Below, one piece after another: positions 1 through 64,000 of a stretch of 64,000 nucleotides of DNA. This DNA is from a bacterium (GTDB lineage Bacteria > ARS69): contig JALGZR010000019.1 of the NCBI GenBank assembly GCA_025774805.1, positions 21,283 to 85,282 on the forward strand, written 5' to 3'. Numbering within the stretch: position 1 is the first letter of the stretch; the number at the start of each line of letters is the position of its first letter. The notes beneath the pieces were generated by a model. That model had not been told where the DNA came from. It searched no databases and worked only from the letters and a program-made list of their open reading frames with translations. Both the position numbers and the translations under genes were made by a program.

Positions 1-2
1 GT

Positions 3-875
3 CTCTTCGCGGATTTGGCGGACAAATACTGCGACGGTCACCTGCGCTTCACCAGCCGCAACAACGTGGAGTTCTTGCTCACGGACAAGTCGAAGATCCC
101 GGCCCTGAAAAAGGATCTGGAGGGAGAGGGCTACCTGGTCGGGGGCATCGGCAACGCCATCTCCAATATCGTCCACACCCAGGGTTGGGTTCACTGCCAC
201 TCCGCCGCGTCCGACGCGTCCGGCGTGGTGAAGTGCATCATGGACGAGCTGCACCCGCACTTTACCGGCATGGAGCTTCCGGGCAAGCTGCGCATCGCGT
301 TCGCGTGCTGCCTGAACATGTGCGGAGCGGTCCACTGCTCCGATATCGCCGTGCTGGGCGTGCACACGAAGGTCCCGGTCATCGACCACGAGGAGCTGCC
401 ACGGGTCTGCGAGGTGCCGACCCTGGTCGCATCGTGCCCCACCGGTGCCATCCGGCCGGCCACGGTCGACGGACACAAGTCGGTGGAGATCGAGGATCCG
501 CAGTGCATGTTCTGCGGCAACTGCTACACGGTGTGCCCCTCGGTGAAGATCAACAACGCGGACCATGACGGGATCTCGATCTGGGTCGGCGGGAAAGTCT
601 CCAACGCCCGCCGGGAGCCGATGTTTTCCAAACTGGCGATTCCCTATCTCCCCAACAACCCGCCGCGGTGGCCCGAGGTCGTCGAGGCGGTGAAGGGCCT
701 CGTCGACGTGTGGGCGAAACACGCCCGCAAGCACGAGCGCATGGGCGAATGGATTGATCGGATCGGCTGGAAGCGGTTCTTCAAAATCGCCGGCATCCCG
801 TTCACCAAGTACCACATCGACGACTTCACGCATGCCGGTGAGACCTACAAGCGCTCGGTCCAGCTGAAGCACTAG
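3..875 (+). CDS. dsrB: Dissimilatory sulfite reductase beta subunit (5' partial)
   Basis: Beta subunit of the cytoplasmic siroheme sulfite reductase DsrAB, which reduces sulfite and loads the sulfur on DsrC. The reading frame is open to the window edge, and the TTG at 15 is internal, so the start and dsrA lie upstream. The visible part begins in the conserved stretch around FTSRNNVEF. The siroheme-[4Fe-4S] site is seen as [11 protein letters not shown] near position 310, and an inserted ferredoxin module as [12 protein letters not shown] near position 507. It is followed 9 bp later by dsrD. Identity is certain. Whether it belongs to the reductive or oxidative DsrAB clade needs a tree, but dsrD next door favours reductive. 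Confidence 0.97.
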
Positions 876-884
876 GAGGCATGC

Positions 885-1136
885 ATGAGCCAGCCGACCG
901 TTGATGACGTCGCCACCGCGATGTTCGACCTGATCAAGGCGACGCACGGCAAGAAGAACCTGAAGCCGATGGACGTCACGAAGGCCATGATCGACCAGTT
1001 CGGCGAGGACGCCTGCGACAAGAAGCTCTGCAAGAAGGCCATTCGCCAGCTCATCGATTCCGGCCGCTGCATCTACAGCTATGTCGGCGGGAGTTACATC
1101 ACGTTGCCGGCCGAGGAGGAATCCTCGGAGGGCTGA
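885..1136 (+). CDS. dsrD: DsrD, sulfite reductase activator
   Basis: Small winged-helix protein of 83 residues, the usual DsrD size. DsrD has been shown in sulfate reducers to stimulate DsrAB activity rather than bind DNA. The lysine-rich region with KNLKPMDVTKAM and the C-terminal aromatic strand IYSYVGGSYITL match the family. It sits directly behind dsrB, with an AGGAGG ribosome site at 874-879 that decides the ATG at 885 over the ATG at 881. DsrD is characteristic of sulfite/sulfate reducers and sulfur disproportionators and is absent from proteobacterial sulfur oxidisers, so it is the best directional marker in the window. Confidence 0.95.
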   Translation: MSQPTVDDVATAMFDLIKATHGKKNLKPMDVTKAMIDQFGEDACDKKLCKKAIRQLIDSGRCIYSYVGGSYITLPAEEESSEG

Positions 1137-1207
1137 GGCGGCAGTCGGGGGGGGCCGGCCCGCGCCGGCCTCGATGCTTGGGATCGCGACCGACAAGGGA
1201 TGAGGTC

Positions 1208-1645
1208 ATGGCGCACGTCCATGTGCCGGAGCGCATCGAGAAACTGGTGAGCACGCTCCGCCAATGGCAGAAGATCGAGCGGGAGGTGGTCGAATCGTGC
1301 GCGTCGATCATGGAGAAGACCAAAAACGCCCGGATCAGGCAGTTCATGGAGACCATCCGCAATGACTCCGCCCAGCATCATCGGCTGCAGCAGTTCCTCG
1401 TCGACAGCCTGACAAAGGAACAGATCAAGCTGACGCCGGAGGAGCTGGGCGAGGTCTGGGACGAGATCACGGCGCACGACGAAGTCGAGCGGAAGACCAT
1501 CGAGCTGGCGGAAGAGTGCAAGGAGGAGTGCAGGTTCTTCGTACAGCGTGCGCTCCTTGACTACCTGATCACGGACGAGGAGAAGCACGATCAGCTCCTC
1601 CAGTCTCTCGAGGAATTCAAGAAGAACATCTACCCGTACGGTTAG
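1208..1645 (+). CDS. Ferritin-like four-helix protein in dsr cluster
   Basis: A 145-residue, all-helical, charged protein resembling ferritin-like/rubrerythrin-type domains. A last-helix E-E-K-H (ExxH-type) motif is visible, as are glutamates in helix 1 and a His-His pair in helix 2, but the second ExxH is imperfect (S-A-Q-H-H). Diiron binding is therefore uncertain. I prefer the ATG at 1208 because a GATGAGG-like ribosome site precedes it, although the frame is open from a GTG at 1178. It lies between dsrD and dsrL on the same strand, so it is probably cotranscribed. A role in iron handling or oxygen/peroxide protection of the sulfite reductase is inference. No signal peptide is visible. Confidence 0.7.
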   Translation: MAHVHVPERIEKLVSTLRQWQKIEREVVESCASIMEKTKNARIRQFMETIRNDSAQHHRLQQFLVDSLTKEQIKLTPEELGEVWDEITAHDEVERKTIELAEECKEECRFFVQRALLDYLITDEEKHDQLLQSLEEFKKNIYPYG

Positions 1646-1679
1646 ACATCGCCGCGAGGAAACAGGGGAAGGGGCGCCG

Positions 1680-3410
1680 ATGAGCCTGCTGAACAAGAAG
1701 AAGAAGAAAGGCGGGGCCCGTCGCGCCCTGCGCGGTGGTGGGTCCTCCGGAACGCAGATCTCGTCGCTGCGGCCCCAGGCCGTGGAAAAGCTGCCGCCCT
1801 GCACCGGGCACTGCCCCAGCGACAACGACATCCGCGGCTGGCTCACCGTGATCGCTCACCACGGGAAGTACGGTCTCTCTCTGGAAGAGGCCCGTGATCG
1901 GGCGTGGCGAATCGAGGTGGAGACGAATCCGTTCCCGGCGGTGATGGGGCGGGTCTGCCCGCACCCGTGCGAGACGAGCTGCAACCGTGTGCACAAGGAC
2001 GGGGCCGTCGCGATCAACTCCGTGGAACGGTTCATCGGCGACTGGGGTATCGAGAGAGGGCTGAAGCTATCCGCCCTCGACGGCGATGCGGCCGGCGAGA
2101 AGATCGCCGTCATCGGGGCGGGCCCCTCGGGTCTTTCCTGCGCCTATCAGCTGGCCCGCCGCGGCTACAAGGTCACCGTCTTCGATGCCTTCGAGAAACC
2201 GGGCGGCATGCTCCGCTACGGCATCCCGTCCTACCGCCTCCCTCGCGAGGTGCTGGACGCCGAGATCCAACGCATCCTCGACATGGGCGTCGAGTTGCGC
2301 AGCAACACCTCTGTGGGAGAGCCCATCACCCTGGACGAGATCCGCAAGGAGTACGACGCCGTTTTCGTCGGCATCGGCGCGCACCAGGGCAAGACCATGG
2401 GGATTCCGGGTGAGGACGGCTCGGGGGTCTACACCGGCACGGAGTTCCTCAACCTTGTCAACTCGGGCCGGGGAGCCGAGATCGGCGATCGGGTCATCGT
2501 GGTCGGCGGCGGCGACACCGCGATCGACGCGGCGCGCGTCTCCCTGCGTCTGAGCCCCGACGCGGCGGCCGTCTCGCGCCGCCTGGGCGCCGAGGTGACG
2601 ATTCTCTACCGCCGCACGCGGGCCGAGATGCCGGCCATCGAGCGCGAGATCGAGGAGGCCCTCGAAGAGGGCATCAAGATCGAGTTCCTCGCGTCGCCGG
2701 CGAAGGTGATCCGGAGTGCCGACGGCACCGTGGAGAAGCTGGCCGTGCAGCGCTTCGAGCTGGGCGAGCCCGACGACTCGGGCCGGCGCCGGCCGGTTCC
2801 CATCGAGGGGGATGTCTTCGAGCTGGAGGCGGACACCCTGATCATGGCGGTGAGCCAGGCCCCCGACTGGAGCACCCTGGGCGGCGGCATCGAAACCAAG
2901 GGCAACTGGCTGGAAGTGGACGAGTGGGGCCGCACGGGAATGGAGGGGGTCTGGTCGGGGGGTGACACCCTGACCCTCGGGCTGGCCACCATCTCCATCG
3001 GTCAGGGCCGCAGGGCGGCCGAGTGCATCCACGCGAAGCTCCGCGGGCACGAGCCGAAGTCCCCTCCCGATCGCCCGGCGATCGGCAAGGATCGTCTCAA
3101 GCTCGACTGGTACAAGGAGGCCCCGCGAGCGGAGCGGAAGATCCTCGCCCCGGAGGAGCGGCTGGCGCGTCCCATGGATGAAATGGACCTCGGTGTCACC
3201 GAAACACAGGCGCAGGCGGAGACGGAGCGCTGCTTCAGTTGCGGTCTCTGCTTCGGCTGCGAGAACTGCTGGATGTACTGCCAGGTGAACTGCTTCAAGA
3301 AAACCAAGGAACTCGAACTGGGGCACTTCTACGACATCGACCTGGGCACGTGTGACGGCTGCAAGAAGTGCGCTGAGGAGTGTCCCTGCGGTTTCCTCGA
3401 TCTGTACTGA
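1680..3410 (+). CDS. dsrL: DsrL-type NAD(P)H oxidoreductase (iron-sulfur flavoprotein)
   Basis: A 576-residue protein of the GltD/DsrL family. The N-terminal Fe-S domain carries Cys41/Cys45 and Cys93/Cys97/Cys101 (CPHPCETSC). An FAD motif VIGAGPSG lies near residue 142 and an NAD(P)H motif VVGGGDTA near residue 275. The C-terminus is a cysteine-dense diferredoxin (CFSCGLCFGCENCWMYC, then CDGCKKCAEECPCG). In Allochromatium DsrL passes electrons between NAD(H) and DsrAB; in reductive dsr loci (DsrL-2 type) it could feed NAD(P)H electrons to sulfite reduction. It lacks the long C-terminal extension of the ~650-aa sulfur-oxidiser DsrL. Ribosome site AGGGGAAGG precedes the ATG. dsrN follows 6 bp later. 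A generic GltD-like protein is the alternative, but the context makes DsrL likely. Confidence 0.85.
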   Translation: MSLLNKKKKKGGARRALRGGGSSGTQISSLRPQAVEKLPPCTGHCPSDNDIRGWLTVIAHHGKYGLSLEEARDRAWRIEVETNPFPAVMGRVCPHPCETSCNRVHKDGAVAINSVERFIGDWGIERGLKLSALDGDAAGEKIAVIGAGPSGLSCAYQLARRGYKVTVFDAFEKPGGMLRYGIPSYRLPREVLDAEIQRILDMGVELRSNTSVGEPITLDEIRKEYDAVFVGIGAHQGKTMGIPGEDGSGVYTGTEFLNLVNSGRGAEIGDRVIVVGGGDTAIDAARVSLRLSPDAAAVSRRLGAEVTILYRRTRAEMPAIEREIEEALEEGIKIEFLASPAKVIRSADGTVEKLAVQRFELGEPDDSGRRRPVPIEGDVFELEADTLIMAVSQAPDWSTLGGGIETKGNWLEVDEWGRTGMEGVWSGGDTLTLGLATISIGQGRRAAECIHAKLRGHEPKSPPDRPAIGKDRLKLDWYKEAPRAERKILAPEERLARPMDEMDLGVTETQAQAETERCFSCGLCFGCENCWMYCQVNCFKKTKELELGHFYDIDLGTCDGCKKCAEECPCGFLDLY

Positions 3411-3415
3411 GTCGC

Positions 3416-4906
3416 ATGGAGCTTCTCACCCCACGCCTGGTGGTTGGCGGTCTGGCGGGCGACAGCGGAAAGACGCTCGTGGCGCTCGGCCTGTCCCGCG
3501 CGTTCGTCAGCCGGGGCCTTAGTGTCGGCCCCTACAAGAAGGGGCCGGACTACATCGACGCGGCGTGGCTCGGGGCGGCGGCAGGAGCGGCGGGGCGGAA
3601 TCTCGACACTTTCCTCATGGAGCGCTCCGCCATCGGGTCCGGCCTGTCGCGGTCCGGATCGGCCGACCTGCTGATGCTGGAAGGCAATCGCGGGCTGTTC
3701 GACGGCCTCGACTCCGAGGGGAGCCACTCCACCGCCGAGCTGGCCAAGCTCATCGGCGCCCCCGTGCTTCTGGTGCTCGACGTGACGAAGATGACCCGCA
3801 CGGCGGCGGCCCTGGTGGTCGGCTGCAAAGCTCTGGATCCGCAAGTTCCCTTGGCGGGGGTGGTGCTGAACCGGGTGGGCACGGCACGCCAAGAAGGCGT
3901 TCTCCGAGAGGCCATCGCGGCGGCAGGCGGGCCGCCGGTCCTGGGCGCGATTCCCCGCCTGGAAGAAGAGTGGCTGCCCGGGCGCCATCTTGGCCTGGTC
4001 ACGGCGGTCGAGCACCCACGACGTGAGGAAGCTTTGCAGGCAGTGGCGTCGGCGGTGGATCGCCACGTGGATCTCGAAGCCGTCCTCGACGTGGCGCGGT
4101 CCGCGACTCCGGTCCGTTTCCCCGATCCCGACCCGATTCCGGCGGGAGCGACCGTGAGAATCGGCGTCCTGCGGGACGAGGCGCTGAGCTTTTACTACCC
4201 GGAGAATCTGGAGGCGCTGCAAGCCTGCGGCGCCGAGCTGGTGACGGTGTCTCCGCTTCGCGATGATCATCTGCCGGACCTGGACGGTCTCTACTTCGGC
4301 GGCGGGTTTCCGGAGACTCATGTGAAGCGACTGGCTGCCAATGACTCGCTGCGTGAATCGGTGCGGGAAGCGGCAACGGCCGGAATGCCGATCTACGCCG
4401 AGTGTGGCGGACTGATGTATCTTGCCCGCGAACTCGTGGTGGACGGGGTCTCCCACTCCATGGCGGGCGTGCTCGATCTGGTCGTCGAGCAGACAGCCCG
4501 GCCTGTGGGGCACGGATACGTGGAGGCGGAGGTCGATGGGTCGAATCCGTTCTTCGAGTGCTCGACGCGCCTGCGCGGACACGAGTTCCATTACTCCCGA
4601 ATCCTGTCCGGACATGACGCCAGCGCCTCGTGCCTCCGCCTGCAACGCGGTCATGGGATCGGGGGCGGACGCGACGGCCTCGCCGTGGGGAACGTTTGGG
4701 CCTCTTACCTGCACGTGCATGCCTTGGGGACGCCCTCATGGGCCGGGACGTTCACGGCCCTCGCACGCGCCTGGCGAACGAAGAGGGATCGGGGTAAGGG
4801 GCGCCGTCGCCCGACCTCGTTGAACGGGCGAGGACACGGGAAGCCCGAGGAACATGAAGACACGACTGGGCCAGAAGATCATGAGTTTGCTCCGGCAAGG
4901 GCGTGA
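3416..4906 (+). CDS. dsrN: DsrN / cobyrinate a,c-diamide synthase-like siroheme amidase
   Basis: A 496-residue CobB/CbiA-type glutamine amidotransferase. The N-terminal P-loop ATPase begins GGLAGDSGKT. The C-terminal class I glutaminase domain shows the nucleophile Cys in AECGGLMYL and His in GHEFHYS. In dsr loci this protein (DsrN) is proposed to amidate siroheme to siroamide for DsrAB. The frame is open upstream, but the ATG at 3416 fits the family start and lies 6 bp after dsrL. The last ~35 residues are a charged, low-complexity tail beyond the usual domain end, overlapping the next gene by 53 bp. A corrinoid biosynthesis role is possible, but no cobalamin genes are nearby. Confidence 0.88.
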   Translation: MELLTPRLVVGGLAGDSGKTLVALGLSRAFVSRGLSVGPYKKGPDYIDAAWLGAAAGAAGRNLDTFLMERSAIGSGLSRSGSADLLMLEGNRGLFDGLDSEGSHSTAELAKLIGAPVLLVLDVTKMTRTAAALVVGCKALDPQVPLAGVVLNRVGTARQEGVLREAIAAAGGPPVLGAIPRLEEEWLPGRHLGLVTAVEHPRREEALQAVASAVDRHVDLEAVLDVARSATPVRFPDPDPIPAGATVRIGVLRDEALSFYYPENLEALQACGAELVTVSPLRDDHLPDLDGLYFGGGFPETHVKRLAANDSLRESVREAATAGMPIYAECGGLMYLARELVVDGVSHSMAGVLDLVVEQTARPVGHGYVEAEVDGSNPFFECSTRLRGHEFHYSRILSGHDASASCLRLQRGHGIGGGRDGLAVGNVWASYLHVHALGTPSWAGTFTALARAWRTKRDRGKGRRRPTSLNGRGHGKPEEHEDTTGPEDHEFAPARA

Positions 4907-5378
4907 AGAGACGGTGGCCGGATTGGCCATCTCTGACCGGCGGGCCCTGCGTCCTCTCATGGGGAGGCTGTGGGATCCCGATCCGCGGATCCGGCGTCAC
5001 GCGGCCGGCGCCATGGGTCGATCCGCGGAGGCACATCCGACGCTCGGGCTGGAAATGGTGCGCCGTCTGATGTGGGCCCTCAATGATGAGGCCGCGACCA
5101 ACGGGGTGTTCGGCATCGCGGCCCTCGGGGAGATTGGCCATCGATGTCCGGAGATTCTGGAGCCGTTCATTTCCCCGTTGGTCTCCATGGCCTGGGACGA
5201 GGGGATCCGGCTGGAGCTACTGAAGGCCCTCGGCCGCGTTGCGGAAGCGGATCCGCGACTGGTGAGGCGCGACCTCGCGCGTCTGGAGGCCTTCGTGGAC
5301 GAGTCGCAAGAGGAAGAACGCGACGCGTTCCAGCGTCTGGTCGCGCTGGCCGGGGAGAGCAACCGTGAACGCAACTGA
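4854..5378 (+). CDS. HEAT-repeat protein in dsr cluster
   Basis: A 174-residue soluble protein made of helical pairs typical of HEAT/PBS-lyase repeats (for example DPDPRIRRHAAGAMGRSAEA, then GVFGIAALGEIGHRCPE, then GIRLELLKALGRVAEADP). HEAT repeats mediate protein contacts, and no catalytic residues are apparent. The gene starts inside the 3' end of dsrN (53-bp overlap) and its end overlaps or abuts the TPR gene, so the three are translationally linked. The role is unknown. An assembly or scaffolding function for the Dsr machinery is inference from position only. Confidence 0.75.
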   Translation: MKTRLGQKIMSLLRQGREETVAGLAISDRRALRPLMGRLWDPDPRIRRHAAGAMGRSAEAHPTLGLEMVRRLMWALNDEAATNGVFGIAALGEIGHRCPEILEPFISPLVSMAWDEGIRLELLKALGRVAEADPRLVRRDLARLEAFVDESQEEERDAFQRLVALAGESNRERN

Positions 5379-5394
5379 AGGAGCGACCCACGGG

Positions 5395-5925
5395 ATGGAA
5401 CGCTACCTGGAGCGGGTCCGGGAGAATCCGGAGTCCGCCGCCGCTCACTATAACCTCGGTCTGGCCTACACCCAGCGCGGACGGCCCGACCGCGCCGAGA
5501 AGCACTACCGCAAGGCTCTCGAGCTCGAGCCCGACCTGGTGGAGGCCTGGGTCAACCTCGGTGGCGTGCTGTTGTTCAAGTGGGACTTCCCGGGCTGCGT
5601 CGCGGCCAACGAGGAGGCCCTGAAGCGCCAGGACGACTTGCTTCTGGCTCACTACAACATCGGCCAGGCCTGTCTCTACCTGGCCGACACGGAAGGAGTG
5701 CTGCGCAGCTTCCGCCGCGTCGTGGACCTGGACCCGGGGCACGCGGCGGGGCACTACTTTCTCGCCGTCGGGCTGCTGGCCGCCGGCCGCGTGCCCGAGG
5801 CCGTGGAGGAGATGGCTCGCGCCAAGGCCCTGGGCCACTCACCAGCCCCCGAGTTCCTGCGGGCCCTGAAGACCGCCGCCAAGGAACTGATTCGATCCAC
5901 CGACCCTAGCCCGGACTATTCATGA
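5395..5925 (+). CDS. TPR-repeat protein in dsr cluster
   Basis: A protein of about 176 residues with consecutive tetratricopeptide repeats (AAAHYNLGLAYTQRGRPDRA, then VEAWVNLGGVL, LLAHYNIGQACLYL, AAGHYFLAVGLL). TPRs are protein-interaction scaffolds. The ATG at 5395 has an AAGGAG 11 bp upstream. A GTG at 5365, inside the HEAT gene and with its own GGGAG, is an equally possible start. The final six codons (PSPDYS) and the stop codon are supplied by the left arm of the palindromic repeat at 5908-6087, so the original C-terminus may have been replaced by repeat insertion. Function is unknown beyond likely partnership with the adjacent HEAT protein. Confidence 0.75.
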   Translation: MERYLERVRENPESAAAHYNLGLAYTQRGRPDRAEKHYRKALELEPDLVEAWVNLGGVLLFKWDFPGCVAANEEALKRQDDLLLAHYNIGQACLYLADTEGVLRSFRRVVDLDPGHAAGHYFLAVGLLAAGRVPEAVEEMARAKALGHSPAPEFLRALKTAAKELIRSTDPSPDYS

Positions 5926-6087
5926 AGGATCTGCTGCGATCGCGGATACGCGCCACCGGACGGGCGTCCTCGGGGTTCGTACCCTGCGACGTATCGTTGA
6001 GATACGCCTCGGGTCCAAACCCCTGCGGGTGCCCGTCCGGTGGGCGTCTCCGCAATCTCGCGACGATCTTCATGAATAGTCCGGGCT
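5908..6087. repeat. 180-bp near-complete palindrome (REP/MITE-like)
   Basis: The outer arms start AGCCCGGACTATTCATGAA and end with its exact inverse, and they match over about 57 bp with a few mismatches (5908-5965 versus 6030-6087). The middle also folds, with an apex CGTATC-GTTGA-GATACG at roughly 5989-6005 and GGGGTT/AACCCC flanks. The whole element could form one long hairpin or cruciform. It fills the gap between the first dsr block and dsrC. It encodes nothing and may act as a terminator or mRNA stabiliser. Confidence 0.85.
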
Positions 6088-6142
6088 GGCAATTCGACCG
6101 ATCTCGGGGCGGAAGCTCCGGATAACAAAGAGGAGAGATGAG

Positions 6143-6460
6143 ATGCCGGAGTTCACACACGGAACGATCACGCTCACCGTCGACGAAGATGGATTCATGC
6201 AGGAGCCCGACAAGTGGAACGAAGAGGTTGCGGCTGCTCTTGCGACCACCGAGGCGGTCGAGGATCTCACCGATGACCACTGGAAGGTGGTCAACTACCT
6301 GCGCCAGTACTATCTCCAGTTCGGCGTCGCTCCGATGATCCGGAAGCTGACCAAGGAGACCGGGCTCAACCTGAAGAAGATCTACGAGCTGTTCCCGTCC
6401 GGGCCGGCCAAGGGCGCGTGCAAGGTGGCGGGGCTGCCCAAGCCGACCGGTTGTGTCTGA
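6143..6460 (+). CDS. dsrC: DsrC sulfur-carrier protein
   Basis: A 105-residue DsrC/TusE family protein with the flexible C-terminal arm carrying both redox cysteines, C-X10-C, in GACKVAGLPKPTGCV. Two cysteines mark a true DsrC, which takes sulfur from DsrAB as a DsrC trisulfide that is reduced by DsrMKJOP. The ribosome site AGAGGAGAG precedes the ATG. The gene stands alone between the large palindrome and the sigma-54 promoter region, so it is probably a separate, highly expressed transcript, as dsrC usually is. No clear sigma-70 promoter was found in the 55 bp between the palindrome and the start. Confidence 0.96.
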   Translation: MPEFTHGTITLTVDEDGFMQEPDKWNEEVAAALATTEAVEDLTDDHWKVVNYLRQYYLQFGVAPMIRKLTKETGLNLKKIYELFPSGPAKGACKVAGLPKPTGCV

Positions 6461-6553
6461 GAAGCATCGCCCGCGAGCGACTTCGGGGGGGCGAACAGCC
6501 TGCCTGGCGGAATCGGAGCCGGGCAGGGGGCTCGCCCCCTCGCCGTATCCGGC

Positions 6554-6571
6554 TGTTACCGGGTCGTAACA
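6554..6571. promoter_or_regulatory. Candidate enhancer (UAS) dyad for sigma-54 activator
   Basis: TGTTACCGGGTCGTAACA has perfect 6-bp inverted arms (TGTTAC/GTAACA) around a 6-bp spacer. It lies about 115 bp upstream of the -12 element of the sigma-54 promoter at 6673, the normal distance for an NtrC-type binding site. The NtrC-like regulator encoded at 18147 is the obvious candidate ligand. I saw only this one copy. Confidence 0.55.
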
Positions 6572-6672
6572 CTCGGAGGCTCCCGCGCCTCGAGCGTCCG
6601 GCACTCGCCCACATCCGTCCGTGCAAGCCGTTGAATTTCAATAAATTGGATGTGCGCCACCGAGCCTGTGAT

Positions 6673-6688
6673 TGGCACGCCGGTTGCA
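6673..6688 (+). promoter_or_regulatory. Sigma-54 (-24/-12) promoter of dsrMKJOP operon
   Basis: TGGCACGCCGGTTGCA matches the RpoN consensus TGGCAC-N5-TTGCA exactly. GG at 6674-6675 and GC at 6686-6687 have the required 10-bp separation. It lies 40 bp upstream of the RsbRD-domain gene that begins the dsrMKJOP operon. The operon ends with an NtrC-family activator, which supplies the trans factor such promoters need. Confidence 0.85.
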
Positions 6689-6727
6689 AAAACTGAACTC
6701 CGCGAAGGACCATCGGAGGAGCCAGTG

Positions 6728-7294
6728 ATGAACCGGCTCGACGGTCTGCAGGAGAGGCGGGCGGCGGTCATCGACCGCTGGAAGGCGCTGACGCTCGCGG
6801 TCTATCCGGAGCGTGCCGCGGAGTTCATCGTCCGGGAGCCCGACCGCTTCCGGAATCCGGTGGGCCACCTGGTGGGCGAGAACCTGGAGATTCTCTACGA
6901 CGGCCTCCTCGCAGATGCGCCGGCGGAGACGATGCGGGCAGCGTTGGACGGCATCGTGCGCATCCGTGCGGTGCAGGACCTCTCCCCCTCAGCCGCGGTC
7001 GGGTTCGTCTTCCTGCTGAAGCAGGCCGTTTGCGAAGAACTGAGCGGGGGTGACGGCGATCCGGCCGCCGAGATCGAGCCCGCCGGGCTCTTCGATCGCA
7101 TCGACCGGCTCGCGCTGCAGGCCTTCGACCTGTTCATGCGGTGCCGGGAGCAAATCTACGACCTTCGCGTGCGCGAAATTCGCGGCCGGGCGCCGAGGCC
7201 GCACACGTCACTCCGGGCGCGCGAGATCGAGGGGACGGAACGGTCCGGAAGCGAGTGGGCCGGTTCCGAGACCAAAGGAGAGGGAGCGGGATGA
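6728..7294 (+). CDS. RsbRD N-terminal-like domain protein upstream of dsrM
   Basis: A 188-residue cytoplasmic helical protein resembling the RsbRD N-terminal (RsbT co-antagonist/globin-sensor-like) domain: an N-terminal helix ERRAAVIDRWKALTLAVYP, a conserved F-x-N-P-VGH segment, and a second helical half. The C-terminal ~45 residues are charged and disordered. Start chosen at 6728 because GGAGGA lies at 6715-6720; the frame itself is open from 6650. It is the first gene after the sigma-54 promoter, and its stop overlaps the dsrM start (ATGA). Similar genes precede dsrM in several sulfate reducers. A regulatory or assembly role for DsrMKJOP is possible but unproven. Confidence 0.7.
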   Translation: MNRLDGLQERRAAVIDRWKALTLAVYPERAAEFIVREPDRFRNPVGHLVGENLEILYDGLLADAPAETMRAALDGIVRIRAVQDLSPSAAVGFVFLLKQAVCEELSGGDGDPAAEIEPAGLFDRIDRLALQAFDLFMRCREQIYDLRVREIRGRAPRPHTSLRAREIEGTERSGSEWAGSETKGEGAG

Positions 7295-8283
7295 GGGCCA
7301 TGATCGCCTTGCTCGCCTTGGCCGTGCTGCTCGGTGTGGTCTGGGCGGGAGTCGGCCTGGCTGGCCAGCGGACCTTGTTCGGAATCGTCATTCCCTACGT
7401 GGCCATTGCCGTGTTCCTGGTCGGCATGGTCTACCGGGTCCTGCTCTGGGCCGGGGCGCCCGTACCGTTCCGCATTCCGACGGTGTGCGGCCAGCAGCGC
7501 TCGCTGCCCTGGATGCGGCGGGACCCGCTGGAGAGCCCGAGCGGGACACTCGAGGCCGTCGGGCGGATGGCCGGCGAGATCCTGCTGTTCCGCTCGCTGT
7601 TCCGGAATACCCGCGTGGGGCTGAAGGGATCGGACCGCGTCGTCTACCACTCGGAGAAGCTCCTCTGGCTCGCCGCCCTGGCCTTCCACTGGTCCTTCCT
7701 CATCATCTTCGTGCGGCACCTGCGTCTCTTCCTCGATCCCACGCCGAGTTTCGTCCATCTCATCGAGGTCGTGGACGGCTTCTTCCAGCTCAGTGTGCCG
7801 GTCTTCTTCCTCTCCGGCGGCCTGATCCTGGTCGCTCTGCTCTACTTGCTCGGGCGGCGCCTCCTGGATGCGCAGGTGCGCTACATCTCACTGCCGACGG
7901 ACTACTTCGCGCTGTTCCTCCTGATCGGTGTCGTGGTCTCGGGCATCTTCATGCGCTACATCACCAAGGTCGATCTGCTCAAGGTGAAGGAGCTCTCCGT
8001 CGGCTTGACGACCTTCCGGCCGGCCCTGCCGGAGGGCATCGGCCTGCCGTTCTACATTCACCTCTTCCTCGTCAGTCTCCTCTTCATCTACTTCCCCTTC
8101 AGCAAGCTCGTCCACATGGGGGGAGTGTTTCTGAGCCCGACGAGGAATCTGGCGAACAACAACCGCAATCGGCGCCACATCAACCCCTGGAACCCCGAAG
8201 TGGAGGTACACACGTACGCCCAGTGGGAAGAGGAGTTCCGAGACAAGCTCGAGGCCTCCGGCATACCGTTGGATGGGAAGTGA
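7291..8283 (+). CDS. dsrM: DsrM, membrane cytochrome b subunit
   Basis: A 330-residue NarI-like diheme cytochrome b subunit of the DsrMKJOP complex, which links the quinone pool to DsrC trisulfide reduction with DsrK. At least five hydrophobic segments are visible, beginning at residue 4 and followed by segments at about 35-55, 130-150, 165-190 and 210-235. Histidines lie in membrane segments, for example LAFHWSFLIIFVRHLRLF and FYIHLFLVSLLF. The true start is 7291: AAAGGAGAGGGAG precedes it and it overlaps the previous stop by 4 bp, although the frame is open from 7141. dsrK follows 6 bp later. Confidence 0.95.
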   Translation: MRAMIALLALAVLLGVVWAGVGLAGQRTLFGIVIPYVAIAVFLVGMVYRVLLWAGAPVPFRIPTVCGQQRSLPWMRRDPLESPSGTLEAVGRMAGEILLFRSLFRNTRVGLKGSDRVVYHSEKLLWLAALAFHWSFLIIFVRHLRLFLDPTPSFVHLIEVVDGFFQLSVPVFFLSGGLILVALLYLLGRRLLDAQVRYISLPTDYFALFLLIGVVVSGIFMRYITKVDLLKVKELSVGLTTFRPALPEGIGLPFYIHLFLVSLLFIYFPFSKLVHMGGVFLSPTRNLANNNRNRRHINPWNPEVEVHTYAQWEEEFRDKLEASGIPLDGK

Positions 8284-8289
8284 TCGGTC

Positions 8290-9906
8290 ATGGAGAAGTC
8301 GCCGCAGGAACTGCTTCAGCTTGACTACCACCCACCCCGGCGGGATTGGATGGATCCCGCCGTCGACTTCGAGGCCCGACGCGGGAGCTGGAGCTATCCC
8401 GGCGTCGGGAAGAACCTCAAGTACATGGGGTACGCCAACCCCCGGGAGTGGTCTCCCACCGATGACGATTGGAAGCTGCCCGACGGATGGCAGAAGATCC
8501 TCCACGAAGGTCTGAAGGAACGCCTCGGCAAGTACCGTTCCCTGCGGGTCTTCCTCGATTCCTGCGTGCGATGCGGCGCCTGCGCCGACAAGTGCCACTT
8601 CTACATCGGATCGGGGGATCCGAAGAACATGCCCGTCCTGCGGGCCGAGCTGCTGCGCTCCGTCTACCGCAACGACTTCACGCTGGCGGGACGCATCCTC
8701 GGCCGGATCGCCGGCGTCCGCAAGCTCACCCCCGACATTCTCAAGGAGTGGTACTACTACTTTTTCCAGTGCACGGAGTGCCGCCGTTGCTCGGTGTTCT
8801 GCCCCTACGGCATCGACACGGCGGAGATCACCATGTTCGCCCGGGAGCTTCTCAACCTCGTGGGACTGAACATCAACTGGGTCGTCGAGCCCGTGGCCAA
8901 CTGCCATCGCACGGGCAATCACCTGAACATTCCGCCGCACACCTTCAAGGACAACATCGAGTTTATCTGCGAGGAGTTGGAGGACGCCACCGGGATCAAA
9001 CTGACGCCCCCCATTAATCGCAAGGGCGCGGAGATTCTGTTCGTCGTCCCCTCGGCCGACTACTTCGCCGACCCCGGCATCTTCACCTTCATGGGCTACC
9101 TGCTGCTGTTCGAGCACATCGGACTGGACTACACGTTGAGCGCCTACGCCTCCGAGGGCGGCAATTTCGGCCTGTTCACCTCCCACGATACCATCAAGCG
9201 GCTCAACTACAAGATCTACGCCGAGGCTAAACGGCTCGGAGTGAAGTGGATCCTGGGCGGCGAGTGCGGTCACATGTGGAGGGTCCTCCACCAGTACATG
9301 GACACCATGAACGGTCCGGCGGACTTCCTGGAGCGTCCGGTCTCGCCGATCACCGGCACGCGTTTCGAGAATGCGGCCTCGACGCGGATGGTCCACATCT
9401 GCGAGTTCACGTCCGACCTGATTCACCAGGGCAAGCTCAAGCTCGATCCCTCGCGCAACGACCGCTGGCGGGTGACGTTCCACGACTCCTGCAACCCGTC
9501 CCGGGCGATGGGCCTCCTGGAAGAGCCGCGCTACGTGCTGCGGAACGTCTGCAACTACTTCCACGAAATGCCCGACAACACCATCCGGGAGCAGACCTTT
9601 TGCTGTGGTGGGGGCGCAGGGCTGGGAAACGACGAGAACATGGAGATGCGCATGCGTGGCGGGCTGCCGCGAGCCAACGCGGTCAAGTTCGTGCAGGAGA
9701 AGCACGGCGTGAACCTGCTCACGTGTGTCTGCGCCATCGACCGGGCGACCCTACCGCCCCTGATGGAGTACTGGGTCCCCGGGGTCGACGTGTCGGGCGT
9801 CCACGAGCTGGTGGGCAACGCCCTGGTGATGGAGGGGGAGAACGACCGCAAGACGGACCTGCGTGGAAACGGCGCGAACGACGAGGAAGGAGGTCCCGAT
9901 GCGTGA
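8290..9906 (+). CDS. dsrK: DsrK, HdrD-like catalytic iron-sulfur subunit
   Basis: A 538-residue cytoplasmic subunit homologous to heterodisulfide reductase HdrD, thought to reduce the DsrC trisulfide. Two ferredoxin motifs are visible (CVRCGACADKCHF near residue 92; CTECRRCSVFCPYG near residue 161). The CCG-type cysteine domains that bind the noncubane [4Fe-4S] site follow: GGECGH, then HDSCNPSR with TFCCGGGAGLG. The C-terminal ~25 residues are polar and overlap the dsrJ start by 8 bp. Ordinary length for DsrK. Confidence 0.96.
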   Translation: MEKSPQELLQLDYHPPRRDWMDPAVDFEARRGSWSYPGVGKNLKYMGYANPREWSPTDDDWKLPDGWQKILHEGLKERLGKYRSLRVFLDSCVRCGACADKCHFYIGSGDPKNMPVLRAELLRSVYRNDFTLAGRILGRIAGVRKLTPDILKEWYYYFFQCTECRRCSVFCPYGIDTAEITMFARELLNLVGLNINWVVEPVANCHRTGNHLNIPPHTFKDNIEFICEELEDATGIKLTPPINRKGAEILFVVPSADYFADPGIFTFMGYLLLFEHIGLDYTLSAYASEGGNFGLFTSHDTIKRLNYKIYAEAKRLGVKWILGGECGHMWRVLHQYMDTMNGPADFLERPVSPITGTRFENAASTRMVHICEFTSDLIHQGKLKLDPSRNDRWRVTFHDSCNPSRAMGLLEEPRYVLRNVCNYFHEMPDNTIREQTFCCGGGAGLGNDENMEMRMRGGLPRANAVKFVQEKHGVNLLTCVCAIDRATLPPLMEYWVPGVDVSGVHELVGNALVMEGENDRKTDLRGNGANDEEGGPDA

Positions 9907-10291
9907 TCGAGGCGCGATCTTCGCGGGGCTCGTCTTCTTCCTCGCTCTGGTCACCTATCCCATCTGGTCGGGCCTGGCGGCCGGCGAGGGCGGGGGGCCG
10001 CCGGAGCTGGTCCTCCCCCCCGAAGGGGAGAAGTGCGTGGAGGAAACGTCCGCCATGCGCACCGACCACATGCAGCTCTTGATGGAGTGGCGGGACGAGG
10101 TCGTACGCGACAACGACCGGATCTACACCACCGCGGACGGACGCCGTTTCTACAAGAGCCTCTCCGGGACCTGCATGAGCTGCCACGCCGACAAGGAGCA
10201 GTTCTGCGACCGGTGCCACAACTACGTCGCGGTGACCCCCTACTGCTGGGACTGCCACGTCGAGCCCCCGGGAGGGCAGCGATGGGATTGA
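9899..10291 (+). CDS. dsrJ: DsrJ, triheme cytochrome c
   Basis: A 130-residue periplasmic membrane-anchored cytochrome with exactly three CXXCH haem sites (CMSCH, CDRCH, CWDCH), as in DsrJ, where one haem has unusual His/Cys ligation. The N-terminal hydrophobic segment (residues ~5-24) acts as an uncleaved anchor or signal. The start at 9899 has a strong GAAGGAGG ribosome site, whereas the frame extends up to 9863 inside dsrK. It overlaps dsrO by 10 bp, so it is translationally coupled. Confidence 0.95.
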   Translation: MRDRGAIFAGLVFFLALVTYPIWSGLAAGEGGGPPELVLPPEGEKCVEETSAMRTDHMQLLMEWRDEVVRDNDRIYTTADGRRFYKSLSGTCMSCHADKEQFCDRCHNYVAVTPYCWDCHVEPPGGQRWD

Positions 10292-11055
10292 AGAGGAGAG
10301 CGTTCTGCAGGCTCGCCGGACTCGGCACGCTGGGGATGGCCGGAGTTCCGGCCGGCCGCGCACTCGGGGAGAAACCGCGGTCCTCGCCGGAGGACGTGAG
10401 AGAGCCGATCCTGGGCAAGCGGTGGGCCATGGTCGTCGATCTGCAGGCGTGCCGCAAGAAGGAGGGCTGCCGGGACTGCATCGCCGCGTGCCACGAGGCC
10501 CACAACGTTCCCGACCTCGGCCATGAGAAGCACGAGGTGAAGTGGATCTGGAAGGAGCCGTACGCGGAGGCGTTCCCCAACCAGCACCACGACCACATGC
10601 CGCACCACATGCAGCACGAGGCGACGCTGGTCTTCTGCAACCACTGCGACGAGCCGCCCTGCACGAGGGTCTGCCCCACGCAGGCCACCTGGAAGCGCGA
10701 GGACGGCATCGTGATGATGGACTGGCACCGGTGCATCGGTTGCCGCTACTGCATCGTGGCCTGCCCATACGGTTCGCGCAGCTTCAACTGGCGGGATCCC
10801 CGACCCTACATCGAGGAGATCCGCCCCGATTTCCCCACCCGGAGCCGCGGCGTCGTGGAGAAGTGCACGTTCTGCGACGAACGCCTGTCCAAGGGGCGAC
10901 TTCCGGCGTGCGTGGAGGCCTGTACGACCCGCTGCCTCGTCTTCGGCGACCTGGAGAACCCGGACTCGGAAGTCCGAAAGCTCTTGGCCACGCGTCACGC
11001 CATTCGTCGGAAGCCCGGCCTGGGCACCGGGCCCGAAGTCTACTACCTGGTATGA
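10282..11055 (+). CDS. dsrO: DsrO, periplasmic ferredoxin subunit (Tat-exported)
   Basis: A 257-residue iron-sulfur protein with a twin-arginine signal at the N-terminus (LKRRAFCRLAGLGTLGMAG). Four [4Fe-4S] clusters are expected from CRDCIAACHEAH, CNHCDEPPCTRVCP, CIGCRYCIVACPYG and CTFCDER...CVEACTTRC. It pairs with the NrfD-like DsrP and passes electrons on the periplasmic side. The frame is open from 10033, but the ATG at 10282, overlapping the dsrJ end, gives the proper Tat signal. Confidence 0.95.
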   Translation: MGLKRRAFCRLAGLGTLGMAGVPAGRALGEKPRSSPEDVREPILGKRWAMVVDLQACRKKEGCRDCIAACHEAHNVPDLGHEKHEVKWIWKEPYAEAFPNQHHDHMPHHMQHEATLVFCNHCDEPPCTRVCPTQATWKREDGIVMMDWHRCIGCRYCIVACPYGSRSFNWRDPRPYIEEIRPDFPTRSRGVVEKCTFCDERLSKGRLPACVEACTTRCLVFGDLENPDSEVRKLLATRHAIRRKPGLGTGPEVYYLV

Positions 11056-11062
11056 GGTGACT

Positions 11063-12220
11063 ATGCTGGAGAAGGCGTTCTCGGGAGGTCGCAGATACTG
11101 GGGCTGGATCGGCTTCCTGCTGCTGGTGGTGGCCGCCGGCGGCTACTCCTACCTGCACCAGCTCGGTCACGGCCTGGGGATCACCGGCTTGAGCCGGGAT
11201 GTGACCTGGGGCTTCTACATCGCACAATTCACCTTTCTCGTCGGCGTGGCGGCCTCCGCGGTGATGGTGGTCTTGCCCTACTACCTGCATGACTTCAAGG
11301 CCTTCGGACGGGTCGCGATCCTCGGAGAGCAACTGGCCATCGGGTCGGTGATCATGTGCGTGCTGTTCATCACCGTCGATCTCGGGCAGCCGGGCCGCAT
11401 GGTCAACATGCTGCGCCACCCGTCGCCGCGCTCGATCCTGTTCTGGGACATGATCGTTCTCAACGGCTACCTGCTGCTCAACGTGATCATCTCGCGCGTG
11501 AGCATGAACGCGGAGCGCAACCGCACGCCGCCCCCCGGGTGGATCAGGCCGGTGATCCTGCTCTCGATCCCCTGGGCGCTCAGCATCCACACCGTCACGG
11601 CGTTCATCTACTCCGGACTCGCCGCACGGCCCTTCTGGATGACGGCGATCCTCGCCCCGCGATTCCTGGCCTCGGCCTTCTCGTCCGGCCCGGCACTGCT
11701 GATTCTCCTCTGCCTGGTGCTCAGGCGATTCACGCGCTTCGACGCCGGCTGGGACGCGATCCAACAGCTGGCGGTGATCGTGACCTACGCCGTCCTGACC
11801 AACGTCTTCTTCGTTCTGACGGAGTTCTTCACGGCCTTCTACAGCGCCATTCCCGAGCACGTGGAGCACTTCCGCTACCTCTACCTGGGATTGGATGGGC
11901 ACCACGAGCTGGTGGCCTGGATGTGGCTTTCGGCCGCTCTGATCATGGTCGCCGCGGTGATCCTGGTGAACCCGGGAACGCGGCGGGCGAAGACGCCGTT
12001 GACGTTCGCCTGCATTGCAGTGGTCGCCTCGATCTGGATCGAGAAGGGCCTCGGCATGATCGTGACCGGTTTCGTGCCGTCTCCCCTGGGCAAGGTGACG
12101 AGCTACGCTCCGACGATCCCCGAGGTGTTGATCACGCTGGGCATCTACGCGGGCGGTGCGCTGGTCGTCACCATGCTCTACAGAATCACCCTATCCCTCC
12201 GGGGTGAGTTGCGAACCTGA
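11063..12220 (+). CDS. dsrP: DsrP, NrfD-like quinone-interacting membrane subunit
   Basis: A 385-residue polytopic membrane protein of the NrfD/PsrC family with about ten hydrophobic helices. It forms the second quinone-interacting module of DsrMKJOP together with DsrO. Recognisable segments include ITVDLGQPGRM and the following LFWDMIVLNGYLL helix, typical of DsrP. The ATG at 11063 is preferred over the GTG at 11057 because GAGG lies 5 bp before it. It follows dsrO by 7 bp and ends 11 bp before the next gene. Confidence 0.94.
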   Translation: MLEKAFSGGRRYWGWIGFLLLVVAAGGYSYLHQLGHGLGITGLSRDVTWGFYIAQFTFLVGVAASAVMVVLPYYLHDFKAFGRVAILGEQLAIGSVIMCVLFITVDLGQPGRMVNMLRHPSPRSILFWDMIVLNGYLLLNVIISRVSMNAERNRTPPPGWIRPVILLSIPWALSIHTVTAFIYSGLAARPFWMTAILAPRFLASAFSSGPALLILLCLVLRRFTRFDAGWDAIQQLAVIVTYAVLTNVFFVLTEFFTAFYSAIPEHVEHFRYLYLGLDGHHELVAWMWLSAALIMVAAVILVNPGTRRAKTPLTFACIAVVASIWIEKGLGMIVTGFVPSPLGKVTSYAPTIPEVLITLGIYAGGALVVTMLYRITLSLRGELRT

Positions 12221-12231
12221 CCGAGGTGCCC

Positions 12232-13905
12232 ATGACCGAGCGTCGCCACACAGTCCTGATCGTGGGCGCCTCTGCCGCCGGACTGCGCTGCGCCTGCCGC
12301 CTGGCACGCTTGCGGCCGGACTGGCGGATCCGGGTCCTGGAGGCGCGGGCGACCTTCTCCTACGCGGCCTGCGGCCTGCCCTACGTGCTCTCCGGCGACA
12401 TCGCCGACCCCCAGGCCCTGCGGCGCACCGTCTACGGAGTGATCCGGGACACCGCGTACTTCGCGGGACACAAGGGCGTGGAGGTCCTCGCCGGCCACCG
12501 CGTCCTTGCCATCGACACGCAGCGGCGTGCCTTACGAGCCGAGGGACCGGATGGCGAGTGCGAGCTGGGCTGGGACGAGCTGGTGCTGGCCACCGGCGCC
12601 CGGCCCCGCCGCCTGCAGGAGCAGCCGGATCATCCACGGGTCGTCTCGTTTCACCGCTGGGATGATCTCGAACCGCTGCGCCGGGGGCTCGCAGAGGGCC
12701 GGATCGACCGCGTCGCGATCGTGGGCGCCGGCCCGGTGGGCTGCGAGCTGGCCGAAGCGTTTCACAGTCTGTGGGGAGCGGAGGTGGTTCTGCTCGAGGA
12801 AGCGAGTGCCCCGCTCCCCGGAATCCTCGACCCGGACGTGGCAACGTGTGTCGCGGGACACCTTCGAGCGAACGGCGTGGAGCTAGGGCTCGAATCCCCG
12901 GCTCGGCGCATTGAGGTCGTCGGCGAGCGAGTGGCTCTCACCGTGGCAGACGGAACGGTCGAGGCCGACGTGGCCGTCGTGGCCGTGGGTGTGCAGCCCG
13001 CCGTCGAGCTGGCCCGCGAGGCCGGGATCAAGCTGGGGACCGGCGGAGCCATCGCCGTCGACGAGCGTCTGGCCACATCGGCGCCCCACGTGTGGGCCGC
13101 CGGTGACTGCGCCGAGGTGCACCACGCTGTTCTCGGTGAGCCCGTGTCTCTCCCGCTGGGCTCGCTGGCGAACCGGCAGGGCCGCACCCTGGCCGAAATC
13201 CTCGCGGGCCGCCCGGACCGCTTCCCCCCGGTGGCCGGAGCCGTTGCTGTCAAGGTCTTCGACTGCAACGTGGCGGCGACGGGTTGCACCCTGTCCCGGG
13301 CGCGGGAACGCGGGCTGCAAGGGCGTGCCGCCTGGATCACCGTCGAGGATCGGGCGCACTACTGGCCCGAGGCCGAGCTGATGCACCTCAAACTGGTCTA
13401 CGAGACCGGCTCGCGCAGGGTGCTGGGAGTCCAGGCCGTGGGGAAGGGTGACGCCGTCAAGCGCGTGGACGTGGCCACCCAGCACATCGCGGCCGGGGGT
13501 ACCCTCGACGATCTCGCTCACGTGGAGCACTCCTACGCCCCGCCTTACGCTCCCGCCATGGATCCGCTGGCCGTCGCCGCACAGGTGGCCCAGAACCAGG
13601 AGGACGGCATCGAGGCCGCGGCGCCCGACGAGGCTCTCGACGACGGCACGCGCATTCTCGACGTGCGGCTGGCGGAGGAGTCGGCGGCCCGCCCCGCCTT
13701 CCCAGACCGGGCGATGCACGTCGCTCTGGGCGAGCTGTCGAGCCGGCTCGACGAGATTGACCCTGCGACGGGGCTCGTCGTCTGCGAGCGGGGGACACGA
13801 TCGGCCGAGGCGGTCCGCCTGCTGCGGCGGCAGGGCATTCGCGCGCGCTATCTCGGCGGCGGACTTCGCTGGCGCGCTCTGGTGGAAGAGAGTGGGGCCT
13901 CATGA
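12232..13905 (+). CDS. CoA-disulfide/persulfide reductase with C-terminal rhodanese domain
   Basis: A 557-residue flavoprotein of the CoADR/Nox family. The FAD motif is LIVGASAAGLR at residues 8-18, the active-site cysteine is Cys47 in SYAACGLPY, and the NAD(P) motif is VAIVGAGPVGCELAEAF near residue 165. The dimerisation domain is followed by a rhodanese domain (residues ~465-555) whose catalytic loop is CERGTRS. This architecture matches CoADR-RHD/NADH-dependent persulfide reductases, which reduce persulfides or polysulfide with NADH. Embedded between dsrP and the siroheme gene, it may recycle persulfides of CoA, thiols or DsrC. GAGG precedes the ATG at 12232; an in-frame GTG at 12226 is the alternative. 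Confidence 0.85.
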   Translation: MTERRHTVLIVGASAAGLRCACRLARLRPDWRIRVLEARATFSYAACGLPYVLSGDIADPQALRRTVYGVIRDTAYFAGHKGVEVLAGHRVLAIDTQRRALRAEGPDGECELGWDELVLATGARPRRLQEQPDHPRVVSFHRWDDLEPLRRGLAEGRIDRVAIVGAGPVGCELAEAFHSLWGAEVVLLEEASAPLPGILDPDVATCVAGHLRANGVELGLESPARRIEVVGERVALTVADGTVEADVAVVAVGVQPAVELAREAGIKLGTGGAIAVDERLATSAPHVWAAGDCAEVHHAVLGEPVSLPLGSLANRQGRTLAEILAGRPDRFPPVAGAVAVKVFDCNVAATGCTLSRARERGLQGRAAWITVEDRAHYWPEAELMHLKLVYETGSRRVLGVQAVGKGDAVKRVDVATQHIAAGGTLDDLAHVEHSYAPPYAPAMDPLAVAAQVAQNQEDGIEAAAPDEALDDGTRILDVRLAEESAARPAFPDRAMHVALGELSSRLDEIDPATGLVVCERGTRSAEAVRLLRRQGIRARYLGGGLRWRALVEESGAS

Positions 13906-13963
13906 ACCGAAATGTCACGCGAAGAGGATGGACGTTGCGCGAGGAATGCGGGGAGGCGAACTG

Positions 13964-15766
13964 ATGTTTCCGGCCATGCTGCACCTTACGGGCAAGTGCT
14001 GCCTCGTCGTCGGTGCCGGCGGCGTGGCGTTACGCAAGGTCCAGGGCCTGATGGCGGAGGGCGCGCGTGTCCACGTGGTGGCCCCGGAAGTCGTCCCTCA
14101 GCTCGAGACGCTGGCCGAGTGCGGGCAGATCACCCTCGCGAGACGGGCGTATCGCTCAAGCGAGGCCGCGGACTACGTCCTGGTCTTCGCGGCGACGAAC
14201 CGGAGAGAGGTGAACCGGAAGGTGTTTGAGGACGCGAGCCGCGCCGGGGTCTGGGTCAACTCGGCGGACGACCCCGAGCACTGCAGCTTCCACCTCCCGG
14301 CCCGCGTTCAGCGGAACCCACTCCAGATTGCCATCGCGTCCGGCGGGGAAGTTCCCTTCGCCGTCCGGCGGCTCCGACAGCTCCTGGAGCAGCGCTTTGG
14401 CCCGGAGTGGGGCGAGTGGATCGAGGCGGCCTCCCGCTTTCGCTCGCGCGTTCTCGGGATGGGTGTTGATGCGGTGGAGCGGGAAGCGTGCTTCAGCCGC
14501 TTCTTTGACGCCACCGTGGACCGTGAACGCCTCTCGGCAAGGGTCCCGACGGAGTCGGAGCAGGCGGAGTGGACCGGGGTGAAGACCGCGGGTGAAGGGC
14601 GTGCCGAGGAGCCATCGCGCCAGCGATCGGCCGCCGGCCAGAGGGAGCGGACGGGAGAACGGGTTGCCCCGGTCTCCCTGGTAGGGGCCGGGCCGGGGTG
14701 CGCGGGGCTCCTGACCCTCCGCGGCCGGGAGCGGCTGATGGAGGCGGATGCGGTTGTCTACGACCGGCTCGCGGCTAGCGCGCTGCCGTGCGACCTTCCG
14801 CCGCAGACGGAGCTGCATTGCGTGGGAAAGACCCCGGGACGCCACCCGGTGCCGCAGGAGGAGATCACCGCATTGCTCGTCCGCTTGGCGCGCGAGGGCA
14901 AGAGAACCGTCCGCCTGAAGGGCGGTGACCCTTACGTCTTCGGACGTGGAGGAGAAGAGGCCGAGACGCTGCACGCCGAGGGTATCCCGTTCGAGGTGGT
15001 TCCCGGCGTCAGCTCAGGCTTCGGTGCCACGGCCTGGGCGGGAATCCCCGTCACGCACCGGGGAGAGGCCGTGCGGGTCACCCTGCTCACCGCCCACGAG
15101 TGTATTAAGAGGAAGGGCCCTCAGGTCCGCTGGGACCTGCTCGCACAAGATCCTCATTCCACCCTCGTCGGCTACATGGGCGTGGCCACGCTGCCGCAGG
15201 TGGCGAAATCGCTCATCGCCGGCGGCATGGATCCGGCCACGCCGGCGGCGATGATCGAGCGGGGAACCGTGGCCACCCAGCGGACCGTGATCTCGACGCT
15301 GGACGATCTTCCCGAGGCAGTCATTCGCGAGGGGCTGCAGGCGCCGGCGTTGTTCGTCATCGGACCCACCGTCGGGCACGCCGACGTACTGAACTGGTTC
15401 GATGCGCTCCCGCTGGCCGGGGAACGACTGGTCGTCCCCGGGGGCGCCTCCGAGTTGACGCGGGACCTGGAGGCAGCCGGCGCGGAGATCGTGGCGGTGC
15501 ATCCTCCCGTGTCACCGGCGGCGCGAGTAGTCATTGCCGCAGCACCGCTCACGGGCTGTGTGCTGCGGAGCCCGGCAGAGGTCGAAATGCTGGACGAGGA
15601 GCGCCAGGCATCGGGTTGGGAGAGGGATCCCGTGACCTGGTGTCTCGGTGGCGAGACCGCCGAGCGCGCGCGGAAGCTCGGCTGGCAACAGGTCCGGCAG
15701 GTCGACGAGGGCATCGGCGGTCCGGAATTGGCCGACGTGATACGGGGACGGGAGTATGCGGCATAG
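13964..15766 (+). CDS. cysG: Siroheme synthase fusion: SirC + SUMT + short HemD-like domain
   Basis: A protein of about 600 residues making the DsrAB cofactor. The N-terminal precorrin-2 dehydrogenase/ferrochelatase carries the NAD motif VVGAGGVALRK (residues ~1-200). The uroporphyrinogen-III methyltransferase begins VSLVGAGPGC near residue 240 and contains LKGGDPYVFGRGGEE and VVPGVSS. After residue ~480 comes a 120-residue segment with HemD-like features (RLVVPGG start, LRSPAEVEML, later GGETAERARKLGW), only half the normal HemD length. Acidobacterial dsr loci carry separate siroheme genes here (called dsrV/dsrW). The start at 13964 has GGGAGG 7 bp upstream; the frame is open far upstream. 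The end overlaps the next gene by 11 bp. Confidence 0.88.
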   Translation: MFPAMLHLTGKCCLVVGAGGVALRKVQGLMAEGARVHVVAPEVVPQLETLAECGQITLARRAYRSSEAADYVLVFAATNRREVNRKVFEDASRAGVWVNSADDPEHCSFHLPARVQRNPLQIAIASGGEVPFAVRRLRQLLEQRFGPEWGEWIEAASRFRSRVLGMGVDAVEREACFSRFFDATVDRERLSARVPTESEQAEWTGVKTAGEGRAEEPSRQRSAAGQRERTGERVAPVSLVGAGPGCAGLLTLRGRERLMEADAVVYDRLAASALPCDLPPQTELHCVGKTPGRHPVPQEEITALLVRLAREGKRTVRLKGGDPYVFGRGGEEAETLHAEGIPFEVVPGVSSGFGATAWAGIPVTHRGEAVRVTLLTAHECIKRKGPQVRWDLLAQDPHSTLVGYMGVATLPQVAKSLIAGGMDPATPAAMIERGTVATQRTVISTLDDLPEAVIREGLQAPALFVIGPTVGHADVLNWFDALPLAGERLVVPGGASELTRDLEAAGAEIVAVHPPVSPAARVVIAAAPLTGCVLRSPAEVEMLDEERQASGWERDPVTWCLGGETAERARKLGWQQVRQVDEGIGGPELADVIRGREYAA

Positions 15767-16670
15767 TGCCCCGGCGGTCGCCGCGCTGCTCCTCCTGCTG
15801 GCCTGCCCCTCGCTGGCACAGCGAGAGACGGAGCCGAAGACCAAAGAGGATCCGCTGCTATTCGGGGTTGTGAGCTTCTACCATCCGCGGCTCATGTTTC
15901 TCAAGTACGGGCCGCTGGTTGACCACCTGAGCGAACACACGGGACGGCACTGGGAGCTGAGACTCAGCGCCACCTATGAGCAGACGGTCAGCGAGCTGTG
16001 CTCCGGCCGCCTGACTGCAGCCCACCTCGACCCCCTGACCTATGTCCGAGCCCACGCCGCGTGCGGCGCCGAGCCGGTGGCGCGCTTGAATACCGGTGGA
16101 CGGGAGACCCATCTCAGCTACATACTGGTTCGCGAGGAAAGCCCGATTCGGAAGCCGGCCGACCTGAGAGGCAAGCGGATCGCTTTCGGCTCGGCGCTGT
16201 CCACGTCCTCCCACCTGGTGCCCCGCGCCATCCTAGTGCAGGCCGGGCTGGCACCTGGAAGAGACGTGTCCTGCTCCTATCTCGAGCACCATGAGGAGGC
16301 GGCGCGTGCGGTGGAGCAGGGAGAAGCGGACGCCTGCGGCGTGCGCGACATCGTCGGTGACCGCTTCCTGAAAAGAGGTCTTCGCCTGCTGGTGAAATCC
16401 GACCCGATCCCGAACTCCCCCGTCGTCGTCGCCCCCGGTGCGGCGGCCGGCGTGCGGCGGTCGCTGGCGCGCGCTCTCGTCGACCTCCCTCGGGAGGATC
16501 CGGCCATGGCGAAGATCATGGCCACCTGGGACCGGGAACTAGCCGACGGGTTTGCACCCGCAACCGATGCCGATTACGACGACATCCGCGACCTGGCCAG
16601 AGAGGTCCTGGGAGCGAGGGCGCTGACGCTTCCCGAGGAAACCCTGCGATGCGCGGGGTCCCGTTCCTGA
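15756..16670 (+). CDS. PhnD-like periplasmic substrate-binding protein (sensor partner)
   Basis: A 304-residue exported protein with an N-terminal signal peptide (AAVAALLLLLACPSLAQ-like region, residues ~5-22). It is of the phosphate/phosphonate-binding PhnD type: FGVVSFYHPRLMFLKYGPLVDHLSE, AAHLDPLTYVRAHA, the hinge DLRGKRIAFGSALSTSSH, and AVEQGEADACGVRDIVGDRFL. No transporter permease or ATPase is nearby. It lies directly upstream of a histidine kinase gene (1-bp gap). PhnD-like domains are fused to sulfur-oxyanion sensor kinases such as TtrS, so here it is probably a separate ligand-binding subunit for the kinase. The ligand is unknown; sulfite or another sulfur oxyanion is a guess. Confidence 0.8.
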   Translation: MRHSAPAVAALLLLLACPSLAQRETEPKTKEDPLLFGVVSFYHPRLMFLKYGPLVDHLSEHTGRHWELRLSATYEQTVSELCSGRLTAAHLDPLTYVRAHAACGAEPVARLNTGGRETHLSYILVREESPIRKPADLRGKRIAFGSALSTSSHLVPRAILVQAGLAPGRDVSCSYLEHHEEAARAVEQGEADACGVRDIVGDRFLKRGLRLLVKSDPIPNSPVVVAPGAAAGVRRSLARALVDLPREDPAMAKIMATWDRELADGFAPATDADYDDIRDLAREVLGARALTLPEETLRCAGSRS

Positions 16671-16671
16671 G

Positions 16672-18150
16672 ATGTCGAGACTCGGCCTCAGAACCAGGTT
16701 CTTCCTCTATTCCAACACGCTGATCGTCGTCACGATGACCATCGTGGCGATTATCGCCATCGCCCACGAGCGGCGCTCACGCTACGAGGCTGTCGAGCGC
16801 CGGGGACGGAGCATCTGCGAGGCGATGGCCATCCACATCACCGACGCGCTGATGTACGAGGACCTCGAGCTGCTGATGAATCGCGGGCTAATCGACAGTT
16901 TCATCTCCGAGATCCAGATGCTCAACCAGGATTTCATGCGATACGTGATCGTGGCGGATCCCGACGGTCAGGTGACGCACTCCGACGAGTGGCAGCTGCT
17001 GGGCAAGAGCCTCGACCGGGCGCTGGGCCAGAGCGCCGTGGGCCAGGCGCCCCTGGCGGAGATCCGCGAGAGAGAGGGGGACGAGCGGGTCCTCGAGGTC
17101 AGCAGCCCACTGAGCATCTCGACCAAGTTCTGGGGCTCCTTGATCGTGGGGTTCTCCTTGCAGCAAGTTGAGGACCGGGTCCAGCAAGTTGCCTCGCGGG
17201 TCGTTCAAGTGGCCATCTTGCTGCTGGTTGGCAACTCGGCCATGACGGCCATCTACGTCGAGACCCTGATCCGGCCGATCCTCGATCTTCACCGGATGAT
17301 GAAGCGTGCCGCGCGCGGGGACCTTGCAGCCCGCGCCCAGACACGGTCCAGCGCGGCGGAGGTGGGAGAGCTGGCGAAGCAGTTCAACCGCATGATGGAC
17401 GATCTGGAGGAAGCCAACGAGCGGGAGAAGGTCCGACAGGCGCAGCTCGCGCACACGGAGAAGATGGCTGCCGTCGGCACACTCGCGGCCGGTGTGGCCC
17501 ACGAGGTGAACAATCCCCTGGGCGGTGTCCTCGCGTGTATCGAGAACATGAGATCCAACCCCGACGATAGCGAGCTGCAGAGTCGCTATCTGGGATTGAT
17601 CCGGGACGGACTCGAGCGAATCGAGCAGACAGTGGCCAACCTGCTGGATTTCTCGCGGCACGGGACCATGGAGCTGGCGCCGACCTCCGTCAACCACACG
17701 TTGCGGCACGTCACGGAGCTGGTCCAGTACCAGCTCCGCAAAGGCGGAATCGCGGTCCGCTGGGCTCTCGACCCGAAAGACCCGTACGTGATGGCCGATC
17801 ACTTCCGGTTGGAGCAGCTCTTTCTCAACCTTGTGCTCAACGCGCTTCAGGCCATGCCGGAAGGAGGCGATCTGACGTTACACACGCGCCACAAGGATGG
17901 AACGGTCATCGCCGAGGTTCGCGACACGGGCGTCGGTATCCCCGATGACGTGCGGGATCGGATCTTCGATCCATTCTTCACGACCCGGGAGGTTGGCGAG
18001 GGGACTGGGCTCGGGCTGACCGTCAGCGACACCATCGTGACCTCGCACAACGGCACGCTGGAGATGGAGAGCGTGGTCGGCGAGGGGTCGGTCTTTCGCA
18101 TCATGGTCCCGTTGCTGGGCCTGGGAGCGGAGGGAGAAGACGTAGGGTGA
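16672..18150 (+). CDS. Sensor histidine kinase of sigma-54 two-component system
   Basis: A 492-residue membrane kinase. TM1 covers residues ~10-31, an extracytoplasmic region follows to ~175, TM2 covers ~177-198, then comes a HAMP linker. The HisKA domain has phosphoacceptor His277 in GVAHEVNNPLGG, and the HATPase domain shows N-box NLVLNALQAMPEG, DTGVGIPDD and GEGTGLGLTVS. This NtrB/AtoS-like class normally partners NtrC-type regulators, and the next gene (4-bp overlap) is one. The sensor region is short and has no recognisable ligand pocket, fitting a model in which the preceding PhnD-like protein senses the ligand. Confidence 0.92.
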   Translation: MSRLGLRTRFFLYSNTLIVVTMTIVAIIAIAHERRSRYEAVERRGRSICEAMAIHITDALMYEDLELLMNRGLIDSFISEIQMLNQDFMRYVIVADPDGQVTHSDEWQLLGKSLDRALGQSAVGQAPLAEIREREGDERVLEVSSPLSISTKFWGSLIVGFSLQQVEDRVQQVASRVVQVAILLLVGNSAMTAIYVETLIRPILDLHRMMKRAARGDLAARAQTRSSAAEVGELAKQFNRMMDDLEEANEREKVRQAQLAHTEKMAAVGTLAAGVAHEVNNPLGGVLACIENMRSNPDDSELQSRYLGLIRDGLERIEQTVANLLDFSRHGTMELAPTSVNHTLRHVTELVQYQLRKGGIAVRWALDPKDPYVMADHFRLEQLFLNLVLNALQAMPEGGDLTLHTRHKDGTVIAEVRDTGVGIPDDVRDRIFDPFFTTREVGEGTGLGLTVSDTIVTSHNGTLEMESVVGEGSVFRIMVPLLGLGAEGEDVG

Positions 18151-19529
18151 GGAACCAAAGGCGCCGACTGCTGATCGTGGAGGACGAGCCGCTGCTCGGG
18201 GTGGCCATCGCGGATGCGCTGCGCCAGGAGGGGTGGCTCGTAGATGTTGCCGAGGACGGAATCATGGGAGAGGCGCTGTTCAAGAAACATGCCCCCGAGC
18301 TGGTCCTCGTCGACCTGGTCATGCCACAAATGGACGGGATGGAGCTGCTGCGTCGAATCAAGGCCTCGGATCCCCAGTGCACCGTCGTGATGATCACGGC
18401 TCACGGATCCGTGGAACGGGCGGTGGAGGCCATGAGACACGGGGCGGCCGACTTCATCACCAAGCCGTTCCGGATGAACCAGCTCATCGTCCGCCTGGAG
18501 AATGTCTGCTCCATCCGCTCGCTTCGCGAGCAGAACGTGCGCCTGCAGGAGCAGCTGGAGCGCCGCTACTCCTTCTCCAAGATCGTGGGCAAGAGCAAGG
18601 AGATGCAGCGGGTCTTCGAGCTGATCCGGGTGGTGGCCGACTCGGAAGCCAGCGTGCTGATCCACGGAGAGAGCGGGACCGGCAAGGAGATGGTGGCCAA
18701 CGCCATCCACTACAACTCGTCTCGCCGTGCGAAGCCGTATGTACGCGTGAGCTGCGCCTCGCTTCCCGAAACGCTCATCGAATCGGAGCTGTTCGGTTAC
18801 GAGAAGGGGGCCTTTACCGGGGCCAGTCAGCGTCGCATCGGGCGGTTCGAGGCGGCCAGCGGGGGAAGCCTGTTCCTCGACGAGATCGGCGATCTGCCCA
18901 TGACCTTTCAGATGAAGCTGTTGCGTGTGCTCCAGGAGCGGCAGATCGAGCGGCTGGGCTCCCATCACCCCATCGATGTCGACGTGCGGGTCATCTCGGC
19001 TTCGCTGCGTCCCCTGGAGACCGAGATCGTAGAGGGTCGCTTCCGGGAGGATCTGTTGTTCCGGATCAACACCGTCACGATTCACGTTCCTCCCTTGCGG
19101 GACAGGCGCGAGGACATCCCGCTGCTGGCCCGGACCTTCCTGGAGGAGTTCGAGCGCGAGCGGGACAAGCAGATCGAGGGGTTCACCGACGAGGTCCTCG
19201 ATCTCTTCGACGCCTATGGCTGGCCGGGCAACGTGCGTGAGTTGCAGAATGTCGTCGAGCGTGCGGTGCTGTTCTGCGGAGGCCCGCGCATCACCATCGA
19301 GGAGCTTCCGGCCTCCTTGCGAGGAACCGTCGCAGAGCCTCCTGACGTCCCCGAGCAGGGGGGGGTCGTCTCCCTGGTGGAGGCGGCCGCGCGGGCGGAG
19401 ATCGATGCAATCCGAGCGGCGCTGACGGCCTCCGAGGGGCGCCGGATGGAAGCGGCTCAGCTCCTGGGAATCAGCCGCAAGACCCTCTGGGAGAAGATGA
19501 AGCACTACGCCATCTCCGTGGACAGCTGA
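18147..19529 (+). CDS. NtrC-family sigma-54-dependent response regulator
   Basis: A 460-residue regulator. The receiver domain (residues ~7-120) has the phosphorylated Asp in LVLVDLVMP. The AAA+ domain shows Walker A GESGTGKE, the sigma-54 contact loop GAFTGA and Walker B LFLDEIGDLP. The C-terminal Fis-type helix-turn-helix is MEAAQLLGISRKTLWEKMK. GTG start overlapping the kinase stop by 4 bp. It activates RpoN promoters by ATP hydrolysis. The perfect -24/-12 site at 6673 and dyad at 6554, at the head of the same gene run, make the dsrMKJOP operon its probable target and suggest autoregulation. It is the last gene of the run. Confidence 0.94.
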   Translation: MRNQRRRLLIVEDEPLLGVAIADALRQEGWLVDVAEDGIMGEALFKKHAPELVLVDLVMPQMDGMELLRRIKASDPQCTVVMITAHGSVERAVEAMRHGAADFITKPFRMNQLIVRLENVCSIRSLREQNVRLQEQLERRYSFSKIVGKSKEMQRVFELIRVVADSEASVLIHGESGTGKEMVANAIHYNSSRRAKPYVRVSCASLPETLIESELFGYEKGAFTGASQRRIGRFEAASGGSLFLDEIGDLPMTFQMKLLRVLQERQIERLGSHHPIDVDVRVISASLRPLETEIVEGRFREDLLFRINTVTIHVPPLRDRREDIPLLARTFLEEFERERDKQIEGFTDEVLDLFDAYGWPGNVRELQNVVERAVLFCGGPRITIEELPASLRGTVAEPPDVPEQGGVVSLVEAAARAEIDAIRAALTASEGRRMEAAQLLGISRKTLWEKMKHYAISVDS

Positions 19530-19623
19530 GTGCCCTCGCCCGGCGCGCGGACGGACGGAGTTGGCGGGCATTCCGTGGTCGAGGAATCAGGGGAAGGATT
19601 TGAAACCGAAATGGGCAATCACC

Positions 19624-19688
19624 CTAGCCTGCATTTCTCACCAGGCTCGCCGCTGCCGTAGCGGAGACTGGTGAGAAATGCAGGCTAG
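19624..19688. repeat. Palindromic repeat family A, compact copy
   Basis: Perfect 21-bp inverted arms (core GCCTGCATTTCTCACCAG and its complement CTGGTGAGAAATGCAGGC, each bounded by CTA/TAG) flank a 23-bp GC-rich centre containing GCTGCCGTAGCGG. It lies between the NtrC-type gene and the next regulator. The same arm recurs at 23158, 28454, 31954, 35276, 39291, 57237 and 63609. Confidence 0.9.
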
Positions 19689-19737
19689 CCCATGGGGCGG
19701 CCGCAGGAAACAGAAGGGAAACGAGAGGAGGTGAGTC

Positions 19738-20187
19738 ATGGCCGGGGAGAAAGACATACTGATCGTGGACGACACCGAGGAAACCGTGGTCTTCATGGCA
19801 CAGATCCTCGAAGACCACGGCTTTCAGTTCCGGATCGCCAAGAACGGCAATGAAGCGATGGCGGCCATGGGCGAGAAACGGCCAGATCTGGTCCTGCTGG
19901 ACGTCATGATGCCCCGCAAGAGCGGAATCAACGTATTCAACGACATGAAGAGAGATCCCCAGTTGGCCGACATTCCGATCATCATCATCACGGGAGCGGC
20001 AACGGTGACCGGAGTGAGTCTCAGGAACGGCACCCAGGAACCCAAGAAATCCTACGGAGATGATTTCGTTCGCAGCCTGGGCTCCGTGCTGTACGAGAAG
20101 CTGAAGGATCTCGAGGTGGACGATCTCCTGGAAAAGCCGATCGAACCGCAACTGCTGATCGAGAAGATCAACAGGTTGCTCGCCTAG
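19738..20187 (+). CDS. Single-domain response regulator (receiver only)
   Basis: A 149-residue CheY-like receiver: acidic pocket ILIVDDTEE, phosphoacceptor Asp in LVLLDVMMPRKSG (residue ~58), conserved Thr in IIIITGAA and Lys in LLEKPIEP. Between the Thr strand and the last helix it has an unusual ~30-residue insertion (around RNGTQEPKKSYGDDFVRSLG). There is no output domain, so it would act by protein contact. AGGAGGTGA precedes the ATG. It sits 35 bp upstream of the diheme sensor kinase and is its likely partner. Confidence 0.88.
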   Translation: MAGEKDILIVDDTEETVVFMAQILEDHGFQFRIAKNGNEAMAAMGEKRPDLVLLDVMMPRKSGINVFNDMKRDPQLADIPIIIITGAATVTGVSLRNGTQEPKKSYGDDFVRSLGSVLYEKLKDLEVDDLLEKPIEPQLLIEKINRLLA

Positions 20188-20222
20188 AACAACTCCGCAG
20201 CTTCAGGGGGCAATCACTCCTC

Positions 20223-21746
20223 ATGACCGAGATGCCCGACAGCCGCGCACCATCGAACGAACCGGTCCCCGGTCGCGCTCCGACCATTCAGCGCCGGATT
20301 CTGGTCCGGTTGGTACCGCTGCTGATCGTGATCTTTGCCATCGTTCTGTACTGGCTCGGCACGAACCTCCAACGGACCCTGTATGCCGCAAACCTCGAGA
20401 TCGCCCGGAACTCCAATCTCATGGCGGTCTACGCGGTCGAAACCTCGATGAACACGGTCGACGTCCATCAACCCTGGGATCTCATCACGCAGAGGATTCC
20501 GCGGTCCGAAGGGACGGATATCGAGATCATCGGCACGAACGGCGTCGTTTTGTTCTCGACCGTTCCGACAAAACGCGGAACCGTCTACGATCTCCGAGAT
20601 CCTTCGTGCTCGGAGTGCCACCCCGGGGGATCATCACGCGCGACTTCCGAGACGACCTTCATCAGCACTCCGAGGAGCGTCCGGGAGCTCGTTTTTGCCG
20701 CACCCTTGCGAAACGCGGAAGACTGTCAGAGCTGTCATGCGGCCCAGGGAAACAAGCTCGGCATGGTCATGGTTCGGCAATCTCTGGATCCGATCGACGA
20801 CCAGATCCGCATCATCCTTGCCGGCATCGCCGTCGCCGGCGGGATCGCCCTCCTGATGACCATTCTGACGACTCGCGTTCTTCTCGGACGCTACCTGGGC
20901 CGCCCGCTCCACAGACTGTTGGCGGGCGCGGAGGCGATCGGGGCAGGCGATCTCCAGCACAGGGTCGAGTTACCCGACCGCACCGAGCTCACGTTGCTGG
21001 CCGACACGCTCAACGAGTCCACAGAACGGTTCGCACGTCTGCACAAGGAGCTTCTGCAGCAAGAACGTCTGGCGGCCGTCGGCGAAACCGTCGCGGGGCT
21101 GGCTCACTGCCTGAAGAACCTGCTCAACGGTCTGCGCGCGGGGCAATATGTCATCGATCGAGCCGTGGAACTGGACGACGCCAAGAAACTACGTACGGGC
21201 TGGCGTGTCATGAAGAAGGGCGTCGGGCAGGTCGAGCAGCTTACCTTCGACATGCTCTACTACATCAAGGAGCGCGAACCCGAACTCAAGCCCACCAACC
21301 CCAACCAGATTGCCATGGAGATCATCGACCTGCTGAGCGAGTCGGCCGGCGCGCAAGACGTTCATCTCCAGGCGGATCTGGACCCGGTCATCGGTTCGGT
21401 GGCGCTGGATCGGACGCTGATCTACCGGGCCCTGCTCAACCTGGTGACCAACGCCATCGACGCGTGCACGGAATCGGAGACCGGAGACCGAGTCATCTTC
21501 AGGAGCCGGATTGCCGCTCCGGACAAGATCGTCCTGACGGTCGAAGACAACGGCATCGGCATGTCCAAGGAAATCCAGTCCATGCTGTTTACACGTTTCT
21601 TCTCCACCAAGTCGGCCCGCGGAACGGGCCTGGGACTGTCGGTGGTCAAGAAGATCGCCGAGGAACACGGCGGCAGCCTGGATTTCGAATCAGAGCCGGG
21701 CAAAGGCTCAGCCTTCCACATCCACCTTCCGCTATCAGGCGGTTAG
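20223..21746 (+). CDS. Diheme c-type sensor histidine kinase
   Basis: A 507-residue membrane kinase. TM1 spans residues ~26-46, a periplasmic domain (~47-196) carries two haem c attachment sites, C129-S-E-C-H133 and C168-Q-S-C-H172, and TM2 spans ~197-218, followed by HAMP. The H-box is divergent, GLAHCLKNLLNGLRAG (His295), in place of the usual H-E-x-x-N-P. The ATPase domain is intact (NLVTNAIDACTES, DNGIGM, GTGLGLSVVKK). Haem in the sensor domain suggests it reads redox potential, oxygen, NO or an electron-transport partner. It is downstream of a receiver-only protein. The link to sulfite respiration is contextual. Confidence 0.9.
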   Translation: MTEMPDSRAPSNEPVPGRAPTIQRRILVRLVPLLIVIFAIVLYWLGTNLQRTLYAANLEIARNSNLMAVYAVETSMNTVDVHQPWDLITQRIPRSEGTDIEIIGTNGVVLFSTVPTKRGTVYDLRDPSCSECHPGGSSRATSETTFISTPRSVRELVFAAPLRNAEDCQSCHAAQGNKLGMVMVRQSLDPIDDQIRIILAGIAVAGGIALLMTILTTRVLLGRYLGRPLHRLLAGAEAIGAGDLQHRVELPDRTELTLLADTLNESTERFARLHKELLQQERLAAVGETVAGLAHCLKNLLNGLRAGQYVIDRAVELDDAKKLRTGWRVMKKGVGQVEQLTFDMLYYIKEREPELKPTNPNQIAMEIIDLLSESAGAQDVHLQADLDPVIGSVALDRTLIYRALLNLVTNAIDACTESETGDRVIFRSRIAAPDKIVLTVEDNGIGMSKEIQSMLFTRFFSTKSARGTGLGLSVVKKIAEEHGGSLDFESEPGKGSAFHIHLPLSGG

Positions 21747-21983
21747 GGCTACTTCACCCTCTCCTTCACTCCCGCGAGTCGCATTCCCGGATCCCACGCG
21801 CTCGCGATGGCTCTGGTCTACCTGTTCGTCGAGCGCATGGGAGCCAAGGCCGATCTATCGGACGTGTCCGGGTCCGTGTTCTGGTTCCTGACCGGTGGCG
21901 ATCCTCATTGCCATGATCGGTTACGCGATCGGGAACCCCGCCGCGTTCGGGGCGGCCCTGCTCTGCCGCTGGGTGGGGGGGTG
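21747..21983 (+). pseudogene. Possible frameshifted membrane-protein remnant
   Basis: Directly after the kinase stop there is an open stretch containing HALAMALVYLFVERMGAK and SGSVFWFLTG. At about 21895 the hydrophobic character continues in another frame (VAILIAMIGYAIGNPAAFG) until a TGA at 21981-21983. No start codon with a ribosome site is seen. The pattern looks like the 3' remnant of a polytopic membrane protein that has lost its start and gained a frameshift. The family was not recognised, and it may be chance. Confidence 0.3.
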
Positions 21984-23150
21984 AAGGCTCTGCCGCTTCC
22001 CATGGGCCGACGGCGGTCTCAGGTCGACTGCGGCCGATGCCAGCGACCGCCGGAGCGCCTCGTCGTCGCGAAGCCGGCGCAGCCAGTCGGCCAGCTCGCG
22101 GACCGTGCCGGCCGGGTCGTCGACGGCGATCCTGACCCCGGAGCGCTCGTCCACCATCTCCGCCGGTCCGCCCCAATCGAAGCAGACGACGGGCACGCCG
22201 CTGAGCATTGCCTCCAAGAGTCCCGACCCGCCGCTGTCCCGGAGCGCCGGGAAGACGAAAACGTCGGCACCGGAGTAGTGGGCGTCGAGCTCGTGACGGG
22301 GCAGACGTCCCGTGAAGCGAACGTGGTCGGCAACCCCGAGACGCGCCGCTTCGCGCTTCCAGAACCCGAGGGCCGCGCCTCCTCCGACGACCGTGAACAG
22401 GTAATCGCCGAGGTCTGCCTCGCGGAGCGCCTCGAAGACGAGCGGCATGACCCGGGTGGCGAAGCAGTTCCCGACGAAGAGCAGCCGGAATGTGCCGTCA
22501 TGGTCACGCACGCGGACGACCGGTGGCCTCGCCTCGACATCGTCGGGCAGCGCGTTGGCCGGAACCACGCGACACCGGGCATGGCACCAGGCCGGAAGGA
22601 ACGCGAGGGTGGTGTGGTTCGAGACGAAGACGACGTCGGCGCGCCGCAGGGATCTCTGAATGACCGGGGCCTCGAGCCACGGCCGGTTCAGGAGATGGCG
22701 CAGGCGCTCCGAATGGCGGGCCCGGCCGAGATACCGGTCGAAACCGGCGGGAACACACTCGCCGCCGGCGATCGGCCCCCACACCGAGGGAATCCCGAGC
22801 CGGTCGAGAAGGAAAGGCACGCGGAAGGTGTGGAACGTCGTGTGGTGAACCAGGGCGAAGCCCCGCTCCCGGTGGAGGCGCTCGCCGAGGCGGGCCGCCC
22901 GCACTTGCCAGAGGACCTGCCGCAGCCACGTGCCCAGCTGGCCCCCGGGTCCGGTGATCCGCCGGTACCAGCGCGGCACGTCGACATAGTGAGCCCGGAT
23001 GCCGTGCCGCGACGCGTGCCGCTCGATCTCGGCGCGGTGGATCGGGGTCGTCACCAGGTGCACCTCGAACTCGCGCGACGCCTCGCGGGCCCAGCCCCAA
23101 CCCAGCCGGTACTCGCCGGTCCCTTCGGGATTGCAGGCGTAGGCGCTCAT
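21921..23150 (-). CDS. GT4-family glycosyltransferase, C-terminus probably truncated
   Basis: A protein of about 409 residues with the GT-B fold of family 4 glycosyltransferases, using nucleotide-sugar donors in surface polysaccharide synthesis. Visible features are an N-terminal MSAYACNPEGTGEYRLGW region, HHTTFHTFRVP, VRFTGRLPRHEL, and the donor-site segment FVFPALRDSGGSGLLEAMLSGVPVVCFDWGGP. The usual last helix is missing: after ALRRSLASAA the sequence becomes a basic, proline-rich tail (about 30 residues) running into the remnant at 21747-21983. I start it at 23150, since the ATG at 23168 lies inside a repeat arm. It is the last gene of a minus-strand polysaccharide group with the FAD protein and deacetylase. 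Confidence 0.8.
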   Translation of the reverse strand: MSAYACNPEGTGEYRLGWGWAREASREFEVHLVTTPIHRAEIERHASRHGIRAHYVDVPRWYRRITGPGGQLGTWLRQVLWQVRAARLGERLHRERGFALVHHTTFHTFRVPFLLDRLGIPSVWGPIAGGECVPAGFDRYLGRARHSERLRHLLNRPWLEAPVIQRSLRRADVVFVSNHTTLAFLPAWCHARCRVVPANALPDDVEARPPVVRVRDHDGTFRLLFVGNCFATRVMPLVFEALREADLGDYLFTVVGGGAALGFWKREAARLGVADHVRFTGRLPRHELDAHYSGADVFVFPALRDSGGSGLLEAMLSGVPVVCFDWGGPAEMVDERSGVRIAVDDPAGTVRELADWLRRLRDDEALRRSLASAAVDLRPPSAHGKRQSLHPPTQRQSRAAPNAAGFPIA

Positions 23151-23157
23151 CAGGATT

Positions 23158-23339
23158 CTAGCCTGCATATCTCACCAGCCTCTGCTGCGGCAGCGGCTCG
23201 CCGCGCCTGGCTTCGTCGCTGGCGCGCTTCCGCCCTGCGACGGGGCTACAGTCCCGCCTCGGGCGAAAGCACCCCATCTCCTCGCCAGACACGACGATCC
23301 TTGAGCCTCGCGACGAGCCTGGTGAGAAATGCAGGCTAG
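23158..23339. repeat. Palindromic repeat family A, full-length copy (~182 bp)
   Basis: Left arm 23158-23178 (one mismatch, CATAT for CATTT) and right arm 23319-23339 are inverted copies of the family arm. Between them lie GCTGCGGCAGCGGCTCG and GAGCCTCGCGACGAGCC sub-palindromes plus about 95 bp of unique sequence. No reading frame of note. It separates the glycosyltransferase from the FAD protein gene and has the look of a non-autonomous mobile element. Confidence 0.85.
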
Positions 23340-23354
23340 GCTTCATGTCCGCAA

Positions 23355-24680
23355 TCACGCCCGAGCGCGGATCGTGTCGGCGGCGTCCTTTCCGTCGAGC
23401 ATGGCGTCTTCCATGCCCCCGTATCCCCAGCCTCCCCACCGTCCGCCGCAGAGAATCGAGTGGTCGCGCAGGCAGCCGAGCACGTGCGCACGGGCGCGCT
23501 CGTAGTTCTGGTCGAAGATGACGTAGGCGTGGGGAATCGTGGCGAGCTCGGCGAACAGCAGTTCGTCGTCGGAGGCGAGAATGCCGATCGTCGTCATCCC
23601 GTCGAGCACGCGGCGCTTCAGACCCTCGACGTCGGCGAGCTCCGCCTCACTCAGCCCGGACATCTCGACGTAGTAGCTGCGGCACCCCTCGGGCGCGGAG
23701 CTCCGGTGCACCGCCGAGTAGGAGCCGACCCGATAGAAGATGAACTCCCTCTCCGGGACGTACAGCCAGTGGTAGTGACCGGCGTCGCTTCCCTCACCAC
23801 GGACCCCGATATCGAAGTAGTGAACCGTCGTGGCCCGCAGCTCGGAGGCGGCGTGGGTCAGGTGATCGGGCGCCGACTTCAGGATCGACACGAACGGCTT
23901 CAGCGGCATCGTGTTGACGAGCCAGTCGTAGCGCACGGTGCGGCCGTCGCCGAGGAAGGCGACACGGGCGGCCGGATCGACACCGGTCACCTCGACCCCG
24001 TAGACGGGCCGCTCCCCGAGCGCGCCGGCGAGCGCGCGGGGAAGCGAGCCTATTCCGCCGGTGCGCGGGTAGAGAAAGCGTGCGCTGTAGCCGAGCTGCT
24101 CACGGGAGAACCCGAGCGCGCCGCGGATCACGCTCTCCGTCCCGGGACGGGGGATGAACCGCTCGGCGTACTCGGGCATCAGCTCCTCGAGACCCACTCC
24201 CAGCAACTTCTGGTTGTAAGGGATCATGAAGTGACGGGCGATGCCCTCGCCGAATTGGCGCATCACCCACTCCCGGAAGTTCTCCGGAGGGTTCGGGTCG
24301 CGTCCCAGTCCGAAATCCTCCGGGTGCCGGGCCCGGAGGAACCCCAGAACGCAGTCGAGGATGATCTCGCGCGGCAGCCCGTACGTGTTGGCCTGAAAGG
24401 GATACCGGGTGAAGACCCGGTGGGAGAAGATCGCGGCCCGTCGCTCGTGCTCGACCATGTCGTCGCCCATGAGACGACCCACCAGCCTCTGGGTGTAGGG
24501 ATTTCGAAGGTGCAACCAGTGTCCGGTTCCGTCGCACAGAAAACCGCCGGCTCGGGTCCGGGTCCGGGCCACGCCGCCCGGCTCGTCCTCGCGCTCGACC
24601 ACGAGGTATTCGGAGCCGAGATGATGCGCGCAGGACAATCCGGTCAGACCGGCGCCGATGATGAGGACGGGTACCTGCAT
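23355..24680 (-). CDS. FAD-dependent oxidoreductase, protoporphyrinogen-oxidase/amine-oxidase-like
   Basis: A 441-residue flavoprotein. The N-terminal Rossmann motif is LIIGAGLTGLSCAHHL, followed by EREDEPGGVARTR. The mid region contains FMIPYNQKLLGVGLEELMPEYAERFIPRP and YPRTGGIGSLPRALAGAL, as in the NAD(P)-binding/amine-oxidase proteins found in polysaccharide loci that resemble UDP-galactopyranose mutase. The C-terminal FAD contact is CGGRWGGWGYGGMEDAMLDGKDAA. It lies between the deacetylase and glycosyltransferase genes on the same strand. The substrate is unknown; a sugar-nucleotide or lipid-linked sugar is likely from context. It is unlikely to be a haem biosynthesis enzyme. Confidence 0.8.
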   Translation of the reverse strand: MQVPVLIIGAGLTGLSCAHHLGSEYLVVEREDEPGGVARTRTRAGGFLCDGTGHWLHLRNPYTQRLVGRLMGDDMVEHERRAAIFSHRVFTRYPFQANTYGLPREIILDCVLGFLRARHPEDFGLGRDPNPPENFREWVMRQFGEGIARHFMIPYNQKLLGVGLEELMPEYAERFIPRPGTESVIRGALGFSREQLGYSARFLYPRTGGIGSLPRALAGALGERPVYGVEVTGVDPAARVAFLGDGRTVRYDWLVNTMPLKPFVSILKSAPDHLTHAASELRATTVHYFDIGVRGEGSDAGHYHWLYVPEREFIFYRVGSYSAVHRSSAPEGCRSYYVEMSGLSEAELADVEGLKRRVLDGMTTIGILASDDELLFAELATIPHAYVIFDQNYERARAHVLGCLRDHSILCGGRWGGWGYGGMEDAMLDGKDAADTIRARA

Positions 24681-24703
24681 GCCCCTCGCCGTTCGGATCT
24701 CGA

Positions 24704-25477
24704 TTATCGCTTTCTGAGATTATCGGCAGCGCCCCGGAGCGCTTCATAGGCTCCTGTCGGCAGGATCGATTTCAGAGCCTCCTTGCCCGAGTATATGGAG
24801 CCGAGGAGGCCCGCGTGTCGCCCGCCGATCAGGTTCGAGAGCCTCCTCTCGTCCACGTGCCGGTTGATCGGCAGGCACTCCAGGCGGCTCGGGTTCCAGA
24901 TGCGGTTGTGACCCCAGCGCATCGTCCGGACGGCGCGGAATCCGATCTCGCCCGCGATATCCGGGACCTTTCCTCCGCAGTAGCCGCCGGGGGGCGCGAA
25001 CGCGACCGGTCGCTCGCCGGTCAGCGCGGCCAGGATCTCCTGGCTCGTGAGAAGCTGATCTCGGATTTCCGCCGGCGGCAGCCGATCGAGCCGGACGTGA
25101 CGGTGACTGTGATTGGCCATCAGGTGTCCGGCCCCGGCCATCTCCGTGACCTGGGCGCGGGTGAGAGACGCCGGACGATCGAGCTTCTCGGTGGGGACGA
25201 AGAACGTCGCCCGGACCTCGTGCCGGGCCAGCATCGGGAAGACGGTCTCGTGGTGATCGGCGGTGGCGTCATCGAAGGTCAGGATGCAGGCATCGTCCGG
25301 GGGGGCGGCATCGACGGCCTCGCCGAGCGTGAGGAAGCGGTACCCCCGACTCCTCAGCAACCGGAGGTGCTCGTCCAGGCGACGCGGCGACACCGTGTAG
25401 AAGTCGGGTCTCTCGCCGGGGCAGGGGTCGAGGACCTTGTGATAGGTGAGAATCACCACCATGGGACCATATCGCAT
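24704..25477 (-). CDS. Polysaccharide deacetylase (NodB domain)
   Basis: A 257-residue carbohydrate esterase family 4-type protein. It shows an N-terminal LTYHKVLD strand, metal/catalytic aspartates in ACILTFDDATADHH and metal histidines in ANHSHRHVRLDRL. The conserved VAFAPPGGYCGG motif follows. No signal peptide is visible, so it may act in the cytoplasm or be exported otherwise. The ATG at 25477 is used; the ATG at 25462 is also possible. It is 23 bp upstream of the FAD protein gene, forming one operon for modification of an exopolysaccharide or O-antigen-like glycan. Confidence 0.88.
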   Translation of the reverse strand: MRYGPMVVILTYHKVLDPCPGERPDFYTVSPRRLDEHLRLLRSRGYRFLTLGEAVDAAPPDDACILTFDDATADHHETVFPMLARHEVRATFFVPTEKLDRPASLTRAQVTEMAGAGHLMANHSHRHVRLDRLPPAEIRDQLLTSQEILAALTGERPVAFAPPGGYCGGKVPDIAGEIGFRAVRTMRWGHNRIWNPSRLECLPINRHVDERRLSNLIGGRHAGLLGSIYSGKEALKSILPTGAYEALRGAADNLRKR

Positions 25478-25660
25478 GACCGGTCGTGTTCCGGCAACCT
25501 TCCAGACCGACCTCCCTCATCCCGTCTCGAGTCGGAGGAACCGGCCTCGGCTCTCCGCGGCTCGATTCCCCGGGCCGTCCGATTGCGGACAGGATCCGTC
25601 CGGAACCGGCCGTTCACCGGTGATCCGTCGATGGGGCTGCTCGAGGCCGATCCTCTCGCG

Positions 25661-26446
25661 TTACTCGGCGACCCCGTTCAGGCTCCAGTCGTAGTCGAGG
25701 AACCGGATCTCGACGTCCTCCGCCGAGTCCAGAGCCGCCAGCGCGGGCACGTAGGGACGCACCCAGTCCTGAAGCGAGCCGTCGGACTCGAAGTCCGTCC
25801 GGTACCAGTCGAAGATCCTCGAGAGGCGGAGCCTCCCGTCCCCGTCGGGGAAGAGGGCTCCGGCGCCGGCGAGAAAGGATGTCGTCTGCTCCTGGAGCTG
25901 AGCCTCGAGCTTTGCGCCGACAAAGGCCTCGGCGCGCAGGGGAGGACAGCTCACCGCCGCGCAGTTCAGGGCGAAGTGGATACGGGGCTCCTGGAAACGG
26001 GGCCGGATGATCTCGTTCTCGATCTCGTCGAGCGATCGCTTCTCCCCGTCGATCGTGATGAGTTCCTTCTTCCAGGGGGTCCGGATCACTCCCCCGAGAT
26101 CCTTGATGCTCTTCACCGGATACCCGTCCAGGATGAGATCCAACGTCACCGCGTTGTACACGTTGATCCAGTACGCGAGCCGATCCTCCCGCGGAAGCTC
26201 GGACGGCGCGACGTCCGCCATGCGATCGAGGTACTCCTGGAGGGCTTCGCGGTCGCTGGCGCTCGCGTGCCATGCCGTGTAGCGGACTCCCCCCGGCGTC
26301 ACGTAGCGACCCAGAAGGTCATCGTAGGCGGAGTGGTCGGGCGCGGGCGCGGCGGCCCCCGCCGACACCGCCCCGTACGGTGCGAGCCCGAGCGAGGCGA
26401 TCACGAGCGAAGCAGCGATCCGCCGGCCCCGAATCCGGTCGGTCAT
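25661..26446 (-). CDS. Secreted DUF547 protein
   Basis: A 261-residue exported protein with a signal peptide (residues ~6-32, ending near GAVSAGAAA). The DUF547 core is recognisable from LAYWINVYNAVTLDLIL, IKDLGGVIRTPWKKELITIDGEKRSLDEIENEIIRPRF and RIHFALNCAAVSCPPLRAEAF, whose cysteines and His are conserved in the family. DUF547 proteins are thought to be papain-like fold enzymes, but no reaction is established. Start at 26446 with GGGAGGG upstream; the frame is open to 26485. Minus-strand neighbour of the polysaccharide genes but separated from them by ~180 bp. Confidence 0.85.
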   Translation of the reverse strand: MTDRIRGRRIAASLVIASLGLAPYGAVSAGAAAPAPDHSAYDDLLGRYVTPGGVRYTAWHASASDREALQEYLDRMADVAPSELPREDRLAYWINVYNAVTLDLILDGYPVKSIKDLGGVIRTPWKKELITIDGEKRSLDEIENEIIRPRFQEPRIHFALNCAAVSCPPLRAEAFVGAKLEAQLQEQTTSFLAGAGALFPDGDGRLRLSRIFDWYRTDFESDGSLQDWVRPYVPALAALDSAEDVEIRFLDYDWSLNGVAE

Positions 26447-26612
26447 CGAGGAACCCTCCCGCGGAGACCCGCGGCGTTCGGTCACGTACGTGAGATGCGC
26501 TCACCGGCCGAGGGATTCGGCGCGAAACGCCTCGGATCCGGCATCCGTGATATCATGGGCGACGGTTGCGCGCTCCTCCCGATCCCCGCATTCGACCCGT
26601 GAGGCACCCTCC

Positions 26613-27626
26613 ATGGACGAGAGCTACCCTGTCTTCGTCGTCGGGGCCCCTCGCACGGGGACCACCCTCGTCCGGGAGATCCTCAACCGCCATCCCCGCA
26701 TCTATCTGTTCGACGAGGTCCACTTCTTCGAGCGGGTCTGGGACGATCGCCAGCACCTCGGCGATCTCAAAGCGCCTCTCTCGCAGACCCAGGCCATCCT
26801 CCGGCTCCGCGAAATCGTCCGGGATTTCGGCCCGGACTCGCAGGTGGCCCAGGTGCTCACGATCGAGGAGTACCGGCGCCGTCTCCTCGGGGAGGGGCGC
26901 CGCTACGCGACCTTGCTCAGGATCCTGCTTCGAGCCGGGGCCGAGCTGAGAGGCGCCGAGATCTGGGGCGACTCGAGTCCCCAGGACGTTCTCTATCTGC
27001 CGACGATCCTCGAGTGGTATCCGAACGCCCGGATCGTCGCCCTGGTTCGGGATCCCCGCGGATTCCTCAGCTCCTACAAGAACTATTATCGACGCAGGGA
27101 GCCCACCTATCGGGAGCGCTACAATCCGCTCACGAACTCGATCCTCTGGAGAAGCTACATGCGGGCCGTTCTCGAAGCGGAGCGATCGCCGGCGAGCTCG
27201 TCCGTTCTCCGGTTGCGTTACGAGGACCTCACCGCCGATCCGGAGGCCGAGGTGCGGCGGCTCTGCGATCACGTCGGGGTCGAGTTCGACCCGGCCATGA
27301 TCGATGTCGACCGGTCGAACTCCTCGTTCGCCCTCGAGAGCGGGTGGCCCGCGGGGCGAGGGATCTACTCGTCGTCGACGGATCGGTGGCGGACCGAGCT
27401 CGGCCCGACGGAGATCTGGCTGGGCGAGCGCATCTTCGCCCCCGTGATGACGGAGCTCGGGTACCGGCCCGTCGCCCGATCCGAGGGACTCCGGCCGTCT
27501 CCGGTCGAGCTCCTCCGAATTCTGGCGATTCTCCCCGGGCGCCTCTACAACATGCTCTTCCGCTCCCACAAGCCCTTCCGGCTGTCCAAGGTCCGGCGCG
27601 TGCTCTCGCACTTCCGTTCCTCCTGA
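26613..27626 (+). CDS. PAPS-dependent sulfotransferase family protein
   Basis: A 337-residue cytoplasmic sulfotransferase. The 5'-phosphosulfate loop GAPRTGTTLVREIL is at residues 9-22 and the 3'-phosphate motif is RDPRGFLSSYKNYY near residue 149. The C-terminal region RWRTELGPTEIW matches the family end. It would transfer sulfate from PAPS to a carbohydrate or other acceptor. I use the ATG at 26613 because the homologous core begins there; upstream residues in the open frame are not conserved-looking. Divergent from DUF547 and near a glycan cluster, so sulfation of the surface polysaccharide is plausible. Confidence 0.85.
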   Translation: MDESYPVFVVGAPRTGTTLVREILNRHPRIYLFDEVHFFERVWDDRQHLGDLKAPLSQTQAILRLREIVRDFGPDSQVAQVLTIEEYRRRLLGEGRRYATLLRILLRAGAELRGAEIWGDSSPQDVLYLPTILEWYPNARIVALVRDPRGFLSSYKNYYRRREPTYRERYNPLTNSILWRSYMRAVLEAERSPASSSVLRLRYEDLTADPEAEVRRLCDHVGVEFDPAMIDVDRSNSSFALESGWPAGRGIYSSSTDRWRTELGPTEIWLGERIFAPVMTELGYRPVARSEGLRPSPVELLRILAILPGRLYNMLFRSHKPFRLSKVRRVLSHFRSS

Positions 27627-27707
27627 GGCCGCCGAGCTCTCGCTTCAAGGACACACCCCCGCGTGCCGATGCAAGATTGACCCTGTTCCGGGTCGGGAGG
27701 GGCCGTT

Positions 27708-28457
27708 GTGCGTGTCTTGATCGCTGACGACAATCCCGTCTCTCGGCGCCTCCTGGTGTCCTCCCTCGAGAAATGGGGCTTCGATCCCGTGCCGGCGAAC
27801 GACGGGCGGGAAGCGTGGGGAATCCTCGAGGGGGAAGACCCTCCCCGGATGGTCATCCTCGACTGGATGATGCCCGAGATCGAGGGCCCCGAGGTGGTCC
27901 GGCGCCTCCGCCGGCGCGAGGAGGGGAACGAGCCCGGGAAGACCTCGTACGTGATTCTCCTGACCTCGAAGGAGACGGCGGACGACATCGTCGAGGGCTT
28001 CTCCGCCGGCAGCGACGACTACGTCACGAAGCCGTTCAACCGGGAAGAGCTGAAGGTGCGCGTCTTCGTGGGGGCCCGAATGCTCGATCTGCGGCGGAGA
28101 CTGGCCGACCGCGTCCGTGAGCTCGAGATCGCGCTCGAACGGGTGGAGACTCTCCAGGGGCTGCTTCCGATCTGCTCGTACTGCAAGAAGATCCGGGAAG
28201 ATCGCGGCTACTGGACCGACGTCGAGTCCTACTTCGAGCGGTACTCCGCCGCCGAGTTCAGCCACGGCGTCTGTCCCGACTGCTACGAGACGCACCTCCG
28301 GCCCGGGCTCGAGGAGATGCGCAACCCCGGTAAGGCTCCGGAGATCACGGAGAGATCCGAGATCGTACGGCGCCGGGATCCCGACGGCGACGACTCGGAT
28401 TCGGCGATCCTCCGCGCGGTCCGTCCCGGAGGAGATCCCCCGTCTCCGTCTTCCTAG
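27708..28457 (+). CDS. Response regulator with C-terminal four-cysteine module
   Basis: A 249-residue protein. The receiver domain (residues 1-120) has acidic pocket ADDN, phosphoacceptor Asp in MVILDWMMPEIEG, Thr in ILLTSKE and Lys in YVTKPFN. A helical linker of ~25 residues follows, then a module with CSYCKKIREDRGYW and SHGVCPDCYETH, a CxxC...CxxC pair that probably binds zinc and is common behind receivers and PAS domains. The last ~45 residues are charged and disordered. GTG start with a weak ribosome site. The stop codon lies inside a family A repeat arm. The partner kinase is not adjacent. Confidence 0.85.
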   Translation: MRVLIADDNPVSRRLLVSSLEKWGFDPVPANDGREAWGILEGEDPPRMVILDWMMPEIEGPEVVRRLRRREEGNEPGKTSYVILLTSKETADDIVEGFSAGSDDYVTKPFNREELKVRVFVGARMLDLRRRLADRVRELEIALERVETLQGLLPICSYCKKIREDRGYWTDVESYFERYSAAEFSHGVCPDCYETHLRPGLEEMRNPGKAPEITERSEIVRRRDPDGDDSDSAILRAVRPGGDPPSPSS

Positions 28458-28476
28458 CCTGCGTTTCTCACCAGGC
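28454..28476. repeat. Family A repeat, single arm
   Basis: CTAGCCTGCGTTTCTCACCA followed by GGC: one arm only, with no inverse nearby. It supplies stop codons to both converging genes, TAG at 28455-28457 for the plus-strand regulator and TGA for the small minus-strand gene ending at 28468. Confidence 0.8.
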
Positions 28477-28716
28477 CCGGAAGAACCGGTGCGTCGTTCC
28501 CTCACGGCCGATCCGGACGCGGATCGATCGCAGACACCGGGGGCAACGTCCCTCGTACGCGGTCTGGTCCCGGTTGCGGTAGAGACGCGCATAGGCGCCG
28601 CAGCAGTCGAAGCGCACTCCGAGGAAGGGGCGGGCCGCTCCGCCCCGGGCCGGCTCCCCACGGCCTCTCCCGTAGATCGCGGCCCGGGCGCGCCGACGCT
28701 TCTCCGATCGGGTCAC
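28468..28716 (-). CDS. Small cysteine-rich (zinc-ribbon-like) protein
   Basis: An 82-residue basic protein. The C-terminal half carries [14 protein letters not shown] and [17 protein letters not shown], a CC...CxxC arrangement seen in small conserved zinc-ribbon-like proteins of uncultured and planctomycete-like bacteria. The function is not known. The GTG at 28716 is my best start, with no convincing ribosome site; the frame is open further upstream into the lipoprotein gene. The last codon and stop come from the repeat arm at 28454-28476. Probably cotranscribed with the lipoprotein gene that ends 15 bp upstream. Confidence 0.6.
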
Positions 28717-28730
28717 GGGGGGGGCTCGGC

Positions 28731-29303
28731 TCAGAACGGGGTGAGGGAGCGGGGCATCTCGGCGGCGAGCTCTCGGAAGATCCGGCCGAGCCCGACGCTC
28801 AGGGGATCGCCACCGGGGGTCGGCAGGACGCGGTTGACGCTCCAGATCACCGAGCCGCTTCTCAGGTCGACGAGGCGAGCCTGAAACCCGATCCGGCCCT
28901 TCTTGCCGAGGAGCCAGAACCCGGGCCTTCCCGGCTCCCACGAGTAGACCTCGGCGAGCAGCGCGCCGTCGATGCCGAGCTCTTCGATGAGCTTCCCGCC
29001 CGAGCCGTCGAAGAGGACGTTCTCGATCGTCAGCTCACGAAGCTCGAGCATTCGCTCGAACCGCTCGTAGTCGAGCACCTCGTACGACTTGAGGAGCTCG
29101 GTCGCGTAGAGCGCCGCAATCGATCGGCCCTCGTTCTCGGACGGCTTGATCTCCTCGGGAAGGGAGATCGGAAGGACGACGATCCTCGCCTCGCCGCCGG
29201 GCGAGTGCCGGTGACTGACGGCCAGGTGGCCGGAGTGGGAACAGCCCGTTCCCGCCAGCACCGCGAGGACCGGCCCCAGAGAGCGGATTCGGATTCCGAG
29301 CAC
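28731..29303 (-). CDS. Putative lipoprotein of unknown function
   Basis: A 190-residue protein beginning with a short lipoprotein signal (lipobox LAGTGC near residue 20). The body resembles CsgG-like or periplasmic TolB-N-like regulators of envelope stress in overall pattern: [70 protein letters not shown]. That pattern (variable-copy lipoprotein that computes 'activity' of a named factor) is also typical of GNA1162-like/DUF799 families, so the name is left open. GTG at 29303 with GAGGAG upstream gives the clean signal peptide. An ATG at 29573 in the same frame would give a 280-residue form with the lipobox buried. Confidence 0.65.
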
Positions 29304-29573
29304 GGGACTCCTCTCCCGGATGATTGGGATTCCTTGGTCAGGATCGGCGGGATTCTGGGAGATCTTGAGCCCGGAACCGGAGGGAGCGGGCCGGGGGGAG
29401 GGCCGCAGGAGACCAGCGGGTGGCGGAGAACCGGGGGGCGGGCTCGCGAAGCTCCCGGAGCCGGGCGGCGAGTTCCTCGCGGTCTCCGCGGCCACGTCTT
29501 CGAGGCTCCCCGAGGGGTCTCGCTCCAGCTTGTCCCCGAGAAGCCGGTTCAAGCGCCTCGCGGAGTCGGTCAT
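29304..29573 (-). other. In-frame 90-codon leader between HDOD gene and lipoprotein
   Basis: An ATG at 29573 overlaps the HDOD stop (ATGA), and the frame runs without stop into the lipoprotein at 29303. The first 35 residues look helical (ARRLNRLLGDKLERDPSG); the rest is proline-rich. It could be a separate small gene that lost its stop or a long N-terminal extension. Confidence 0.35.
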
Positions 29574-30499
29574 CCGCTCTCCCGATGGAAGTCGAAGAGG
29601 TGCTGGTTCGCCTCGATCTCGGCGTCGAGGTCCTCGGCGAGGATCTTGAGGTCCGGTCGGCTCAGCTCGAGGGCGTCGAGCGACTCCGGAACCAGCCGCA
29701 CGAGATTCACCCCGACCGACGTGATGTCTTTGACCGAGCAGATGAGATTCGCGATCGAGACGCAGTGGACCAGGGCCTCGTCCGGCCCCCGGTAGCGTGT
29801 CGGCTCGTGGTGGTGGCGGATCGCCGAGAGCACGGTCTCCGGCAGCTTCCACTTCGCCCCGACGTCCGCCCCGAGCTCCGTGTGATCCCATCCGACACTC
29901 TTCCGCTCCACCTCGCAGAGAGTCCGGGAGGTGTTCAGCTGGGTGATCACGTGGCGGAAGTCCTCGTGCCGGTTCTGATCGAAGAGGATGATTCCGATGT
30001 CATGGAGAAGTCCCGCCAGAAAGGCGTTCTCGAATCCGGGGAGACGCGAGCGCGCGGCGATCATCCGGGAGCAGATCCCGACGGACAGCATGTGCCGCCA
30101 GAGCTCGGTTCTCTGGTAGGTGTGGATCGGCTTCCCCGATCGAAAGAGCCCGCTCACCGTGGCGGTGATCGCGAGATCCCGAATCTGTTGGAATCCGAGA
30201 TAGGCGACGGCCTGGCCGAGGTCTTCGACTCCGCGGCGAAGGCCGTAGGAGGCGGAGTTCACGCACCGGAGGACCCGCGAGCAGAGGGAGGGATCGGCCT
30301 CCACCACCGCCTTGAGGTGCGCTGCGCTGGCCTCCGGATCCCCGGCGACCTCCATGACCCGCAGGGCCACCAGGGGAAGGGAAGAGATTCCGTCGATGGT
30401 CGAGACGGTATCGGTCAGGGTGGGCCGGGAGTCTCCCGTGCCGGGCGCCGCCGGCGCCTCCCCCCCCGGGCGGACGGAATTGGAGCTGAACGGACCCAT
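29570..30499 (-). CDS. HDOD-domain signalling protein
   Basis: A 309-residue cytoplasmic protein of the HDOD family (HD-related output domain). Signature segments are ISSLPLVALRVMEVAGDPEASAAHLKAVVEADPSL, VNSASYGLRRGVEDLGQAVAYLGFQQIRDLAI, ENAFLAGLLHDIGIILF and DHTELGADVGAKWKLPETVLSAIRHHHEP. HDOD proteins act in signalling and motility regulation; enzymatic activity is usually absent although an HD pair survives here. The N-terminal 30 residues are low-complexity. Start has GAGGAGGG upstream. The stop overlaps a possible downstream start. Confidence 0.9.
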   Translation of the reverse strand: MGPFSSNSVRPGGEAPAAPGTGDSRPTLTDTVSTIDGISSLPLVALRVMEVAGDPEASAAHLKAVVEADPSLCSRVLRCVNSASYGLRRGVEDLGQAVAYLGFQQIRDLAITATVSGLFRSGKPIHTYQRTELWRHMLSVGICSRMIAARSRLPGFENAFLAGLLHDIGIILFDQNRHEDFRHVITQLNTSRTLCEVERKSVGWDHTELGADVGAKWKLPETVLSAIRHHHEPTRYRGPDEALVHCVSIANLICSVKDITSVGVNLVRLVPESLDALELSRPDLKILAEDLDAEIEANQHLFDFHRESG

Positions 30500-30649
30500 T
30501 GACCCTCCTCGGTCGAAGAGAGAGTCTCCGTCCGGAATATCGTCCGCGCGAGATGGGGTCTTGATGGCTCCCTGAACCGGCCCGTCGGGGGTGTCGGGCC
30601 TCGCGCCGTCTCGTCGCGCCGTCTCGACTCGGCCCCGATCGGGGCCGGG

Positions 30650-31126
30650 TCAGATGGCCCGAACGACCTCCTTGAGGGTCCCGAGCGGAATCGAAGCCTG
30701 GACCACTTCGTCGGGGGTATCCACGTACACCCGCAGCTTTCCGTCCCGCTTCTCGATCGCGACCAGCTCGGTCCGGGTCCTCACGTCGATGAGCACTCCG
30801 TCCGGCGCGCGGGAGAGCTCCTCGAGCACCGCCCGGGCGATCTCCAGCCCCATGATCGCCTCTTCGTCGAGCTCTCCCCGGATCTCGTCCAGGACATGAC
30901 CCGGCGCGAGTCGAAGAGCGAGCGGGACGACGACGGCGGGAACGTGCGCTCCCACGCAGCAGCCCTCGCCGGTCTTGTCCACGACCCGGACCTCGATCGT
31001 CCCGGAGTGATAGACGCTCGATCCGACGAGGACGAGCGGCGTGATCAGGAGCAGCGGGAGGCCGAACAGTATGACGAACAGGGTCCGCGGTTTCCTCCGC
31101 GGCTTCCTCTGCGGCTCTTTCCGCAT
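30650..31126 (-). CDS. Membrane-anchored envelope protein, paralogue of the next gene
   Basis: A 158-residue protein with a basic N-terminus (KEPQRKPRRKPR) and one transmembrane segment (residues ~15-36, LFVILFGLPLLLITPLVLVG). The exposed part shows the pattern EVRVVD, VVVPLALRLAPGHVLDEI, LEELSRAPDGVLIDV, KLRVYVDTPDEVVQASIPLG. The same alternation of a 'V-x-V-P-L' strand, helix and 'V-x-V' strand is found twice in the neighbouring product, so the two genes are probably diverged paralogues. ATG at 31126 with GGAGGAGG upstream. Function unknown; cotranscribed with the next gene. Confidence 0.65.
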   Translation of the reverse strand: MRKEPQRKPRRKPRTLFVILFGLPLLLITPLVLVGSSVYHSGTIEVRVVDKTGEGCCVGAHVPAVVVPLALRLAPGHVLDEIRGELDEEAIMGLEIARAVLEELSRAPDGVLIDVRTRTELVAIEKRDGKLRVYVDTPDEVVQASIPLGTLKEVVRAI

Positions 31127-31139
31127 GGGGGCCTCCTCC

Positions 31140-31715
31140 TCAGTCCGAGGTGTTTTCGCGGTCGATCCAGATCCGCACGGTGTTCTCGTCGTCGTTGACG
31201 GTGACGAGATCCCCTTGGTTGCCGTGCTCGCCCAGCGCCTCCACCGCCGCGGCGAGATCGAGCTCGTTCTCCTCACCCGACGTCAGGGCGTCGATCACGG
31301 CGAGGGGAACCCGAACGTCCACCCGATTCTCGACCTCGTCCGTGCGCGGGTGTCGCTCCTCCACATGGATCAGGAGGTAGCCGCCCTCCTTGGCCACGCG
31401 GACAAAGTCGCGCCGATCCTGCACCGTCACGTACTCACCGTCCTCCGCCTCGCGGAGGGCGTCGAGGATCGCGACCAGATCCGCCCGGTCGAACTCCTCC
31501 CCGTCCAGAACGATCCGGCCGCGGTGGAAGTCGTCGTCTTCGATGAGGGGAAGGATCGCGGAGACCAGAGAGAGAGGGACGTTGATCCGTACCCGCTCGG
31601 AGTCCTCGTCCAGACCGTCGACGGACACGTGGAGCCACTGGTCGTTGTCCCGGGCGCCGGCGATGGTCGCGGACAGAACGAGACCGATGAGGCCGAATCC
31701 CAGCTTCTTCCACAT
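31140..31715 (-). CDS. Secreted two-repeat protein of unknown function
   Basis: A 191-residue exported protein with a signal peptide (residues 1-21, ending near TIAGA). The mature part consists of two similar ~80-residue units: [49 protein letters not shown] in the first; [48 protein letters not shown] in the second. It is strongly acidic. It lies 13 bp upstream of the membrane-anchored paralogue, so an envelope complex of the two is likely. No family name recognised. Confidence 0.65.
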
Positions 31716-31953
31716 GTCGGTCCTCCCGTTCCAAGGGTGGGGGTCGAACGATCACTGCCGATGGATGGGAATACGGGAGAGGCGGGGGAAGGGTTGCCCT
31801 CGGGCGGTGAGAGGGCCCCTTTTGCCTGGTCTCTCGGGTCCCCGCCCGACCCCCGGCGGGGAGGGGCTCTCCAACCGATTGAAACGAGGAAGGTTGTGTT
31901 CAAGGTCGCGCTCAAGACCGCCTCGAGCGAGGCCGATTCTAGGGCGAGGCAAC

Positions 31954-32022
31954 TTGGCCTGCGTTTCTCAACTGGCGCGGCGATCCGCGGCCGCAGCAGA
32001 GCACGGTGAGAACCGCAAGCCA
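31954..32022. repeat. Family A repeat, degenerate copy
   Basis: Left arm GGCCTGCGTTTCTCAACTGG and right arm GGTGAGAACCGCAAGCCA flank a centre with CCGCGGCCGCAGCAGAG. The arms have several mismatches to each other, so this looks like an old copy. It occupies part of the 343-bp gap 31716-32058, in which I see no gene. Confidence 0.7.
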
Positions 32023-32058
32023 GCCCTCGATCCCGAGAGACCCTCTCGAAGGGACGAG

Positions 32059-33525
32059 ATGAACGAACGGCATCCCCTCCTCGCCCGACAGCTCGAGGAG
32101 GTGGGCTGGACCGACCCGGGGGTCCGGCCGACCGCGGAGCAGCTCCGCGCTCTTCTGGAGCGCGTGGAGGGGACCTACGCCGAGGCGGACCGGTACCGGC
32201 GCAAGGCGAATCGCTCCCGCAACCGGTCCTCCCGCGTGATGGAGCAGGCGCGCAGCGACTTCGTCGCGAACATGGGCCACGAGATCCGGACACCCTTGAA
32301 CGGCGTGATCGGGATGTCGGAGCTCCTGCTCGAGACGGAGCTGGTGTTGGAGCAGAGGGAGTACGCGAGCACGATTCGGGACTCCGCCCGTCACCTGCTC
32401 TCGATCATCAACGATCTCCTGGACTACTCACGGATCGAGGCGAACCGGCTGCTCCTCGAGTCGATCCCGTTCGATCTCGGGCGCACCACCGAGGACGTCG
32501 TCAAGCTCATGTCCGCGGAGGCGGGGCGCAAGAAGATCGAGCTGATCCACCGTTTCGATTCGAAGACCCCGCGCCGGGTCATCGGCGACCCCAGTCGTAT
32601 CCGACAGGTCGTGTTGAACCTCGTGGGGAACGCGGTGAAGTTCACGCGCAAGGGGCACGTGATCGTGGATGTGCGAGTGGTCGAGGCGAACCCGACGGTG
32701 GCGATGGTCCGGATCGAGGTCAAGGACACCGGGATCGGCATTCCCGCGGAGCGTCTCGATGCGATCTTCGAGCAGTTCATGCAGGCGGACGAGAGCAAGC
32801 CCCGGCACTTCGGAGGCACCGGTCTCGGCCTCGCGATCTCCCGTCGTCTCGCGGAGCTGATGGGCGGGTCTCTGGCGGCCCGGAGCGAGCCGGGACGGGG
32901 CTCGACGTTCCGGTTCGATGTCCCGCTGCGCATTGAGACGAACGTTGCGCCGACGCTCTACGCGGGGGAGCTCGTCGGAGTGCGCGTCCTCGTCGTGGAC
33001 TCGGCCAACGTGACGCGGTCGGCCCTCGTGGATCAACTCGCCTCGTGGGGATTGCGCTGTGACGGCGTCGAGTCCGAAGCCATCGCATCCCGTCAGCTCA
33101 ACGCGGCCGTGGAGAAGGACGACCCCTATCAGGTCGTGATTCTCAGCTCGAACCTCGAGAACCTGGATGCGGAGGCCTTCGGAGCCCTGGTGAAGGGGCA
33201 GGCAAACCTCGCGGCCACGGAGCTCATCTACCTGGCGTCCGTCGGGGAGCAGGGTCAGTCGAAGCGGTTGCAGGAGATCGGATTCTCCGGCTACCTCGTG
33301 AAGCCCGTCCGGGAAACGGCGCTCAAGGACATGCTCTCGGTCGTGGTGGGAGGGCGCGCGACCGGAAAGAAGCGCGTTCTCGTCACGCAGCACACATTGA
33401 AGGACTCGACGATTCTCCCCTGTCCTCCCGAGCTGCGTGCCGGGAAGGAGACCTCCGGTCCCCCGCCCGCCGATCCCGCCTCGGCTCACACCAAGCGCGT
33501 ACTTCTCGTGGACGACAACCGATAA
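32059..33525 (+). CDS. Hybrid histidine kinase, interrupted by frameshift in second receiver
   Basis: A cytoplasmic hybrid kinase with no transmembrane segment. A coiled N-terminus is followed by HisKA with phospho-His in [21 protein letters not shown], then HATPase ([43 protein letters not shown]). A first receiver-like domain (residues ~310-425) has lost the acidic pocket (VVDSANV) and the phosphoacceptor ([11 protein letters not shown]), so it is a pseudo-receiver. A second receiver begins VLLVDDN at residue ~483 and then hits a stop at 33523-33525. The correct continuation ([15 protein letters not shown]) is in the next frame, so one C appears to be missing at about 33519. Start at 32059; the frame is open from 31390. 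Confidence 0.85.
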
Positions 33526-33893
33526 ACCTCCGCGTCGGGCGATCCATGCTCGAGAAGCTCGGGTGCGAGGTGGACACCGCGGAGAACGGGGCCGAGGCGA
33601 TCGACCGGCACGCGAGCGGAGCCTACGCGATGGTCCTCATGGACCGCCGCATGCCCGTTCTCGACGGTTATCAGGCGGCGGCCCGCCTCCCCGAGCGCGA
33701 GCGAGCATCGGGGCGCCACACCCCGATCATCGCCATGACGGCCAACGACGAGACCCGAGATCGGGATCGCTGTCTGGCGGCGGGCATGGACGGCTTCCTG
33801 GCCAAGCCGATTCTGACCGACGACCTTCGCAGCACTGTGGAGAGGTGGCCGTCCGCGCCTCGCCGGGCCCCCTCGACCCCCCGTTCGTCCTGA
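33519..33893 (+). pseudogene. Detached second receiver domain of the hybrid kinase
   Basis: The frame reads [20 protein letters not shown], then the phosphoacceptor Asp in AMVLMDRRMPVLDGYQAA, Thr in IIAMTAND and Lys in FLAKPILT. Joined to VLLVDDN of the preceding frame it would be a normal receiver. An ATG at 33546 exists but would lack the first strand and acidic pocket. Either a genuine -1 mutation or a sequencing error. Confidence 0.85.
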
Positions 33894-33918
33894 TCCCCCC
33901 GGAGGCACCCGCCTCCCG

Positions 33919-33947
33919 TTGGCGCTCTCGTCGAATGCACTTATAGT
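33919..33947 (+). promoter_or_regulatory. Sigma-70-type promoter
   Basis: TTGGCG, a 17-bp spacer, then TATAGT at 33942-33947, located 90 bp before the lipoprotein gene at 34037. Confidence 0.6.
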
Positions 33948-34036
33948 CTCGCTCGGTGGCATCGGAAGTGGACCGTCCGGCCCGCCCGCGGAAGACGGGA
34001 TTCCGACCGGAGGGGAAGGCTCTTGGATAAACGCCC

Positions 34037-35254
34037 ATGAACGCTCGCATCCGGTGCGCGTTGGCCCCGTCCGTTCGCGTCGTCCTCCTGTCCGCGCCGC
34101 TTGCGGCGATCGCCGCCGGCTGCGCGTCGACGGGACCCGACGGCGCGTTTCGGCCTCTGGTCCGGGGGGCGTGTCTCGCGAGTCCCGGCGAGATGCCGGC
34201 CGTGCTGGGATCGGTCGTGGTGGTCGCCCCGGCCGGTGACGGACCGGCCGCGACCGGCCCGCCCGCTCCGGAGGGGAAGGAGCTCGGGGCGCGGCTCACC
34301 GCGATGACCCGCGAGCTCCTGGAACACCGCGGATACCGCTTCGACCCCGAGCGCTCCTCCGTTCGCCTGACGGTTCGGGTGGAGACCGAGGACGCCGGGC
34401 CTCACGCCGCGCGGAAGCTGCCCGAGGTCGGGCTGGAGAGCGGTCTGAATCGTGCCGACGCCGACACCTGGGCCCCTGTCGGGGTCGCCGTCGCCACCCG
34501 GGTCCACCGCCGGAAGGTCCTGCCGGATCGGGCTGGGGAAGGACCGGTGTCGGGGGACCTCACGACTCGCCGCGTGACTCTCGAAGTCCGTCTGCACGAG
34601 ATCCAGGCCTGGAAGGGAGAGGCGCGCTGGACCGGGGGATCCGAGGGTCCGGAGGGCCAGCTCGCCTCCGCGATCCGTCTCCTCGTCTGGCATCTTCCCC
34701 GCGTGAAAGAGGGGGCAAGGGCCTTTCATCCCCTGGAGATCTCCGAGGTCGTCGGTTTCTACCGGGCGCGGTGCGCACAGGGACCGGTGATCTGCCCCGC
34801 TCTTCCGTTCGAGATCCGCTTTCCCGACCTCGAAACCGCGTACCATCAGGGATCCGGCTCCGGAGAGATCGACTGGAGCGAGACGGTCAACTCCCACTCG
34901 ATCTCGCGTCCCGAGCTGCTTCCCGCGTACCTGCGTGTCCTCGAGACCGCGGATCGGGCGCTGCCCCGGGGGCGGCTGAGCCCTGAGGATCCGCTCGACG
35001 CGGAACTCTGGCGCTCGGTCACCCTCTTCGAGCGGGTGCGGGACGCGGCCACGGGCGACGAGGTCCACGTCCGGATCGAGGCGGTCCTCAAGAGCGCAAC
35101 GAATGCCTACGAGGTCCGGAGCTGCGAGGTGGTCCCGCCGCTGGAGGTCCGTCACGTCGAAGCGGAGCTCGCAGAGTGGGACGCGGCCCTGCGCGGATGG
35201 GAAGAGGAAGAGCGGTCGGAGGAAGAAGAGGCCGGGGAGGCCGACGGAGAGTAG
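34037..35254 (+). CDS. Putative lipoprotein, unknown family
   Basis: A 405-residue protein with a lipoprotein signal (lipobox IAAGC, Cys at residue ~29). The mature N-terminal part contains a DUF4136/CsgG-like-looking segment: GSVVVVAPAG, ARLTAMTRELLEHRGYRFD, SSVRLTVRVETED, a common layout of lipoproteins that bind or report on envelope components. The C-terminal part ends in an acidic glutamate-rich tail (EEEERSEEEEAGEADGE). No catalytic motif is recognised. It has its own promoter-like sequence and is followed by a family A repeat, so it is probably monocistronic. Confidence 0.65.
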   Translation: MNARIRCALAPSVRVVLLSAPLAAIAAGCASTGPDGAFRPLVRGACLASPGEMPAVLGSVVVVAPAGDGPAATGPPAPEGKELGARLTAMTRELLEHRGYRFDPERSSVRLTVRVETEDAGPHAARKLPEVGLESGLNRADADTWAPVGVAVATRVHRRKVLPDRAGEGPVSGDLTTRRVTLEVRLHEIQAWKGEARWTGGSEGPEGQLASAIRLLVWHLPRVKEGARAFHPLEISEVVGFYRARCAQGPVICPALPFEIRFPDLETAYHQGSGSGEIDWSETVNSHSISRPELLPAYLRVLETADRALPRGRLSPEDPLDAELWRSVTLFERVRDAATGDEVHVRIEAVLKSATNAYEVRSCEVVPPLEVRHVEAELAEWDAALRGWEEEERSEEEEAGEADGE

Positions 35255-35275
35255 ACTGATTGCGGGTGCCCCCGT

Positions 35276-35353
35276 CCTTCGCCTCTCACCAGGCTCGTCG
35301 CGAGGCCGCGGCGAACCGCTGCCGCAGCAGGGCATGGTGAGAAGCGCAGGCCA
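35276..35353. repeat. Family A repeat
   Basis: Left arm CTTCGCCTCTCACCAGGCTC and right arm TGGTGAGAAGCGCAGGCCA flank GTCGCGAGGC and CGCTGCCGCAGCAG. Compact (78 bp), between the lipoprotein and subtilase genes. No gene inside. Confidence 0.8.
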
Positions 35354-35435
35354 AGGTCGCCCTCGTCCCTTCCCGTGATCTATCATCGCCCGACTCTCCA
35401 CTTTCTGGCCGTCCCGCTTCCGACGGAGTTTTCCC

Positions 35436-38400
35436 ATGACGATGGTCCGATCCGCTCTCGTACCGATCCTCCCGCTCTTCGCAATGGTCCTGACCCTTCC
35501 CGCTCCGGCTCCCTCCACCGAGCCCTCGTTTCCGGCGACGGCGCTTCTGCCGAAGGCCGAGACCGGCGTCGATCGGTTCCTCGCGGAGCACCCGGAGTAC
35601 GACGGCCGCGGCGTGATCGTCGTCATCTTCGACAGCGGGGTGGATCCCGGTGCCCCGGGACTGCAGGTCACGACCGACGGCAAGCCGAAGATCATCGACG
35701 TGATCGACGGCTCGGGCAGCGGGGACGTCGACACCTCGACGCGCCGGCAGCTCGAGGAGGGGACGCTCGACGGCCTCTCCGGACGGCGGCTGAGACCGCA
35801 TCCCGACTGGAGCTGTCCCACGGGGGAGTACCACCTGGGGCTCAAGCCGGCGTACGAGCTGTTCCCGCGCGGTCTGGTGACCCGCCTGAAGGAGAAGCGG
35901 AGAGAGGACTGGGACGAGAGCCACCGGATCGCGGTGGAGACGGCGAACCGGGAGCTCGCCGATTGGAAAGACGCTCACCCCGAGCCGGCGGGTGAGGACC
36001 GGAAGTGGCGAGAGGAGCTGGAGGCGCGTCTCGAGAGGCTGAACGCGCTCGCAGAGGACTGGGACGATCCGGGTCCCGTGTACGACTGCGTCGTGTTCCA
36101 CGACGGGGAGCGTTGGCAGGCCGCGATCGACACCGACGAGGACGGCGACTTCGAGGACGAGACCTCGCTCACGAGTTTCCGCGATGAGCGGCGCTGGGCC
36201 ACGTTCGGAGAAGAGGATCTCCTGAACTACGTGATCAACGTATACAAAGAGGGCGACCTGCTCTCGATCGTCGCGGACGCCGGCGCCCACGGAACTCACG
36301 TGGCCGGAATCGTGGCCGCGCACGACCCCGACCGTCCGGAGATGAACGGCATCGCCCCCGGGGCGCAGCTCGTGACGGTGAAGATCGGCGACACGCGTCT
36401 CGGATCGACCTCGGTCGGGACCGGAGACGTTCGGGGACTCGTCGTGACCCGGCAGCACGACGCCGATCTCATCAACATGTCGTACGGCGGTCCGACCGCC
36501 ATGCCCGACTACGGCCGGATCGACGATCTGCGCGGCGAGATCGTCAACGACGACGGGGTGATCTTCGTCTCGACGGCCGGGAATTCGGGGCCGGCGCTCT
36601 CCTCCGTCGGCGGTCCGGGGGGCACGTCCTCGGCCACACTGGGTATCGGAGCCGCGATCTCTCCTCCGATGATGGCGGCACAGTACTCGGTCCGGGATCC
36701 CTACGACGAACTGCAATACCCCTGGTCGAGCCGGGGTCCCGTGCCGGACGGCTTCCTCGGCGTCGACTTCAGCGCTCCCGGCGCCGCGATCTCTCCGGTT
36801 CCGAACTGGACGTTGCGCGGAAACGCGCTCATGAACGGCACGTCCATGGCGGCGCCCAGCGTCTGCGGGGGCATCGCGCTCCTCCTCTCCGGGATGAAGG
36901 CCGAAGGGGTCCCCTACACGCCGCACACGGTCCGGCGCGCCCTCGCGAACACGGCGCGTCCTCTTCCCGGCATGACGCCGTGGGACGAGGGCGCCGGCAC
37001 GGTGCAGATCGACCGGGCCTGGGAGCATCTCCTCGAGCACGCCGGCCGATCGGACGGGGACGTGCGCTTCGAGATCTCCGTCGCCGCGAAGGCGGGAGGT
37101 CGAGGTATCTACCTGCGCGAGCCCTTCGAGAACGACCGTCCCTTCCTCTCCTCCGTGACCGTCGATCCGGTCTTTCCGGAGGAGGCCGACAATCGCGACA
37201 AGGTCGAGTACGAGACGCGCGTGCTCCTCGAGCCGTCCGAGCCCTGGGTGGAGGTCGCCGACGCCGTCCTCCTCATGCACGGAGGGCGGAGCTTCGACGT
37301 GCGGGTGGATCCGACCGGGCTTCCGCCGGGCGCCCACTGGGCCGAGATCCGGGGCCTGGACGCCCGCGATCCCCGTCTCGGTCCTCTCTTCCGGGTGCCG
37401 ATCACGGTCATCCGCACGCTCCCCTTGGAGGTCGGGTCGGAGTGGATCTACCGGGACACTCTCCGTTTCGTCCCGGGCCAGGTCGAGCGGCGCTTCCTCG
37501 CCGTTCCGTTCGGCGCCACGTGGGCCGACCTCACGCTTCGCCGTCTCGACGACGACACCTCGCGCCGCCTCATCCTCCACACGGTCCAGCTCGTCGAGGG
37601 GGAGGCATATTCTTCCCACAGCTTCCGCCGCTGGATCGGCTTCCGGGAGGACGCGGAGGTCGTCCGCACGATCCCGGTCGTCGGTGAGCGGACGCTCGAG
37701 CTTGCCGTCGCTCAGGACTGGCGAAGTCTCGGGGAGTCGGAGTTCGAACTCGAGGTCGAGTTTCACGGAATCGTGCCGGCCGACGAGCGCATCGCGCTCG
37801 ACGGGGCCGGGATCGCCGTGCCGCTCGACGTGACGGCTCCTCTGCGGAGCGAGTCGCTCTCCCCGTCCGGCTCGCTGAAGACACTGCGGCGCCCGCTCCG
37901 GCCGTCCGAGACCGAGATCCGGGCGCTCGGCCCGGAGCGGGACCGTCTCTCGAAGGAGCGCCAGGTCTACGAGATGATCGCGACGTACGACGTGGCCGTC
38001 GCGGAGAAAGGGGAGTTCTCGGTCGTGCCCGCGATGAGCGCGCTTCCGCACATCGAGGACACGTACGAGTCGCAGCTCTGGATGATCCACGACGCGAACG
38101 GCCGGCGCGTCGCCGTGGGCGCGGGGGGAATCGACGAGACGGTGTCGCTCGACGAAGGCGACTACACGCTGCGGTACCACGTGCGACACGACGATCCGGC
38201 GGCGCTCGAGGCGATCGAGAGCGTGGCCGTGCTTCTCGACCGGAAGCTGGACCCGCCGATCTCGCTCTCCTTTCACCGTGACGCCGCCGCCGCGATGGAG
38301 GACCGGGACCCGTTCGGCACGCGCCGGCTCGCGGCAGGGGAGACGGCCCGTCTCGTGATCGCGGTGCCCGGTCCCGATGCGCTTCCCGAGGAGGCGAAGG

Positions 38401-39284
38401 AGGGGGACATCCTCCTGGGATCGGTGACGTTTGGCGAGAGCGACACCTCGCTGTCCGGATCCGGCCGGAGGCCCGGGGGGTACCCGGTGACGATGGCGGT
38501 GCCTCCCTCCCCGGCCACCCCGGAGGATTCCGACGCCGCCGAGGACGAGGCGGCGGACGAGAGGAGCGAGCTGGAGAAGCTCGCGGAGGAGGTACGCGAC
38601 CTGAAGGTGGAGCGGCTCGAGACGCTCACCGGCGAGGAGAACGTCGAGGCCTTCGACGCGCTCGCAGACGAGATCCTGGACGAGTGGCCGCACCACCTTC
38701 CCGTACTCGTGGCCAAGCTCCGTCGCCTCGATTCCGACGAGGAAGGAGAGAAGAAGGACGCGGGGGCGGTCGTGAAGGCGGCCGACCGGGTGATCGACCG
38801 CGTCGACACGGAGGAGCTCGCGGCGCACTTCGGCGTCACGGTGGACGAGGAGGATCCCGCGGCCCGGGCGAAGCACAAGGAGATGAAGGCGAGGCGGAGT
38901 GCTCTGCGCGAGGCGCTTCGCCGCAAAGCCGGCGCAATCCACGAGGTAGCGCGGGATAGGGCGGCACGATCGGCCGACGGCGCGATCGATCCCGAGGACG
39001 ATCACGTCCGTGCGTTCGAAATCGCCTTCGACGAGTACGACCGGTGGGTCGATCCCGACGACGAGGAGCGACTCGAGCTCGCACTGGATCGGGAGCGATT
39101 GCACGGACGTCTCGGCAGCGCTCTCGCGATGCTCGACCGGCATATCGCCGACGCCGAGAAGCCGGAGCGGGATCTCTACGAGCGGCGGATCGCCCTCCTC
39201 GAAGGGCTCGGCTGGAATCACGCGGCGGAAAGCGGGCGGCGGGACCGTCTCGTGCGGTTCCCACCGGGGATGCCGCCGTTCTAG
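35436..39284 (+). CDS. Large secreted subtilisin-like (S8) peptidase, TPP-II-like
   Basis: A 1282-residue exported serine peptidase with a signal peptide (residues ~1-28). The catalytic triad is complete: Asp66 in VVIFDSGVDPG, His288 in GAHGTHVAG and Ser470 in NGTSMAAPS, with the oxyanion Asn in STAGNSGPAL. The 220-residue insert between Asp and His and the long beta-rich C-terminus are features of tripeptidyl-peptidase II rather than ordinary subtilisins. The last ~250 residues are charged and helical (ELEKLAEEVRDLKVERLETL). No propeptide or C-terminal sorting tail is obvious. Function is probably extracellular or periplasmic oligopeptide degradation. Monocistronic between two repeats. Confidence 0.9.
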   Translation: MTMVRSALVPILPLFAMVLTLPAPAPSTEPSFPATALLPKAETGVDRFLAEHPEYDGRGVIVVIFDSGVDPGAPGLQVTTDGKPKIIDVIDGSGSGDVDTSTRRQLEEGTLDGLSGRRLRPHPDWSCPTGEYHLGLKPAYELFPRGLVTRLKEKRREDWDESHRIAVETANRELADWKDAHPEPAGEDRKWREELEARLERLNALAEDWDDPGPVYDCVVFHDGERWQAAIDTDEDGDFEDETSLTSFRDERRWATFGEEDLLNYVINVYKEGDLLSIVADAGAHGTHVAGIVAAHDPDRPEMNGIAPGAQLVTVKIGDTRLGSTSVGTGDVRGLVVTRQHDADLINMSYGGPTAMPDYGRIDDLRGEIVNDDGVIFVSTAGNSGPALSSVGGPGGTSSATLGIGAAISPPMMAAQYSVRDPYDELQYPWSSRGPVPDGFLGVDFSAPGAAISPVPNWTLRGNALMNGTSMAAPSVCGGIALLLSGMKAEGVPYTPHTVRRALANTARPLPGMTPWDEGAGTVQIDRAWEHLLEHAGRSDGDVRFEISVAAKAGGRGIYLREPFENDRPFLSSVTVDPVFPEEADNRDKVEYETRVLLEPSEPWVEVADAVLLMHGGRSFDVRVDPTGLPPGAHWAEIRGLDARDPRLGPLFRVPITVIRTLPLEVGSEWIYRDTLRFVPGQVERRFLAVPFGATWADLTLRRLDDDTSRRLILHTVQLVEGEAYSSHSFRRWIGFREDAEVVRTIPVVGERTLELAVAQDWRSLGESEFELEVEFHGIVPADERIALDGAGIAVPLDVTAPLRSESLSPSGSLKTLRRPLRPSETEIRALGPERDRLSKERQVYEMIATYDVAVAEKGEFSVVPAMSALPHIEDTYESQLWMIHDANGRRVAVGAGGIDETVSLDEGDYTLRYHVRHDDPAALEAIESVAVLLDRKLDPPISLSFHRDAAAAMEDRDPFGTRRLAAGETARLVIAVPGPDALPEEAKEGDILLGSVTFGESDTSLSGSGRRPGGYPVTMAVPPSPATPEDSDAAEDEAADERSELEKLAEEVRDLKVERLETLTGEENVEAFDALADEILDEWPHHLPVLVAKLRRLDSDEEGEKKDAGAVVKAADRVIDRVDTEELAAHFGVTVDEEDPAARAKHKEMKARRSALREALRRKAGAIHEVARDRAARSADGAIDPEDDHVRAFEIAFDEYDRWVDPDDEERLELALDRERLHGRLGSALAMLDRHIADAEKPERDLYERRIALLEGLGWNHAAESGRRDRLVRFPPGMPPF

Positions 39285-39290
39285 CCCGGG

Positions 39291-39330
39291 CTATCCTGCA
39301 TTTCTCGCCAGGCTCGTTGCGAGGCTGCGG
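39291..39330. repeat. Family A repeat, half element
   Basis: CTATCCTGCATTTCTCGCCA continuing GGCTCGTTGCGAGGCTGCGG: left arm plus inner palindrome, with no right arm downstream. It begins 7 bp after the subtilase stop. Confidence 0.75.
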
Positions 39331-39417
39331 ATAGTCTGCCGCTCGCGGCTTGCTTTCGATCCCCCCGAGGGTCCATCATCCCAACGGCTGCTCTCAGCCG
39401 GAAGGGAGGTCTCTGTC

Positions 39418-40116
39418 ATGCGCATTGCTTCTGTCTTCGCACTCCTGATTCTCGCCTTCGGACCGGCGCACGCCAGCGGGTTCGACCGCGACGGGAATCC
39501 CTTGTTCGGCGACGGCACCATCCGGGATCCGTCGGATCCCGTTGCTCCGCACCCCGGCGTCATGATCTTCGACAACCAGGCCGACTTCCTCGCCGCCGCC
39601 GGCAGCGTGACCACCGAGGATTTCGAGGACGAGCCGCTCGTGGGCGACTGCAGCAGCGGCGCACAGACGTTTCTGTCGTTCGACCACTTCGACGCCACGG
39701 CGACCCCCGCCGCGCTTAAGGTGCTCGGTGTCGATTGCGGCAACGGCAACCACAACACGACCCCGGGCGGCTTCAAGTACCTGTCCGCGGACACGGATCT
39801 CGGGGGCGTCTCCGCCTTCGTGACGCTGTCTTTCAACACGTTCCTCCACGCGTTCGGGCTCTATCTCATCGACATCGAGGCCGGCGGAGGAAGCGTGGAG
39901 CTCACCATCAACGGAGTCCCTTACCTGGTACCAGGGGGCCCGAACGGTGGAGAGAGCTACTTCGGGATCGTGAGCCCGGTCTCTTTCACCGACATCGAAA
40001 TCGCGATCGTCTCGGGCTCCGACAGCCACTACTCGCTCGACGACATCGCGTACGGCGCGGGGCCGGTCGCGGTCGAGGCCGACTCCTGGGGCAAGGTCAA
40101 GGCGATCTATCGCTAG
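39418..40116 (+). CDS. Secreted protein with C-terminal SWGKVKAIYR tail
   Basis: A 232-residue exported protein with a signal peptide (residues 1-19, ending GPAHA). The body is beta-rich and resembles PEP-CTERM-style secreted proteins of unknown role: MIFDNQADFLAAAG, TTEDFEDEPLVGDC, GGVSAFVTLSFNTFLHAFGLYLIDIEAGGG and YSLDDIAYG. It ends exactly with VEADSWGKVKAIYR, the tail shared with three other secreted proteins in this window. ATG at 39418 with GGGAGG upstream; the frame is open from 39010 inside the subtilase gene. Function unknown; probably cell-surface. Confidence 0.78.
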   Translation: MRIASVFALLILAFGPAHASGFDRDGNPLFGDGTIRDPSDPVAPHPGVMIFDNQADFLAAAGSVTTEDFEDEPLVGDCSSGAQTFLSFDHFDATATPAALKVLGVDCGNGNHNTTPGGFKYLSADTDLGGVSAFVTLSFNTFLHAFGLYLIDIEAGGGSVELTINGVPYLVPGGPNGGESYFGIVSPVSFTDIEIAIVSGSDSHYSLDDIAYGAGPVAVEADSWGKVKAIYR

Positions 40117-40365
40117 ACGCCTCGGCCGACCGACGGTCGAGAGTCACCATGCCGGGAAGTGGGCGCGGGGCGGTTCTCCGTGACCGCCTCGTGCCGCCCG
40201 GCAAGCGCTCGGGGAGACGTGTCGGAGGAGCTTGGCCCGCCTTCTGCGCACGGTCCGGAGCTCTCCGGGGAGACCTGCCGGCCGGCCGGCGCGCACCGGA
40301 AGCGGTCGGGTTGTGATGCGGGACCGTACCGTGCGAGAATCGCAGGGTACGGAGGTCGATCGTCC

Positions 40366-41787
40366 ATGCGCTTTCCCGACGGCGCGCTCCCGCGCGGGTC
40401 CCGCCTCTCCACTCCGGTCGTCGCGGCCCTTCTCGCGGCGGTCGCCCCCCTCGGGGCCGCGGAGCACTCCGTCCGCGCCGACGGTCTCGGGGACTTCCCG
40501 ACGATTCAGGCCGCCGTCGACTCCGCGGACGCCGGAGACGTGATCGTTCTCGAGGACGGGGTCTTCACCGGGAACGGGAACCGCGACGTCCGCTTCTTCG
40601 GAAAGGACCTCGTCGTTCGCTCGCGCAACGGGCCCGGCGCCTGCACGATCGACTGCGAGGGGTCCAGTGGGGACCCCCATCGCGCCTTTCGACTCGATGC
40701 CGGGGAGACACCGGCCTCGCGGATCGAGGGGATCACGATCGTCGGGGGCTTCGTCGAGGGTCCGTTCCCCGAGAGCGGCGGCGGCGGCATTCTCATCGCG
40801 TACGGAAGCCATCCCGTCGTGACGGACTGCGTGTTCGACGGGAACCGAACCGGCTTCCAGGGATTCGGCGCGGGACTCCTCGCCTGGGAAGACTGTGACA
40901 TCACGCTGACGGACTGCGTGTTCGTCCACGGGGAGTCGGGCTGGTACGGAGGAGGATTCGTCCTCCGCCGGTTCTGCGACGCGACGGTCGAGAGGTGCAT
41001 CGTTCTGGACAACGAGGCGTTGCACGCCGGGGGAGGCGCCTCGATCACGCGCTCGAACGCCATCGTGAACGACTGCGTCTTCGCGGACAATCGGGTCACG
41101 GAGGCGGGCGGGGGAGGGGTCCTCGTCAAGGCGGAAGCGGAGCCCGTCTTCACGCGGTGCGTGTTCGTCGGCAATCGGGCGTGGGCCGGCGGCGGGATCG
41201 GTCTCGGCAACGATCCGCGCGTCACGCTGGTCGACTGTCTCTTCGACGGCAACGTGTCGCAGGTCGGAGGCGGCGGAGCCATCGAGCTCGACGCGAACCG
41301 CTGCGGGGCCTTACTTACGGGCTGCACGCTCGTGAACAACGCGGCGCCCGGGTGGGGACAGCATCTCTACGTCGGTCCGACGTCCGACGCGACCGTCCGC
41401 AACTCGATCCTCAGTGGGGGGTGCACGGCGATGAACCCCGCTCGCGTGGAGTACGGCGGAACGCTCGACATCGACTGCTCCCTGGTCGAGGGAGGTGAGG
41501 AGGCCGTCTCGGGAGGAGGAACCCTGATCTACGGGCCGGACAACTTCGACGGGGATCCGATGTTCTGCGACCCGGACACCTGCGGCGCCTCTTCCTGGCC
41601 CACCGGGGACTACACTCTCGACTCCCAGTCGCCCGCGACCGCGGGCCAGAGCGGCTGCGGTCTCGTCGGCGCCTTCCCCGTCGGGTGCGGAGCGACTCCC
41701 GTCGAAGGCGGCATCGGGGGAAGATCCTGGGGGCGGGTCAAGGTTCTCTACCGGGGCACGCGGAACCCGCCGTCCGGCGGGGGCTGA
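40366..41787 (+). CDS. Secreted right-handed beta-helix protein with WGRVKVLYR motif
   Basis: A 473-residue exported protein. After the signal peptide (residues ~14-31) it starts with ADGLGDFPTIQAAVDSADAGD, typical of pectate-lyase-like parallel beta-helix proteins, followed by repeated 22-25-residue coils of the form TDCVFDGNRTGFQGFGAGLL, VERCIVLDNEALHAGGGA and TRCVFVGNRAWAGGG. No catalytic site was recognised, so it may bind or cleave glycans or serve structurally. The tail motif SWGRVKVLYR is present but followed by nine more residues (GTRNPPSGGG region). ATG at 40366 with GGAGG upstream. Ends at a bidirectional terminator. The 249 bp before it hold no evident gene. Confidence 0.82.
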   Translation: MRFPDGALPRGSRLSTPVVAALLAAVAPLGAAEHSVRADGLGDFPTIQAAVDSADAGDVIVLEDGVFTGNGNRDVRFFGKDLVVRSRNGPGACTIDCEGSSGDPHRAFRLDAGETPASRIEGITIVGGFVEGPFPESGGGGILIAYGSHPVVTDCVFDGNRTGFQGFGAGLLAWEDCDITLTDCVFVHGESGWYGGGFVLRRFCDATVERCIVLDNEALHAGGGASITRSNAIVNDCVFADNRVTEAGGGGVLVKAEAEPVFTRCVFVGNRAWAGGGIGLGNDPRVTLVDCLFDGNVSQVGGGGAIELDANRCGALLTGCTLVNNAAPGWGQHLYVGPTSDATVRNSILSGGCTAMNPARVEYGGTLDIDCSLVEGGEEAVSGGGTLIYGPDNFDGDPMFCDPDTCGASSWPTGDYTLDSQSPATAGQSGCGLVGAFPVGCGATPVEGGIGGRSWGRVKVLYRGTRNPPSGGG

Positions 41788-41805
41788 GCCCTGATGTGAG
41801 ACTTC

Positions 41806-41838
41806 GAAGCCCCCGGGACCAAGGGGTCTCGGGGGCTT
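41806..41838. terminator. Bidirectional intrinsic terminator
   Basis: GAAGCCCCCGGGACC, loop AAG, GGTCTCGGGGGCTTC: a 15-bp stem with one mismatch followed by T-rich sequence on the plus side. Placed between the converging genes ending at 41787 (+) and 41863 (-). Confidence 0.8.
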
Positions 41839-41862
41839 CTTCCCCAACGACGATCTCGTGCC

Positions 41863-43518
41863 TTACTCGTTCGAGCGATCGACCGCCACCAGGCGCCCGC
41901 CGCCGCTCACGTAGGCGACGACCGACGGGCCGAACCCGTCCCCCCGGTCGACCTGGAACTTGATGGCCGAGAACTCGCCGCCGCCCGAGGGCACGGCGAC
42001 TTCGAGGGCGCGGATCTCTTGCCATTCCGACCAGCCGCCCACGGGATCGCGATCTTCGTCGACCGTAGCGGTCTTCACGCGATAGCGCGACTCGGCGGCC
42101 GTCCAGAGGCCACGGTCGATCCCGAGATCCACGGCCCTCACCGATCCTCCTTCCACCCGGAAGTAGTCGATGGGACAGACCTTCTGGAACCACTCCCGAC
42201 CGATCATGTCGCGCCGTTCGGCGAGCACCCTCGCCACGTAGCTGGCGGCGCTCGGGTTCTGGTACTTCGCTGTCTGGCAGACCGCCTCGAGATGCTCGTC
42301 GCGGAACGCGGTGATGATCTTCGCGGCCCAGTAGCCGTCTTGCTGGGTCATCTTCGCGAAAGCGGTGTTCGGTGTGAGCGGCTTGAATCCGCCCGGGTTG
42401 TAGTACTCGGCGCTCCAGTACCCGACTTCGTCGAGGCCCGCCGGCCGTTCGAGCCGGCGCCAGTCGTCCTCTTTCAGACCGACGGTGAAGAGCCGCCCCA
42501 TTGTCTGCCAGAAGTCGAACCCGTACTCCATCCCGTTCTTGGGGACGGGGCCGTGAGCCCCGTTGCCGAGCGAGCTCGCGAAATCGATCAGATAGTGGCG
42601 TACGAAACGCTTGCCGTCTTCCTCGACGTAGAGGTCGAGGGTGTTGTGCTGCTTCGTGTCGAAGTGGTTGACCCAGCCCGCGAGCAGTCGCAGGCCGCGC
42701 AGATCGCGCCGATCCTCGTGCTTGATCTTGTCGTTGGGATCGTCGCTTCGCCTGCCCTTGTAGTCGAAAGGTCCGACCGGCGTTCCCGATATGAACTTGC
42801 TCGAGATGGCGAGATACTCTCCCGAGGGGGCCTGCTCGACCTCCGCCAGGATGTCGTCGAGATCGGAGCTGGTCATGGTCCGCTCGGTACTTCGATCGAT
42901 CTTGATCTTCACGTTGTCGCCGATCTCGAGGTCGCTTCGTCGGAACGTGACGACGTTGTCGTCCGGAACGTTGTAGCCCGCGGCGTGAAGAATCCGGCAG
43001 ACGATCGCACCGGATCCGCTGGTGAGGCCGGGATACCCCGGAGGATCGAACTTGACCAAGTACACGTCGCCCTTGGCATCACGAATGTTGAAGCCCGGCG
43101 TGACGCCCTCGGTCTTGGCGCTCACGATCGTCCACGGTCCGCTCCGATCGGGACCGGTTCCCTCCCCCGGTCCTTGGGCCACTTCCGCCGGTGTCATGGG
43201 GAAGAGCCCGATCCGGTTGGTGAACCACGTCGAGTTCGGCACTTCGCCGAGCGCGTTGCAGTTCTGCGCCGGGCGCCACCTGTCACCGCCGAGATCGCGA
43301 ATCCAGGTAGAGAAGCGAAAGTTCCGTCGGGTCGGGCGCGTGAGAGTCGAATGAACTTGATCGGCCCGGAGATCCGGATCCCGTTTTCGGGGTTTCGCGA
43401 TGTCGCTCTGGTCGTCGGCGTACCACACGATGGGTTCGTCGGTGAGCTCGTCGGCCGCAACGGCCGTCCCGGCAAAGGAGCCGCAAAGAAGGGCGGCGGC
43501 GAAAAATGCGCGTTTCAT
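41863..43518 (-). CDS. Secreted protein with kinase-like fold signature
   Basis: A 551-residue exported protein with a signal peptide (residues 1-21). The central part has features reminiscent of atypical kinases (HipA/CotH/FAM20-like): a glycine-rich strand GFNIRDAKGDVYLVKFD with a possible nucleotide-binding Lys, a segment LLAGWVNHFDTKQHNTLDLY resembling a catalytic D-x(n)-N loop, and HYLIDFASSLGNG resembling the metal-binding D-F motif. This assignment is inference by pattern. It follows the Omp85-like gene by 12 bp, so the two form one operon and the proteins likely act together in the envelope. ATG at 43518 with AAGGAGG 7 bp upstream. Ends at the shared terminator. Confidence 0.6.
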   Translation of the reverse strand: MKRAFFAAALLCGSFAGTAVAADELTDEPIVWYADDQSDIAKPRKRDPDLRADQVHSTLTRPTRRNFRFSTWIRDLGGDRWRPAQNCNALGEVPNSTWFTNRIGLFPMTPAEVAQGPGEGTGPDRSGPWTIVSAKTEGVTPGFNIRDAKGDVYLVKFDPPGYPGLTSGSGAIVCRILHAAGYNVPDDNVVTFRRSDLEIGDNVKIKIDRSTERTMTSSDLDDILAEVEQAPSGEYLAISSKFISGTPVGPFDYKGRRSDDPNDKIKHEDRRDLRGLRLLAGWVNHFDTKQHNTLDLYVEEDGKRFVRHYLIDFASSLGNGAHGPVPKNGMEYGFDFWQTMGRLFTVGLKEDDWRRLERPAGLDEVGYWSAEYYNPGGFKPLTPNTAFAKMTQQDGYWAAKIITAFRDEHLEAVCQTAKYQNPSAASYVARVLAERRDMIGREWFQKVCPIDYFRVEGGSVRAVDLGIDRGLWTAAESRYRVKTATVDEDRDPVGGWSEWQEIRALEVAVPSGGGEFSAIKFQVDRGDGFGPSVVAYVSGGGRLVAVDRSNE

Positions 43519-43530
43519 CGTCACGCCTCC

Positions 43531-45051
43531 TTATCGCTCGGGAACGGGGTTGCGGCCGTGGAAGAGACCACCCTTGCCGAACTGGAAGAGCTGATCGGCC
43601 CGCAGGCGGAAGATGGTCTCCTGGTTGCTGTGACCGACTTCGAGTCGCCCGATGAAGTTGCCCATTCCGGCAATACGAAGACCACCTCCGTACGACGTGG
43701 TGATGTCGTCGCCGGCCACGTCGAGCTCGGGGAAGACCTGACCGAAGTCGGCGAAGGCGTAGGCGTCGAGACCGAAGCCGTTCACATGGTTGAGCGCCCA
43801 GAGCGGCCAGCGGTACTCGGCCGTCACTGCCCAGATCCCCGTGTCGCGGAACCGGTAGTCGTGGTACCCGCGGAAGACGTCGGGATCGTCGTTCGTGAGC
43901 AGGCGCTGGAACGGGATCGGGTCGTTGCCCCGGTCCTCGAGCTTTTCGATATAGCCGCGAAGTGCGAGTGTCCGCCTCGAGAACCAGAGCGGGACGAACT
44001 GCTGAGCTTCCCCACGGTATATGAGGAACTGCACGTCGTCATCGCCGCTGGCGGAGAAGTAGCCGATCTTGCCTCGGAGTACGGTGCCGCTCTCGGGGCG
44101 CCCTGCTTCGGCCGTATTGTCGAACGAGAGCTCGGCCGTGTAGGTCATGCCGTCGGAGCGGTCACGGTAGCCGACGAACGGCCGGCCGTTGCTCACTTCC
44201 GCGGCGAGCTCATCGGCGAACCCGCCCTCGCCTCCGGGCTCGGTGGCGTTGGGGTCTGAGAGGCGGGGGTCGTCGGAATCCTCAGTGCCGTTCGCGGACA
44301 CGCCGCTGAAGATCCCCGAGAACTTCAACGCGAAACCGCTCGCGCCCAGATGGCGCTCGACGCTCAACCCTCCCCAGGCCTGCTCTTCGCGATAGAACGA
44401 CTTGCGATCTCGGGTGAGCCGGTCCTGGGGACCGATCCCGTAGAAGCGTGAGTTGATGTCGGACCGGTATCCGCCTCCGGCCTCGATCATCACTCGCTCA
44501 CCGCGGGGATGCCGTACACCGAGGATCGCTTTGCCCTGGCCCTTCGTGCTCCCGGCAAGCTTGATCTTGAGCTTGCCGTCCTCGTTGAGGAAGTTCGGCG
44601 TATCGAAAGAGATGTTCCCGCCGAATCCGTCCTGGCTCCCGAGGCCGATCCCGCCGGAGAGATATGTGGGACCGATCTTGATCGGGAAGAGGTGGACGAG
44701 CTCCTGCACGATCGTCGAGTTGTACGCGTGAGCGCCCCCTTCGGCGAGCATGTTGAGAGCCTCGATCGGAATGCTCGCGACGTAGACGGGAAGGTCGACG
44801 ACGTACTCCCATGCGGGGCGGCCAACCGGCTCCTGAGCGACCGTGTTCGCGCTCGACGATTCGGGGATCTCTCCCCAATAGCTGTCACCGGAGCCTCCTC
44901 CGCCGGAGACGGAAGCGCCGGCCCGTGCCCCCGTCTCCTTCGCGGGGGCGCTGGGGACAATCCCTTCCTCTTCCGCCCCGGCCCCGGCCGGCGCCAGCAG
45001 CCACGCCGACGCGACAAAGAGAACGCACGTGAAACGAGGTTTCGAGTTCAT
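43531..45051 (-). CDS. Omp85/BamA-like outer-membrane barrel protein
   Basis: A 506-residue exported outer membrane protein. The signal peptide (residues ~1-26) is followed by a low-complexity linker, a short conserved segment VVDLPVYVASIPIEALNMLAEG and then a ~380-residue beta barrel with GGNISFDTPNF, MIEAGGGYRSDINSRFYGIGP, RGYHDYRFRDTG (the (V/I)RG(Y/F) lid-loop motif of Omp85) and EYRWPLWALN. No POTRA repeats are present, so it resembles the short 'surface antigen' Omp85 branch (patatin/TamA-like barrels). The role could be export or display of the kinase-like partner encoded next. A sigma-70-like promoter lies upstream at 45101-45129. Confidence 0.82.
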   Translation of the reverse strand: MNSKPRFTCVLFVASAWLLAPAGAGAEEEGIVPSAPAKETGARAGASVSGGGGSGDSYWGEIPESSSANTVAQEPVGRPAWEYVVDLPVYVASIPIEALNMLAEGGAHAYNSTIVQELVHLFPIKIGPTYLSGGIGLGSQDGFGGNISFDTPNFLNEDGKLKIKLAGSTKGQGKAILGVRHPRGERVMIEAGGGYRSDINSRFYGIGPQDRLTRDRKSFYREEQAWGGLSVERHLGASGFALKFSGIFSGVSANGTEDSDDPRLSDPNATEPGGEGGFADELAAEVSNGRPFVGYRDRSDGMTYTAELSFDNTAEAGRPESGTVLRGKIGYFSASGDDDVQFLIYRGEAQQFVPLWFSRRTLALRGYIEKLEDRGNDPIPFQRLLTNDDPDVFRGYHDYRFRDTGIWAVTAEYRWPLWALNHVNGFGLDAYAFADFGQVFPELDVAGDDITTSYGGGLRIAGMGNFIGRLEVGHSNQETIFRLRADQLFQFGKGGLFHGRNPVPER

Positions 45052-45100
45052 GTTACGGCCCTACCTTGATTCAGCGTGAGACTGGCTGGTGAGCGTCCGT

Positions 45101-45129
45101 AGTCTCGCGGAAAGCCCGAGGGCAGTCAA
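45101..45129 (-). promoter_or_regulatory. Sigma-70-type promoter of Omp85/kinase-like operon
   Basis: Reading on the minus strand: TTGACT (45129-45124), 17-bp spacer, GAGACT (45106-45101). It lies about 50 bp before the start at 45051 in the gap after atpC. Confidence 0.5.
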
Positions 45130-45146
45130 TCCCGGTGAGGGGAGTC

Positions 45147-45542
45147 TCAGCTCCGGTTGAAGCGGTCCTTGATGCGCTTCATCGTGAGGTGGCGGTGCTT
45201 CGCGGTCGCGAACTTCTCGCCCTGCCCCTGTCCCCGCAGGGAATCGACTTCGGCCGAGGCTCCGCTGACGTCGATGTCCTGAAGCTGACAGGCGCCGTCG
45301 GTGAGCACGGTGACCTTGTCGTCGGCGACCTGTACGAATCCGCCCTCGATGAAGAGGACCTCGGTCCGATCGCCCCGGGACATGCGCAGCTCGCCGAGAC
45401 CGAGCTTGGCGAGGAGACGCGCGTGACCGGGGAGGATCCCCACCTCCCCGTCCCAGGCCGGAACGGTCACGGCGTCGAACTCCTCGTCGAGAAGGGACTT
45501 CTCCGGAGTCACCACCGTGCAGCGGAGCTTCTTGGCCGCCAT
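45147..45542 (-). CDS. atpC: F-type ATP synthase epsilon subunit
   Basis: A 131-residue regulatory subunit of the F1 central stalk. The N-terminal beta-sandwich is clear: LRCTVVTPEKSLLDEEFDAVTVPAWDGEVGILPGHARLLAKLG. The C-terminal helical part (after ~90) is short and ends in a basic stretch (KHRHLTMKRIKDRFNRS) unlike the usual two-helix hairpin, so inhibition may differ. ATG at 45542; the frame continues upstream into atpD but is not coding there. Last gene of the atp operon, 40 bp after atpD. Confidence 0.93.
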   Translation of the reverse strand: MAAKKLRCTVVTPEKSLLDEEFDAVTVPAWDGEVGILPGHARLLAKLGLGELRMSRGDRTEVLFIEGGFVQVADDKVTVLTDGACQLQDIDVSGASAEVDSLRGQGQGEKFATAKHRHLTMKRIKDRFNRS

Positions 45543-45582
45543 CGCGCTCGTCTCTCCTTCGTCTCTCGGTCCGCGGAGCTCC

Positions 45583-47043
<1,461 letters not shown>

Positions 47044-47946
47044 TTACTTGAGGGCCTCGACGCCGCCCATGAGCTCCGCGATCTCGTTCGTGATCTGGGA
47101 CTGGCGGGCCCGATTGTACATTCTCGTCAGGGTCCGGATGAGCTTGTTCGCCGCATCGGTCGCGTTCTTCATCGCCACCATGCGGGCGAGGTGCTCACCG
47201 ACGGCCGCATGGAGAAAGTCGTTGTACATCGTCGTCTTGAAATACGCCGGCATGAGCTCCCGCATCAGCGAATCCGGATCGGGCGAGTAGATGTAGTCGA
47301 CCTCGCCGCGAGGCGCCGCCGCCACTCCGGCGACGGTGCCCCCCGCCGTCTCCTCGGCGACCGATTCGGCGACCAGCGGAAGCAGGACCTCCGCCACCGG
47401 GCGCTGCCGCCCGGCCGAGAAGAACTTCTGATAGACGATGACGACGCGATCGATCTCACCGGTCGTGTAGCGCTCGATGTAGTCCTCGGCGAGGGCGTTC
47501 ACGTCGGGAAACCGGGGCCGGTCGGAGAAGTGGTGGTGCTCCGCCCCGATCGGCTGTCCGATGAAGCGGAAGTACTGCGCCCCCTTCTTGCCCACGATTT
47601 CGAGCGTGGCCTCCGCCCCCTCCCCCCGCTCGAGCTCGAGGCGTTCGCGGGCGGTGGCGATCAGGTTCGCGTTGTAGGCGCCGCAGAGTCCCCGGTTGGA
47701 GGTGAGGAGCAGGATCAGGCTCCTGCGAACCTCCCGGGACTCGAGCAGGGGATGGGAGGCCCGAGCCCCCGCGCCGGCCAGGTCCGCCATCAGCTCCCGG
47801 AGCTTCTCCTGGTAGGGTCCGGAGCTCGCGATCCGCCCGTAGGACTGCTTGTACTTCACCGTCGACACCATCTCCATGGTGCGGGTGATCTTCTCCGTGT
47901 TGCGGACGGACTTCCGACGCTTAATGAGGACCTTTGCCTGCGCCAT
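47044..47946 (-). CDS. atpG: F-type ATP synthase gamma subunit
   Basis: A 300-residue rotor shaft subunit. The N-terminal coiled-coil helix has KRRKSVRNTEKITRTMEMVSTVK, the Rossmann-like middle part LLTSNRGLCGAYNANLI, and the C-terminal helix ends ATDAANKLIRTLTRMYNRARQSQITNEIAELMGGVEAL. Ordinary length. Between atpA (27 bp upstream) and atpD. Confidence 0.98.
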   Translation of the reverse strand: MAQAKVLIKRRKSVRNTEKITRTMEMVSTVKYKQSYGRIASSGPYQEKLRELMADLAGAGARASHPLLESREVRRSLILLLTSNRGLCGAYNANLIATARERLELERGEGAEATLEIVGKKGAQYFRFIGQPIGAEHHHFSDRPRFPDVNALAEDYIERYTTGEIDRVVIVYQKFFSAGRQRPVAEVLLPLVAESVAEETAGGTVAGVAAAPRGEVDYIYSPDPDSLMRELMPAYFKTTMYNDFLHAAVGEHLARMVAMKNATDAANKLIRTLTRMYNRARQSQITNEIAELMGGVEALK

Positions 47947-47973
47947 GCGCCTTCCCTCCCCGGGGACCCCGGA

Positions 47974-49503
47974 CTAGCGGGGGTCCACCGCCTTCCCCGA
48001 CAGGAAGCCCTCGACGACCTCTTCCAGGAGCTTCCTGAGCTTCGTCTCGTTCTCGCCCTCGATGACGCGCGCCTCGAGGATCGCGTTCCGGAGCTCGGGG
48101 TGGCTCGAGCGGATCTGCGTGAGAATCCTCTCCTCGACCTCTCGGATCCGGTCGATGGGAACCCGATCGAGAAGCCCCTGGGTTCCGGCGTAGATCGAGA
48201 TGATCTGATCGGCCACGTGCATCGGCGTGTACTGTCCCTGCTTCAACAGCTCCACCATCCGGGCCCCCCGGTCGAGCTGGGCCTGGGTGGCGGCGTCGAG
48301 CTCGGTGCCGAGCTGTGCGAAGGCCTCGAGCTCGCGGAACGCGGCCAGATCGAGACGGAGCGTTCCCGCGACCTTCTTCATCCCCTTGATCTGGGCGTTC
48401 CCCCCGACGCGGGAGACCGAGATGCCCACGTCCATGGCGGGGCGGATCCCGGCGTTGAAGAGATCGGGAAGCAGGTAGATCTGCCCGTCGGTGATCGAGA
48501 TCACGTTTGTCGGGATGTAGGCGGAGACCTCGCCCTCCTGCGTCTCGATGATGGGGCGCGCCGTGAGCGATCCCGCTCCCTCGTCGTCGGAGAGCTTCAC
48601 CGCCCGCTCCAGAAGGCGAGAGTGCAGGTAGAAGACGTCGCCCGGATACGCCTCGCGACCCGGCGGACGGCGCAGGAGCAGGGAGAGCTGGCGATAGGCC
48701 TGCGCCTGCTTCGTGAGGTCGTCGTAGATGACGAGGGTGTCCCGGTTCTCGTACATGAAGTGCTCGGCCATCGCGCAACCCGCATAGGGGGCGATGTACT
48801 GGAGCGGCGCGGGATCGGAGCTGGAGGCGTTGATCACGACCGTGTAGTCCATGGCTCCGTGACGGGACAGCACGTCGACCACGCCCGCCACGGTCGACTC
48901 CTTCTGACCGATCGCCACGTAGAAGCAGAGGACGTTCTCTTCCTTCTGATTGATGATCGTGTCGATGGCGATCGTGGTCTTTCCGGTCTTCCGGTCGCCG
49001 ATGATGAGCTCGCGCTGGCCGCGGCCGATCGGGGTCATCGCGTCGATGGCCTTGATGCCGGTCTGGAGCGGCTGCTTCACCGGCTGTCGCTCCGCGATCC
49101 CGGGGGCGATGACCTCGAGCGGGCGGGTCCCGTCCGTCTGGATCGGACCCAGGCCGTCGATCGGCTGTCCGAGCGGGTTCATCACCCGGCCGACGATGGC
49201 GTCCCCCACCGGAACGGAGAGGAGCCGGCCGGTGGCCTTGACGGACATCCCCTCCTTGATATTGAGATAGTCTCCGAGAATCACGGCACCGATCGAGGCC
49301 TCTTCCAGGTTCATCACCTGCGCGAAGATCCCGTTCTCGAACTCGAGCATCTCCCCGGCCTTGGCGTTCGTGAGGCCGTGGATTCGGGCGATCCCGTCCC
49401 CGACTTCCAGCACGGTTCCGGTGTCGGAAACGTCGAGGGTCGAGCGGTAGCTCTCGATCTCCCGACGAATGACCGAGGCGATCTCCTCAGCCCTTATTCT
49501 CAT
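47974..49503 (-). CDS. atpA: F-type ATP synthase alpha subunit
   Basis: A 509-residue non-catalytic nucleotide-binding subunit. Conserved start [16 protein letters not shown], Walker [16 protein letters not shown], the [26 protein letters not shown] segment, [36 protein letters not shown] and a normal C-terminus. ATG at 49503 with AGGAG 8 bp upstream; an in-frame GTG at 49512 is less likely. It overlaps the atpH end by 17 bp. Confidence 0.98.
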
Positions 49504-50047
49504 AGCCTGCACTCCTCATGATCTGCTTCCGGAACCGGTTGAGGCGGCCTCGGATGCTGCCGTCGTACACCGTGTCGCCGATGCTGACGACCGCTCCCCC
49601 GGTGAGGGTGGGGTCGATCTCGGCCTCGACCAAGATGGTTCGCTCCAGGGCCGAGCGCAGCGCGTCGTCGAACTCCTTCCGGAGGGAGTCCGGCAGGGGG
49701 GTCGCCGTGCGGACGGAGATCCGGCTTCGCCCCGCGTGCTCGTCGGCCAGGGAACGGTAGCCCTCGACGATCCGGGGCAGGTCCTCGATGCGCCTCTTCT
49801 GCACGAGCAGGCAGAGAAAGTCGATCACCGACTCGGTAAACCGCCCCTCCATTGCCTTCGTGAGGGGGGTGATCTTCTCGGACGGGTCGAGCACCGGAGA
49901 GGACAGGAAGAGCTCGATCTCCCGATTGTCGCGCACGATCTCCAGAAACCCCTCGAGCTCTTGCAGGATCTCCTCCACCCGGGACCGGTCCCGGGCGATC
50001 CCGAACAGGGCCTCGGCGTACACGCGCGCGACCGGGTTGACCGACAT
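49487..50047 (-). CDS. atpH: F-type ATP synthase delta subunit
   Basis: A 186-residue peripheral-stalk subunit (OSCP homologue): N-terminal [45 protein letters not shown] and the C-terminal [30 protein letters not shown], all diagnostic. Starts at 50047, overlapping the atpF stop; the frame upstream belongs to noise inside atpF. Confidence 0.96.
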
Positions 50048-50709
50048 CAAGCCTCCCTCGGTGAGGATCCGTTCCCCGACTCTCTGGTGACCTCGGTGCG
50101 CATCTCCTCGATCAGCTCGCGAACGAGCCGCTCCTGGTCGGCCTCCCGGATGGTCCGGCCCAGAATGCGCTCGGCGAGCTGGGTCGAGATGCTCGCCGTC
50201 TGGCTCCAGATCTCCTCGAGTGCGCCGTCGGTGGCGAGCTCGATCTCCCGGTGAGCGCGCGCCTTGAACTCCTCGGCCTCCTGCAGCGCCCGCGCGCGGA
50301 TCTCCTCCTGGACCTTGATCCCGTCCTTTCTCGCCTCCTCGAGGATCTCGTGGGCATCGTCGCGGGCCGACTCGAGCATCGTCTCGTACTTGGCGAGAAG
50401 GGCGTCCGCCTCGTTCTTGGTCTGCCGGGCCCTTTCGATCGCGCCCTCGATGTTCCGCTGGCGCTCGGCGAGGGACGAGAGGATCGGCCCCCACGCCGTC
50501 AGACGAAGGATGGTCAGGACCACCAGGAAGGTGATCACCGTCCAGATCATCAACCCCGGTTCGACGCTGAACAGATTCGGGCTCTCGTGAGCGCCGTGCT
50601 CCGCGGCCTCGACACCCTCCTCCGCGTGGGGGTCGGCGGCCATCGCGGGCAACGCGTGCAGCGCCCACCCCGCGAGCGGCGCGACCCCTCGACGTATTCC
50701 TCTGGCCAC
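50047..50709 (-). CDS. atpF: F-type ATP synthase b subunit
   Basis: A 220-residue peripheral stalk subunit. It has an N-terminal extension that looks like a signal peptide (ending LHALPAMA) before an acidic/His linker, then the single transmembrane segment GLMIWTVITFLVVLTILRLTAW, then a long charged coiled coil (ERQRNIEGAIERARQTKNEADALL...). The putative signal peptide is unusual for classical b subunits but is seen in several phyla. GTG start with GGAGGGG upstream. Confidence 0.95.
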   Translation of the reverse strand: MARGIRRGVAPLAGWALHALPAMAADPHAEEGVEAAEHGAHESPNLFSVEPGLMIWTVITFLVVLTILRLTAWGPILSSLAERQRNIEGAIERARQTKNEADALLAKYETMLESARDDAHEILEEARKDGIKVQEEIRARALQEAEEFKARAHREIELATDGALEEIWSQTASISTQLAERILGRTIREADQERLVRELIEEMRTEVTRESGNGSSPREA

Positions 50710-50771
50710 GACCCCTCCGTCTCCCCGCGATCAGGGCTTCCGGTCGACGGTTACCGCGACGTTCCGCGGAC

Positions 50772-51002
50772 CTAGTAGCTCTTGCTCTGAATCATGAAGC
50801 AGATGGCGCACGCGAAGAGCGCGACACCCTCGATGAGCGCGGCGGTCAGGATCATGCTGCCGCGGATCTCACCGGAGGCCTCCGGCTGCCGGGCGATGCT
50901 CTCCACGGAGCTTCCGGCGATCCGGGAGATTCCGAGCCCGGCCCCGAGAGTCGCGAGTCCGGCACCGAGGCCGGCACCGATCATGGCGAGTCCACCATCC
51001 AT
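50772..51002 (-). CDS. atpE: F-type ATP synthase c subunit
   Basis: A 76-residue double-helix proteolipid of the rotor ring. TM1 is glycine-rich (GAGLGAGLATLGAGLGISRIAGS), the polar loop is ARQPEA, and TM2 carries the ion-binding Glu in ILTAALIEGVALFA. The residue after the Glu is Gly rather than Ser/Thr and the TM1 Gln typical of sodium rings is absent, so proton coupling is expected. Confidence 0.96.
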   Translation of the reverse strand: MDGGLAMIGAGLGAGLATLGAGLGISRIAGSSVESIARQPEASGEIRGSMILTAALIEGVALFACAICFMIQSKSY

Positions 51003-51042
51003 GGGTTGATTTCCTCCGAGAGGGTGTTGCGAGTGAAGGGCA

Positions 51043-51801
51043 TCAGTGTTCGGGATGGGCGGCCATGCCCATGAACACTGCGGTGAGAAAGGCGAAGACG
51101 TAGGCCTGCAGGAAGGCCACGAAGATCTCGAGCATGTAGATCGCCGTCGCGGCCAGGACCGAGATCCCGGCCACGGCGAAGTTCTTGAAGAGGAAGATGA
51201 AGCCCATCAGCACCAGGATGATGATGTGTCCGGCGTTCATGTTGGCCCAGAGGCGAACCGCGAGGGCGAAGGGCTTGGCCAGGATCCCGACGATCTCCAC
51301 GACGAGGAGGAGCGGCCACAGCCAGAGCGGCACCGGCGGAACGATCGACGCGAAGTACTTCACCGGGCCGTTCTCCCGGATGCCCGTGATGTGAATCGCG
51401 AAGAAGCTCAGACAGGCCAAGCCGGCCGTCACGGACAGATTGCCGGTGGCGGACGCGCTCCCCGGAACGAGTCCGAGGAGATTGCAGAAGAGCACGAAGA
51501 AGAAGACCGTCCAGATGTAGGGGACGTAGCGGTCGGCCTTTTCGTGGAAGTTCGGGACCGCCAGCTCGTCGCGCAGGAACAGGAGAACCGGCTCGATGAG
51601 ATTCCGCACCCCGCGGGGCACGAGTCCCTTTTGACGGGCGACCGCGTTCATCACGAGGATGAGGAGGGCGGACGCGATCCACATCAGCCAGACGTGCTTC
51701 GTGATACCGTAGCGACTGAGATCGAGTCCGAGGAAGGTCGGAGCATCGATCAGGTGGTGAAGGATGTCGATGCGATCGGGATCACCACCGCTGAGAGTCA
51801 T
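51043..51801 (-). CDS. atpB: F-type ATP synthase a subunit
   Basis: A 252-residue membrane stator with about six transmembrane helices. The essential Arg is in FALAVRLWANMNAGHIIILVLMG, and the C-terminal helix YMLEIFVAFLQAYVFAFLTAVFMGMA is conserved, followed by a His-containing tail (AAHPEH). ATGA overlap with the upstream atpI-like gene. Confidence 0.97.
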   Translation of the reverse strand: MTLSGGDPDRIDILHHLIDAPTFLGLDLSRYGITKHVWLMWIASALLILVMNAVARQKGLVPRGVRNLIEPVLLFLRDELAVPNFHEKADRYVPYIWTVFFFVLFCNLLGLVPGSASATGNLSVTAGLACLSFFAIHITGIRENGPVKYFASIVPPVPLWLWPLLLVVEIVGILAKPFALAVRLWANMNAGHIIILVLMGFIFLFKNFAVAGISVLAATAIYMLEIFVAFLQAYVFAFLTAVFMGMAAHPEH

Positions 51802-52229
51802 CGGGTCGTGCCTTCCCGGTGGGCGGACGTGCTCTCGCGCGCGAGGATCCAGGCCTCGGCCATCAGCAGAACGAAGTAGAACGCGACGAGCCAGAGCACG
51901 AAACGGGAGAGCGGGATCCGCGTGACCGTCACGATGACGGTCATCGTCAGAGCCAGCAGCACGAGACGGATGAGGAACCCGCCCAGGACGAGCTTGCTCG
52001 CGAACCGGTCGGGTCCCCGAAACGCCATCTGAGCGATGAAGTACCCTCCCAGTACGGACACGAGCGCCACGCCGGCTCCCAGACCCATCATCAGGAGCTC
52101 ATCCGTCCCGCCGATCCGTGCCGTCGGGATCCCCGCCACGACCGCGAGCGCCAGGGTCATCCCGGTCAGCACCCACGGAATCCGACTTCCCCGACGATCT
52201 CGACGACATGGTCTCTCGGTAGAGGACAT
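51798..52229 (-). CDS. atpI: AtpI-like ATP synthase subunit I
   Basis: A 143-residue membrane protein with four hydrophobic segments (residues ~18-35, 44-66, 80-103, 108-128). Position directly before atpB and topology match the ATP synthase I family, which helps c-ring assembly and Mg2+ supply. The sequence is weakly conserved. The ATG at 52229 lies inside the preceding atpZ-like gene (131-bp overlap); a shorter start at 52160 (MTLALAVV) would lose the first segment only partly. Confidence 0.75.
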   Translation of the reverse strand: MSSTERPCRRDRRGSRIPWVLTGMTLALAVVAGIPTARIGGTDELLMMGLGAGVALVSVLGGYFIAQMAFRGPDRFASKLVLGGFLIRLVLLALTMTVIVTVTRIPLSRFVLWLVAFYFVLLMAEAWILARESTSAHREGTTR

Positions 52230-52497
52230 AGAACCCGATGCCGGCCCCGACGAACGTCGCGATCAGGGTGAACACGCTCCCGGTCGCGAGCCGTCGATCG
52301 AGCTGGACTCCGCCGAAGATCGACAGGAAGACGATCAGGGCGAACTGCACTCCGAGATGCGAATACCGGATGAAATCGGCCGGTCCCCTGTCTCGACGCA
52401 AGGATCGGGACCCCCCGATCGAACGGGTGCGCCTCGAGACCAGGTCGAGGCGTCGGATTCCGCCCCCGCCCGCGCAAAGCCCTGCAATTTCAGGCAC
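52099..52497 (-). CDS. atpZ: AtpZ-like protein (ATPase gene 1 family)
   Basis: A small membrane protein with two transmembrane hairpin helices: FIRYSHLGVQFALIVFLSIFGGVQLDRRL and TLIATFVGAGIGFYVLYRET. This is the AtpZ/'F0F1-ATPase subunit (gene 1)' signature, found first in many atp operons and associated with c-ring and Mg/Ca handling. The start is uncertain: GTG at 52497 or TTG at 52401 are the candidates and no ATG fits. The C-terminal ~30 residues after the hairpin are charged and overlap the next gene, so the end may be extended. Confidence 0.65.
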   Translation of the reverse strand: MPEIAGLCAGGGGIRRLDLVSRRTRSIGGSRSLRRDRGPADFIRYSHLGVQFALIVFLSIFGGVQLDRRLATGSVFTLIATFVGAGIGFYVLYRETMSSRSSGKSDSVGADRDDPGARGRGGDPDGTDRRDG

Positions 52498-52535
52498 TTC
52501 CCGATGTCGCTCCTGCTGTCGCACGACGGCGGGAT

Positions 52536-52564
52536 AGAATAGGAGGCGGCTTTGAGGGATGCAA
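52536..52564 (-). promoter_or_regulatory. Sigma-70-type promoter of the atp operon
   Basis: On the minus strand TTGCAT (52564-52559), 17-bp spacer, TATTCT (52541-52536), just upstream of atpZ. Confidence 0.65.
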
Positions 52565-52892
52565 GCGTTTTCTGTCACAAGCGGCCTCGGGGGGCCGGAA
52601 GGCGGGCCCGCGGTTCCCGGCTCGAACGCCGCCGGGCTCATCCCGGCGGTCCCGGAGTCCGATAGTAGTCGGTGGACGGGGGTGGGGAGGCGCCCCGGGC
52701 GGTCCGCGCCGGGACGAGGCCGGACGGCCGTGGAGGGAGCCGCCGCCCGGTCCGGACGTGCCTCCCAACGGCCTCGATCTCAGCAGGTTGCGGCGTCGTA
52801 CGGCGATCCGGGGGGCCGAGGGAACGGTGGCGGTGAAGGATCGGCCTCGGCGCCCGACGGATCGCGCCCGGGGGCCGTGCACCGGCCCGGGC
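52565..52892. other. Intergenic stretch, no gene seen
   Basis: About 330 bp of very GC-rich sequence between the atp promoter and the next promoter. Long frames run through it on both strands, but none has a start, ribosome site or protein-like composition. Confidence 0.6.
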
Positions 52893-52921
52893 TTGAAGTG
52901 AGTTGCGGAAATTGGTATGGT
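52893..52921 (+). promoter_or_regulatory. Sigma-70-type promoter, duplicated copy 1
   Basis: TTGAAG, 17-bp spacer, TATGGT at 52916-52921; 68 bp before the start at 52989. An identical -35/-10 pair at the same distance precedes the paralogue at 53825. Confidence 0.75.
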
Positions 52922-52988
52922 ATGTCGCGCGACCGGGGATTCGCCTCATGCCCTGAGCGTGCCCATCTATCCGATTCGGAGGAACAAC

Positions 52989-53570
52989 ATGAAGCGTTTC
53001 ATGACCATGGTCTCCGTCCTCGCGATCTGCGTCTTCGCGACCAACTCGTTCGCGTCGGATCCCGATCCGATTCCAGGCCACTTCGGCTGGACCATCAGCA
53101 CCAGCAGCGTAGATCCGAACGTCTGTTACTCCGCGGTGCCCTTGGGTGGCCCGGGTACCGTGTACCTGTGGCTCGAGTGCGACTCGGGCCAGACCGGAGC
53201 GGCCGCCTCCGAGTGGCAGATGGTCCCGACCGGGCTGTTCTGGGGAGGCATTGCCGGGGTTGCGCCGTACCTGTTCACGGGCCCGCCCACTGACTTGCTG
53301 GGTGCGTTCGGGAACGTGAGCTCGCAAACGTTGGTCGGCATCATCACCGTGTTCGACTTCGGCGGCGGGAGCCTCTGCTTCGCTCCGTCGGTGGCGAACA
53401 ACCGCAACATCACGGTGGGCGTGGACGGCAAGGGGTACCCCAACAAGTGGAGAGGCCTCCACACCGCCGGCTTCGGGCCGGTCTGCTGCGAGACCAAGGC
53501 TGATGACCTCTGCGCGTGGACGGCGGTCGAGACGGAGACCTGGGGCAGCATCAAGAGCCTGTACCGGTAG
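52989..53570 (+). CDS. Secreted protein with WGSIKSLYR tail (tandem copy 1)
   Basis: A 193-residue exported protein with a signal peptide (residues 1-22, ending TNSFA). The body is beta-rich with HFGWTISTSS, GGPGTVYLWLECDSG, GLFWGGIAGVAPYLFTGPP and NNRNITVGVDGKGYPNKWRG, and four to six cysteines. It ends in VETETWGSIKSLYR. The next gene is a tandem paralogue sharing promoter, leader, coding region and terminator. GGAGGA precedes the ATG; the frame is open from 52917. No known family recognised. A surface-exposed adhesin, pilin-like or matrix protein is possible. Confidence 0.82.
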   Translation: MKRFMTMVSVLAICVFATNSFASDPDPIPGHFGWTISTSSVDPNVCYSAVPLGGPGTVYLWLECDSGQTGAAASEWQMVPTGLFWGGIAGVAPYLFTGPPTDLLGAFGNVSSQTLVGIITVFDFGGGSLCFAPSVANNRNITVGVDGKGYPNKWRGLHTAGFGPVCCETKADDLCAWTAVETETWGSIKSLYR

Positions 53571-53603
53571 CCCCACCGGTTCCGAGCGCTCGGAATGGCC
53601 ATC

Positions 53604-53631
53604 GAGAGCCTCTCCTGCAGGAGGGGCTCTC
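53604..53631 (+). terminator. Intrinsic terminator, copy 1
   Basis: GAGAGCC-TCTCC-TGCA-GGAG-GGCTCTC hairpin followed by TTACT. A perfect palindrome TCCGAGCGCTCGGA (53581-53594) lies just before it. Both are repeated after the second copy. Confidence 0.75.
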
Positions 53632-53728
53632 TTACTCTCGGCTAGAATGAGACACACACAGAGAGAGGAGGGGGAGGCCGGCCGTTCCATTCACCGCCCT
53701 GGGGTGGACTCCGGCCCTCGCTACTGCC

Positions 53729-53757
53729 TTGAAGTTGATTCCCGTTACTGCTATGGT
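53729..53757 (+). promoter_or_regulatory. Sigma-70-type promoter, duplicated copy 2
   Basis: TTGAAG, 17-bp spacer of different sequence, TATGGT at 53752-53757; 68 bp before the start at 53825. Conservation of the boxes but not the spacer supports function. Confidence 0.75.
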
Positions 53758-53824
53758 ATGTAGTGCGAGCGGGGTTTCGCCTCATGCCCTGAGCGTGCTC
53801 ATCAATCCGAATCGGAGGAGCAAC

Positions 53825-54397
53825 ATGAAGCGTTTCATGACTATTGTGTCCGTCCTCGCGGTCTGCGCGATCGCGACGAACGCGTTCGCCACCACGGACC
53901 ACCAGTTCGGCTGGACCATCAGCACGAGCAGCACGAACGCGAACATCCACTACTCTGCTGCGCCCGTGGGTGGTCCGGGTACTCTGTACCTGTGGCTCCA
54001 GTGCTCCTCAAACGTGACCGGAGCGGCTGCCTCCGAGTGGGCGATGGTCACGACCGGGATGTTCTGGGGCGGTATCGCCGGTGTCGCGCCGTACCTGTTC
54101 ACCGGTCCGCAAACCGACCTGTTGGGCGCCTTCGGTAACGTGAACCCCGTCACGATGGTCGGCATCATCACGGTGTTCGACTTCAGCGGGGGGTCCATCT
54201 GCTTCGGTCCGTCGCAGGCGAACAACCGGAACATCACGGTCGGCGTGGACGGCAAGGGGTACGACAACGACTGGAGAGGTTGCCACACGGCGACCTTCCC
54301 ACCGCCGGCCTGCGAGGGGGCCCTTGACGGGGTCCTCTGCAACATCACGGCCGTCGAGACGGAGACCTGGGGCAACATCAAGAGCCTGTACCGGTAG
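53825..54397 (+). CDS. Secreted protein with WGNIKSLYR tail (tandem copy 2)
   Basis: A 190-residue paralogue of the preceding gene with a signal peptide ending near TNAFA. Conserved blocks are FGWTISTSSTNANI, GGPGTLYLWLQC, GMFWGGIAGVAPYLFTGPQTD, LLGAFGNV, MVGIITVFDFSGGS and NNRNITVGVDGKGYDNDWRG, ending VETETWGNIKSLYR. Divergence is mainly in the N-terminal region and around residue 165. GGAGGA precedes the ATG; terminator follows. Function unknown; probably surface or secreted. Confidence 0.82.
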   Translation: MKRFMTIVSVLAVCAIATNAFATTDHQFGWTISTSSTNANIHYSAAPVGGPGTLYLWLQCSSNVTGAAASEWAMVTTGMFWGGIAGVAPYLFTGPQTDLLGAFGNVNPVTMVGIITVFDFSGGSICFGPSQANNRNITVGVDGKGYDNDWRGCHTATFPPPACEGALDGVLCNITAVETETWGNIKSLYR

Positions 54398-54432
54398 CAC
54401 TTCCGGTTCCGAGCGCTCGGAACGGCTTTCGG

Positions 54433-54456
54433 GGGCCTCTCCTGCGGGAGGGGCCC
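54433..54456 (+). terminator. Intrinsic terminator, copy 2
   Basis: GGGCCTCTCC-TGCG-GGAGGGGCCC, a 10-bp stem with one G-T pair, followed by TCTTCCTTT. Confidence 0.78.
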
Positions 54457-54551
54457 TCTTCCTTTGGCATGCCGAGGTCCCCCGGAATGCGACCGGAGCC
54501 GGGATCGGGGCCGGGGTTCGAGCGGGTCCGGCGGGATGTGCGGGCTAGTGG

Positions 54552-55184
54552 CTAGTGATGCGTGCCCGGCATGACCTCGCGGAGAGCGAGGATCAGGAGT
54601 CGCTCCGCCTTCTCGAGCTGGCGCCGATGGAAGCTCTCGTCCGAGGAGTTCCACAGAAAGACCATCGAGGCCGGGACGGGATCGATCGCGCGGCCCCTCT
54701 GGCTGCGCGCCGACAACGTGTCGATCATGTCGTCGACCGCCCAGGTGTCGGGACGGACCTTGTCCAGCTCGGTCCAGACCTCGCGAAAGCCGAAGAGCAG
54801 CTCCTGGATGTCGTGCATGGCCGCACCGTGGCGCAGGATGTACTTGATCACCCGTTCGGCCTCGGGCAGATCGTCGAATCGCTCGACCGGAACCCGCTTG
54901 GGCGCCCGGCCCCGGCGCCGGAGCGACTTGGGAAGGGTGGCGAGACAGGCCTCGAGCCCCTGTTGGCCGAGCCAGCGGAACGCGCCCCGGATGGGTCCGC
55001 CGTCGTAGCCGTTCATCCAGGCGGCGGCGTACTCCTCCGGTCCCGAGCCGTGGGGGGGAGGACCCCACGGGGGTGCGACCTTTCCGAAGCGGGAGAGGCG
55101 GTAGACGTCCTTCGGGAGCGGCTGCTCCATGAAGGCCCCTACGAGCTCGGGGACCGTTCGGAAAACCGCCTTCGTACCGGGCAT
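54552..55184 (-). CDS. Conserved hypothetical protein
   Basis: A 210-residue soluble protein of no recognised family. It has no signal peptide. Motif-like stretches are PLPKDVYRLSRFGKVAPPWGPPP, YAAAWMNGYDGGPIRGAFRWLGQQG, RVIKYILRHGAAMHDIQELLFGFREVWTELD and FLWNSSDESFHRRQLEKAERLL. The C-terminal half is helical with several His/Glu residues that could bind metal. The ATG at 55184 has GAGGAGG upstream; the frame is open to 55460. Stands alone, minus strand, between the secreted pair and thiC. Confidence 0.65.
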   Translation of the reverse strand: MPGTKAVFRTVPELVGAFMEQPLPKDVYRLSRFGKVAPPWGPPPHGSGPEEYAAAWMNGYDGGPIRGAFRWLGQQGLEACLATLPKSLRRRGRAPKRVPVERFDDLPEAERVIKYILRHGAAMHDIQELLFGFREVWTELDKVRPDTWAVDDMIDTLSARSQRGRAIDPVPASMVFLWNSSDESFHRRQLEKAERLLILALREVMPGTHH

Positions 55185-55737
55185 GATCCGACCTCCTCTG
55201 GGCGCGGAAGGGATCCCGGGGCACCGGAATGCCGTCTGCGCGCAGAGGTGGAGGAGGCCAAGGGGTCCGGGGCGGCACGGCCGATTCGCCGGTAACGGGC
55301 GGACCCCGCCGACCGCGCGCTCGGCTGGATGACAACTCCAGAGGGGGCAAGGACTTCCCGAGCCTGCGCGGGGTCGGGTCGGGCCGTACCGAACCTCGCG
55401 CCGCATACCCAGCATCCCACGGGAGATCACCCGCAGGCAAGGAGGAAGCGCCGGGCTCAACCGGATCGCCTCTCCGAGGCCATGTTACACCCTTTGAGGG
55501 GGGAACCCCCGAGGCCCGCTCCGGTTCCCTTCGGCCCGCCGTGTCGCCGGGCCTCGCTCCGGACCCGGACGGTTCACCCGTTGGAGGAGGAATCGAAGGA
55601 AGCGGCGGAGGCGGATTCCCCGCTCCTCTCGCCCCCCTTGACGTAGACTCTGGATATCGTAGTGAAATAGTCGGACCCGGTTGGCCCCCATCCGCGGGCC
55701 ATCCCGAAGCGAGACCCCGTCGAGGAGAGACAGAGAC
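55185..55737. other. 553-bp gap upstream of thiC; no gene and no TPP riboswitch seen
   Basis: I looked for the thiamine-pyrophosphate riboswitch core (CTGAGA and ACCCTTGAACCTGATC-like boxes) and did not find it. A TTGACG at 55638 lacks a good -10 at the right distance. No convincing ORF. Sequence is GC-rich with several small hairpins (for example near 55500-55560). Confidence 0.5.
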
Positions 55738-57219
55738 ATGGCAACGACCGAGCGCGGCATTCCTGAGGGCGCCACCTGCATCGGGCCGGACCAGGGGCCG
55801 GGCTACGGCAGTCTCGACGTCTTCCCACCCGCCGAGCCGATTCGCGCGGAGTGGGTCGGGCGGCGGCGGAACGATCCGGTGCGCACCCAGATGCACTATG
55901 CGCGCCGAGGCGACGTGACCGAAGAGATGTGGGTGGCGGCCCGGCGGGAGGGCCTGGAGCCCACGTTCGTCCGCGACGAGGTGGCCCGGGGCCGGATGAT
56001 CATCCCCGCGAACGTCGCCCACCGCAATCTCGTTCCCCTGGCGATCGGGATTCACGCCCGCTGCAAGATCAACGCGAACATCGGGAACAGCGCCGTCACG
56101 TCCGACGTCGAGGGCGAGCTGGAAAAGCTGCGGCGCTGCATCAAGTACAAGGCCGACACCGTCATGGATCTCTCCACGGGCGGCGGCATCGACGAGATCC
56201 GGGCGGCGATCGTCGAGCGCAGTCCGGTGCCGATCGGAACGGTTCCGATCTACCAGGCGATCCAGGAGGTCCCTCGGCTGGAGGACCTCACGGCCGACCT
56301 GCTCCTGTCCAACATCCGCCGTCAGGCCGAGCAGGGCGTCGACTACATGACCGTCCACTGCGGGGTCCGGCGCGAGCACCTTCCCCTCGTGGAGAGCCGG
56401 ATCACGGGCATCGTGAGCCGAGGGGGATCGCTCATGGCCCAGTGGATGCTCACCCACGGCCGGGAGAATCCGCTCTACGAGAGCTACGACGAGATCCTGG
56501 AGATCTGCCGCGAGTACGACGTCAGCCTCTCTCTGGGAGACGGCCTCCGGCCCGGCTGCCTCCACGACGCCTCCGACGAGGCGCAGTTCGCGGAGCTGGA
56601 GGTGCTGGGCGAGCTGACGCGGCGCGCCTGGGAGCGGGACGTCCAGGTCATGGTCGAGGGGCCGGGCCACGTGCCGCTCGATCAGATCCCCATGAACGTC
56701 CGGCGGCAGATCGAGGTGTGCGACGAGGCGCCGTTCTACGTGCTCGGTCCGATCGTGACCGACGTCGCCCCGGGCTACGATCACATCACCTCCGCCATCG
56801 GCGCGTCGGTGGCCGCGCAGCACGGAGCGGCGATGCTCTGCTACGTCACTCCGAAGGAGCACCTCGGACTGCCGAACGCCGACGACGTCCACCAGGGAAT
56901 CATCGCGTATCGCATCGCGGCTCACGCCGCCGACGTGGCCCGGGGGCGTCCCGGCGCCCGCGAGTGGGACGACGCGATCTCCCGCGCCCGCTACGCGTTC
57001 GACTGGAACGAGCAGTTCGCGCTCTCGATGGATCCGGACACGGCGCGCGCGATGCACGACGAGGAGCTCCCCCACGAGGCCTTCAAGACGGCCGAGTTCT
57101 GCTCCATGTGCGGTCCGAAGTTCTGCTCGATGCGGATCTCTCAAGCCGTCGACGATTACAACGCGGCCCGAAAGGCGGGCGGAATCGGCGGGACGGGTCC
57201 CACGACGCGAGAAGAGTAA
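55738..57219 (+). CDS. thiC: Phosphomethylpyrimidine synthase ThiC
   Basis: A 493-residue radical-SAM enzyme that rearranges AIR to HMP-P, the thiamine pyrimidine. Conserved segments are [72 protein letters not shown] (the C-terminal CxxCxxxxC cluster site) and [14 protein letters not shown]. Length is usual for the non-fused type. ATG at 55738 with GAGGAGAG upstream; the longer frame from 55681 is unlikely. No other thiamine gene nearby. Confidence 0.98.
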
Positions 57220-57236
57220 GGCCCGAGGACATCAAG

Positions 57237-57272
57237 GCCTTCGCAGCAGAGCCCGGTGAGAGACGCCGGCCC
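57237..57272. repeat. Family A repeat, degenerate right half
   Basis: GCCTTCGCAGCAGAGCCCGG followed by TGAGAGACGCCGGCC: inner CGCAGCAG and a decayed arm, just after thiC. No left half. Confidence 0.55.
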
Positions 57273-57392
57273 GCCCCGGAGCGGGATTCCCGATCGGGTG
57301 GTATATTGAGGCTTCGAGGGCCGGATCGCGGTGCGCCCCGCCGCCACGCCCGCGCCTCCCGCCCGCGCTGTCCTGTTTCCGGAGATCGCTCC

Positions 57393-58079
57393 ATGATCCG
57401 TGTTTCCATTCGGCGGCCTCGAGCCGCCCTTCACTCCGGCGGCTCGGGCCGCCCCGGCCGAACCGGCCTCCCCGGCCGGGGGAAGCGCCGGACCCGGCGA
57501 TCTGTCGCCGTCGCGGCCGTCCCTCTCCTCCTCGTCTTCGGGTCGGGCTGCGGCGACGAGTCGGCCGGTCCGACGGGGCCCGAGCCGCTCGACCTGACCA
57601 CCCCGAGCAAGGCGATCGGGGCCCTGGAGGTGCTCTACCAGGATCAGAATGCCGCTGCGGCGCTCGCCCTCCTCGGCGCCTCCTACCGGTTCTACCCCCT
57701 GGATCCCGCGGACATCCCGTTCCTGGGCTCGGGGGAGACCTCGTGGGATCGAGCTCGAGAGGCCCAGATCCTCGAGGAGATCCTGGACCCCGAGAGGATC
57801 ACGTGGCTCGATGTCGTTCTGCTCGAAATCACGGTCACGTCCATCGGCGACGAAGACGGATCGGGTCGGGTCACCGTGGAGTCCCGGACCCAACTGCACT
57901 ACGCGAACTCCGCGGGAACGAGATTCGAGCGCTCGGAGTCGATGATGGTCTACGTCTACCAGCGCCAGGAGAACGGCGACTACCTCCTGGTCGAGGAGCG
58001 GGAAACGGCATTCAGTTCCCAGTCGGATATTCTGTCGGTCAGCGTGCAGAAGGCTCGGGCCCTGGACGAGGACTTTTAG
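57393..58079 (+). CDS. Putative lipoprotein
   Basis: A 228-residue protein with a long basic N-terminus (~35 residues), then a lipoprotein signal VAVAAVPLLLVFGSGC with the lipid Cys at ~53. The mature part, starting DESAGPTGPEPLDLTTPSKAIGALEVLYQDQN, resembles a domain repeated in uncultured-bacterium lipoproteins with a nuclear-transport-factor-2-like fold (LDLTTP...A...LE..Y...N). An alternative start within the basic region would give a normal-length signal. An extended -10 (TGGTATATT) lies at 57299-57307. GGAG precedes the ATG. Confidence 0.7.
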   Translation: MIRVSIRRPRAALHSGGSGRPGRTGLPGRGKRRTRRSVAVAAVPLLLVFGSGCGDESAGPTGPEPLDLTTPSKAIGALEVLYQDQNAAAALALLGASYRFYPLDPADIPFLGSGETSWDRAREAQILEEILDPERITWLDVVLLEITVTSIGDEDGSGRVTVESRTQLHYANSAGTRFERSESMMVYVYQRQENGDYLLVEERETAFSSQSDILSVSVQKARALDEDF

Positions 58080-58167
58080 CCGGCACGTCTGGCGCCCGTC
58101 TCACCGCGAGACACGTACACCGCGCTGTCGAAACCTCGGGCCGGAGCGCCCACCGGAGATGCCGCGC

Positions 58168-59229
58168 ATGAGCACGATGGGCGCCATGGTGATCCGCTCC
58201 CACGGCGGTCCCGAGGTCCTGGAGTGGGCCGAGCTACCGCGTCCGGTGCCCGTTCGGGACGAGGTGTCGGTGCGCGTCGAAGCGTGCGGCCTGAACCACC
58301 TCGACCTCTGGACGAGACGCGGCCTCCCCGCCCGGCCCGTCGAGCTCCCGCACGTTCTCGGGAACGAGCCGGTCGGCATCGTGGAGGGGCGAGGGCCGGA
58401 AGCGGCCGCCGTCGCTCCCGAGATCGAGGTCGGACGCCGGGTCGTCGTGGCTCCCGGCTATCTCGAGCGGTTCCACGCCGACCGCTCCGGATGGGAGGCG
58501 GGATCGCCCGACTATCGCGTGATCGGGCACCAGTCGCCGGGAGGGTACGGCGAGTACGTCACCGCCCGCGCCGAGAACGTGATCCCGGTCTCCGACCGGT
58601 GGTCCGCCGAGGAGTGGGCCGCGACTCCGCTCGTGTTTCTCACCGCCTGGCACATGCTCGTCGGGCGCGCCCGCCTGCGCCCCGCCGAGACGGTGCTCGT
58701 GGTCGCGGCGGGGAGCGGCGTGGGATCGTCCGCGGTCCAGATTGCGAAACACTTCGGGTGCCGCGTAATCGCGACCGCGGGAACCGAGGAGAAGCTCGCC
58801 CGCGCTCGGGCGCTCGGCGCCGACGAGGCCGTGAGCCATCACGACGAGGAGTGGCCCCGGACGGTCCGGAAGCTCACGGGATCGCGTCGCGGCGTCGACG
58901 TGGTCGTGGAGCACGTCGGGGAGGCGGTGTTCTCCCAGGCGGTCACGGTCCTGGCGTACGGCGGGCGCCTCGTCACGTGCGGCGCCACGACCGGCCCCGC
59001 CGCCCGGATCGACCTCACTCACCTGTTCGCGAAGCAGATCTCCCTTCTCGGAAGCTACATGGGGGACCACCACGAGCTGCGGGAAGTGCTCGCCCTTCTC
59101 TCCGCCGGGCACCTGCGGCCGGTGGTCGATCGCGTCTTCCCGATCCGGGAGGCGGCCGCCGCCCATCGCCGGATGGAGGCGAGCGAGCACTTCGGGAAGA
59201 TCGTGCTGCGCCACGGTTCCGCAGGCTAG
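58168..59229 (+). CDS. Medium-chain dehydrogenase/quinone-oxidoreductase-type protein
   Basis: A 353-residue MDR-superfamily enzyme. Catalytic-domain motifs are [31 protein letters not shown] and a [12 protein letters not shown] segment; the coenzyme domain has [35 protein letters not shown]. The structural-zinc cysteine cluster of alcohol dehydrogenases is absent, so it is more like the quinone oxidoreductase branch. The ATG at 58168 is favoured because GGAG lies 9 bp before it; the ATG at 58159 is adjacent to that same GGAG. It converges on recQ with a 4-bp overlap. Confidence 0.85.
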
Positions 59230-60717
59230 CGCTCGAACTTCCGGATCACGCCGAGGAGCTCCTCCCCGTAGCGCTCCCGCTTCGTTCTCCCGACGCCGTG
59301 TACCCGCTCGATCTCCGTGGGATCCCCGGGCCGGCGGAGAGCCATCTCGAGCAGCGTGTGATCGGAGAGGACCATGAACGGGGCGAGCCCCCACGCCCGC
59401 GCGAGCTCGGTGCGCTTCGCCCGCAGCTTCTCGTAGAGGCGACGGTCGCTCTCCCGGAAGACGGGCTCCGGAGGGCTCCGGCCGGGGAGCCCGCTCGGAC
59501 GAAGCCGCTCTCCGCGGCGCCCGATCGCGACCGCTCCGCGGCGGATCGCGGTCGCGGCCCGGTGAAGCGGGCCCGCAGGCCGGCAGAGGTCGCAGTCTCC
59601 GCACGGCTCCCCTCGATCCTCGCCGAAGTACTCGCGGACGACCTGCCGACGGCAACGCGTCGTCTCGCAGTACTCGAGGAGCGCCTCGAGCTTGCGGCGC
59701 CCGACGCGGCGCCGGTTCGGGTCGCGGCCCCCGTCGACCCATCGGCGGAGCCGGCGGACGTCGGCCGCGCCGATCGTCAGGACCGCCCGGGCGGGCCGAC
59801 CGTCGCGCCCGGCGCGTCCCGTCTCCTGGATGTAGGCTTCGAGGCTTCGCGGGGGATCGACGTGGTACACGAAGCGCACGTCCGGCTTGTCGATCCCCAT
59901 GCCGAAGGCGACGGTCGCGACGACGAGACGCGCCTCGCCGCGAAGGAAGCGGCCCTCGGTCGCCCGGCGTCTCCCGGCGGACAGGCCGGCGTGGTAGGGA
60001 AGAACGTCGTACCCCTCGGCCGCGAGGCGGACGGCCGTGCTTTCCACCCCGGTCCGGGTCAGGCGATAGACGATGCCCGACTCGTCGTCGGGGCGGCGCT
60101 CCAGGAAGTGGAGAAGCTGGCGCATCCCGTTCGTCTTCCGATCGACCCGGAGACGGATGTTCGGCCGGTCGAACCCGGTCACGAACCGGCGCGCGCTGCG
60201 GAGCCTCAGACAGTCGACGATCTCCCGGCGCGTGTCCGGATCGGCGGTGGCCGTCAGGGCGACCCGGGGCACCCTCGGAATCCGCTCGATCCACCGGGAG
60301 AGCTTCCGGTACGCCGGGCGGAAGTCGTGACCCCACTCGGACACGCAGTGCGCCTCGTCGACGGCGAAGAGCGCGATCGGGATCGAGTCGAAGAGACCCG
60401 CGCCACGCGACCGCGCGCACGCCGCGCCGCCGGAGCGCCGCGACCTGATCCTCCATGAGGGCGATGAGGGGAGAGACCACGATGCCCGTCCCCGGTCGGA
60501 CGATCGCCGGGATCTGATAGCAGAGCGACTTGCCGCCGCCCGTCGGCAGGATCACGAGGGCGTGCCCCCCCCGGATCACGTGATCGACGATCTCCGCCTG
60601 CGGATCTCGAAAGGAGGGGTGGCCGAACACGTCCCGGAGAACGGAGCGGGGGTCGAGCCCGGAGGCAAGGGCGTCGCTCGCGGATCGCGGATCCGGCGGG
60701 GGCCGGGTCGAGGACAT
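59226..60717 (-). pseudogene. recQ: RecQ-family DNA helicase, broken by internal deletion/frameshift
   Basis: ATP-dependent 3'-5' helicase of replication-fork repair. The N-terminal part in one frame (60717 to ~60440) has FRDPQAEIVDHVIRGGHALV, Walker [15 protein letters not shown] and [23 protein letters not shown]. At about 60400 the frame changes to one with [27 protein letters not shown] (Walker B DEAH) and continues normally through [55 protein letters not shown], the zinc cysteines CETTRCRRQ...CGDCDLC and an HRDC-like end. About 60-70 residues around motif Ia/PERL expected between the two parts are missing. It may be a decayed gene or an assembly error. Confidence 0.85.
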
Positions 60718-60825
60718 GCGGTCTCCTCGGGAGAAGACCACGCTACCGGAGATCCCGGAAAGGGGTAGCCCTCGACCGGCCCGCCCCCCGAGGACACCGG
60801 ATCGCGGGGTCGCCTTCGGGGCGGG

Positions 60826-60854
60826 TTGACCCGCTCCCGGCGAGTCGCTAACGT
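60826..60854 (+). promoter_or_regulatory. Sigma-70-type promoter
   Basis: TTGACC, 17-bp spacer, TAACGT at 60849-60854, about 75 bp before the radical-SAM gene. Confidence 0.6.
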
Positions 60855-60929
60855 CCTTTTCCAGATCGGGTGAGAGCCGACGGGCGGGCGCATCCCGCCC
60901 GTTTTCCGTCGCGGCCCGGGAGGAGACCG

Positions 60930-63644
60930 TTGAACCTCGAAGCGATCCTTCTCGATGAGATCCTGCCCCGAGTTCAGAAGCCGAGCCGCTATCTCGGCAA
61001 CGAGCTCAACAGCGTCCGGCGGGAGGTAAAGCCGGGGGATCTCCGGATCGCGATCGCGTTCCCCGACCTCTACGACGTGGGGCTGTCCAATCTCGGGATC
61101 CTCATCCTCTACCAGATCCTCAACGGGATGGAGGGCGTCGTGGCGGAGCGGGCCTACGCTCCGGGCGTCGACCTCGAGGCGATGCTCCGATCGAGGGGTC
61201 TTCCGATCTTCAGTTGGGAGACGAAGACTCCGCTGAGCGAGTTCGACGCCGTCGGATTCTCCATCCAGTACGAGCTCGCCGCGACGAACATCCTCACGAT
61301 GCTCGACCTCGCCGGCATTCCTCCCCGCGCCGAGGATCGGGGCGACGACGACCCGATCATTCTCGCCGGCGGCCCGTGTGTCTACCATCCGGAGCCCTAC
61401 TCCCGCTTCATCGACCTGTTCGTGATCGGCGACGGGGAAGAGGCGATCGTCGCCGTGGCGAACGCCCTCCGGGAGACGCGGGGAATGCGCCGCGACGAGC
61501 GGCTCCGCGCGCTCGCGGAGGTGCCGGGCGGCTACGTGCCCTCGCTCTACCCGATGATCCGAGGGCGGGACGGCACCATCCTCCCCGATCCGACGGGGCC
61601 CCGGATCGGGAAGGCCCTCGTGCGCGATCTCGACGCCGCCCCCTTCCCGACGGCGTACATCGTCCCGTTCACCCAGCAGGTGCACGATCGGGTCTCGATG
61701 GAGGTGCTCCGCGGTTGCACGCAGGGGTGCCGCTTCTGCCAGGCGGGAATGACCTATCGCCCCGTGCGGGAGCGGAGCCTCGAGACGATCGGAGAGCTCC
61801 TCGAGGAGACCGTCCGACGGACCGGCTACGACGAGGTCTCCCTCGCGAGTCTCTCGACCTGCGACTACTCCCGCGTGAAGCATCTCGTCGAGACCGCGGT
61901 GCAGCGGCTCGTTCCGCGGGGCGTGGGCGTCACGCTTCCGTCGATCCGCACCGACTCCTTTTCCGTCGACCTCTCCGAGATGGTCGCGACCGCGAAGAAG
62001 TCCGGGATCACGTTCGCCCCCGAAGCCGCCTCGCCCCGGCTCAGGGCCCTGATCGACAAGTGGATTCCGGACGAGGAGCTCCTCGGAACGACCGACTCCG
62101 TCTTCGCCCGCGGCTGGAACCGCGTGAAGCTCTACTTCATGATCGGCCACCCGACCGAGACCGACGAGGACGTGGAGGCGATCGGGCATCTCACCCGGCA
62201 GGTTCTCCGGCGGGGGCGGGCCATCCTCCCGGGGGCCACGGTCAACGTCGGCGTCTCCACGTTCGTGCCGAAGCCGTTCACCCCGTTCCAGTGGGAGCGG
62301 CAGATCGACATCGTGGAGACGCGTCGCCGACAGGCGATCCTCCGTCGGATGCTTCGCGGGGGCGGCATCCGCTTCCGGCCTCACGCGGCGGAGAACAGCT
62401 GGCTGGAAGGCATCGTCTCCCGCGGCGATCGACGCGTCGGAGAGCTGTTCGAGCTCGCGTGGGCCGAGGGGTGTCGCCTCGACGGGTGGACCGAGCACTT
62501 CGACTTCGACCGTTGGCAGCGCGCCCTGGACCGGTGGGGGGTGGACCCTTCGGGTCTCCTGCGGGAGCGGAGCGTGGACGAGCCGCTTCCCTGGGATCAC
62601 GTCGACGTGTTCATCACGAAGGAGTTCCTGAAGCGCGAGCTGGACAAGGCGAAGACCCGGAGTCTCGAGGAGGCCCTCACGGCCGACTGCCGGAACGGAT
62701 GCCGCGTGTGCGGGGTGATCGACGAGGACGCCGACCTCTGCCGATCGATGATTCGCACCCACAAGAGGGGAAGGGCGTCGACCGATGCGTGGGCGCCGGC
62801 TCCGGCTCCGAAGGCGCCGTGGGAGGAGCCCGAGACGCACCGGCTCCGCTTCCGCTTCGCGAAGTGCGAGGAGATCCGGCTCCTCTCCCACCTCGAGCTG
62901 CAGGCGGCGATGGCCCGCGCCATCCGCCGCGCCGGGATTCCCGCGGCCTACTCCCACGGCTACAGCCCTCACATGAAGCTCGCCTTCGGCGACGCGCTGC
63001 CCGTCGGCATGTCCTCGGACGGGGAGTACGGCGATGTGCGGCTCCGCCGGCCCCTCGAGGCGACGCACTTCGTGGCGCGGGTGAACGGGGCGAGTCCCGC
63101 CGGCCTTCGCATTCTGGCCGCCGCCCCGGTCGAGCTCGGGGCACCCTCCCTGACGTCCACGGTCACCGCCGCCCGCTACCGGGTCGACCTCGATCGTCTG
63201 GGAGTGGGCGCCGCCGAGATCGAGGCGCGCGTGGGCGAGTTCCTCGCCTCGGACGAGATCGTCATCGAGAAGCGCGTTCGCAAGAAGCGGGGCGAGAAGG
63301 TGGTGCGGGTGAACGTCCGCGCGATGGTGAGGGAGCTCACATTCCGCGAGGACGGGGGCCGGCTCGCGCTCGAAACGATGATCGGCCGGCGCGCCGGGAA
63401 TCTCGGTCGACCCAAGGAGCTCCTCCTCGCGCTCTTCGACCTCGACGCGGACCGTCTCCTCGACGCCAAGGCGCACAAGATCGACTCGTACGTCGCGTTC
63501 GACGGCCGGCTGATCTCCGTGGGGCTCGGCTGGGCGACGTCGGGCCGGTTCGATCCGTACCTCGCTCCGCGCCCCGAGGCGGGGGGCGGCTTCGCCGCGG
63601 CGGCGGCCGAGACGGGTGAGAAAGACGGGCTAGACCCACGGTGA
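60930..63644 (+). CDS. B12-binding-type radical SAM protein fused to DUF2344
   Basis: A 904-residue protein of the TIGR03960/TIGR03936 type. The N-terminal B12-binding-like domain has FPDLYDVGLSNLGILILYQ, the radical-SAM cluster is RGCTQGCRFCQAGM (CxxxCxxC), and ITFAPEAASPRLR and YFMIGHPTETDEDVEAIGHL follow. The C-terminal DUF2344 domain starts about residue 650 (RLRFRFAKCEEIRLLSHLELQAAMARAIRRAG, YSHGYSPHMKLAFGDALPVGMSS). Such fusions are often near ribosome or tRNA-modification genes; the reaction is not established. TTG start at 60930 with GGGAGGAG upstream. The last codons pass through a family A repeat half. Confidence 0.85.
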   Translation: MNLEAILLDEILPRVQKPSRYLGNELNSVRREVKPGDLRIAIAFPDLYDVGLSNLGILILYQILNGMEGVVAERAYAPGVDLEAMLRSRGLPIFSWETKTPLSEFDAVGFSIQYELAATNILTMLDLAGIPPRAEDRGDDDPIILAGGPCVYHPEPYSRFIDLFVIGDGEEAIVAVANALRETRGMRRDERLRALAEVPGGYVPSLYPMIRGRDGTILPDPTGPRIGKALVRDLDAAPFPTAYIVPFTQQVHDRVSMEVLRGCTQGCRFCQAGMTYRPVRERSLETIGELLEETVRRTGYDEVSLASLSTCDYSRVKHLVETAVQRLVPRGVGVTLPSIRTDSFSVDLSEMVATAKKSGITFAPEAASPRLRALIDKWIPDEELLGTTDSVFARGWNRVKLYFMIGHPTETDEDVEAIGHLTRQVLRRGRAILPGATVNVGVSTFVPKPFTPFQWERQIDIVETRRRQAILRRMLRGGGIRFRPHAAENSWLEGIVSRGDRRVGELFELAWAEGCRLDGWTEHFDFDRWQRALDRWGVDPSGLLRERSVDEPLPWDHVDVFITKEFLKRELDKAKTRSLEEALTADCRNGCRVCGVIDEDADLCRSMIRTHKRGRASTDAWAPAPAPKAPWEEPETHRLRFRFAKCEEIRLLSHLELQAAMARAIRRAGIPAAYSHGYSPHMKLAFGDALPVGMSSDGEYGDVRLRRPLEATHFVARVNGASPAGLRILAAAPVELGAPSLTSTVTAARYRVDLDRLGVGAAEIEARVGEFLASDEIVIEKRVRKKRGEKVVRVNVRAMVRELTFREDGGRLALETMIGRRAGNLGRPKELLLALFDLDADRLLDAKAHKIDSYVAFDGRLISVGLGWATSGRFDPYLAPRPEAGGGFAAAAAETGEKDGLDPR
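63609..63633. repeat. Family A repeat, right arm only
   Basis: GAGACGGGTGAGAAAGACGG then GCTAG: decayed arm lying within the end of the radical-SAM gene. It supplies the TAG stop of the converging transporter gene. Confidence 0.5.
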
Positions 63645-64000
63645 GAGAATCAGCCGCAGGGCCAAGAGCGCGAGCACGCCCTGAAAGAGACGGCCGAACA
63701 CTTTCTCCGACATCCGGTGCAGGAGCTGCGTCCCGGCGAACGTCCCCGCGACGACGCAGGCGAGGAGGGGCAGAATGAGCCGGAGCTCGCCCGCGTAGTC
63801 GAAGCCGATCGAGAGAAAGGCCGGGATCTTCAGCAGGTGACCGAACGCCTGGATCGTCGCCTTCGTGGCGACGATGCGCTTGCGATCCAGATCATCCCGC
63901 AGAAAGAACGCGGCGAGGTAGGGACCGGCCGCGCCGACCACGATCGTGAGGAAGCCGCCCCCGAGCCCCGCCGGGACGAACACCCAGCGCGGAAAGTCGA
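63630..64000 (-). CDS. TauE/SafE-family membrane transporter (5' partial)
   Basis: The C-terminal ~123 residues of a TSUP-family (sulfite exporter TauE/SafE) protein: PAGLGGGFLTIVVG and four hydrophobic helices, with RKRIVATKATIQAFGHLLKI between. The frame is open to the window end, so the start lies beyond 64000. Members export sulfite, sulfoacetate or other small organosulfonates, or have unknown substrates. With a sulfite reductase operon on the same segment this is interesting, but at 50 kb distance the association is weak. Converges on the radical-SAM gene with a 15-bp overlap. Confidence 0.85.
   Translation of the reverse strand, partial: DFPRWVFVPAGLGGGFLTIVVGAAGPYLAAFFLRDDLDRKRIVATKATIQAFGHLLKIPAFLSIGFDYAGELRLILPLLACVVAGTFAGTQLLHRMSEKVFGRLFQGVLALLALRLILSPWV

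Follow-up and report, generated by a model that had tools for sequence, protein, structure and literature searches.

The 64-kb stretch of DNA analysed here, referred to below as the window, carries a dsr cluster in which dsrMKJOP lies together with dsrAB, dsrC, dsrL and dsrN. The upstream unit runs in the order dsrA-B-L-N-HEAT-TPR-C, with dsrL at positions 1680–3410 and dsrC as its last gene at 6143–6460 (PF04358), both on the + strand, and a gap of 267 bp separates dsrC from an rsbRD-like gene (6728–7294; RsbRD_N domain, Pfam PF14361). The latter is the first gene of a further run, all on the + strand, that continues with dsrM (7291–8283; PF02665, 66% identity to its closest relative), dsrK (8290–9906, assigned by synteny), dsrJ (9899–10291) and dsrO (10282–11055), both assigned by synteny and homology, and dsrP of the NrfD family (11057–12220; PF03916). 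Behind these lie a gene for a CoA-disulfide-reductase-like FAD/NAD oxidoreductase (12226–13905; TIGR03385, below the cut-off) and a siroheme synthase gene of the CysG type (13928–15766; NF007922, above the cut-off), whose start codon may be at 13928, 13946 or 13964. The last three genes encode a periplasmic oxyanion-binding protein of the PhnD/PtxB/AioX type, which is the proposed sensor (X; 15756–16670; PF12974), a sensor histidine kinase with sCache_3_2, HAMP, HisKA and HATPase domains (S; 16672–18150) and an NtrC/AtoC-type sigma-54 activator composed of a receiver domain, an AAA+ domain with a GAFTGA motif and a Fis-type helix-turn-helix (R; 18147–19529). The contig on which the window lies starts inside an ATP sulfurylase gene.

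Neighbouring genes in the run from 6728 to 19529 overlap by as much as 11 bp or stand about 58 bp apart at most, the widest gap preceding the siroheme synthase gene, and no terminator-like hairpin was found on the + strand over this interval, in agreement with the original prediction of a near-gapless run. That prediction also had the run end with a GAFTGA-containing NtrC-type regulator and its kinase; both are present, with the kinase gene preceding that of the regulator. The gene of the periplasmic PhnD-like protein (15756–16670) had not been mentioned.

Upstream of rsbRD, a sigma-54 (-24/-12) promoter, TGGCACGCCGGTTGCA, occupies positions 6673–6688 on the + strand, with GG at -24, GC at -12 and the correct spacing (TGGCAC-N5-TTGC), and the ATG of rsbRD at 6728 lies 55 bp downstream. 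Its score of 19.8 compares with 12.6 for the next best site of the window and with a 99th percentile of 13.2 for shuffled 300-bp maxima, and it is the sole strong sigma-54 site of the window, in which TGGCAC-N5-TTGC has a single match over both strands together (0.03 expected). An enhancer (upstream activating sequence, UAS), the dyad TGTTACCGGGTCGTAACA with a GTT-N10-AAC architecture (TGTTAC-cgggtc-GTAACA), is found at 6554–6571 (+), its first base 119 bp ahead of the -24 element. Both sites are where they had been predicted, an RpoN promoter at 6673 and a dyad ~115 bp upstream of it. Between the two, at 6636–6648 (+), lies an IHF-like site, TTTCAATAAATTG, with one mismatch to WATCAANNNNTTR. 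The same genome encodes RpoN (E = 3.7e-64).

Searching the whole 5.1-Mb genome for the dyad with at most one mismatch returned two places, the only perfect copy being the one before rsbRD and the single one-mismatch copy lying upstream of dsrA. This second dyad, TGTTACGGAAGGGAAACA, is located 111 bp upstream of a sigma-54-like site, TGGCATGAGTGTTGCT, 141 bp before the start of dsrA and just outside the window; the dsrA unit has a promoter and UAS of its own, 1.58–1.69 kb ahead of the first window position. Upstream of yeiH, the gene directly before dsrA, stands a third pair, CGTTACGAGAAGGAAATG and TGGCACGAGCGCTGCA, 108 bp apart. A search of the 5.1 Mb with the combined pattern GTTAC-N6-GWAA-N85-115-GGC-N8-TGC gave three matches, all at this locus (before yeiH, dsrA and rsbRD), compared with none in the reversed control; the chance of finding three within 10.5 kb at the background rate is about 4e-11. 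Other sigma-54-like sites of this genome, on contigs C9, C50 and C270, have no enhancer and were set aside. The run from 6728 to 19529 is one of three such promoter units at the locus, where one had been described earlier.

It had been proposed that the promoter and dyad should recur upstream of the rsbRD-dsrM pair in related genomes. In none of the 80 closest dsrM loci was the -24/-12 and dyad combination found before rsbRD; the refutation is, however, only apparent. The two closest of these loci (L003 and L004, in genomes G005 and G006) share the gene order and carry an ortholog of the regulator (68–70% identity) behind the FAD protein, siroheme synthase, PhnD-like protein and kinase, and overlapping contigs show yeiH directly before dsrA in both. 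Here, the pair stands before yeiH, as CGTTAC-N6-GAAACG together with TGGCCCGAGGGTTGCT. The dyad with at most one mismatch was not found in either genome because its half-sites and flanks differ, and relaxing it to GTTAC-N6-GWAA recovered the sites. Three further genomes, G007–G009, searched in full, contain neither a close regulator ortholog nor the combined pattern, which has five matches in ten genomes (about 44 Mb), all at dsr loci. Among the nine genomes with both the regulator and a visible region upstream of rsbRD, the pair occupies the same place before rsbRD-dsrM in six, namely that of the window, G387, G301, G085, G151 and G230, and lies before yeiH or dsrA in the remaining three (G005, G006 and G363).

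We next compared regulator and pattern in a sample of 396 genomes from the phylum to which G006 belongs. Regulator orthologs with 68–73% identity occur in ten genomes besides that of the window, nine of them within this sample. All nine contain the combined pattern, compared with 78 of the 387 genomes without an ortholog (Fisher p = 8.5e-7), and they hold 19 matches where about 2.2 are expected, the 387 others holding 95. Refinement of the pattern had used the first five sites, of which G006 contributed one, hence eight of the nine ortholog genomes are independent. One match, on contig C348 of G089, is assigned to no gene and is probably due to chance, as it lies inside an overlapping reading frame and has a weak -24/-12 element. 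The eleven regulators form one clade (100/99 support), from which paralogs encoded in these genomes are separated, and the DsrA proteins of the nine regulator-bearing genomes with a visible dsrA group together (94/93); although branching inside the clades is poorly resolved, this fits joint inheritance. The regulator shares a stretch with dsr genes in the genome of the window, G387, G301, G363, G085 and G151 (in the last from dsrJ on). Where contig ends intervene, cysG-X-S-R or FAD-cysG-X-S-R is seen in G005, G006 and G089, the G089 stretch including the FAD protein besides siroheme synthase, PhnD-like protein, kinase and regulator; the stretches of G230 and G269 hold only X-S-R and S-R, respectively, before the contig ends, the latter with a dsrL-like fragment further on. 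The phylum of the window is represented by five genomes in the comparison, of which the other four lack dsrM. The assembly of the window is a metagenome-assembled genome with 5% contamination, and mis-binning of the contig could change the host, not the system.

The genes behind the sites extend beyond the rsbRD-dsrM unit. The pair precedes dsrA in the genome of the window, G387, G151, G269 and G085, and with a one-mismatch enhancer in G363; yeiH in the genome of the window, G005, G006, G230 and G269; the ATP sulfurylase gene sat in G363; and a gene group for a complex with a DsrK-like iron-sulfur protein in G301 and G151. Porin-like genes follow it in G269, G230 and G301, and with a one-mismatch enhancer in G363, and a site in G269 precedes a cytidylate-kinase-like/TSUP transporter gene pair, named by eye from the translation. 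The 22 distinct UAS/promoter pairs from regulator-bearing genomes give an enhancer GTTAC-N6-GWAAC and a promoter TGGCAYR-N4-TTGCW, with 94–125 bp from UAS centre to -12; since the search pattern had fixed the core letters of both consensuses, independent evidence comes from the flanks and the spacing. IHF-like sites with at most two mismatches occur in 13 of the 22 spacers, compared with 17% in shuffles, which is only suggestive of a part in regulation. The original prediction, a single autoregulated sigma-54 unit that has its own NtrC-type system, finds good support in this comparative genomics but proves too narrow, because dsrA, yeiH, sat, porin and transporter genes are preceded by such sites as well.

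Several other explanations of these sites were weighed. The promoter motif TGGCAY-N5-TTGCW by itself occurs at chance level in the genome of the window (five matches, four in the reversed control), as it would if promoter and dyad were chance look-alikes, but the conjunction of enhancer and promoter exceeds chance by far and is found repeatedly at orthologous positions, and the conservation results contradict such a reading, which we consider scarcely credible. Promoters and enhancers could also be real and yet be read by another NtrC-type activator rather than the regulator of the operon. Candidates abound, as each of the five genomes tested has 13–25 NtrC-type paralogs at E <= 1e-60; against this, it is presence of the one ortholog group that predicts the pattern, and the enhancer shares its architecture with the site bound by AioR, whose system is the known three-component design most similar to this one. 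We regard control by another activator as very improbable. Rather unlikely is the possibility that dsrMKJOP is transcribed mainly by read-through from the dsrA-to-dsrC unit, the rsbRD promoter being only supplementary. G005, G006 and G363, with no pattern match before rsbRD, seem to rely on a promoter before yeiH or dsrA; the genome of the window, however, has a near-perfect promoter within the dsrC-rsbRD gap, and the upstream promoter bears the same enhancer, so that the same system would be in control either way.

A further question concerns the signal. Among solved structures in the PDB, X matches PtxB (7.7e-30), ArrX (2.2e-19) and AioX (8.8e-10). The oxyanion motif STS-H, known from PtxB (PMC5700983), aligns in X of the window, which also keeps most of the Tyr ligand residues, and the motif is retained in relatives. 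At the capping Tyr position the window protein has Ser, whereas its relatives have Phe or Tyr. The ligand is perhaps sulfite or a related oxyanion; no usable paper on sulfite binding by PtxB was found in the literature searched. Alternatively, S may sense directly through its sCache domain, or respond to a redox cue, with the PhnD-like protein as an accessory or a relic of transport. S does have its own extracytoplasmic sCache_3_2 domain, and in the dsr clusters of G387 and G085 S-R directly follows cysG with no X gene between, so X may not be strictly needed beside S-R, or may be located elsewhere. By contrast, eight genomes retain X between cysG and S, with a PhnD-type gene adjoining the kinase and AtoC-type regulator genes in the window and in seven other genomes, and STS-H is kept in seven of the eight X proteins and altered at one position in that of G230 (SVSSH). 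We regard direct sensing as somewhat unlikely.

We favour the reading that the window holds a dissimilatory sulfur regulon under a dedicated, AioXSR-like three-component sigma-54 system that is itself part of the regulon, and consider this highly probable. Promoters, enhancers, gene order, ortholog conservation and the co-occurrence of regulator and sites are read from the sequences themselves; the AioXSR-like character is proposed from the homology of X to PhnD-type proteins, the AioXSR design and the exact fit to the AioR consensus, while binding of R to DNA, the ligand, signal direction and actual transcription are the parts that we infer. In such a mechanism, periplasmic X would bind an oxyanion, probably one of sulfur, for instance sulfite, and the loaded protein would trigger S, by analogy with AioXSR. 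S would then phosphorylate R, and R~P would be expected to bind the GTT-N10-AAC enhancers and open sigma-54 RNA polymerase through its GAFTGA AAA+ motor, perhaps with bending by IHF. Three promoters of this design would be served, before yeiH, before dsrA (dsrA-B-L-N-HEAT-TPR-C) and before rsbRD-dsrMKJOP-FAD-cysG-X-S-R. Self-amplification of the system is expected, because X-S-R end the third unit.

How the genes for dissimilatory sulfite reductase are regulated is, to our knowledge, not well understood, and field studies of sulfur cycling often use dsr genes or their transcripts as markers. The titles and abstracts searched for dsr with sigma-54 describe no such control, and in the acidobacterial or sulfate-reducer genome papers covered by text search such a regulator did not come up. 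The earlier statement that sigma-54 control of dsr is not known to be described holds for the open-access papers searched, on which basis priority is not proven. We see about even chances that a sulfur-oxyanion-sensing XSR three-component sigma-54 system runs a lineage-wide sulfur regulon, present in sampled genomes of one large phylum (probably Acidobacteriota) and in the lineage of the window. Such a system would be the first dedicated signal-transduction pathway known to control dsrAB and dsrMKJOP, and it would jointly switch sulfate activation through sat, the reduction of sulfite, porins of the outer membrane and transporters of oxyanions, and amplify itself. Regulator, DNA signal and sulfur-gene targets recur together in related genomes, making control of a long-studied pathway directly testable. 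A dedicated set that couples sensor and activator to enhancer and promoter, together with a defined regulon and a candidate receptor for oxyanions, lets one ask what such bacteria sense before committing to sulfur respiration, and its DNA signature can be used to search uncultured lineages for more members of the regulon. Should the ligand prove to be a sulfur oxyanion, the arsenic-sensing XSR family would extend to the sulfur cycle.

Parts of this arrangement resemble known systems. In the sigma-54 regulome of Desulfovibrio vulgaris, too, TSUP transporter genes and genes for putative sulfate exporters (PSE) have such promoters, although no dsr gene or sulfite reductase is mentioned in it (PMC4641369). 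X belongs by sequence, and by its STS-H motif (PMC5700983), to the family of the phosphite-binding proteins PtxB and PhnD, but those are parts of ABC transporters, whereas X sits with a kinase and a regulator. ArrX, from the ArrXSR system of arsenate respiration, is a close solved relative of X; the ArrR of Chrysiogenes, however, is of the CitB type and has no AAA+ domain (PMC5908839), whereas R is an AtoC-type sigma-54 activator. The closest likeness in overall design is to AioXSR, which, with ArxXSR, represents the regulation of arsenite oxidase. Its PhnD-type protein, kinase and AtoC-family regulator together govern an RpoN promoter (PMC5908839, PMC6011840), which in NT-26 reads TGGCACAACGATTGCA (PMC6011840). 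A similarity search for AioR and AioX in plasmids gave no record named aio among the matches listed. As in AioXSR, a PhnD-type binding protein, a kinase and an AtoC-family activator are encoded beside respiratory genes with an RpoN promoter, and the dyad fits the AioR binding consensus GTT-N10-AAC (PMC5335332) exactly, this architecture lying upstream of the RpoN promoter in the 22 distinct pairs. In contrast to AioXSR, the X-S-R genes here close a dsr operon, and the sites precede genes for siroheme-dependent sulfite reductase, dsrMKJOP, sat and transporters rather than molybdoenzymes.

The first 85 bases of the contig that carries the dsr genes (C105 of the genome under study, G000) hold the final part of an ATP sulfurylase gene, whose match falls slightly under the family cut-off because the gene is a fragment. 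Sulfate activation may therefore be part of the same locus as the dsr genes, with the ATP sulfurylase promoter lying beyond the visible sequence. A possible additional operator, likewise upstream of the window, is the perfect inverted repeat TGTTGC-TTT-GCAACA (own-locus stretch L090, 19712–19726), which overlaps the -12 element of the sigma-54-like dsrA promoter.

Between dsrB and dsrL, a conserved 155-residue protein is encoded (own-locus stretch L091, 4961–5428), which was found in most regulator-bearing genomes with a visible dsrB-dsrL region. This protein resembles ferritin-like proteins by eye, and had no Pfam match. The C-terminal stretch of the CoA-disulfide-reductase-like protein (window 12226–13905), whose position is kept in regulator-bearing dsr clusters, looks rhodanese-like by eye and is without a Pfam match.

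Beyond a 208-bp gap 3′ of the NtrC-type regulator, window positions 19738–21746 encode a stand-alone receiver and one further kinase, which contains two C-x-x-C-H motifs. Similar receiver and kinase genes lie past the regulator in divergent orientation in G005 and G006, two genomes carrying its ortholog, and in the interval from dsrC to rsbRD in two Zixibacteria loci (L073 and L075).

Five Desulfosporosinus loci have TGGCAC-N5-TTGC at roughly matching positions, ~7.5–8 kb upstream of rsbRD-dsrM (near 1735 in L045, L050, L064 and L070; near 440 in L055), with an NtrC-type gene nearby in at least three of the five. Nitrospirota-type loci (L015, L017, L019, L029, L046, L049, L059 and L060) contain a kinase and NtrC-type pair ~4–5 kb upstream of dsrC on the opposite strand, the regulator of which shares 38–39% identity with that of the window.
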